Of a stretch of DNA of 32,453 bases, positions 1 to 32,453 are shown piece after piece. The first letter of the stretch is position 1; each line of letters starts with the position of its first letter. The DNA comes from Pseudomonadota bacterium. GTDB lineage: Bacteria > Desulfobacterota > Desulfobulbia > Desulfobulbales > Desulfocapsaceae. The notes under the pieces were generated by a model. That model saw nothing but the letters and a program-made list of their open reading frames with translations, was not told the origin of the DNA and did not search any database. The translations under genes were made by a program, and so were the position numbers. The stretch covers positions 1-32,453 of the forward strand of contig JAEYNP010000081.1 in NCBI GenBank assembly GCA_023412495.1. The letters run 5' to 3'.

Positions 1-5
1 GCGTC

Positions 6-1904
6 ATGGGTTTCTGGAATGGCAAACCGGTAACCATGCTCGGCGAGATGGAAGGCGACTTCATCGACGGCGGCGCGGGCGACGACTGGCTGCAGGGCGC
101 GGGCGAAAGCGATCAGGTGCTCGGCGGGGTGGGCAATGACCTCATTTCGGGCTTTAACGGCGATGACATCCTTTGGGGCGATGGCGACAACGACGTGCTG
201 GCCGGCGGCTCCCATGCCGACACCCTGAGTGGCGGCGACGGGGACGATATCCTCCTCGGCGACGGCTTTATCACGGGCTCACTGGCACTATCGCTCGATA
301 ATCTGGCCTCGCTCAGTTTCAGTCTCACCGGTCCTGCCGGCGGCTACTACACCGGCTACACCACTGCCAACTTCAATCTCCATAACGATGCCCCGGACGG
401 TGGCAATGATGTTTTGCTAGGCGGCGCCGGCCGGGACTGGCTGGACGGCGGCGCGGGCGACGATCTGCTGGACGGCGGCAGCGAGAGCGATTCCCTCTTT
501 GGGAGGGAGGGGGACGATTTCCTGAGTGGCGGCGCGGGCAATGACTGGCTGGTGGGCGATAATTACGATTCGACCTCCATCGGCGACGACGTCATGGTGG
601 GTGGGGCGGGCGACGACACCTACGTCGTCAACAGTACGGGCGACATCGTCATCGAAGAGGTGGATGAAGGGACAGATACCATCCGCTCGAGTGTGAGCCT
701 TGCCCTGCCCGAGAACGTCGAGCATATCGTCTTCACCGGCGGCGGCGATGTAAACGCTGCCGGCAATTCATCTGACAATGTCCTGAGCGGCACCGACGGT
801 GCCAATATCTTGAACGGCAACGCCGGCAACGACACCCTGAACGGCTTGGCCGGCAACGATATTCTGGATGGTGGCGATGGCCTGGACTGGCTGGCCGGCG
901 GTACCGGAGACGACACATTCCGGGTTGACAACACCGGCGATGTCGCCGTCGAGAATGCCGGGGAGGGGACCGATACCGTCCAGGCGGCCGTAGACTGGTC
1001 GCTCGCCGCCAATCTGGAAAACCTGGTGCTGAATGGTGACGCCGATCTTAACGGTACCGGCAACGAACTGGACAACATCATTACCGGCAACAGCGGCGCC
1101 AATATCCTCGACGGCGGCCTGGGCGGCGACACCATGGTTGGCGGCGCGGGGGATGACACCTTTGTGGTGGATGTGGCTACCGACGTAGTTGCCGAGGATG
1201 CCGGCGAAGGAATCGATACGGTTGTTGCCGGTTTCGGCTATGTTTTATCAGAACACCTTGAAAACCTTACCCTGACCGGGAGTTCGGCGATCAACGGCAC
1301 CGGGAATGGGGTTGATAATGTGCTCATCGGCAACAGCGGTGCGAACGTTCTGGATGGCGGAGCCGGGGATGACACCGTCGATGGCGGCGCAGGGAACGAT
1401 ACAATAAATGGGGGCGCCGGCAACGATCTCTTGAAAGGCGGCGCCGGCGCGGACACGATGCTCGGCGGTTTTGGTGATGATACGTATGTTGTTGATAGCT
1501 CGAGCGATGTTGTTGCCGAGAATGCCGACGAAGGGATAGACACCGTTCGATCCGAAATCACCTATATTCTTGGCCAGGGGGTAGAAAATCTCACCTTGTC
1601 GGGCTCGGCGGCCATCAATGGTACCGGCAACGAGCTTGATAACATTCTCGTCGGCAACAATGCAGCCAATGTGTTGAATGGAGGCGCCGGCGTCGATAGC
1701 ATGATGGGCGGGGCAGGTAACGACACCTATGTCATCGACACTCCGCAAGATATCGTTATAGAAAACACCGATGAAGGCATTGATACCGTCCAGTCCGGGA
1801 TAGCCTTCACCTTGTCGGCCAATCTTGAAAACCTGACCTTGACCGGCACCTCGAACATCGACGGCACAGGCAATGACCCTGGCAAACGTTCTCACAGGCA
1901 ATAG
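6..1904 (+). CDS. RTX calcium-binding exoprotein, 5' part (partial, frameshifted)
   Basis: This is the upstream part of a hemolysin-type calcium-binding (RTX) protein, predicted to be exported by a type I system and to fold in extracellular calcium. The protein is filled with glycine/aspartate nonapeptides such as GGAGDD and GGDGDD. From about residue 200 it has larger units, each with a GDDTYVV-type strand, an ENLTLTG strand and a GTGN turn. The frame is open to the left edge and the first visible ATG starts inside repeat-like sequence, so the true start lies upstream. The last residues (after GTGND) leave the repeat pattern, and the pattern resumes in the +1 frame of the next entry. I therefore read both entries as one gene broken by a single-base insertion, real or a sequencing error. 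GC is very high here (44 of 60 bases at 61-120 by hand count). Confidence 0.85.
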
Positions 1905-2100
1905 CGGCGATAATACGATGAACGGCGGTTCGGGCGCCGACAGGATGTCGGGTGGCCTGGGCAATGATCTATATATTGTCGATGATGAAGGGGATATTGC
2001 CGAAGAGAGTGCAACCCAAGGGACCGATACCGTTCAAGCAAGCGTCACCTTTACCCTGGGCGCCCATATAGAAAACCTGACTTTGACCGGCACTTCTGCC
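607..2100 (+). repeat. RTX repeat block 1 (units of about 245-325 bp)
   Basis: Six large units are marked by GDDTYVV-type strands beginning near 609, 905, 1149, 1472, 1716 and 1960. Each is followed by a negatively charged EGTDTV turn and an ENLTLTG strand. The copies are diverged at DNA level but strongly conserved at protein level, so this is a coding repeat and not a mobile element. Confidence 0.8.
1871..1904 (+). other. Frameshift site joining the two RTX frames
   Basis: The repeat consensus reads GTGN-x-L-x-NVLTGN across this position. The sequence has CCC at 1877-1879. Removing one C gives [15 protein letters not shown] in a single frame, exactly the family pattern, and fuses the two entries into one open frame running from the left edge to 8358. 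With the extra C the first frame stops at 1902-1904. The junction is therefore a one-base insertion, not two genes. Whether it is real, phase-variable or an assembly error cannot be seen from one sequence, although a CCC run is too short to be a classic slippage tract. Confidence 0.8.
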
Positions 2101-5100
2101 ATCAACGGTACCGGCAATACCATGAACAATATACTCACCGGCAACAGTGGCGACAATATTCTGGCAGGTGACGCGGGCAACGATGAATTGATCGGAGGAG
2201 CCGGCAATGACACCCTTTCCGGTGGCGCAGGGGACGATATCTTTCGGTTCGATCTTGGCGATGGGCAGGACATCATCGATGCCGATAACGATATCCCTGG
2301 CACCGATACCCTTGCCTTCGGACCAGGCATTGCGGTGTCCGATTTGCAGTTCTCGTCATCGGGTGCCGGCGATCTGATAATCGAGGTCGGCAATACCGGG
2401 GATCAGGTGAAACTTACCAATTGGTGTTCCTATCACGACGCTAATTATGCACAGAATATCAGCGCAGCAGATTATCGCCTGGATCTGTTCACCTTTAACG
2501 ATGGCACTGTCCTGACAAAATATCAGCTGTTGGACCAGAGGACTGTATATGGCACGGAGGGTGATGATGTCTTGTGGAGATTCGATGAAGATAGTGCCTG
2601 GTTGGATGGAGGAGCCGGAAACGATACTCTTTCTGGTACTTACGGCGCTGATTTACTGACAGGTGGAAAAGGTAATGACACCCTTTCCGGTAGTGCCGGA
2701 AACGACACCTTTCGCTTCAATCTTGGCGATGGTCAGGACACCATCGATGTCGGTTACAACGGCATCAAGACCTTGGCTTTTGGACCTGGAATTGCGCCGT
2801 CCGATTTACAATTCTCGCTTTCGGATTCTCAAGATTTGGTGATCGAGGTTGGCGATACGGGTGACCAGGTAAAGCTGCTCCGGCAAAGCGAACGTATGGA
2901 CTTGTTCAGTTTTGCCGACAACGGTACTATTCTGACCTTTAGTCAATTGTTGGCGCTTGGGGCCGTGCATGGCACGGCAGGGAATGACATCTTCTCAGGC
3001 ACTGGCACAGATAATGATTGGTTTGACGGTGGAGCCGGGGACGATACATTATACGGCAATTCCGGCAACGATATTCTGGCAGGTGGGACCGGTAATGATG
3101 TCCTGGCAGGCGGCGTTGGAGATGATGTGTTTCAATTTAACCTTGGGGATGGTCAAGAAACAATCAGGACTGATGCTTCTTTTGGCATTAACAGCTCATC
3201 TACCGGGATAGACACTCTTGCCTTCGGTACTGGGATAACACTTTCTGCCCTGCAGTTCCTTAAGGTTGATTACGATCTGGTGATGAAAGTTGGTACTGCC
3301 GGTGATCAGGTAACATTGGCCGACTGGTATTCCAACAAGGTATCCACAGAGTATAGAGTTGATCGGTTTTCCTTTGGCGACGGCACGGTTCTCTCCCGTG
3401 ACCAACTTTTGGTTGGGAGAACAGTTTATGTTTACGGTACGGCGGGTGATGACACCCTTTCCGGAGGTGAGGCAGACGATCGGTTGGAAGGTGGCGCAGG
3501 AAACGATAGCTTATTAGGAAACGGCGGGAATAACGAAATAATCGGCGGGCTGGGAAACGACACCATTTATGGTGGAGATGGGAATAATATTCTCCGATTC
3601 AACCTTGGCGATGGGCAAGACACGTATTGGGCACCTTATAGCTCAGCCGGCGTCGACACCCTTGCCTTTGGCCAGGGAATAACGGCGTCGAACCTGCGAT
3701 TTTTTGAAAGAGGCGAAGATAATTTGGTGATCTTGGTGGGTGAAAGCGGCGATTGGGTGGAACTGGGAGGCTGGAGCAATGCCAGGTCCCATTATAATTT
3801 GCAGAGTTTTACCTTTACCGACGCGACAGTTCTGACCCTTGATGAAGTGTTGGCAAAACAGCCGGTGAGGGGTACGGCGGGAAACGATATCCTGTCAGGG
3901 ACTGCAGCAAATGATTGGTTCAATGGCAGCGCAGGGAACGATACAATATCCGGCAATGAAGGCAATGACATCCTCCAGGGTGGAGACGGCAATGATACTT
4001 TGCACGGAGGTGTGGGTAACGATGAACTTTTAGGTGGCTACGGGGATGATACCTTCCGGTTTGGTTTAGGCGATGGTGAGGATACCATCTGGTATGACGA
4101 AATGTATGGCACCGATACTCTGGCCTTTGGATCCGGAATTACACTCTCCGACCTGCAGTTTTTCAAGGTTGGCTATGACTTGGTCGTCAAGGTCGATGAT
4201 GCCGGTGAACAAGTAAAGTTAAATCGATGGTACGACCCCTGGTCGTCCTTCTCGGGCCGGCTGGATCTTTTCAGCTTTGCTGATGGCACGATTCTTACCT
4301 GCGATCAACTGACGGAACAAAAAATGGTGCATGGTTCGGATGAAAATGACGCCATGTCGGGGGCTGGTTCGGTGCGTGACTGGTTCGAAGGCAATGGCGG
4401 GGATGATACATTAATTGGCAACGACGGAAATGATATCTTGGCAGGAGGGGTCGGCAATGACAGCCTTTCCGGCGGTGCCGGGGACGATATTTTTCAGTTC
4501 AACCTTGGCGATGGCCAGGACACCATTCTCAGTGATGCTGTTGTTGGCAGCGATACACTTGCCTTTGGCCCGGGGATCTCCCTGTCGGATCTTCAACTCG
4601 TGAAAGGGGCTCATGACCTGATTATCAAGGTTGGCAATACCGGCGATCAGGTGAAACTGGTCGACTGGTGCAACACGCTGTCCACCGGGTATCGGCTTAA
4701 CCGTTTCAGTTTTGCCGATGGCAGCATAGTTTTAACCCGTGATGATTTGTTGGTACAGGGGACGGTGCATGGCACAACAGGGGCTGACACCTTTTCTGGG
4801 ATTGATACGGAAAACGATTGGTTCGACGGCGGAACCGGGGACGACATAATCTATGGTAATGATGGCAACGATATTCTGACCGGTGGTGCTGGGAACGATT
4901 CCCTTCAGGGAGGTGCCGGGGATGATATTTTTCGGTTCAACCTTGGCGATGGCCAGGATCGTATTTGGAATCTTTATCCCCCGGGCGGCATAGGAATAGA
5001 TACCCTGGCCTTTGGTTCTGGTATTTCTTTAGCTGATCTACAATTTTCGTATATTGGAGGTTATGATCTGGTTGTCAAGGTTGGTGATTCCGGTGATCAG

Positions 5101-8100
5101 ATAGTATTGGACGACTGGTATTCTCCATATGGAGAATACCGGACAAGTTTGGAACGCTTCAGTTTTGCCGATGGCACAATCCTGACTCGTAATGAATTGT
5201 GGGCACAGAAGCCGGTCTATGGCACGGCGGGCAACGACACTCTTACGGGACTTTGGCGAAACAGAAAACCTGAAGATAATGATTGGTTTATTGGCGGAAC
5301 AGGCAATGATATCCTGAGTGGCGGTTACGGTAATGATATCCTGGAAGGTGGAGCCGGCAACGACACCCTAGCAGGTGCTAGTGGAAGCGATATTTATCGA
5401 TTCAACCTTGGGGATGGACAAGATACCATCTACTGGGATTACGCTTCCAACCATAGTTCCAGTCCGGTCAGTAATTCTGATACTCTTTCCTTTGGTGCAG
5501 ACATAACTCTCGACGACTTGCAGTTTTTTGCGCCTGCAACTGCCGCCTCGAGTTTTCTTGATTTGGTGATCAAGATTGGTGACGATGGTGATCAGGTGGT
5601 GTTGGCCGATTGGTTTGGTCAAGATCCTTCGTATGGTTGGGGTGCAATATACCAAATAAACCGTTTCAGTTTTGCTGACGGCACGGTTCTGGACCGTAAC
5701 CATTTGTTTTTCGAGAAGACGGTATATGGCTCGGATGGTGATAACAAACTTTGGGACGACGGAGGTGGAAATAACTGGTTTGATGGACAAGGCGGTAATG
5801 ACGAATTTAGGAGTTATGCGGGAGCCGATATCTTGAAAGGAGGAGCCGGAAACGATACCTTCTTCTCCGGAAGCGGTAATGATATTTCAATTGGTGATTC
5901 AGGTAACGATGTCTACTGGTTTTACAGAGGCGATGGCCAAGATAGCGTCGACGATCTCGATTTGGTCAGTGGAGCCGATGTTCTGCGATTTGGGACGGGA
6001 ATTGCGGATACTGACATCTATGCCTTAAAAACAGCCAATGATTTGGTATTGAAAATTAAAAACACCAATGATCGGATCAGCTTTATTGACTACTATACGG
6101 CAGATATTACGGACGGAGATAAGACCTTTGATCATAAGGTGAACAAATTTGAATTCACCAATGGCGTGGTCTGGGATCAAAACATGATTCAGGCCGCGGT
6201 TGACAGCCTGGCGAGCCTTAACCATGCACCGACCGTCAATAATTCGCTCGCTGCTTTACAGGCCTGTACAGACAACCTGTTCACCTACTCAGTGCCGCTC
6301 GCCACGATCACTGATCCCGACCCTTGGGATTCGATTACCTACAGTGTAACGATGCAGGACGGTTCGCCTCTGCCGGCATGGCTCACATTCGATCCAACTA
6401 CCCGAACACTGTCAGGTACGCCCGGTGCAAACGATGTCGGAAGTCTGCAGTTCGTGTTGCGGGGTACCGATAACTACAATCTCTCGGCTGAGGAAGTAGT
6501 GACCCTGAACGTCGTGCCTCCAAATCGAGCGCCGGTATTATCGACGGCAATACCCGACACGAAAGCTGAACTGGATGAGGGATTCAATTTTACGATTGCC
6601 GCCGCGACGTTTACCGATCCCGATGTGGGCGATGTACTCAGCTACAGCGCAACGCTTGCCGATGGCAGCGTCCTGCCTTCATGGCTGAATTTTGATAAGG
6701 CAACTCGGACTTTCAGCGGCACGCCTTCTGCTCTCGGTACGATCAGCGTATGTGTAAATGCTACCGACACCGGTAATTTAACTACATCGGATATTTTCGA
6801 CCTGACCGTCAGTGTACACGATCTCAACTTGAACGGTACCGCCGGTGCGGATACTTTGACCGGCAAGGCAGGGAACGACACGTTGAGCGGGCTTGCCGGA
6901 AATGATACTCTTAACGGCAAGGCAGGAGCCGATTTTCTCGATGGAGGGACCGGAAGTGATACCATGCTGGGCGGTCTGGGAGATGACATCTATGTTGTTG
7001 ACATTGCATCAGATGTTGTAACGGAAAATGCAAACGAAGGGACGGACACCGTTCGATCAAACATCACCTATACACTTGGCACCAACGTCGAGAACCTGAC
7101 CTTAATCGGTGCTGCTGCAATTAACGGCATCGGTAACTCCCGGAGCAATGTGCTTATCGGCAACAGTGCAGCTAATACGCTCAATGGTGGTACGGGTGCA
7201 GACAGTCTGTCTGGTAGTCTTGGCAATGATATCTATATTGTTGACAATGCAGGAGATATCGTCACTGAAAACCTGGGCGAAGGGACCGATACGGTGCAGT
7301 CCGGGGTAACGTATACTCTGTCGGACTATGTCGAAAACCTGACCTTAACCGGCTCAGCCGCCATTAATGCTACCGGCAACGCCTTCGACAACATCCTTAC
7401 CGGCAACAGTGGAGTCAACACCCTGACCGGAGGAGCTGGCAATGACACCTTGAAGGGTGGCGCCGGTGCCGACAAGATGTTCGGAGGCCTGGACAACGAC
7501 ATCTATGTGGTCGATGTTGCCACCGATGTCATTACCGAAAATGCTGGGGAAGGGATCGATAGTGTGCAATCAAGTGTCACCTACACCCTGGCCGCCAATG
7601 TCGAGAATCTTACCCTGACCGGCAGTTCGGCCATAAACGGCACGGGTAATTCGCTTGACAATACGCTTATCGGCAACGGCAAGGCGAATACCCTAAAAGG
7701 TGATGCCGGCAATGACTTGTTAGACGGAGGGGCAGGGGCCGATAAAATGTTCGGCGGCACCGGTGACGATACCTATGTGGTGAATACCTCTACCGACGTC
7801 GTAACCGAGTATGCTGGTGAGGGATTCGATACAGTCCTGTCGACTGTCACCTGGACTCTGGGAGCCAACCTGGAGAATCTGACTCTGACTGGAACATCGG
7901 CCACCAAGGGAACGGGCAATACCCTCAACAATAACCTCTTTGGCAACAATGCGGTCAATACCCTGTCCGGAGGGGCGGGTAATGACCGTCTTGACGGTGG
8001 GTTGGGCAATGATACTCTGACTGGCGGCGCCGGCAACGATTTCTTTGTCTTTGATACGGTCTTGAACGCGACGGCCAATAAGGACAAGATCAGCGATTTT

Positions 8101-8358
8101 GCCAGCGGGTTCGACAAAATCGAGTTGGATAAGAGTATCTTCACTTCCCTGGGCGAGGAGGGAACCCTTCTCTCTGCCAATTTCAGAGCCAGCACCACCG
8201 GGGCAGCCGGCGACGAAAACGACTACATCCTCTACAATACCTCTTCCGGCGCCTTGCTCTACGACGCCGACGGCAACGGGCAAGGCGTGGCCATCGAGTT
8301 TGCCACTCTTACCAATAAACCGGCAATCAAGGCCGAGGATTTCATGATAGTGTCTTGA
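1873..8358 (+). CDS. RTX calcium-binding exoprotein, main and C-terminal part
   Basis: This frame continues the giant RTX protein for 2161 residues; its ATG is probably an artefact of the frameshift. Residues about 120-1445 hold nine modules. Each has an [12 protein letters not shown] entry, a DTLAFGxGI strand, a GDQVxLxxW motif and an FxFxDGT strand, which is the pattern of the haemolysin-type calcium-binding related domain. Residues about 1450-1650 hold two cadherin-like/putative-Ig domains, recognisable by [12 protein letters not shown] and LSGTP motifs. More RTX units follow. From about residue 2057 comes a typical type I secretion tail with [34 protein letters not shown] and a final hydrophobic DFMIVS. 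By analogy with such proteins it is a surface adhesin, biofilm or S-layer-like protein. Lytic activity is not supported, since no enzyme domain is visible. No secretion ABC transporter lies in the window. Confidence 0.9.
2230..6200 (+). repeat. RTX block 2: nine HCBP-related modules (about 420-525 bp)
   Basis: The GDGQD-type motif recurs near 2257, 2725, 3147, 3606, 4069, 4506, 4947, 5409 and 5929. Each module carries RTX nonapeptides, the GDGQD strand, a DTLAFG strand, a DLVIKV strand, GDQVxLxxW and an FSFADGT strand. The ninth is the most divergent (FYRGDGQD). GC is visibly lower than in block 1 (29 of 60 at 3541-3600 by hand count). Confidence 0.8.
6970..8040 (+). repeat. RTX repeat block 3 (four units) before the secretion tail
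   Basis: Four more units of the block 1 type, with DIYVVD/DTYVVN strands starting near 6979, 7222, 7491 and 7761, spaced about 243-270 bp. They are separated from block 2 by the two cadherin-like domains. They end in the nonapeptides [16 protein letters not shown] just before the type I secretion tail. Confidence 0.75.
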
Positions 8359-8820
8359 CGAAGGGGTGAAGAGCACCAAAGAGCATCACTTTCAGGCGCA
8401 GACAGCCGGCCGGGCTTTTCAGTCCCGCGGCGATCAGATCGTTGATCGCTTCCAGGGCCTGCAACGATCTTTTGATCCCGCAAGCAGGTAGAGGATTTTG
8501 CCAAGACGATACGAGCCTCCCGTCTGTCCTGGCCCAAAGGAGCTGTCAATTGCTTCACGCAGGCGAAGAGAAGCTGAAGAATGTCGCGTTATCTCAAACA
8601 ACCCGATGCGACATGTGGAGAGATAATAGGCTAGGTTGAGGCGGTAATATTTGTTTAGCTAGCCAACCCGTCCTTGAGGATGTTTATAAGCATTAGACGC
8701 TATTCCGCATGGGAAGAGAAGGGTGGGGAGTCGTTGGAATAGACGAGTTTGTTTGCCAGGCTGACGAAAAAGGCGAGTATGCGGAGACAGGACTTATCGG
8801 ATCTCTCGTTGGAGTTATTT
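8359..8820. other. Intergenic stretch without a convincing gene
   Basis: This region separates the RTX gene from the convergent minus-strand cluster. The plus-strand frame at 8442-8639 has no family resemblance or ribosome site. One minus-strand frame stays open for 66 codons without a start (about 8342-8545) and may be a gene remnant. An inverted pair CTATTCC/GGAATAG lies near 8700-8746. I see no tRNA or transposase. Confidence 0.5.
8436..8473 (+). terminator. Possible terminator after the RTX gene
   Basis: A perfect 9-bp inverted repeat, AGATCGTTG (8436-8444) and CAACGATCT (8462-8470), encloses 17 bases and runs into a short T stretch. It lies about 80 bases past the RTX stop codon. The stem is only moderately GC-rich and the T run is short, so the call is tentative. 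Confidence 0.35.
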
Positions 8821-10008
8821 TTAAAAGGTTATATTCGCGGTTTCCCGAGGGTGCGAGGTAACGTAACGCCGGCGGTTTTCCCGGAAGCGCTCGACATGGC
8901 CCTCGATAGTCTCGCCGGTAAGTAGGACGCCGAATCCGTCCGGGTCCCCCGAATCCTCGAGCCGCTCCTTCGCGAACAACCGTTCCAGGATCATCTGGCC
9001 CACCTCGCTGCGATAATGGGACTGTTCCCAGTAGTATTGCATATTCTCCTGGCCGGTGGCCTGGGGGATTTCTTCGGTGGTGATCCGGTTGAAGCCGGAG
9101 AAATCCATGAGGCGGATGTCGCAGCCCTGCCGTTTTCGCCCATCGACCACCTGGACCAGGGCCCGCTTCCAGCCGTCGAGATCGTCCCAGTGGGTGGCCC
9201 AGTAGGACAGCTCCGCCAGGGCGTGGATCGGCTGGATGTACAGTCGGAAGACCGTGCCCTGGCCGCAGTACTCTTCCAGTACCTGGTCGAGCAGTTTGGT
9301 CGTCGCGGCAACGTCCGCCGGCGTGGCCTGGGGCTCCCGTTTCTTCAGCACCTCTTCGAAGGCTCTGGCCGTTCCCCCTTCGTCTTCCATGATGTATTCC
9401 AGGCACTGCGTGGATTTCCAACCGTAGGTGGCAAGCAGCGACGGGCATTTCTCCTCGGCAAGGCCGGTCAGGATCCTTACGGTCTCGGTCGTCGTGGTCA
9501 TGGCGGCTGAGCGCTTGAGGTTCTGGACCATCCGCAGAATGGGATAGCCGGCTCCCCGCGCCACGAGTTCACTGGTAAAATCGGTGTTGCCGCTCTTTTC
9601 CCGGAACTGCCAGCCGTAGTCGATGCCCCAGACCACTGTTTCCGGGCGGTGCGAGACGCTGGTGTGGCGCAGCATATTGACTGCATCGCCGAGCGACGCT
9701 CCGCTGATAGCCAGATTGAAGACTCGCTTGCCGGCAAAGAGCGGCGAGTCTGCGGACAGGCCGATTTCCGTCCGCGAACTGCCGAGATACACCACCTCGG
9801 GCCGATAATGGTAAACCGCGTAGGTCTTGCCCCAGGGCATGATCTTCTGCTGGGCGGGACTCGGCCGCCGGATGAGGTCGGTATCCCACTGGTGGATGAG
9901 GTAGGGATCGACCAGATAGTTGGTCGCGACGATACAGGCCAGGACCGCGAGGGTGGCCAGGCCGATGGTCCACAGGTATCTTGGCAGGGCTTTGGCCGCG
10001 GGTGTCAT
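8821..10008 (-). CDS. SGNH-like membrane protein partnered with MBOAT acyltransferase
   Basis: A 395-residue protein with one N-terminal membrane segment (about residues 13-30) and a large periplasmic part. It has a GSSR motif at 76-79, where SGNH/DltD- or AlgX-like proteins place the nucleophile serine, then NLAISGAS. Near the end is an SHYRSEVG motif with His331, matching the C-terminal catalytic histidine position. The residue three before that histidine is Glu in place of the usual Asp. It starts 10 bases after the MBOAT stop on the same strand, so the two are almost surely one operon. In MBOAT/SGNH pairs the membrane enzyme passes an acyl group across the membrane and the partner transfers it to an envelope or exported polysaccharide. 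The acceptor here is unknown. There are 395 codons with no internal break. Confidence 0.7.
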   Translation of the reverse strand: MTPAAKALPRYLWTIGLATLAVLACIVATNYLVDPYLIHQWDTDLIRRPSPAQQKIMPWGKTYAVYHYRPEVVYLGSSRTEIGLSADSPLFAGKRVFNLAISGASLGDAVNMLRHTSVSHRPETVVWGIDYGWQFREKSGNTDFTSELVARGAGYPILRMVQNLKRSAAMTTTTETVRILTGLAEEKCPSLLATYGWKSTQCLEYIMEDEGGTARAFEEVLKKREPQATPADVAATTKLLDQVLEEYCGQGTVFRLYIQPIHALAELSYWATHWDDLDGWKRALVQVVDGRKRQGCDIRLMDFSGFNRITTEEIPQATGQENMQYYWEQSHYRSEVGQMILERLFAKERLEDSGDPDGFGVLLTGETIEGHVERFRENRRRYVTSHPRETANITF

Positions 10009-10018
10009 GGCTCTTCCT

Positions 10019-11500
10019 TTAGAACTGGGCGTATATAAAATCGGCTGTCTGCTCGATGGATATCAGGCAGAGGGCCAGGACCAGGCCGATGGCGAGTCCC
10101 CAGCGGAGACTGGGCGACCAGTTCGGCCGCACAAGAGCCGGTGAAGCAGAGGCCGTGCCGTCGCGGTCGGCTCCCAGGAAAAGCTCGTTGGTATTGGGCA
10201 TGAAGAAGACGATGGCAGCGCTTGCGGCCAGCATGACGTAGGCAGGCCCGCCAACCTCGGTGACCGGGGAAATCCCGTTGCAGCCGACCATCCCCGCCAG
10301 CACCGTCATTGCCGAAGAGACATCGGGCGCCCGGAAGAAGCACCAGGCGATCATCACGGCAAGGAAAGTCAGGATTCGGTGGAAGATGACCATGGCTGCC
10401 GACGGCGTCTTCCCTTTCGCTTTCCTCAAGCCCTGCCAGCCGTGCTGAATGCAGAGGTAGAGGCCGTGCAGCCCGCCCCAGACCACGAAGGTCCAGTTGG
10501 CACCGTGCCACAGCCCGCCCAGCAGCATGGTCAGCACGAGATTGCGGTAACGTCGGAATTGCCCGTGTCTGTTGCCGCCGAGGGGGATGTAGAGATAGTT
10601 TCTCAGGAACTGGGAGAGGGAGATGTGCCACCGCTGCCAGAAATCGCTCACGTTCGTTGCCTTGTAGGGCGAATGGAAGTTGATCGGGATGGTGAACCCC
10701 AGGATTCTGGAAACGCCGATCGCCATATCCGAGTAACCGGAGAAATCGAAGTAGAGCTGGAAGGTGTAGGCCAGCATGCCGAGCCAGGCCTGGAACAGCT
10801 GGGGGTCGCCGCCCGCGAAGACCGGGGCGGTCACCAGGGCGGCCAGGTTGTCGGCGATCAGCAGTTTCTTCCCCAGCCCGAAGACGAAGATGGAGATGCC
10901 GATGGCGAAATTTTCCGCCGTCGGAGTGAAAAATTTCCTGCCTTCATGAAGCTCCTTGAACTGCGGCAGAAGTTCCCCCTGGCGCAGGATCGGGCCCGCG
11001 ACGATGTAAGGGAAATAGCAGGCGAAGAGGCAGTAATGCGAGAATTTCAGCTCCTTTATCTTGCCGTGATAGGCGTCGACCAGGACCGAGATCTGGGTGA
11101 AGGTGAAAAACGAGATGCCGATCGGCAGGATGATGTCGAGGGCGGGCAGAACCCGGCCTGAACCTGAAATATCTTCCACCGTGCCGATGAGGAAATTGAC
11201 GTATTTGAAGAAGCAGAGCAGGCCGAGATTGAAGATGATCGCCAGCGTCAACCGGCTCCGGGGCGAAAAAATTATTTTCTCTCCTGCACCGGCCATAATC
11301 CATCTGCAGGCGGCGAAATTGACAAGAACCGAGGTCAGCAGAATCGGCAGGAAGCGATAGTCCCACGAACCGTAAAAGACCAGGGAGGCGGCGATGAGCC
11401 AGGCGATCGCCCGGCTGCCTCCCCGTCGGGCGAAATAATAAAAGCCGAGTGCCGTGAACGGCAGAAAGAGGAAGAGGAAGACAAGGGAATTGAAGACCAT
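10019..11500 (-). CDS. MBOAT family O-acyltransferase (AlgI/PatA-like)
   Basis: A polytopic membrane enzyme of 493 residues. The N-terminus (MVFNSLVFLF) is the usual start of AlgI-like MBOAT proteins. Family motifs follow: YFDFSGYSDMAIG (about 250-262), FWQRWHISLS (288-296, with His292) and LLGGLWHGANW, where His332 is the expected active-site histidine. Length matches the family. The role is O-acylation (often acetylation) of a polysaccharide using a cytoplasmic acyl donor. The following gene encodes its likely periplasmic partner, so I read them as an envelope or exopolysaccharide acylation pair. A surface role would fit the nearby RTX exoprotein, but no glycosyltransferases are present to name the polymer. 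No clear Shine-Dalgarno precedes the ATG, yet the conserved N-terminus supports it. Confidence 0.88.
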   Translation of the reverse strand: MVFNSLVFLFLFLPFTALGFYYFARRGGSRAIAWLIAASLVFYGSWDYRFLPILLTSVLVNFAACRWIMAGAGEKIIFSPRSRLTLAIIFNLGLLCFFKYVNFLIGTVEDISGSGRVLPALDIILPIGISFFTFTQISVLVDAYHGKIKELKFSHYCLFACYFPYIVAGPILRQGELLPQFKELHEGRKFFTPTAENFAIGISIFVFGLGKKLLIADNLAALVTAPVFAGGDPQLFQAWLGMLAYTFQLYFDFSGYSDMAIGVSRILGFTIPINFHSPYKATNVSDFWQRWHISLSQFLRNYLYIPLGGNRHGQFRRYRNLVLTMLLGGLWHGANWTFVVWGGLHGLYLCIQHGWQGLRKAKGKTPSAAMVIFHRILTFLAVMIAWCFFRAPDVSSAMTVLAGMVGCNGISPVTEVGGPAYVMLAASAAIVFFMPNTNELFLGADRDGTASASPALVRPNWSPSLRWGLAIGLVLALCLISIEQTADFIYAQF

Positions 11501-11567
11501 GTGGGTTTAACGGCGATCGTCGATTTTGTCGGGGCAGGTTTTGCGTTTTGCTCGGTGGAGGGCGGAT

Positions 11568-12692
11568 CTATTTGGGAGAACTTCCGGCACTCGACTGGAC
11601 TTTTCCGTCAGTGCTGAAGAGTTTATCGTAAATGTCCGGATACAGCTCTTTTGCGCAGGACGGGCAGATACCGTGGGAGAAGCGGGCCTCGGAATGATCC
11701 TGGATGTAGGACTCCATCTGCACCCATCTGCCCTCGATATCCTTGATTTTCTTGCAGGCTGCACAAGTGGGCAATAGACCGGTCAGCACCTTGATCTGGG
11801 CCATCGCCTTCTCCAATTCGGTGATGACATGATCCCTTTCCCGGCCGTAGCGCTGGCGCTCTTCCACCTCCCTGGTCAGTTCCGCGGTCCGTTCGGCGAC
11901 CCGTTGTTCCAGCATTTCGTTGGCGCTTCTCAGGTCGTTGCGGGTCTTGAGAAAAATCTTCATCACGTAATAAAACACCAGCGAGTAGGTGAGACAGCGC
12001 TGCACATGCCAGAACCACCAGTCGCGGTTCCAGGTGAGCGAGAAAGGGAACTCCAGGGATGAGAGGCTGAGAAACAGCAGCATAAGGGCGAAAAGATACG
12101 ATTCTGTTTTGCTGGTCCGCCAGAATTCGCGAAAGAAATAGAGGGCGGCGGACAGGGTGAGTATCCCGGAGCAAAGGTTGATAATGATAGCCGCCGGGGT
12201 GAATCTTCCATCCTTCATCATCAACGGGAAAAATTCGCGAAACCTGAGGATCAACAGGCCGATCACCAGCGACGTGATGATCACCACCCATGGAAGGTGT
12301 TTTCGTTTGTCAAGAGAATCGCGGGGCAGCCAGACGGCGGCGAACCAGCAGCCCCCCAGGAGGTCGGCGAGGCTGCGGAGCAGGATGAAGCCGTAGCCGA
12401 AGGCTGCGACCCCATGAAAGATGTTCAGAATTCCGAGGGTAAAAAATCCCATGCACAGGGGGATATACTCTCCATTTTCCCGCTGTCCGTCGCGCTGCAG
12501 CTGCAGGAGAAGCGTGGCCATGATGATGGCTGCCATCCCTCCGAAGGCCTCCAGGGCCGAATGCAGTGGTTCATTGACATGCTGAATGTCATGGCGGTGG
12601 AGATTGAAGACGACGCTGGTAAATATCGAGCCCAGTATCAGGGCGAGAAGAACGAACAGGAAGATCGGTCGTCGGTTTTTGGCTACGAACAT
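11568..12692 (-). CDS. Membrane sensor protein with C-terminal CxxC/CxxC domain, no output domain
   Basis: A 374-residue protein. The first about 240 residues hold roughly seven hydrophobic segments, resembling an integral-membrane sensory domain. Then comes a charged coiled-coil stretch (about 255-300). The C-terminus begins LTGLLPTCAACKKIKD and contains YIQDHSEARFSHGICPSC, giving Cys310, Cys313, Cys343 and Cys346, a likely metal- or redox-responsive site. From memory, this tail is common at the ends of PAS and receiver proteins in Desulfobacterota. No histidine kinase, GGDEF, EAL or methyl-accepting domain is visible, so how a signal leaves this protein is unclear. No good ribosome site precedes the ATG. 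It lies 67 bases upstream of the MBOAT start on the same strand and could be co-transcribed. Confidence 0.65.
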   Translation of the reverse strand: MFVAKNRRPIFLFVLLALILGSIFTSVVFNLHRHDIQHVNEPLHSALEAFGGMAAIIMATLLLQLQRDGQRENGEYIPLCMGFFTLGILNIFHGVAAFGYGFILLRSLADLLGGCWFAAVWLPRDSLDKRKHLPWVVIITSLVIGLLILRFREFFPLMMKDGRFTPAAIIINLCSGILTLSAALYFFREFWRTSKTESYLFALMLLFLSLSSLEFPFSLTWNRDWWFWHVQRCLTYSLVFYYVMKIFLKTRNDLRSANEMLEQRVAERTAELTREVEERQRYGRERDHVITELEKAMAQIKVLTGLLPTCAACKKIKDIEGRWVQMESYIQDHSEARFSHGICPSCAKELYPDIYDKLFSTDGKVQSSAGSSPK

Positions 12693-12815
12693 CAGTTACA
12701 CACAGAAAGGTGGGAAATCTGGGGGATTGCACAGCCAATGCAGTCGCGGCTCATCTGTTGGCAGCGAAAAAAACATAACCCTTTCCGCTTCTTAGAGCAA
12801 GAAAATTTCCTTGCC

Positions 12816-12956
12816 GGGAGGCTGTCGGATAAATAGCCTTTTTTTCTCAGATCGAGGCATTTTTGAAAATGAAGCGCAGTAATATACATAATATTACGAG
12901 CATTAAGGAAAATAACGAAGAGATGGGAAAAAGGGCATGATCCGACAGACTCCTAG
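12816..12956. mobile_element. Palindromic CTAG-ended element, copy A (MITE-like)
   Basis: A full-length copy aligning from end to end with the element at 15686-15833. The left end reads GGGAGGCTGTCGGAT and the right end ATCCGACAGACTCCTAG, forming terminal inverted repeats. It is 5 bases shorter than the other copy because of small indels. The interior contains CTCAGATCGAGGCATTT and ATATTACGAGCATTAA, shared with copy B. It has no coding capacity. The right-end CTAG contains the TAG stop (read on the minus strand) of the neighbouring pseudouridine synthase gene. Confidence 0.75.
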
Positions 12957-13639
12957 AAGGGTGGCGCCGAGGTGAACTCTACTGCAAGACCGGTCGAGGG
13001 GTGGCTGAAGCGGAGGAAACCGGCGTGGAGCATCATTTTATCACCGTCCCGGCCGCTGCCGTAGAGGCTGTCCCCGACGATGGGGGCTCCGAGGCCTCGA
13101 GGGTGGGCGGCGTGGACCCGTAGCTGGTGGGTCCGGCCGGTGAGCGGGATGAAATCGATCCTGGTGACCCTGCCTTCCACGGCGATCCTGCGCCAGCGGG
13201 TGATCGCCGGCTTGCCGTGCTCGGGGTCGTAGATCTGCAGCGGGCGGTTGTCCGGGTCGAGACGAAAGGGCAGCTCAATCATCCCGCCGTCGCCGCCGAC
13301 GACACCCTCGACCAGCGCCGTGTAGCGCTTTTCCACCACCCTGCCGGCGAACTGAAGGGAGAGCGCGCGGTGGGCCGCACCGGTCACGGCGAAGACCATG
13401 AGCCCCGAGGTGTAGAGATCGAGGCGGTGCACGGCCGGCTGGGGGATCATTTCGGGCAGCAGGGCGCGAAGTCTGGCTGCGGCGCTGTCTTCCTTCTCAG
13501 GGCCGCGGCCGGGGACGGCGAGGAGGCCGCCGGGCTTGTCGATCACCACGAGCGCCTCGTCTCGGTGGAGGATGACCATTTCCCCGTACTGCCTGAATGG
13601 CATGAGGTTGTGTCTGTTACGCAGGTAATGTCCGCTCAT
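12953..13639 (-). CDS. RluA family pseudouridine synthase
   Basis: An enzyme converting uridine to pseudouridine in rRNA or tRNA. The motif HRLDLYTSG (71-79) carries the catalytic Asp74. VVIDKPGGLLAVPG (31-44) and the GRTHQLRVHAAH stretch are also typical of RluA. I chose the ATG at 13639 over the upstream one at 13705 because AAGGAG lies at good distance before it and because it overlaps the stop of the upstream gene as ATGA, which implies translational coupling. This gives 228 residues. There is no S4 domain. Position specificity (RluA-like or TruC-like) cannot be fixed from sequence alone. The stop codon TAG lies within the terminal CTAG of the adjacent palindromic element, so the end of this gene may have been set by insertion. 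Confidence 0.88.
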   Translation of the reverse strand: MSGHYLRNRHNLMPFRQYGEMVILHRDEALVVIDKPGGLLAVPGRGPEKEDSAAARLRALLPEMIPQPAVHRLDLYTSGLMVFAVTGAAHRALSLQFAGRVVEKRYTALVEGVVGGDGGMIELPFRLDPDNRPLQIYDPEHGKPAITRWRRIAVEGRVTRIDFIPLTGRTHQLRVHAAHPRGLGAPIVGDSLYGSGRDGDKMMLHAGFLRFSHPSTGLAVEFTSAPPF

Positions 13640-14430
13640 GCGGTCTCCTTGCCGGAAATGCCGGAATCCAGGCCGCAGAGCATGAAGCCCAGGATCGGCG
13701 CGCATTTTTCAGCACAGGAGCCGTTGAAGGTGTCGTGACGGCGGCCTCCCGAGCGGTTTTCGCGGCCCCAGTAGAACTCCGCCAGGCCCACCGGCCGCAG
13801 CCCCCTGCGCGCCGCACAGTTGAGGAGTTTCGGGCCGCAGCAGTCGCCCGTGCCGGTGGGAATGTTGCCCTCGCCGAGAAAGGCTTCGAAGAGCCGCACC
13901 GTTTCTCCCCGAAAATTGGTCAGCCGGTACAGGTCGTGGATATCCCTCATCAGTCGTCTGCTGAGGAGGCGGCGCTCTTTCTTGAGGGCCGGCCGGTTGT
14001 CGGAGTGGGCAGGGCAGTGATCGATCTCCCGGCCCAGCTCCTTGATCCGCAGCTCCGTGTCGGTGCAGAGGGCGGTGAATTCGTCGACGTCGAAGAGCGG
14101 CGGCGCCCAGCCATCGACCAGCCAGCGGCCGTTGTACTGGCCGGAAAAGGCTCGCAGGAAGGTTGTTGTGCCATCCGGGCGCAAGCATTCGAGAATCCCG
14201 AACATCTTGCCGCGGGCGGGACCGAAGAGCCAGTCGGTGGCAAGGGCGGGGTCGGGAGTATTGGACGAGAAGAGATCGATGGTCCCTCCGGCGAGTTGCC
14301 GCATCAATTCGAGGCAGGGGCCGAGGGTGTTGCCGGGTCCGATCCGGTGTATCCGCCCGCATCTCCGGCAATAGCCGCCGCTGGTGAGGGCGGGAGTTTC
14401 GGAATGGATTGTCTCGGGCAAATAGTCCAT
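13636..14430 (-). CDS. Conserved Cys-rich partner of RluA-type pseudouridine synthase
   Basis: A protein of about 264 residues with an N-terminal CRRCG motif (Cys21, Cys24). The C-terminal half contains TGDCCGPKLLNCAARRGL, AEFYWGRENRSG and EKCAPILGFMLCGL. I recall a similar segment (GTGDCCAPKLL..., then AEFWWG) as the N-terminal portion of long RluA-family proteins in some gamma-proteobacteria. Here it is a separate gene overlapping the RluA gene by ATGA, so the two are likely made together and act together. The biochemical role is unknown; the cysteines suggest metal binding. The start is uncertain: the frame is open to 14661, but that would overlap the divergent kinase gene. ATG at 14430 and ATG at 14508 are candidates, neither with a strong ribosome site. 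Confidence 0.65.
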   Translation of the reverse strand: MDYLPETIHSETPALTSGGYCRRCGRIHRIGPGNTLGPCLELMRQLAGGTIDLFSSNTPDPALATDWLFGPARGKMFGILECLRPDGTTTFLRAFSGQYNGRWLVDGWAPPLFDVDEFTALCTDTELRIKELGREIDHCPAHSDNRPALKKERRLLSRRLMRDIHDLYRLTNFRGETVRLFEAFLGEGNIPTGTGDCCGPKLLNCAARRGLRPVGLAEFYWGRENRSGGRRHDTFNGSCAEKCAPILGFMLCGLDSGISGKETA

Positions 14431-14651
14431 GGGAAGATTGCGGCCATTGTTTTTTGCGAGGGGTATTGTCAGTGGCGAAGCCTGAAGATACCCGTCGGCT
14501 GCAACCATGGCAAGCTTCTGCTCAAGCCGGCATCGAGCGGTCCGGGAAAAGAGATATTTCGGTAAATGATTTTGCTGTGTTACTATACAAACACAATTAA
14601 TTTTTTCCGGGCCGGCGACGGCGTGGTTATTTTTCTCCCAGGGGGTGGACA

Positions 14652-15656
14652 ATGGCAGCACAGCAGAATCAAGAAAAGGGCTTTCCGGAGCTGGGGCCGG
14701 ACCGGGTTCTGAATCTGGCCGAAAAGGCCCTGGGGGTCCCCTGCAGCAATCTCTTTCGCCCCCTGAACAGCTACATCAACCGGGTTTTCGAGATCGAAAC
14801 CCGCGAGGGCACCCGGCTGGTGGCAAAATTCTACCGGCCCGGCCGGTGGTCCAGGGAGGCGATCCTCGACGAGCACCGTTTTCTCCTCGCCCTGGCGGAC
14901 CAGGAGATTCCGGTGGTGGCGCCCGTTCAGCTGCCGGGCGGCGGCACCCTGGTGGAGGCCGACCGGCTGCTGTTCGCCCTCTTCCCGAAGTGCGGCGGGC
15001 GGAGCGTCGACGAGTTCACCGAGGATCAGTGGCTCCAGCTGGGCCGCCTGCTCGGCAGGGTCCATAGCGTGGGGGCGGCCGCCGCGGCGGAGAATCGCAT
15101 CGTCATGATGCCGGGCCGCTCGACCCGCGACCAGCTCGACTATCTGCTCAAATCCTCTTCGGTGCCGGCCGATCTCAAGGGGGCGCTGGAGCAGGCGGGC
15201 CTGGCGATCATCGCCGACATCGAGCCTCTTTTTTCCTCATCCGGCCTGATCCGCATCCACGGCGACTGCCATTTTTCCAACATCATCCATCGCCCCGGCG
15301 AATCGTTCTATCTCATCGATTTCGACGACATGGCCATGGGGCCGCCGGTCCAGGATGTCTGGATGCTACTGCCGGGTGACGCGGGCGAGGCTTTCGTCGA
15401 GCTTGATCTCTTCCTCGAAGGCTACGAGACCTTCCATCCCTTCGACCGAAGAACTCTCCGGCTGATCGAACCCCTCCGCGCCATGCGCTATATCCATTAT
15501 ATGGCCTGGTGCGCCTATCAGGTGGAGGGCGACGGCCTCACCCGCGCCATCGACGGCTTCGGTTCATGGGAGTACTGGCAGAAGGAGATCGCCGACCTCG
15601 TCGACCAGCGGCAGCGGATAGCCGAAGCGCCGAAGGATTACGGGAATATGCTGTAG
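14652..15656 (+). CDS. srkA: SrkA/YihE-type stress response protein kinase
   Basis: A 334-residue kinase-fold (APH-like) protein matching SrkA (YihE) in length and motifs. Lys59 in LVAKFYRPG is the expected ATP-binding lysine. HGDCHFSN (203-210) is the catalytic loop with Asp205. LIDFDDMAMGPPVQDVWMLL from about 221 holds the metal-binding Asp223 and the SrkA-type tail. In E. coli SrkA is a Ser/Thr kinase that counters stress-induced cell death; the same role here is inferred. The ATG is preceded by a G-rich stretch (AGGGGG) at about 7 bases. It is divergent from the RluA-partner gene. Downstream, 29 bases beyond its stop, the second full palindromic element begins, lying between this gene and a convergent one. 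Confidence 0.9.
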   Translation: MAAQQNQEKGFPELGPDRVLNLAEKALGVPCSNLFRPLNSYINRVFEIETREGTRLVAKFYRPGRWSREAILDEHRFLLALADQEIPVVAPVQLPGGGTLVEADRLLFALFPKCGGRSVDEFTEDQWLQLGRLLGRVHSVGAAAAAENRIVMMPGRSTRDQLDYLLKSSSVPADLKGALEQAGLAIIADIEPLFSSSGLIRIHGDCHFSNIIHRPGESFYLIDFDDMAMGPPVQDVWMLLPGDAGEAFVELDLFLEGYETFHPFDRRTLRLIEPLRAMRYIHYMAWCAYQVEGDGLTRAIDGFGSWEYWQKEIADLVDQRQRIAEAPKDYGNML

Positions 15657-15685
15657 TGCGCGGACGTGCGGCGCAGGGTGCTTTC

Positions 15686-15833
15686 CTAGGAGCCTGTCGG
15701 ATTATAGACATTTTTTCTCAGATCGAGGCATTTCCGAAAATTAAGCGCAGTCATATACTTAATATTACGAGCATTAATTTTTTGGAAATAACGAAGAGAT
15801 GGGGAAAAAGGGCATAATCCGACAGGCTCCTAG
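15686..15833. mobile_element. Palindromic CTAG-ended element, copy B (MITE-like)
   Basis: The best-preserved copy. It is bounded by CTAG on both sides, with nearly perfect terminal inverted repeats: AGGAGCCTGTCGGATTAT on the left, and ATAATCCGACAGGCTCCT on the right. The interior is also palindromic: TTTTTTCTC against GGGGAAAAA, and ATTTCCGAAAATTAA against TTAATTTTTTGGAAAT. Almost the whole 148 bases could therefore fold into one long imperfect hairpin centred near 15760. It has no coding capacity. It sits at a convergent junction, 29 bases past the kinase stop and 1 base from the stop of the minus-strand gene, where it could act as a bidirectional terminator. Because CTAG is itself a palindrome, it could be a target duplication or part of the repeat. 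Confidence 0.8.
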
Positions 15834-15834
15834 A

Positions 15835-16104
15835 TCATTTTTCATACCGCTCTTCTGTACGCCGGGCCTCGGGCGCCTGCTCGTCCAGAGATTGCCGATA
15901 TTTGATGCAACCTTGGAGAAAGTGCGGCCAGTCCGGCACCGATGGCGAGGGATCGGTCTTTTCCGGCAACAGGGCCCAGAGGGCGGGATGATGCCAGCAG
16001 AGTTCATGGCCGCTGCTGTCGCGATGGCGGCGGATGCCCTGCCTGAGCCTTTTTATTTCTTCGACGAGTTGTTCCCGGGACATTGTTTCGAGGTCTTCAT
16101 CCAT
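15835..16104 (-). CDS. Small conserved protein of unknown function
   Basis: An 89-residue soluble, charged protein. It begins with a short helical segment rich in Glu, Arg and Leu (SREQLVEEIKRLRQGIRRHR), then SSGHELCWHHPALWALLPEK with a His/Cys/Trp-rich patch, then PDWPHFLQGCIKYRQSLDEQ. I recognise this layout as a small conserved family but know of no function. A strong ribosome site, AAAGGAG, precedes the ATG. It lies 34 bases downstream of the spermidine-synthase-like gene on the same strand and is probably co-transcribed with it. The palindromic element copy B starts one base after its stop. Confidence 0.65.
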   Translation of the reverse strand: MDEDLETMSREQLVEEIKRLRQGIRRHRDSSGHELCWHHPALWALLPEKTDPSPSVPDWPHFLQGCIKYRQSLDEQAPEARRTEERYEK

Positions 16105-16138
16105 GGCTGTTCTCCTTTCATATGAAAAGGTACGGCAG

Positions 16139-16939
16139 TCAGCTCAGTCTCGCGATCCATCGTTTGGTCATGCTGAGATTGTTCTGCTTGATCGATCCGG
16201 TCAGCTGTCTGAAATCGATGCCGAAGCGTTTCTTGCGCTCGGCAATTTCGCTGCTCTTGGCGTAGATCCGCGACCAGGGAACCGCAAAGGGCATGGCCAG
16301 CGCGATGACGTTGCCGCGGTCGGGGACCGGCAGGAAGAGACAGCCGGCAAAGACGGCGGCGAGGGTCGATTTTATCTCCCGGAACCGGACCTGGTCATCG
16401 CTCCACAGGTTGCAGCTGACGACGCCGTCTTCGCTGAGACGCTCCCGGCAGAGCCGGAAGAAGGGGGCGTCATAGATGGTCGGGGCCATCCCCCGGTCGT
16501 CGAAGGCGTCGACCAGGATAAGGTCGTAGATTTTTTTCGTTTCATTTATAAGAAATTCCAGGCCGTCGCGGCAGAATATCCGCACCCGGCGGTCCTCCTC
16601 CGCCAGATGGAAATAGCCTCTGGCGGCGGCGATGACCTGGGGCGAGCAGTCGACGGCGTCGATAAGGCAGTCCTTGTAATGATAGTGAAAGAAACGGACG
16701 AACGACCCGGCGCCTATCCCGATCACCAGTATCCTGGCCGGCACGGGCTGGATGAGAAGGGCGGCGGCCATATAGCGCGTGTAGGAGAGGATCAGCTCGT
16801 GGGGCCGGCTGAGCGACATCCGGCTCTGCAGATGACCTGAACCGAAATAGAGAGAACGATGATCGCCGTTATCGAAGATTTTCACCAGATGACCATTCCA
16901 GTAATCACTGTGGATCATCCGGCCCTGGGTGTCGGACAT
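16139..16939 (-). CDS. Spermidine synthase-like methyltransferase-fold protein
   Basis: A 266-residue Rossmann-fold protein of the spermine/spermidine synthase group. Visible are the AdoMet-type loop ILVIGIGAGSF (70-80), the acidic motif DAVDCSP (94-100) and LILVDAFDDRG (140-150), where spermidine synthases hold an active-site aspartate. YRARDG-like nucleotide contacts appear as IFCRDGLEFL. It is shorter than classical SpeE and lacks its N-terminal beta-strand domain, so it may not make spermidine. Polyamine transfer, thermospermine-like chemistry or another transfer reaction is possible. The start could be TTG 16948, ATG 16939 or ATG 16918; no clear ribosome site decides, and I chose 16939. 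It is divergent from the receiver gene, and the small 89-residue gene follows it closely. Confidence 0.65.
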   Translation of the reverse strand: MSDTQGRMIHSDYWNGHLVKIFDNGDHRSLYFGSGHLQSRMSLSRPHELILSYTRYMAAALLIQPVPARILVIGIGAGSFVRFFHYHYKDCLIDAVDCSPQVIAAARGYFHLAEEDRRVRIFCRDGLEFLINETKKIYDLILVDAFDDRGMAPTIYDAPFFRLCRERLSEDGVVSCNLWSDDQVRFREIKSTLAAVFAGCLFLPVPDRGNVIALAMPFAVPWSRIYAKSSEIAERKKRFGIDFRQLTGSIKQNNLSMTKRWIARLS

Positions 16940-16985
16940 GGCGGACAATGAGATGTATTTCCAACACCCCGCAAGGGGGGTATAA

Positions 16986-17035
16986 GTACCTTACACGAAA
17001 TTCGTTTCAAACAAGAAAACGAAGTTCTAAGGTAC
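16986..17035. promoter_or_regulatory. Imperfect 50-bp inverted repeat between divergent genes
   Basis: GTACCTTA (16986-16993) pairs with TAAGGTAC (17028-17035). Further inside, TTCGTTTC and GAAAACGAA also pair nearly fully, leaving a small loop. It sits between the spermidine-synthase-like gene and the promoter of the receiver gene, and could be a regulator site, an attenuator hairpin in the minus-strand leader, or a remnant of a small element. No T run follows. Confidence 0.5.
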
Positions 17036-17092
17036 TGATAGGACTGCCGGGGCGACCGACAAGCGGCCACGCCCTCCGGGCCCGCAAATTTC

Positions 17093-17122
17093 TTGACTGT
17101 TTCCTTTGTATTTTGGCATACT
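17093..17122 (+). promoter_or_regulatory. Sigma70-type promoter for the receiver gene
   Basis: TTGACT at 17093-17098 and CATACT at 17117-17122 are separated by 18 bases. The predicted start of transcription near 17129 precedes the AAGGAG ribosome site (17164-17169) and the TTG start at 17176. This also argues that the longer open frame beginning at 16948 is not translated. Confidence 0.6.
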
Positions 17123-17175
17123 ACAGCATGATGTCAACAGGTCAAGGCGGTAAAGGCGTTTTGAAGGAGCAACCC

Positions 17176-17565
17176 TTGCAGAAAAACGAGCAGAGAAAGA
17201 AGATTCTCATCATGGACGATGAGGAGATGGTCGGGGACATAGCCTGCCAGATGCTGGAATTTCTGGGTTTTTCTGCCGTCTGGGTGGCAAACGGCGCGGA
17301 TGCTGTCAAGCAGTACCGGCAGCACAATGAGGCCGGGCAGGGGTTTGCGGCGGTGGTCATGGACCTCAATATTCCCAGCGGCATGGGCGCAAAAGAAGCC
17401 ATCACCGAGATCCTCGCCATCGACAAGGACGCGAAAGTTTTCGTCTCCAGTGGCTATTCCGGCGATCCGACCATGGTCAACTACCAAAACTACGGCTTTG
17501 CCGGGGCCATCGCCAAACCCTTCGACCTCGCTGCCATGCAGGAAATGCTCAAGACCCTGAGCTGA
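17176..17565 (+). CDS. Stand-alone response regulator receiver domain (CheY-like)
   Basis: A 129-residue single receiver domain. Acidic Asp14/Asp15 (IMDDEE) bind magnesium, Asp63 in VVMDLNIP is the phosphorylation site, Ser91/Ser92 (VSSGYSG) form the switch position and Lys114 in IAKPFD is the conserved lysine. No output domain follows, so it would signal by protein contact or act in a phosphorelay. I chose the TTG at 17176 because AAGGAG sits 6 bases upstream and a sigma70 promoter lies just before it; upstream in-frame ATGs at 17128/17131 overlap the expected transcription start. No kinase gene is adjacent. The MFS gene begins 25 bases later and may be co-transcribed. Confidence 0.88.
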   Translation: MQKNEQRKKILIMDDEEMVGDIACQMLEFLGFSAVWVANGADAVKQYRQHNEAGQGFAAVVMDLNIPSGMGAKEAITEILAIDKDAKVFVSSGYSGDPTMVNYQNYGFAGAIAKPFDLAAMQEMLKTLS

Positions 17566-17589
17566 TTCCGGTGCCGCCGGTTCCTTCCC

Positions 17590-18750
17590 GTGACCGACTC
17601 CACAACCAGATACCTCTATTTCGCCACCATTGTCACCTTCTGCTCCCTCTACGGGGCGCAGCCGATCCAGCCGGTGTTCAAGAGCGAGTTTCAGCTCACC
17701 CACCTCCAGGCAATACTCTTCACCACCCTGATGATGGCCCCGCTGGGCGTGGCCCCCTTGGTCTATGGCTACCTCCTCGAATCCTACTCCGCAAAGACGA
17801 TGCTTCGCTGGGCCCTTTTTCTGCTCGGCATCCTGGAACTCCTGTTCGCCATGGCCGATAACTACCTCGCCCTGCTCGCCATCCGCGGCATACAGGGGCT
17901 GATGATCCCGGCCATCCTGACTTCGCTCATGAGCTATATCAGCTACACCTCGCGGGAGGTCCAGCAGGCTATCGCCGCCTATATCGCAGCGACCATCCTC
18001 GGCGGCTTTCTGGGGCGTTTTCTCTCGGGACTCTGCACCGATCTCTTCGGCTGGCGGGTGTTCTTCTTCGCGCTCGGACTGCTGCTGCTGCTCACCTGCT
18101 TTTTGCTGCGGTCCATGGCCCGTGACGCCAAGGCGAAATACGCCCGGCCGAAGCTGAGCGAAATTGCAGGACTCTTGCGGTCGAGGGAGTTCATCTGGCT
18201 CTACGCTTCCATCTTCTGCCTCTTCTTCGTTTTTGCCGCGATGATGAATTTTTTGCCCTTCGAGCTCAAGAAAATCAACCCCGCGTCGAAGGAAACCGGG
18301 GTCGGACTGCTCTATCTCGGCTACAGCATGGGCATCCTCGTCTCCCTTAATACCGGGAGGATCATCCGCTTCTTCGGCAACGAATCCGATGCCATAGGGG
18401 CGGGAATAGTGATTTTCGCGCTCGGGACCCTCTCTTTCATGATCGAGACCTATTCGGTGATGTTTTTCGGCATGTTCGTCTTCTGCGCGGGACTCTTCAC
18501 CGCCCACTCGCTGCTCTCCGGCTTCGTCAACCGGCTGGCCAGGGACAACAAGGCGATCGCCAACGGTCTCTATATCTCCTTCTACTACACCGGCGGTACG
18601 CTCGGCTCGGTGCTACCGGCGGCGGTCTTCCAGCACTACGGCTGGCAGGCATTTCTGGTGCTGCTTCTGGTCATGATCGGTTTCGCCCTGTTTTTCACCC
18701 GCCGCCTGAAGTGCGCGCTGGCGGCGGTCGGGAGAGGGAGGACTGGGTGA
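17590..18750 (+). CDS. MFS transporter
   Basis: A 386-residue protein with about 12 hydrophobic segments, in two halves joined by a basic cytoplasmic loop (about 175-195, SMARDAKAKYARPKL). The first half includes the long conserved loop region LLAIRGIQGLMIPAI and the third-to-fifth segment pattern of drug/metabolite exporters. Length and layout fit the major facilitator superfamily, most like drug:proton antiporters or YnfM-type carriers; the substrate cannot be named. The start is GTG at 17590, without a clear ribosome site, 25 bases after the receiver gene. It converges on a MATE transporter gene; the gap holds a 9-mer inverted array and a remnant of the palindromic element. Confidence 0.85.
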   Translation: MTDSTTRYLYFATIVTFCSLYGAQPIQPVFKSEFQLTHLQAILFTTLMMAPLGVAPLVYGYLLESYSAKTMLRWALFLLGILELLFAMADNYLALLAIRGIQGLMIPAILTSLMSYISYTSREVQQAIAAYIAATILGGFLGRFLSGLCTDLFGWRVFFFALGLLLLLTCFLLRSMARDAKAKYARPKLSEIAGLLRSREFIWLYASIFCLFFVFAAMMNFLPFELKKINPASKETGVGLLYLGYSMGILVSLNTGRIIRFFGNESDAIGAGIVIFALGTLSFMIETYSVMFFGMFVFCAGLFTAHSLLSGFVNRLARDNKAIANGLYISFYYTGGTLGSVLPAAVFQHYGWQAFLVLLLVMIGFALFFTRRLKCALAAVGRGRTG

Positions 18751-18759
18751 CGGATGGGG

Positions 18760-18819
18760 GTGGACTTCGTGGACGAGGTGATTGCAGTCAACAATGTCCA
18801 CGCAGTCCACCCAGTCCAC
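18760..18819. repeat. Inverted pair of 9-bp tandem arrays (GTGGAC/GTCCAC)
   Basis: GTGGAC starts at 18760 and 18769, with a degenerate third unit at 18778. After a short spacer, GTCCAC starts at 18796, 18805 and 18814. The period is exactly 9 in both arms and the arms are inverted relative to each other, so the RNA could form a hairpin. It lies at the convergent junction of the MFS and MATE genes. Confidence 0.7.
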
Positions 18820-18834
18820 TCGGACTACAAAAAA

Positions 18835-18857
18835 GGTAATAATCCGACTGCCCCTAG
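18835..18857. mobile_element. Right-end remnant of the palindromic element, copy C
   Basis: The sequence AAGGTAATAATCCGACTG then CCCCTAG matches the right terminal repeat of copies A and B with a few substitutions. No left end is recognisable; instead the 9-mer array lies directly to the left. The terminal CTAG (18854-18857) contains the TAG stop of the minus-strand MATE gene. Confidence 0.55.
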
Positions 18858-20257
18858 ACCACCGGCCCATCCTCGATCACCAGCATCCTCTGCCAGACTC
18901 CCTGCCGGAAACGCCATGCGGCGAGGAGAAACAGCACGGTGACGAAGAAGAGGACCCAAAGCCAGGCGGTGACGACGGTGATCTGCAGGTACTCTACGCC
19001 GATAAAGACAGGCAGCACCAGGCAGGAAGGGGAGGCGAGCGCCACGGCGAGCGTCATGAAGCGGGTGTCTCCCGCGCCGCGCAGGGCGCCGGAGAGGACC
19101 ATGTAGAGGGCGTCGCAGAACAGGTAGGCGCTGACGATCTTGAGAAGATCTTCGCCGAGGGCGGCCACCGCCTGCCGGGAGGCGGCATCGCTTGCGCCCG
19201 AGGCGAGGAAAGGCGCGAGGACCGTATCGGGCGAGAAGAGAAACAGCAGGTCGATCGCCAGGATATAGAGGAGCAGCAGCTGGCAGCCGCCGCGCACGTA
19301 TCCGCTTGCCTGGTCGGGATTGCCCCGGCCGAGCGCCTGTCCCACCAGGATGCTGACTCCCTGGGACACCCCCATGGAGGGCATGAAGGCCAGCGCGTTG
19401 ATGGACAGCACGATGTTGGTGGCGGCGAGTTCCAGCTTGCCGATCCGCCCGACCAGCAGGATGAAAAAGGTGAAGGCCAGGATGTCCATGGTGAACTGGA
19501 ACGAACCCGGGATGCCGAACCGCATGAGACGGGCGAAGATCTCCCGGTCGAGACGCCGGCGGCGGTAGACGCCGAACCTCCGGTCGTGCTCGCGGGTGAA
19601 GATCAGCAGCGCCAGACAGATCACATTGACGCCCCAGGCGGCGACCGTGGCGATGGCGGCACCTCTGATGCCCATTTCCGGCATCCCCCACCTGCCGAAT
19701 ATCAGGGCATAATCGAGCGGAATATTGACGAGCACCCCGATAAGTGTGATGATCATCACCGGCCGCGTAATGCCCCGGCCGGAAAAGAAGGTCGAAAGGG
19801 TGATCATCAACATATGGAGCACGGCGCCCTGGCAGAGGATGGAAAAATAGATCTCCTCCTGGGCCCGCACCTCCGGCGGATGACCGGCGAGGGCGAAGAG
19901 GGGCTTGGTGACGAAAAACGACAGCAGGGCGAGGGCGAGACCCGAGGCCAGGGAGAAGTGAATGCCTTGCCACAGCACGGTGCCTATCTTTTCCTTGTCG
20001 CCCCGGCCGGTATACTGGGCGATGAAGACGCCGGCGTAACCGCCGATCCCGCCCAGAAAGGCGATGGGGAGGTAAGAGAGGATGCCGGCCGGAAGGGCGG
20101 CGGAGATGGCATCGAGGCTGTAGTTGGCGAGGAAGATCCGGTCGGTGAATTCCATGATCGTCGTCGCCGACAGGCTGAGAACCAGCGGCAGGCAGACGGC
20201 GAGCACTTCCCGGTAGTAATTCTTGCTCCGGATGTTGCGTAGAAAGTCGTTCATCAA
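18854..20257 (-). CDS. MATE family efflux transporter
   Basis: A 467-residue inner-membrane protein with about 12 hydrophobic segments. Family features include VLAVCLPLVLSLSATTIMEFTDRIFLANYS at the N-terminus (helix 1 with the polar turn), the glycine-rich ALPAGILSYLPIAFLGGIGGYAG and the repeat of these features in the second half (GIPGSFQFTMDILAFTFFILLVGRIG). Length matches MATE exporters, which expel cationic drugs or metabolites using a sodium or proton gradient. The closest group and substrate cannot be fixed. Start ATG at 20257 or 20254. It is divergent from the nitroreductase gene, with a gap of only 45 bases. Its TAG stop lies in the CTAG of an element remnant. Confidence 0.88.
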   Translation of the reverse strand: MMNDFLRNIRSKNYYREVLAVCLPLVLSLSATTIMEFTDRIFLANYSLDAISAALPAGILSYLPIAFLGGIGGYAGVFIAQYTGRGDKEKIGTVLWQGIHFSLASGLALALLSFFVTKPLFALAGHPPEVRAQEEIYFSILCQGAVLHMLMITLSTFFSGRGITRPVMIITLIGVLVNIPLDYALIFGRWGMPEMGIRGAAIATVAAWGVNVICLALLIFTREHDRRFGVYRRRRLDREIFARLMRFGIPGSFQFTMDILAFTFFILLVGRIGKLELAATNIVLSINALAFMPSMGVSQGVSILVGQALGRGNPDQASGYVRGGCQLLLLYILAIDLLFLFSPDTVLAPFLASGASDAASRQAVAALGEDLLKIVSAYLFCDALYMVLSGALRGAGDTRFMTLAVALASPSCLVLPVFIGVEYLQITVVTAWLWVLFFVTVLFLLAAWRFRQGVWQRMLVIEDGPVV

Positions 20258-20302
20258 TAGTTTCGTTGCGGGTTAATATGATTTGACGAGGTGCTGAGAA
20301 AA

Positions 20303-21214
20303 ATGCCGATGAAACAGGTAATCATCGATCGGCGGAAATGCACGGGTTGCGAAATCTGCGTGGGCATCTGCCCTGACCGGGCCATTTTTATCAAGGATGG
20401 TTCCGCCCGGCACAACGGCTCGGAATGTCTTCTCTGCGGCCACTGCCGGGCGGTGTGCCCGGCCGACGCGGTCCGTCTGCCGGATCGGTCGGAGCGGCTT
20501 GGGCTGGTCACGTGTGCCGAGAAGACGGGGGTGGTTCCACCGGGAAAGAGCGATTGCGCCGAGCTGGTCGCCCTGATGAACTCCCGCCGCTCCTGCCGCA
20601 GGTATCGGGAGCAGGCGGTGCCGCTCGACCTGCTCACCGACCTGGTCAAGATCGGCACCACCGCTCCCTCCGGGACCAACAGCCAGGGCTGGAACTTCAT
20701 CATCCTGCCTTCCCGGGAGGATCTGCTGGTTCTGGGCGGTCTGGTCGCTGATTTCTACTGCAGACTGAACCGGCTGGCGGCGAACCCCCTGTTGCGCCTG
20801 CTGACGAAATTTCTGGACGGGGACAGTCTCGGGCGGTATTACCGCAAGTATTACTCCTCGGTGGCCAAGGCCCTGCGGGAATGGGACGAGGAGGGGACGG
20901 ACCGGCTCTTCCATGGAGCGACCGCTGCCATCCTGGTCACCGGCCGCAGGGATGCCGGCTGTCCTGCCGAGGACGCCCTGCTCGCCACTCAGAATATGCT
21001 GCTTGCCGCCCATGCCATGGGACTCGGCAGTTGTTTGATCGGCTTTGCGGTGGAGGCGGTGCGCCGCTCGAAGGTGGCGAAGCGGATGATGGAGATCCCG
21101 CAGGCGGAGGAAATTTACAGCGTCATCGCGCTGGGCTATCCGGCGGTGAGTTACCTGCGGCCTACATGCCGCCGCAGGGTCGCGCCGCGGATTCTGCGGC
21201 CTGCGGCTAAGTGA
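20303..21214 (+). CDS. Ferredoxin-nitroreductase fusion oxidoreductase
   Basis: The N-terminus is a two-cluster ferredoxin domain with Cys13, 16, 19, 23 and Cys42, 45, 48, 52 (CTGCEICVGICP and CLLCGHCRAVCP), enough for two [4Fe-4S] clusters. From about residue 90 follows an FMN-binding nitroreductase domain (ELVALMNSRRSCRRYR, TTAPSGTNSQGWNFI, and ALLATQNMLLAAHAMGLGSCLIGF). Such fusions are typical of anaerobes and transfer electrons from iron-sulfur clusters to flavin to reduce nitro compounds, quinones or unknown metabolites. I chose ATG 20303 (GAGGTG about 10 bases upstream) over GTG 20291; ATG 20309 is also possible. The RapZ-like gene follows after 28 bases on the same strand. Confidence 0.9.
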   Translation: MPMKQVIIDRRKCTGCEICVGICPDRAIFIKDGSARHNGSECLLCGHCRAVCPADAVRLPDRSERLGLVTCAEKTGVVPPGKSDCAELVALMNSRRSCRRYREQAVPLDLLTDLVKIGTTAPSGTNSQGWNFIILPSREDLLVLGGLVADFYCRLNRLAANPLLRLLTKFLDGDSLGRYYRKYYSSVAKALREWDEEGTDRLFHGATAAILVTGRRDAGCPAEDALLATQNMLLAAHAMGLGSCLIGFAVEAVRRSKVAKRMMEIPQAEEIYSVIALGYPAVSYLRPTCRRRVAPRILRPAAK

Positions 21215-21242
21215 CGGGGCTATGGAAGAAGGACAGGAAAAT

Positions 21243-21671
21243 ATGGAAAAAAATGAGGATGCCGTGCCGTTGCGGGTGGTGGTTTTTTCATTCGGATTCA
21301 AATATGGCCCACCTGTCGACGTGAATTTCCTCTGGGACGTGCGGATACTGCCCAATCCCCACTGGGTGACGGAACTGCGGCCCGGCACGGGGCTCGAACC
21401 GGCGGTGGCGGATTACGCCCTGGAGAACGAGACGGGCCGGACATTTTTTCGCCGGCTCGCGCCGCTTATCGACTTTCTCGTCGAGCAGAGCCTGGACGCC
21501 GAAAAGAAGGTCCTGCGCATGGCCGTCGGTTGTACCGGCGGCAGGCACCGGTCCGTGGCCGTCGCCGAGAAGATCGCCACCCTTCTGGCCGAAGCCTGTG
21601 CCGGCAGGCCTGTGGAACTGACGGTCTTCCACCGGGATATCCACCGGGACGGCGGAAAGGAGGGAAGTTGA
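21243..21671 (+). CDS. RapZ C-terminal domain protein (solo domain)
   Basis: A 142-residue protein matching only the C-terminal half of RapZ. Conserved motifs are FSFGFKYGPP, DVRILPNPHW, ELRPGTGLEPAV and GCTGGRHRSVAVAEKIA. The N-terminal P-loop kinase-like half of full RapZ (about 285 residues) is absent. In E. coli the RapZ C-terminal domain binds the small RNA GlmZ and the metabolite GlcN6P; whether the solo domain binds RNA or a sugar phosphate is unknown. The start at 21243 is preceded by AAGGA and AGGA; ATG 21222 is the alternative. It lies 28 bases (7 if the earlier start is used) after the nitroreductase and is probably in one operon with it. Confidence 0.8.
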   Translation: MEKNEDAVPLRVVVFSFGFKYGPPVDVNFLWDVRILPNPHWVTELRPGTGLEPAVADYALENETGRTFFRRLAPLIDFLVEQSLDAEKKVLRMAVGCTGGRHRSVAVAEKIATLLAEACAGRPVELTVFHRDIHRDGGKEGS

Positions 21672-21683
21672 TCGGTTGGAAAT

Positions 21684-21995
21684 TTATTGGGATTTCAGTT
21701 CCTGCAAGGTTTTCCGGTCGAGAGAATTTTTTTCCTTCGCGGTGAAATAAGCCCGGGGATTATTTTCGAGGTCGGCAACATTTTGCAGGAATTCCTTCTT
21801 CTTCTGTTCAAAACACGACTCTTTCGCCCTCTTTCGACTGCGCTCCCGGCACTTTTGCGAACCCTGTTGGTATTTCTCCGCGAGGATAAGTTTCTCGTCA
21901 CTTATTCTTTGGGCCAGCGGCAGCTTCTCTTTCCCCCTGCCGAAGGCTGGTGTGCAACAGAGCAGAAGGGCGGCCAGCAATAGTATTATCTTCAT
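21684..21995 (-). CDS. Small secreted protein of unknown function
   Basis: A 103-residue protein with a clear signal peptide (MKIILLLAALLLCCTPAFG) followed by a Lys/Glu/Gln-rich, mostly helical mature part containing two cysteines (QKCRERSRKRAKESCFEQKKKEF). The start at 21995 is preceded by AAAAGGA at proper distance; an ATG two codons earlier lies inside that site. A short lipoprotein-like Cys-Cys is present in the hydrophobic region, but no clean lipobox. It is convergent with the RapZ-like gene (12 bases between stops). Function not recognised. Confidence 0.6.
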   Translation of the reverse strand: MKIILLLAALLLCCTPAFGRGKEKLPLAQRISDEKLILAEKYQQGSQKCRERSRKRAKESCFEQKKKEFLQNVADLENNPRAYFTAKEKNSLDRKTLQELKSQ

Positions 21996-22033
21996 AAGCA
22001 TCCTTTTCGGTTCGATTTCGATTCCTGATACAT

Positions 22034-22048
22034 CCGAATGCCATTCGG
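22034..22048. promoter_or_regulatory. Perfect short inverted repeat CCGAAT-GCC-ATTCGG
   Basis: Six-base perfect arms around a three-base spacer lie 39 bases upstream of the small secreted protein gene (minus strand). It could be an operator or a small RNA hairpin; nothing else supports either choice. Confidence 0.35.
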
Positions 22049-22080
22049 GTCAATGCCAAAGGAGGCCGACCGGGAAGAAT

Positions 22081-22117
22081 CTACCCAGGATCAGCCCTTG
22101 TCCGGTGGGTAGTTTTT
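22081..22117 (+). terminator. Orphan terminator-like hairpin
   Basis: CTACCC (22081-22086) and GGGTAG (22107-22112), with extra pairing between AGGA and TCC inside, are followed by TTTTT. It reads as a plus-strand terminator, but no plus-strand gene ends within about 400 bases upstream, since the gene immediately to the left runs on the minus strand. It may end a small RNA or stop read-through into the next gene. Confidence 0.45.
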
Positions 22118-22207
22118 ACCTATTTGCCGGTCCTTTTTCTTGTTGCGGTTAACCTTTTAATGTTTAATTTATTGAAAAAACAAAGAGATGAGCGATTTTT
22201 TGGGAGA

Positions 22208-22223
22208 TGGCATCAGCGTTGCT
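22208..22223 (+). promoter_or_regulatory. Sigma54-type (-24/-12) promoter of the ZraP-like gene
   Basis: TGGCAT, five bases, then TTGCT matches the sigma54 consensus, with GG and GC exactly ten bases apart. It lies about 100 bases before the ATG of a ZraP/Spy-like gene. E. coli zraP is itself sigma54-dependent through the activator ZraR, so position and gene type agree. The activator site upstream was not identified; no ZraSR-like genes are in the window. Confidence 0.6.
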
Positions 22224-22326
22224 TAATCTTTTGCGAAGACGGACGGCGGACAAGCGAGCAAATCGCAACCGACATAAAAGCAACCAACTGTTCACGGGAA
22301 CAGGCAATTCAACAAAGGAGACAGAA

Positions 22327-22815
22327 ATGAAAAAGCAAATCGTAGCAATCGCTCTCGTCGCAGGACTTTCCATGGCAACCGTCACCTCGGCGGCGTGGGG
22401 CAGGGGCGGTCACGGTCCCGGCGGCCATGGCGGCGGCTGGGGCGGCTACTGGGATTGTCCCATGCAGGGTCAGATGATGCAGCAGCTCGACGCCGACACC
22501 AAGGCCAAGGTCACCAAATTTTTCAAGGACAATCAGGCCCTGCATAAGCAGATAGCGATGAAACGGGCGGAGAAGATGGCGCTCATGCGAAGCGACAATC
22601 CCGATCCCAATGCCGCGGCGAAGGTGACGGGGGAACTCTTCGACCTCCATACGGCAATGATGGAAAAAGCTGAAGCCGCAGGCGTCTCGCAGTATCTCGG
22701 ACCCATGGGCGGCCGTGGAATGGGTCGCGGCATGATGGGTAGAGGTATGATGGGCGGCCAGGCACCAGCCGGTGGTGACACCCCGGGTGCGGCCGGAAAC
22801 GCACCTCAGCAGTAA
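22327..22815 (+). CDS. ZraP/Spy-like periplasmic metal-stress protein
   Basis: A 162-residue exported protein. A signal peptide (MKKQIVAIALVAGLSMATVTSA) is followed by a His/Gly-rich stretch (GRGGHGPGGHGGGWGGYW), a helical core (LDADTKAKVTKFFKDNQALHKQIAMK and later GELFDLHTAMMEKAEAAG) and a Gly/Met-rich tail (GMGRGMMGRGMMGG). This layout is that of zinc-resistance-associated ZraP and the CpxP/Spy chaperone group, which bind metals and protect periplasmic proteins under envelope stress. The His-rich and Met-rich parts suggest zinc, copper or similar metals, an inference. The start follows AAAGGAG by 6 bases; the open frame upstream to 22207 is leader. It is preceded by a sigma54-type promoter and followed by a strong terminator, so it is a single-gene unit. 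Confidence 0.8.
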   Translation: MKKQIVAIALVAGLSMATVTSAAWGRGGHGPGGHGGGWGGYWDCPMQGQMMQQLDADTKAKVTKFFKDNQALHKQIAMKRAEKMALMRSDNPDPNAAAKVTGELFDLHTAMMEKAEAAGVSQYLGPMGGRGMGRGMMGRGMMGGQAPAGGDTPGAAGNAPQQ

Positions 22816-22847
22816 CAGTCGGTACAGAACAAGAAATCCTCCCAGGG

Positions 22848-22904
22848 CCCCGCAAGCGATCTTTCTTCTTCCATCGGAAGAAAAAGGCGCGAGCGGGGTT
22901 TTTT
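22848..22904 (+). terminator. Rho-independent terminator of the ZraP-like gene
   Basis: CCCCGC (22848-22853) pairs with GCGGGG (22893-22898), and TTCTTCC with GGAAGAA inside, followed by TTTTTT. It lies about 30 bases after the stop codon. Confidence 0.85.
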
Positions 22905-23014
22905 GTGCTGGAGCGGGGCTTCCTCGAGGAGTATGATCATTGGCAGGCAGGGTGAAAGAACTTCTTCCCTGCAGAGCCGTCGGGTTTATATTTTCCATCA
23001 GCAAGGTGAAAGAT

Positions 23015-23788
23015 ATGAAGATCGTCACACTGCCCTGTTCCTTCGACAACTACGCTTACTTGGTATTCGACGAGGTAACCGGTATGGCCGCGGTCGTCGA
23101 TCCGGCGGAGTACTACCCTGTTTCCCGCGCGGTGGCGAATGCCGGGGTCTCCCTGCGGGCGATTCTCTGCACCCATCATCACGCCGATCATATCGGCGGC
23201 CTGGAAGATCTGCTGGAGGAATTTCCCGATGTCGATGTCTACGGGCATGCGGGGGATAAACGGCGGATTCACGGTCTCAACCGTCCTCTCTCCGATGGCG
23301 AAACGGTGAAAATCGGCCAGGTCGAGGGGCAGGTCCTGCATACTCCCGGTCATACCACCGGCAGCATCTGCTACCTCTTCGGGGACGACCTCTTTACCGG
23401 CGACACCCTGTTCGGAGCCGGTTGCGGCAGATTGTTCGAGGGGACGCCGAAACAGATGCACGATGCCCTGACCACTATCGTCTGCAGTCTGCCTCCCGCC
23501 ACCAGAGTCTATTTCGGCCACGAGTATACTGCCCATAACCTCAAGTTCGCCGGCTTCGTCGAACCCGACAACGGTGCCGTCGCCGCCCGCCGGGAACAGG
23601 TGGACGCGCAGCGAGCCGCAGGTCGGCCAACCACTCCCTCCACCCTGGCCGACGAGGCCGCGACCAATCCTTTCCTCCGCTGCGCCGAGCAGGGGATCGT
23701 AGATACCGTCGCCCGGAGGTTTTTCGGAGAAGACCTTGACCCTCTTTCGGTGTTCACCGCCCTGCGTCGGCTGCGGGATGGGTTTTGA
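23015..23788 (+). CDS. gloB: Hydroxyacylglutathione hydrolase (glyoxalase II)
   Basis: A 257-residue metallo-beta-lactamase-fold hydrolase. THHHADH (53-59) is the binuclear metal site; HTPGHTTGS and FTGDTLFGAGCGRLFEG carry the further metal ligands; YFGHEYT and NLKFA match the glyoxalase II substrate region. The length equals the family. The reaction splits S-lactoylglutathione (or another thiol adduct) to D-lactate, completing methylglyoxal removal. ATG 23015 is preceded by AAGGTG; the open frame upstream to 22940 lacks family resemblance. The gene for the alkyltransferase-like protein follows immediately, possibly coupled. Confidence 0.93.
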   Translation: MKIVTLPCSFDNYAYLVFDEVTGMAAVVDPAEYYPVSRAVANAGVSLRAILCTHHHADHIGGLEDLLEEFPDVDVYGHAGDKRRIHGLNRPLSDGETVKIGQVEGQVLHTPGHTTGSICYLFGDDLFTGDTLFGAGCGRLFEGTPKQMHDALTTIVCSLPPATRVYFGHEYTAHNLKFAGFVEPDNGAVAARREQVDAQRAAGRPTTPSTLADEAATNPFLRCAEQGIVDTVARRFFGEDLDPLSVFTALRRLRDGF

Positions 23789-23814
23789 ACCTGCAGGCAA
23801 GCCGACGCATCGTG

Positions 23815-24156
23815 ATGGAAAAGAGAGAAAGGGCGCAAGGGAAAGACGCCTTCACGATGCGGGCGGTGGAGATCATCCGCAGCATCCCCGCAGGCAGGGT
23901 AACCACCTACGGCATTATCGCCGCCGGGGCGGGGAACCGGCGCGGGGCCCGTCAGGTGGCGAGGATCCTGCATTCCTGCTCGGAGAAATACGGCCTGCCG
24001 TGGCATCGGGTGGTGAACCGCAACGGCGGGATCTCCGTACGGTCGTCCATGGGCTACCTCTACCAGCGCGGTCTCCTGGCGGAGGAAGGGGTGCTCATCG
24101 GCTCGGACGGGAAGATCGATTTCGCCGAATACCTGTGGCGGCCGGAGGAGGAATGA
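23815..24156 (+). CDS. Alkyltransferase-like protein (ATL, MGMT family)
   Basis: A 113-residue protein resembling the DNA-binding domain of O6-alkylguanine-DNA alkyltransferase: VEIIRSIPAGRVTTYG (about 18-33), then RRGARQVARIL, then LPWHRVVNRNGGIS. The reactive-site motif PCHRV of true alkyltransferases reads PWHRV here, with Trp63 in place of the cysteine. This is the hallmark of ATL proteins, which bind alkylated guanine without repairing it and pass the lesion to nucleotide excision repair. The start is uncertain: ATG 23815 is chosen, GTG 23812 is possible, and TTG 23785 would overlap the glyoxalase II stop (TTGA) and imply coupling. Confidence 0.85.
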   Translation: MEKRERAQGKDAFTMRAVEIIRSIPAGRVTTYGIIAAGAGNRRGARQVARILHSCSEKYGLPWHRVVNRNGGISVRSSMGYLYQRGLLAEEGVLIGSDGKIDFAEYLWRPEEE

Positions 24157-24169
24157 CCCGGCGCTGGGA

Positions 24170-24193
24170 GTCCACAACGTCCACCTTGTCACC
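24170..24193. repeat. 9-bp tandem array of GTCCAC units
   Basis: GTCCAC starts at 24170 and 24179 and GTCACC at 24188, period 9. This is the same unit and orientation as the right arm at 18796-18819. As there, a right-end remnant of the palindromic element follows within a few bases, before the stop of a convergent minus-strand gene. Confidence 0.6.
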
Positions 24194-24202
24194 CGCTCTC
24201 CC

Positions 24203-24236
24203 GGAGGAAAAAGGGCATAATCCGCCAGGCTCCTAG
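24203..24236. mobile_element. Right-end remnant of the palindromic element, copy D
   Basis: GGAGGAAAAAGGGCATAATC then CGCCAGGCTCCTAG matches the last about 34 bases of copy B (one substitution in the terminal repeat). No left end is present. The terminal CTAG (24233-24236) contains the TAG stop of the minus-strand lipoprotein gene. Confidence 0.7.
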
Positions 24237-25258
24237 AATTTCCATCCCCAGTAGGACAGAAACCTCGGAAAGTCCTTCATATCCGAGGCGCGTCTGGCCC
24301 AGAATTTCAGGCTGGTGTAGAAGACTGTATCGCTCCGGTCATGGACGCTGTAGGCCTTGTCCTCGCCGATACGGAGGTCGAAGGCCCACCAGCTCATAAG
24401 GAGCCGCTCGAGGATTTTCGTATTGTCCTTCACATAGCCCTCCCTGCATCCCTCCGTCTCGAAAAAGGGAATGGTGCCGTCCCTGTACGGCAGGGCATAA
24501 AGGGCGTGCATCGGCAGGAGTTCCATCTCCCGGCGGGGCAGCTTTTCTCTTTCTTGCCGGTCGAGCAAGCCGACATCCCGGACGCGGTGGGTCTCGCCGG
24601 CGAGAGTGAACATGATGCGCTCTTCGATGTCCTCACGGGGCGGTTCGATCCTGCCCGGCAGGGTGTAACCGTAGACCTCCTGCGTCTCGCCCGGCCAGTC
24701 CGGGGGGTAGGCCTCGGGCGGCAGGTTTTTGGTGGGAAGAAATGCGAGATAGCAGCCGCAGGTATGGACGGTGGTGACGAGCAGAAGCTCCGAGCTGTCA
24801 CTCAGGGTGTAGATGATAAGCAACCCCGGATTGCTGCCGGCTGTGAGGTTGATCCTGCCCCAGTCGAGGGGGACTTCCGGGAAGTGGATGCGATAAACGA
24901 GGTTGGTGTACCGGCCTTTTGCCGTGGTGAATTCCTGTATTTCGTAGTAGAGGGCGGGATTATCAGGGTCGACGAAGACTTCCGGCTGACTGCCCGGCAC
25001 CTCCCGTGCACTCGGCGAGCCTATCCTGTTGAAGGTTTCCGAGGAATGCTCGGGAAGAAAGACCGGAGTGTGGGCGGCGGCAACGGCCGGCGGCGAGGGG
25101 GCATGGTACAGAGTGATATCCTCCGGCTGGCCCAGCGGATGCCGGGCACAGCCGGAAACGAGAATGAACCAGGTCAGCAGCGACAGGAAGGCCGGCGTAT
25201 AAATCATCCGCGGCAACTCGATTGCCGATTCCCGTGCAGGGATCCTTCTTGTGCTCAT
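24233..25258 (-). CDS. Lipoprotein of unknown function
   Basis: A 341-residue protein. A basic N-terminus and hydrophobic stretch (MIYTPAFLSLLTWFILVSGC) end in a lipobox, with Cys37 as the probable lipidated residue. The mature part begins with a Pro/Ala-rich linker, then a mixed soluble domain with Trp- and Tyr-rich segments, a CGC motif (TVHTCGCYLAFLP) and the end motif FPRFLSYWGWKF. No family recognised. I chose ATG 25258 because GGGAGGT precedes it at about 9 bases; ATG 25207 is an alternative. It lies 65 bases downstream of rubrerythrin on the same strand. The TAG stop lies in an element remnant, so the last residues may not be ancestral. Confidence 0.65.
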   Translation of the reverse strand: MSTRRIPARESAIELPRMIYTPAFLSLLTWFILVSGCARHPLGQPEDITLYHAPSPPAVAAAHTPVFLPEHSSETFNRIGSPSAREVPGSQPEVFVDPDNPALYYEIQEFTTAKGRYTNLVYRIHFPEVPLDWGRINLTAGSNPGLLIIYTLSDSSELLLVTTVHTCGCYLAFLPTKNLPPEAYPPDWPGETQEVYGYTLPGRIEPPREDIEERIMFTLAGETHRVRDVGLLDRQEREKLPRREMELLPMHALYALPYRDGTIPFFETEGCREGYVKDNTKILERLLMSWWAFDLRIGEDKAYSVHDRSDTVFYTSLKFWARRASDMKDFPRFLSYWGWKF

Positions 25259-25282
25259 GGCTGGTTTACCTCCCTGATCCTT

Positions 25283-25305
25283 CCCGGCCAACTGTCTCGG
25301 CCGGG
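25283..25305 (-). terminator. GC-rich hairpin between rubrerythrin and the lipoprotein gene
   Basis: CCCGGCC and GGCCGGG form a perfect 7-bp stem around a 9-base loop in the 65-base gap after the rubrerythrin stop. No T run follows on the minus strand, so it is either a weak terminator or an RNA-stabilising hairpin. Confidence 0.4.
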
Positions 25306-25323
25306 AGGACAGTCTGCCGGCTC

Positions 25324-25845
25324 TTACAGATCCATGTTCGCCGGTTCGTAATATTCGCCTGGATGCTTGCAGGAAGGACATTTGGCCGGCGGCTCGTTGC
25401 CGGTATGGGTATAGCCGCAGAGCGAGCATTTCCATTTGATCGGTGTCTCGCGTTTGAACACCGTGCCGCTCTCGACCATGGCCAGCAGTTTCCTGTAGCG
25501 CTCGCGGTGTTCGGCCTCAATCCGGGCGATCTGCATGAAAAGCACTGCGGCCTCGATGTTCCCTTCCTCCTCTGCCTGCCTTGCGAACTGGGGGTACATG
25601 GATTCGGTCTCGTAATCTTCGCCGCCGATCGCCTCTTTCAGGTTTGCTACGGTATCGCCGATACCTTTCAGGAGTTTCAAGTGATCGTTGGCGTGGCGCA
25701 TTTCGTTAACGGCGGTTTCTTCGAAGATTTTTGCAATGTAATGATAGCCTTCCTTCCTGGCAACATTGGCGAAGAAGGTATACTTATTGCGGGCCATGGA
25801 CTCGCCGGCGAATGCGGCCTTCAGATTTTCAATCGTTTTGCTCAT
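25324..25845 (-). CDS. rbr: Rubrerythrin
   Basis: A 173-residue rubrerythrin. The N-terminal four-helix part carries diiron ligands in AGESMARNKY (Glu15), EETAVNEMRHA (Glu48, His51 region) and IEAEHRERY (about 109-117). The C-terminal rubredoxin-like domain has Cys140, Cys143, Cys156 and Cys159 (KCSLCGY and KCPSCK). Rubrerythrins reduce hydrogen peroxide in the cytoplasm of anaerobes and microaerophiles using electrons passed through the rubredoxin-like site. The ATG is preceded by GGAGG at about 10 bases. Upstream is a -35 box and a Fur/PerR-like palindrome, which fits peroxide or iron control. Confidence 0.95.
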   Translation of the reverse strand: MSKTIENLKAAFAGESMARNKYTFFANVARKEGYHYIAKIFEETAVNEMRHANDHLKLLKGIGDTVANLKEAIGGEDYETESMYPQFARQAEEEGNIEAAVLFMQIARIEAEHRERYRKLLAMVESGTVFKRETPIKWKCSLCGYTHTGNEPPAKCPSCKHPGEYYEPANMDL

Positions 25846-25900
25846 CGGTGTTTTTCCTCCGCTTGGGTATGGGTTGAAGATCCTAAACAAGAATGATTAC

Positions 25901-25929
25901 TATTTACTCTTAAGAATGATCATTGTCAA
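25901..25929 (-). promoter_or_regulatory. Rubrerythrin promoter with Fur/PerR-like operator
   Basis: On the minus strand a perfect -35 TTGACA (25929-25924) is followed after 17 bases by a weak -10 TAAATA (25906-25901). The palindrome AATGATCATT (25915-25924) lies in the spacer, where a bound repressor would block polymerase. A second AAGAATGAT half-site occurs at 25889-25897, a direct repeat of 25912-25920. The palindrome resembles Fur and PerR boxes. Which regulator acts is inferred only. Confidence 0.55.
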
Positions 25930-26102
25930 ACGGTATTTTGATATTTATTTTCAAAAAGGCGAGGTGGGACCACTCAGGGGGCAACAAACATGTCACCGGA
26001 GTATCGGGAGAGACGAATTTGAAAGGGAAAGTCGCATGACACCGGAGAAAAATGGTGTGGGACGATATTTTTTACTGGTTTTTTACTTGTGAATTGTGTA
26101 AT

Positions 26103-26273
26103 GAAAGAGGTTCTCGGATGTAATTCTTTCAGGTGTGCGGCTGCGATGCTGCATTTCCTGCAGTGTGGTATCGTCTCTGTTTTCAATGGAAGAGGTCGAC
26201 GATAGACCTCGGGTATCACAGACTGAATCAGTTGAGTAAGGAGTTGCAGCTTGCTGTGACTCCTTACTTTTTT
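26103..26273 (+). ncRNA. Candidate structured leader or small RNA before EF-G
   Basis: A noncoding stretch with a series of possible hairpins: GAAAGA/TCTTTC (26103-26108, 26125-26130), CTGCA/TGCAG (26149-26153, 26159-26163), and GAGGTC/GACCTC (26192-26197, 26205-26210). The whole 7-base loop of the last hairpin, GACGATA, is complementary to TATCGTC at 26169-26175, so a pseudoknot or an alternative fold is possible. It ends in a strong terminator and lies 75 bases before the EF-G start. The 5' end is guessed from a -10-like TGTAAT at 26097-26102. It does not resemble 6S, tmRNA or SRP RNA as far as I can see. Confidence 0.4.
26236..26273 (+). terminator. Strong terminator or attenuator upstream of EF-G
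   Basis: GTAAGGAGT (26236-26244) pairs perfectly with ACTCCTTAC (26259-26267), with extra pairing CAGC/GCTG inside, followed by TTTTTT. It reads toward EF-G but stands before it. It therefore either ends a small RNA or attenuates the EF-G transcript. Confidence 0.85.
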
Positions 26274-26348
26274 ATTTATTCCCCAAGCTCGTGAAGAGCG
26301 AGGCCGGATTTCGAGCCGGTTGGCAAACGTTGCAGAGGAACAGCAGCC

Positions 26349-28433
26349 ATGAATAAGGATTTGTCGAAAGTCAGGAACATAGGTATCAGCGCCCATATCG
26401 ATTCGGGAAAGACCACTCTTACCGAGCGCATCCTGTTCTATACCAAAAGAATCCATGCCATCCATGAGGTTCGGGGCAAGGATGGGGTCGGCGCGAAGAT
26501 GGACTCCATGGAACTCGAAAGAGAGCGTGGCATCACCATTCAGTCGGCGGCCACCTACTGTTCCTGGAAGGACTTCAATATCAATATCATCGACACCCCT
26601 GGCCATGTCGACTTCACCGTCGAGGTGGAACGGGCGCTGCGCGTGCTCGACGGGGCCATCCTGGTGCTCTGCTCCGTCGGCGGGGTGCAGTCCCAGTCGA
26701 TCACGGTCAACCGGCAGATGACCCGCTACAGCGTCCCCCGCATCGCCTTCATCAACAAGTGCGACCGCACCGGGGCCAATCCCGAGAAAGTTACCAAGCA
26801 GCTTCGGGAAAAGCTGGAGCTGAACGCGCACATGCTGCAGATCCCGATCGGCCTGGAGAGCGACTTGCAGGGCATGATCGACCTGGTCACCATGAGGGCC
26901 GTCTATTTCGAAGGCCCGAACGGCGACACCGTGGTCGAACGGGATATCCCGGCGGAGTACATGGCCGAGGCCAAAGAAAAGCGCGAAGCCCTGCTCGAGG
27001 AGATCTCCATGTTCTCCGAGGAGCTGATGGAAGCCCTGCTGGAAGGCGGCGATATCGATACCCAGCTCATCTACGATGCTATCCGCAAAGGAACTCTGGC
27101 GCTCGACTTCACCCCGGTCATGGTCGGTTCCGCTTACAAGAACAAGGGCATTCAGACGCTGCTCGACGCGGTCGGCCGTTTCCTGCCCTGTCCGACCGAT
27201 GTTACCAACATGGCGCTCGACCTGAAGAATGACGAGAAGGAGTTCCCGGTCACCAACGATCCGGACGACCCGCTCGTCATGCTCGCCTTCAAATTGGAGG
27301 ACGGCCGCTACGGCCAGCTCACCTATATCCGCACCTACCAGGGCAAGGTCGCCAAGGGCGATACCGTGTTCAACAGCAGGACCGGCAAGAAGGTGAAGAT
27401 CGGCCGTCTCTGCCGCATGCACTCCAACGAGATGGAGGAGATCGAGGAATGCGGCTCAGGCGACATCGTGGCGCTCTTCGGCATCGACTGCGCCTCCGGC
27501 GACACCTTCACTTCCGAGGATATCAGCTGCTCGATGACCTCCATGCATATCCCGGAGCCGGTCATATCGCTTGCGGTCATCCCGAAGGACAACAAGGCCC
27601 AGATCAACATGTCGAAAGCCCTCAACCGCTTCACCAAGGAGGACCCGACCTTCAAGTCCTATGTCGATCACGAGACCGGCGAGACCATCATCTCCGGCAT
27701 GGGAGAGCTGCATCTGGAGGTCTATGTCGAGCGGATGAAGCGCGAATACAACGCGCTGGTCGAGGTCGGCGCGCCCCAGGTCGCCTACCGCGAGACCATC
27801 ACCCAGCGGGCCGAGTTCAACTACACCCATAAGAAGCAGACCGGCGGTTCCGGCCAGTACGGCCGGGTAGCGGGCTACATGGAGCCGCTCGAGGAAGGCG
27901 ATTACGAATTCGTCGACAGTATTGTCGGCGGCGTCATCCCCCGCGAGTTCATTTCCTCCTGCGACAAAGGCTTTCAGAAGAGCCTGGAAAAGGGCCCGCT
28001 CTGCGGGGCGACCATCACCGGCGTGCGCTGCGTCATCAACGACGGCGCCTTCCATGCGGTGGACTCTTCCGACATCGCCTTCCAGCTGGCGGCGATCGGC
28101 GGCTTCAAGGAAGGGTATCTCAAGGCCAAACCGACCATACTCGAACCGATCATGAAGGTGGCGGTGGAAGGCCCCACCGAATTTCAGGGCTCGGTCATGG
28201 GCTCCATCAACCAGCGCCGCGGCATGATCATCGGCACCACCGAGGAAGGAAGCTATTCGGTGGTCGAGGCGGAAGTCCCGCTCTCGGAGATGTTCGGCTA
28301 CTCCACCACGCTTCGCTCCCTCACCCAGGGCAAGGCCGAATTCACCATGGAGTTCGCGACCTTCAAGCCGGTCCCGAAAGGCGTGAGCGAACAGCTGATC
28401 AAGAAGTATCAGGAAGAGAAGAAGAACTCTTGA
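26349..28433 (+). CDS. fusA: Elongation factor G, mitochondrial/spd-type
   Basis: A 694-residue translational GTPase that moves tRNA and mRNA through the ribosome. The P-loop is AHIDSGKT (15-22), DTPGH (82-86) is the switch motif and NKCD (136-139) the guanine-recognition motif. [20 protein letters not shown] and [21 protein letters not shown] follow mitochondrial EF-G1 much more closely than the usual bacterial factor, which has AHIDAGKTTTTER and a different switch 1. Such spd-type EF-Gs are known from spirochaetes, planctomycetes and delta-proteobacteria. The gene is not in a str operon (no rpsL, rpsG or tuf nearby). AGAGGAA lies about 9 bases before the ATG. A terminator-ended leader precedes it, suggesting regulation by attenuation. 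Confidence 0.93.
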
Positions 28434-28467
28434 TTACAGCAGAAATACGGAATACAACTAGATAAAA

Positions 28468-28488
28468 GTCCGCCCCGCCGGGGCGGAC
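28468..28488 (-). terminator. Perfect GC hairpin after EF-G
   Basis: GTCCGCCCC (28468-28476) and GGGGCGGAC (28480-28488) pair perfectly around three bases. On the minus strand the stem runs into TTTT, so it has terminator form in that direction; on the plus strand no T run follows. It sits between EF-G and the ATPase gene and may reduce read-through or protect the EF-G mRNA end. Confidence 0.5.
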
Positions 28489-28536
28489 CGATGGCTGCTT
28501 AGCTGCAGGCCGATACGATAATGAAAGGTGACAACC

Positions 28537-29235
28537 ATGACAAACAGTGAGTTGATCTTGAACAATCCTCTCCGGGCCCTCGGCCTCGAGGAAAAGGAGG
28601 GCGGCGGGATCCGGCCCATGATGGGGCTGGTGATGGCCAGGGCCGGTCTGGGCAAGACCGCAATCCTGGTGCAGTTCGCCCTCGACTGCATGCTGCTGGG
28701 CAACAAGGTGCTGCATGTGTCGATCGGCCAGGGGATCGACAAGACCCGCGCCTGGTATGACGACATCCTCTCCCTCCTGACTGACGGCGAGAAGCTCGGG
28801 TCCGTTCCCGAGATCATGAAGAACCGCATGATCATGACCTTCAAGGAGAGCTCCTTCAGCAAGGCTCTTCTGGAAGAGCGGCTGGACGATCTGGTCAAGC
28901 AGAACATCTACAAGCCCGAGTGCCTGATCATCGACGGCTACGATTTTGTGAACAACGACAAGGAATCCCTCGAAGAACTGCGCGATTTCATGAACGATCG
29001 CGGCCTCAGGATGATCTGGTTCTCGGCGGTCAGCCACCGGGAAGACCCGCGGGTCAGCCTGGACGGCGTGCCTGCGCCCTGCCACGAGGTGGACAGCCTG
29101 TTCGAGACCGTGCTGTTGATCAAGCCCGTGGGTGATCTCATGAAACTGGAAATAGTCAAATGTGATACCTGCAGGCTCGATCCGGGCACCATCCTCACGC
29201 TCGATCCCAGTACGATGCTGATCAAGAAAGGCTGA
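28537..29235 (+). CDS. RecA/KaiC-like P-loop ATPase of unknown role
   Basis: A 232-residue protein with one RecA-type ATPase core. GLVMARAGLGKTAILVQFA contains Walker A (ARAGLGKT, 34-41), VLHVSIGQG is the following strand, and CLIIDGYDF (129-137) is Walker B. MIWFSAVSHRED and the later CDTCRL follow. The size suggests a single KaiC/RadA-like domain without DNA-binding or proteolytic additions. The start at 28537 is preceded by AAAGGTG; GTG 28528 lies inside that site. It follows EF-G by about 100 bases with a hairpin between, and ends in a strong terminator. I do not recognise a named function. Confidence 0.75.
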   Translation: MTNSELILNNPLRALGLEEKEGGGIRPMMGLVMARAGLGKTAILVQFALDCMLLGNKVLHVSIGQGIDKTRAWYDDILSLLTDGEKLGSVPEIMKNRMIMTFKESSFSKALLEERLDDLVKQNIYKPECLIIDGYDFVNNDKESLEELRDFMNDRGLRMIWFSAVSHREDPRVSLDGVPAPCHEVDSLFETVLLIKPVGDLMKLEIVKCDTCRLDPGTILTLDPSTMLIKKG

Positions 29236-29284
29236 TGTGCATGCGCCGGCAGCGGCGGAAATGATGGAGTGTGAATTGAAAAAG

Positions 29285-29316
29285 GCGGGGTGCTTGCATG
29301 AGCATCCCGCTTTTTT
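29285..29316 (+). terminator. Rho-independent terminator after the ATPase gene
   Basis: GCGGG and TGCT pair with AGCA and CCCGC around a short loop, followed by TTTTTT (29311-29316), about 50 bases past the stop codon. Confidence 0.9.
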
Positions 29317-29418
29317 CGTCTCGGCGTAAGGGAACACCCAAGTCAATGCCAAACATGGGTTAAGATGGGAAGACAGGATGCTCTCCAATATCATTAACCT
29401 TAGCTTTTCATCCAAATC

Positions 29419-29490
29419 GGTATCGCTATCGCTATCGAATACAACGCGCTGAAGTGCTATTTCGATACCGATAGCGATAACGATACCGAG
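29419..29490. repeat. Inverted pair of 6-bp tandem arrays (ATCGCT type)
   Basis: The left arm (29419-29440) reads GGTATCGCTATCGCTATCGA and the right arm (29461-29490) carries TTCGATACCGATAGCGATAA and further units in inverted order, with a 20-base spacer. The stretch lies in the gap between the ATPase terminator and the HisA gene; I see nothing else between 29317 and 29418. Confidence 0.75.
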
Positions 29491-29581
29491 CAATAGCTCC
29501 CCCCAAAGTTAATGGCATTGATATCGTTTCCACGCTCCAGCGTCCCGAGTTGATGGAGAGAGTACCTGAAATGGAGGATAA

Positions 29582-30361
29582 ATGAAATTCAGACCATGTA
29601 TAGATCTCCATGACGGCGTGGTGAAACAGATCGTCGGCTCGACGCTCAGCGACAGCGAGCCCCTGGCCGTCCAGACTAATTTCGTCGCGGAGAAGCCGCC
29701 TTCCTGGTTTGCTGCACTGTATCGAGCCGACAATCTCACAGGCGGCCATATCATCAAGCTGGGGCCGGGCAACGACACTGCAGCCGAAGAGGCCCTTGCC
29801 GCCTGGCCGGGCGGCATGCAGCTGGGCGGCGGGATCACTGCGGAAAATGCCGCCCGCTGGCTTGATGCGGGCTCTTCCCATGTCATCGTTACCTCCTACG
29901 TCTTTCGTGACGGCATGATCGATCGTGACAGGCTGGCAAAACTGGTCAAGGCGGTCGGCCGGTCCCGCCTCGTGCTCGACCTCAGCTGCCGCAGGCGGGG
30001 GGAGGAGTACTTCATCGTCACCGACCGCTGGCAAAAGTTCACCAGCGTGGCCATTTCACCCGAGGTCTTGAGCGATCTCGCCCGCTCCTGCGACGAATTC
30101 CTGATCCATGCCGCCGATGTGGAAGGCAAATGCGCCGGGATCGAAGTGGAACTGGTCGAAAAACTCGCCCGGTGGACGCCCATCGCCACCACCTACGCCG
30201 GCGGGATCAGGGATCTCACGGATCTCAAGCTGCTCGACACGGCCGGCCGCGGCCGCCTCGACTGCACCGTCGGCAGCGCCCTCGACATCTTCGGCGGTAA
30301 GACACTCAGCTACCGGGAGGCTGTTCACTTCTGCCGCGGGACCGAAGAGAGCCTGCGTTGA
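29582..30361 (+). CDS. hisA: Phosphoribosylformimino-5-aminoimidazole carboxamide ribotide isomerase, eukaryote (HIS6) type
   Basis: A 259-residue TIM-barrel isomerase for the fourth step of histidine synthesis. The sequence follows the fungal/plant HIS6 branch more than bacterial HisA: RPCIDLHDGVVKQIVGSTL (residues 4-22), TNFVAEKPPSWFAALYR, GHIIKLGPGNDTAA, QLGGGIT, LVLDLSCRRRG, DEFLIHAADVEGKCAGIE, TYAGGI and GSALDIFGG. Asp8 and Asp133 are the expected catalytic residues. No other his genes are nearby. GGAGGA stands just before the ATG. The usual explanation is ancient gene exchange with eukaryotes; the direction is not visible here. Confidence 0.92.
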   Translation: MKFRPCIDLHDGVVKQIVGSTLSDSEPLAVQTNFVAEKPPSWFAALYRADNLTGGHIIKLGPGNDTAAEEALAAWPGGMQLGGGITAENAARWLDAGSSHVIVTSYVFRDGMIDRDRLAKLVKAVGRSRLVLDLSCRRRGEEYFIVTDRWQKFTSVAISPEVLSDLARSCDEFLIHAADVEGKCAGIEVELVEKLARWTPIATTYAGGIRDLTDLKLLDTAGRGRLDCTVGSALDIFGGKTLSYREAVHFCRGTEESLR

Positions 30362-30423
30362 GAACTGGCCGCAGTCCGGTTGCGGCGGCCGTCACGAAAC
30401 TGCGGGGAGGCTCCTGCGGAGTC

Positions 30424-30452
30424 TTGACCGGAGAGAATTCTTCCTATACAAT
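30424..30452 (+). promoter_or_regulatory. Sigma70-type promoter for the HDOD gene
   Basis: TTGACC (30424-30429) and TACAAT (30447-30452) are spaced by exactly 17 bases, close to consensus. The predicted transcript starts near 30459, about 50 bases before the HDOD start codon. Confidence 0.65.
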
Positions 30453-30509
30453 ACCTGTGCAGGAAAGACCCGCCGATGTTGGTTAACCATTTGATTATAT
30501 AAGATATAC

Positions 30510-31373
30510 ATGGCGATTCAGAAGGATAGGCAGAGAAAGGATATCGAGAGGTTTATCGAGAAAATGCCGAGCCTGTCGACCACCGTCGGCAAGGTCATGG
30601 AAATCTGCAGCCGTACCGATGCCTCCCCCAATGAGCTCAACAAGGTGATCTCCCTCGATCCGGTCCTGACCGGCCAGGTACTGAAGCTTATCAATTCGGC
30701 CTACTATTCCCTTGTCAACAAGGTCACGTCCCTCACTCGGGCCATCACCATGCTGGGGATGAATACCGTCAAGAACATGGCGCTCAGTACCGCCATCATC
30801 CGCACGGTGTCGGGGGTGAAGAAATCCAAAGCTCTGCCCACCACCAAATTCTGGGCGCATTCCATTGGAGCAGGCGTCGCCGCGAAACTCCTCGGGGAGG
30901 CCAAGGGGCTGCCGATCATGGAGCGCGAAGAGCTGTTTTTGGCAGGGCTGCTCCACGATCTCGGCAAGGTCCCTTTCGGCGACGAGTACATCGAGACCTT
31001 GAACATCGCCCGGTTTGAACAGCTGCCGCTCAGGGAGGTGGAGGCGGATGTGATGGGTATCGATCATCAGGAGGTTGGGCTGATGATCGCTGAAAAGTGG
31101 AAGCTCAACCCTGTTATCACCCGGTGCATCGGCTATCACCATGAGACCGACGAAATCCTCAAGGGGGATTTCGGACAACAGCTGGCCCTGGTCGCGCTCG
31201 GCAATATCTACACCAACATTCTCGATCACGGATATGCCGGCGATCCCTTTCCCAAGGTGGATCATGTCGATTTTCTCCTCAAATCCGTCGGTCTTACCTG
31301 GAAGGACTATGGCGGTATCGGCGACAGGGTGGTCGAGGAGATACAAAAAGCGGAAATCTTCCTGAAAATCTGA
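30510..31373 (+). CDS. HDOD domain protein
   Basis: A 287-residue cytoplasmic protein consisting almost entirely of an HDOD domain: LSTTVGKVMEICSRTDASPNE at the N-terminus, VISLDPVLTGQVLKLINSAYY (47-66), SLTRAITMLGMNTVKNMAL and AGLLHDLGK (145-153, with His149-Asp150). HDOD proteins belong to the HD superfamily but usually lack full catalytic ligands; they act in signalling, motility or stress control. This one keeps an HD pair and YHHE later (around 210), so hydrolytic activity cannot be excluded. No GGDEF, EAL or receiver is attached. No strong ribosome site precedes the ATG. The MBL gene follows after 16 bases, so the two are likely one operon. Confidence 0.88.
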   Translation: MAIQKDRQRKDIERFIEKMPSLSTTVGKVMEICSRTDASPNELNKVISLDPVLTGQVLKLINSAYYSLVNKVTSLTRAITMLGMNTVKNMALSTAIIRTVSGVKKSKALPTTKFWAHSIGAGVAAKLLGEAKGLPIMEREELFLAGLLHDLGKVPFGDEYIETLNIARFEQLPLREVEADVMGIDHQEVGLMIAEKWKLNPVITRCIGYHHETDEILKGDFGQQLALVALGNIYTNILDHGYAGDPFPKVDHVDFLLKSVGLTWKDYGGIGDRVVEEIQKAEIFLKI

Positions 31374-31389
31374 TCCTTCTGGAGAGGGT

Positions 31390-32307
31390 ATGAAAATTCG
31401 TTTTTGGGGGGTGCGCGGCTCGATCCCCAGTCCGGGGCCGAAAACCCAGAAGTACGGCGGCAACACGGCCTGCATCGAGCTGCGGGTGGGGCCGGACAAC
31501 CGCATTGTCATCATCGATGCGGGCTCGGGAATCCGGACCCTGGGCAATTACCTTATGGCGAACGATCTGCCGAAGGGACCGATCAAGGCCGACATCTTTC
31601 TCTCCCACACCCACTGGGACCACATCATGGGCTATCCCTTCTTCACGCCCATCTACATTCCCGGCACCAAACTGATGGTTCACGGCCCGGTTTCCTTCGA
31701 GGAGGACCCTCTGGAAGAAGTGGTCGGCGGGCAGATGAAGTACCGCTATTTTCCGGTGAACATGGGCGAGTTGGCCTCCGAGATAGAGTACATCCGGCTG
31801 AAGGAGGATCCGCATATCGATATGGGCGAAGGCCTCGTTCTGCGAACCAAGCTGCTCAATCATCCCATCACCGCCCTGGGCTACCGGTTCGAGTACAACG
31901 ACAAGTCTGTCTGCACTTGCTACGATACCGAGCCCTTCCGCAACCTGTTCATTACCGACCCAAGCCATCCCGCCTTTGACGAGGCGATGGCCGTCGAGGG
32001 CGAGGAGGTGGCCATCGAGCAAAATCTAGCAGTTGAGCAATTCTTCGCCGGCACGGACCTCCTCATCTGCGACGCCCAGTACACCGCCGCCGAGTACGGC
32101 GGCAGGCTCAACTGGGGGCATACCTCCATCGAATACGCCATCGAGGCCGCCAATCGGGCGGGTGTCAAGCGGCTCGCCCTCTTCCATCACGATCCGGATC
32201 GGACCGACGCGGCGCTTGACGAGCTGGCGGAGACATACTGCCGGCCAGGGAAAAACGGGGCCACGGAGATCTTTTTCGCCCGGGAGGGCATGGAAATCGA
32301 ATTCTGA
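31390..32307 (+). CDS. MBL-fold metallo-hydrolase (phosphodiesterase-like)
   Basis: A 305-residue metallo-beta-lactamase-fold protein starting with MKIRFWGVRGSIPSPGPKT, a hallmark of the group near PhnP/RNase Z-like phosphodiesterases. SHTHWDH (72-78) is the metal motif, with further ligands in LLNHPITALGY, TCYDTEP, LLICDAQYT and FHHDPDRTD. NWGHTSIEYA also fits this family. Its substrate may be a cyclic or phosphodiester compound, but this is inference. GGAGAGGG precedes the ATG. It follows the HDOD gene by 16 bases, so the two may act in one signalling pathway. Confidence 0.87.
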   Translation: MKIRFWGVRGSIPSPGPKTQKYGGNTACIELRVGPDNRIVIIDAGSGIRTLGNYLMANDLPKGPIKADIFLSHTHWDHIMGYPFFTPIYIPGTKLMVHGPVSFEEDPLEEVVGGQMKYRYFPVNMGELASEIEYIRLKEDPHIDMGEGLVLRTKLLNHPITALGYRFEYNDKSVCTCYDTEPFRNLFITDPSHPAFDEAMAVEGEEVAIEQNLAVEQFFAGTDLLICDAQYTAAEYGGRLNWGHTSIEYAIEAANRAGVKRLALFHHDPDRTDAALDELAETYCRPGKNGATEIFFAREGMEIEF

Positions 32308-32319
32308 GTAAAAAAGAGA

Positions 32320-32453
32320 ACTGAGGACTGAGTTATGAGGACTGAGTAAATTTTCCTTTGCAATCGATACGTTGTGTCGTACGCTTCCTCAGTCCTCAGT
32401 CCTCAGTCCTCAGTCCTCAGTCCTCAGTCCTCAGTCCTCAGTCCTCAGTCCTC
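32320..32453. repeat. Heptanucleotide tandem array with inverted left arm, running off the window
   Basis: From 32386 the unit TCCTCAG repeats without change for more than nine copies up to the window edge. To the left, 32320-32346 carries the inverse units (GAGGACTGAG twice, separated by TTAT), so this again has the layout array, spacer, inverted array. It lies right after the MBL gene stop. There are no unique spacers between units, so it is not a CRISPR. Confidence 0.85.

What the first reader, a model, noticed from the sequence alone, without database searches (positions are those of the whole stretch)
12816..24236. Palindromic CTAG-ended element whose right end abuts, and often supplies, stop codons
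Two full copies (12816-12956, 15686-15833) and two right-end remnants (18835-18857, 24203-24236) occur within 12 kb. In all four the right end faces the 3' end of a minus-strand gene. In three (RluA, MATE, lipoprotein) the terminal CTAG contains that gene's TAG stop; in the fourth the element begins one base after a TGA stop. Three of the four sites are convergent gene junctions. The full copies are nearly palindromic over their entire length and could fold as one long hairpin. This suggests a non-autonomous element targeting CTAG, which is otherwise rare in such genomes, and so preferring stop codons; or an element domesticated as a bidirectional terminator.
Basis: partly seen in the sequence, partly recalled or inferred. 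Interest (0 to 1): 0.8.

Follow-up and report, generated by a model that had tools for sequence, protein, structure and literature searches.

The report
Hairpin mini-transposon that targets CTAG
The repeats are copies of a short, non-coding jumping DNA (a MITE that appears to be moved by IS1182-type transposases) that sits in the rare word CTAG and doubles it; because some TAG stop codons lie inside a CTAG, it can land exactly on a gene's stop codon without changing the gene.

Summary
Relatives include complete IS1182-family ISs with the same ends, deletion derivatives with transposase fragments whose ends equal a MITE, and IS/MITE arrays that share single CTAGs. Empty sites are collinear with one 4-bp unit; for a sister IS, near-identical uninterrupted DNA reads CTAG at both junctions.

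Stop codons: the RluA and lipoprotein stops sit at the same codon in five element-free relatives each, so they predate insertion. Pooled, 24 of 138 elements lie on a TAG stop: far above all CTAGs (25 of 666), only marginally above non-coding ones (24 of 132 against 25 of 234, p=0.055). No excess at convergent junctions; no terminator-like site at the elements. 'Targets CTAG' stands; 'prefers stop codons' mostly reduces to where CTAG occurs outside genes; 'terminator' is unsupported. Unexpectedly, the whole hairpin covaries among 40 copies, so the palindrome seems maintained.

The parts
12814..12956 (.). MITE copy A: left end CCGG (in place of CTAG) plus GAGGCTGTCGGA; right end TCCGACAGACTC plus CTAG
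12953..12956 (-). right CTAG of copy A; holds the TAG stop of RluA
   Evidence: homologous stop codon in five relatives
15686..15833 (.). MITE copy B, intact: CTAG + GAGCCTGTCGGA ... TCCGACAGGCTC + CTAG
18830..18857 (.). right-end remnant 1; its CTAG holds the TAG stop of the MATE gene
   Evidence: score 18; at most 16 in 30 shuffles
24206..24236 (.). right-end remnant 2; its CTAG holds the TAG stop of the putative lipoprotein gene
   Evidence: one mismatch over 31 bp
12953..13705 (-). RluA-type pseudouridine synthase
   Evidence: Pfam PF00849
18854..20257 (-). MATE transporter
   Evidence: Pfam PF01554
24233..25435 (-).
15835..16104 (-). 89-aa ORF whose TGA stop lies one base right of copy B; no match in the relatives' regions compared

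Best explanation
The repeats are MITEs mobilised in trans by IS1182-family DDE transposases. Shown by comparison in relatives: ISs that encode such transposases carry the same kind of ends and sit in CTAG; one 4-bp unit stands at the empty site where two CTAGs stand after insertion; at least one MITE type of the family derives from its IS by internal deletion. Inferred for the window: the same reaction placed copies A and B and the two remnants; no transposase was seen in the window and its genome is not held. Stop codons: a TAG stop preceded by C is a CTAG. Because the insertion doubles CTAG, the gene keeps its own stop and the event is silent for the protein, whereas insertions in coding CTAGs are mostly lost (inferred: 6 of 138 elements but 432 of 666 other CTAGs lie inside called ORFs). 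For RluA and the lipoprotein the stops were there first (shown by homology). Later the other end decays while the stop-bearing CTAG is kept by selection, which would explain why right ends survive here (inferred; a family-wide test was not significant).
For: Autonomous IS: 7 copies of 1847 bp in Desulfosediminicola flagellatus, 502-aa IS1182 transposase (NF033551, 383.8 bits, cut-off 270). ISs with the window's GTCGGA ends: Geobacteraceae L330 (1759 bp), Methylobacter L331 (1565 bp). Deletion derivatives: 620- and 545-bp Firestonebacteria elements with transposase fragments; their ends match the 152-bp MITE at 100% (101 and 104 bp) and 96% (71 bp). Arrays share one CTAG. D. flagellatus MITEs are 69-77% identical to the window copies and one matches its IS's right end at 70% over 74 bp; the G006 MITE is 90.5% identical to B. 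Empty sites: one 4-bp unit. Uninterrupted relatives of a sister IS's two flanks read CTAG at both junctions. Stops conserved without the element.
Against: Eight empty-site readings are not CTAG: CTGA, TTGA, CTTA (paralogous repeats, aligned for only 20-31 bp on the left), ATAG, AGAG, ATAA, and CTCG in two relatives; one 83% identical copy of the sister IS's left target reads CCAG, as does the L247 junction. All are diverged, so loss or gain of CTAG can explain them, but an exact CTAG target in near-identical DNA is shown only for the sister IS with CTAGCAG ends. No IS1182 transposase was found in G005 and G006, whose MITEs are 86% and 90.5% identical to B. The window's genome is not held. The window's own sites give homologous stops, not nucleotide-level empty sites. 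Many hosts are MAGs, so host assignment may be wrong in places.
Confidence: 0.93

Rival explanations
1. The element actively prefers stop codons or 3' ends of genes, beyond its CTAG specificity.
For: Three of four in the window; 18 of 86 against 13 of 161 non-coding CTAGs in the first data set (OR 3.0, p=0.005).
Against: Pooled and without duplicates: 24 of 132 against 25 of 234 (OR 1.86, p=0.055). 1 of 19 in D. flagellatus. ORF calling was crude.
Confidence: 0.15
2. The hairpins were domesticated as bidirectional transcription terminators at convergent junctions.
For: Strong folding; three of four window sites are convergent; covariation of the hairpin.
Against: No terminator-like site at the elements (a simple consensus scan). 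Of 138 elements 31 are at convergent, 68 at co-directional and 36 at divergent pairs, 3 at edges, against 26.5, 73.1 and 37.5 kb of element-free gaps.
Confidence: 0.07
3. IS1272-like replacement: the element replaced older stem-loops such as terminators near stop codons, without target duplication.
For: IS1272, an IS1182-family member, replaces inverted repeats and leaves no TSD (PMC5678879, abstract and passages).
Against: At the empty sites examined one 4-bp unit, not a stem-loop, stands at the junction.
Confidence: 0.03
4. CTAG is carried by the element and overwrites any 4-bp target.
For: Eight diverged empty-site readings are not CTAG.
Against: Uninterrupted DNA nearly identical to the two flanks of a sister IS has CTAG at both junctions; arrays share a single CTAG.
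Confidence: 0.05

Closest known systems
IS1182 family, ISAzo2 (Aromatoleum aromaticum plasmid 2)
   Same: annotated IS1182-like; ends CTAG + CAGCCTGTCGG, CTAG on both sides
   Different: ISAzo2 is autonomous and has C where this family has G after CTAG; the window copies are non-coding and palindromic throughout
ISPse1 (IS1182 family, Paracoccus; PMC3281130, passages seen)
   Same: listed with 16/16 inverted repeats and a 4-bp direct repeat
   Different: autonomous; its target word was not in the passages
IS1272 (IS1182 family; PMC5678879, abstract and passages seen)
   Same: family; that paper also cites IS1182 members that target palindromic sequences
   Different: replaces target inverted repeats, no target duplication
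Palindromic bacterial MITEs such as ERIC, Correia and RUP (recalled; review PMC10969869, passages only)
   Same: short, hairpin-forming, mostly intergenic (recalled)
   Different: other parents and targets (recalled)

Membership tests
MITE | short, non-coding, terminal inverted repeats | tested here: met
   143 and 148 bp; B's outer 20 bp are exact inverses, A's with mismatches
MITE | target-site duplication | tested here: met
   in relatives: one 4-bp unit at empty sites, two CTAGs when filled; outer C and G free in the pattern and present in 104 of 121; for the window's own sites only homologous stops
MITE | ends shared with an autonomous transposon | tested here: met
   L329, L330, L331; in other genomes
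IS1182-family derivative | a partner transposase of the IS1182 family with these ends | tested here: met
   NF033551 over its cut-off in 4 of 16 genomes searched; these ends found around it in L329, L330, L331 and others, but not at the two Methylobacter marinus loci over the cut-off (L328, L339)
IS1182-family derivative | partner present in the window's genome | not testable with these tools
   no genome held
IS1272-type stem-loop replacement | loss of a target inverted repeat, no TSD | tested here: not met
REP/REPIN (RAYT) elements | a small hairpin of its own at each end (recalled definition) | tested here: not met
   one hairpin over the whole length; RAYT genes were not searched
Intrinsic terminator | short GC-rich hairpin followed by a T run | tested here: not met
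   none of the 13 listed sites (13.2 expected) lies at the elements
Known Rfam RNA | match at gathering score | tested here: not met
   0 matches in the window

The most novel reading that the evidence does not exclude
The full-length hairpin, not only the terminal repeats, matters to the element: a DDE-transposon MITE that is mobilised as, or protected by, a cruciform or single-strand hairpin, or that is kept palindromic by hairpin-templated correction. The arms therefore change together (18 of 46 pairs with double changes, 163 such cells against a mean of 61 in shuffles), and related elements have spread through several phyla.
Probability: 0.25. Interest if true: 0.65.

Novelty: new member of a known kind. 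Interest (0 to 1): 0.42.

Why it matters
It explains a striking pattern, repeat ends that read as stop codons, by a simple rule: a 4-bp CTAG target that is doubled, in a genome where CTAG is rare and TAG stops are among the safe places for it. It also gives annotators a signature (CTAGGAGNCTGTCSGA) for a MITE/IS1182 group found in several phyla, and a large natural data set in which to ask why a MITE stays palindromic.

Tried and rejected
Rfam at gathering score and tRNA/tmRNA in the window: nothing. Reading the ends as IS630/mariner-type (TA target): dropped once the IS1182 transposase was found. REPIN: dropped, because there is one long hairpin. Terminator. Single-ended remnants keeping stop-bearing ends more often than ends of full elements: 11 of 81 against 26 of 281, p=0.30, not supported. 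Viral contigs with the 89-aa ORF: 55 stretches matched a pattern, none confirmed. Literature: in the rows listed by searches I saw no description of a CTAG-targeting IS1182 MITE. The sequence-word hit in PMC11077965 is a primer (passages). The Thiomargarita MITEs of PMC4853749 (passages) have TATAG or 10-bp direct repeats and differ. ISfinder and most subscription papers could not be searched.

Limits of the counts. The scan pattern itself limits elements to 125-155 bp and fixes TAG...CTA. Genes were called as longest non-overlapping ORFs (at least 100 aa, 80 aa). Counted were only elements with CTAG at both ends and at least 400 bp or 300 bp of flank; duplicates by flank were dropped. Covariation cells count sequences, not events, the structure was derived from the same alignment, and I chose the 40 rows by hand from those that looked like the window's subfamily. 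Pairs in the terminal repeats may covary only because both ends follow one transposase.
Full report
Observation. The four sites are as described, with one change: copy A starts at 12814, where CCGG stands for CTAG. Copy B is intact, CTAG + GAGCCTGTCGGA ... TCCGACAGGCTC + CTAG. Both fold as one long hairpin with z-scores of -7.5 and -11.8 on the + strand. Remnant 2 matches B's right end with one mismatch over 31 bp. Remnant 1 is weaker (score 18; at most 16 in 30 shuffles and 13 in the rest of the window). CTAG is rare in the window: 12 against 121 expected from base composition.

What it is. Those 80 include Desulfobulbales, Acidobacteria, Gammaproteobacteria, Verrucomicrobia, KSB1, Firestonebacteria and Treponema; many are MAGs, but Desulfosediminicola flagellatus, Desulfogranum japonicum and Methylobacter marinus are isolates. 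The pattern allowed 125-155 bp and fixed TAG...CTA; the free outer bases were C and G in 104 of 121 elements. Inner sequences differ between lineages while the ends are shared. In the family of the nearest genome seen (G005; MATE 84% identical), 16 of 93 genomes carry at least one full element; in an even draw from the phylum, 10 of 395. One genus has tens of matches to a MITE-bearing query in several of its 13 genomes.

Its engine. D. flagellatus has 95 end motifs and seven 1847-bp ISs with the same kind of ends. Their 502-aa protein is an IS1182-family transposase (NF033551, 383.8 bits, cut-off 270; PF05598, PF13751). ISs with the window's GTCGGA ends exist in a Geobacteraceae genome (1759 bp) and a Methylobacter genome (1565 bp); their transposases are 59% identical to each other and about 28-33% to that of D. 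flagellatus. Of 16 genomes searched, 11 had some IS1182 match and 4 one over the cut-off; G005, G006 and three others had none, and at two full transposases of Methylobacter marinus these ends were not found. In Firestonebacteria, 620- and 545-bp elements with transposase fragments share both ends with the local 152-bp MITE (right 101 and 104 bp at 100%, left 71 bp at 96%): the expected path from IS to MITE. The D. flagellatus MITEs compared align with the window copies over their length (69-77%); one of them matches the right end of its IS at 70% over 74 bp; the G006 copy is 90.5% identical to B.

Target. In D. flagellatus an IS and two MITEs stand head to tail and share single CTAGs. Two further ISs there stand between a repeat and a MITE where a paralog (L247) has repeat and MITE without the IS, with CCAG at the junction; a looser paralog (L233) of a third has CTAG. 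Removing an element from L231 leaves a sequence that aligns with three paralogous repeats across the junction, over 20-31 bp on the left and about 92 bp on the right, with one 4-bp unit: TTGA, CTGA, CTTA. A Desulfocapsa element has ATAG in G082 and AGAG in G089; an element in G237 has ATAA in G498; a Mesorhizobium IS with CTAGCAG ends has CTCG in two relatives. None of these diverged empty sites is exactly CTAG. The exact test comes from a sister IS with CTAGCAG ends on a Pseudomonas kurunegalensis plasmid. Its left flank is 100% identical over 64 bp to an uninterrupted IS3-family copy (an ISPst4 relative by the annotation of another hit) that reads CTAG at the junction; a second copy, 83% identical, reads CCAG. 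Its right flank continues into two plasmid backbones (99.8% and 97.9% over about 528 bp) that both read CTAG at the junction. So CTAG is native target DNA there. The two flanks come from different uninterrupted places, which suggests an IS-made rearrangement in that plasmid (inference).

Stop codons. In relatives of the window without the element, the stop codons of RluA (G054, G061, G063, G064, G059) and of the lipoprotein (G005, G054, G061, G063, G064) are at the same codon, as TAA, TGA or TAG. RluA of G005 is cut by a contig end and says nothing. The lipoprotein ortholog in G063 ends in CTAG without an element. MATE ends vary more, but CTAG stops with no element in the bases shown occur in two relatives (L164, L169). 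Hence the RluA and lipoprotein stops were there first. An element in G237 gives a further example: it lies on a TAG stop where its sister has TAA at the same codon.

Is there a preference? In the first 120 loci 18 of 88 counted elements lie on a TAG stop of a called ORF, 68 between ORFs and 2 inside; other CTAGs: 13 of 422, or 13 of 161 non-coding (p=1e-7 and 0.005). In D. flagellatus it is 1 of 19. In the pooled set without duplicates it is 24 of 138, with 97 between ORFs, 11 with an ORF running into the element and 6 inside; other CTAGs: 25 of 666. Against all CTAGs OR 5.4, p=1e-7; 24 of 132 against 25 of 234 non-coding CTAGs OR 1.86, p=0.055. Gene orientation shows nothing special: convergent 31, co-directional 68, divergent 36, edge 3, against 26.5, 73.1 and 37.5 kb of element-free gaps. 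At a rate of 24/138, three or more of four by chance is about 2% (hand calculation), and the window was picked for this pattern. I conclude that the main rule is 'CTAG outside genes', with at most a modest extra for stops.

A further result. Among 40 copies chosen as the window's subfamily, 96.8% of cells form standard pairs, and 18 of 46 pairs show double changes. There are 163 double-change cells against a mean of 61 in shuffles (0 of 500 as high); sliding the partner by 1-3 columns lowers this to 3-23. Some of this is co-evolution of the two terminal repeats with one transposase (for example GC/CG at columns 14:144). But inner pairs (63:100, 64:99, 65:98, 67:95, 73:90) also switch together. 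The palindrome therefore seems maintained, by selection on a hairpin or cruciform or by hairpin-templated correction; these data cannot tell which. The structure was derived from the same alignment and changes are inherited in groups, so the number of independent events is smaller than the cell counts.

Function in the host. No terminator-like site coincides with the elements (13 found in 12000-25000, 13.2 expected) and no Rfam family matches. One of the two best promoter-like matches of that stretch lies inside copy A (a consensus match only). I regard the copies as mostly neutral passengers (inference). A role in RNA processing, promotion or termination is not excluded.

Noticed in passing
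6-8358: Two long ORFs (632 and 2161 aa) full of glycine- and aspartate-rich repeats that look like RTX calcium-binding repeats (from memory, no family search), overlapping at 1873-1904.
   Followed up: no
32316-32453: Short CTCAGTC-type repeats in both orientations at the window's right end.
   Followed up: no
18770-18830 and 24170-24190: GTCCAC-rich short repeats lie beside both remnants (CAGTCCACCCAGTCCAC..., GTCCACAACGTCCAC), possibly another small repeat or debris.
   Followed up: no
12863-12892: A sigma-70-like promoter match (10 of 12) inside copy A, one of the two best of 12000-25000.
   Followed up: no
15835-16104: 89-aa ORF next to copy B has no match in the relatives' regions, where the APH-family and spermidine-synthase-like genes nearly abut in G054, G063 and G064; in G005 they lie 4.7 kb apart.
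   Followed up: partly
24233-25435: The first 70-90 residues of this ORF overlap the ORF 25324-25890 and are not part of the long match in five of six relatives; the real start is probably further in.
   Followed up: no
L301, L307, L313, L314: MITEs of G258 carry inner sequence rich in CCCGCGNAAGCGGGGATCC, a different palindromic repeat inside the same ends.
   Followed up: no
L358-L367 and table: One genus (13 genomes) has tens of MITE matches per genome in several species: a good system for empty-site and activity studies.
   Followed up: partly
L381:1397-2967: An IS1182 element on a Pseudomonas kurunegalensis plasmid joins an IS3-family fragment to unrelated backbone, with native CTAG on each side: looks like an IS-made rearrangement.
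   Followed up: partly
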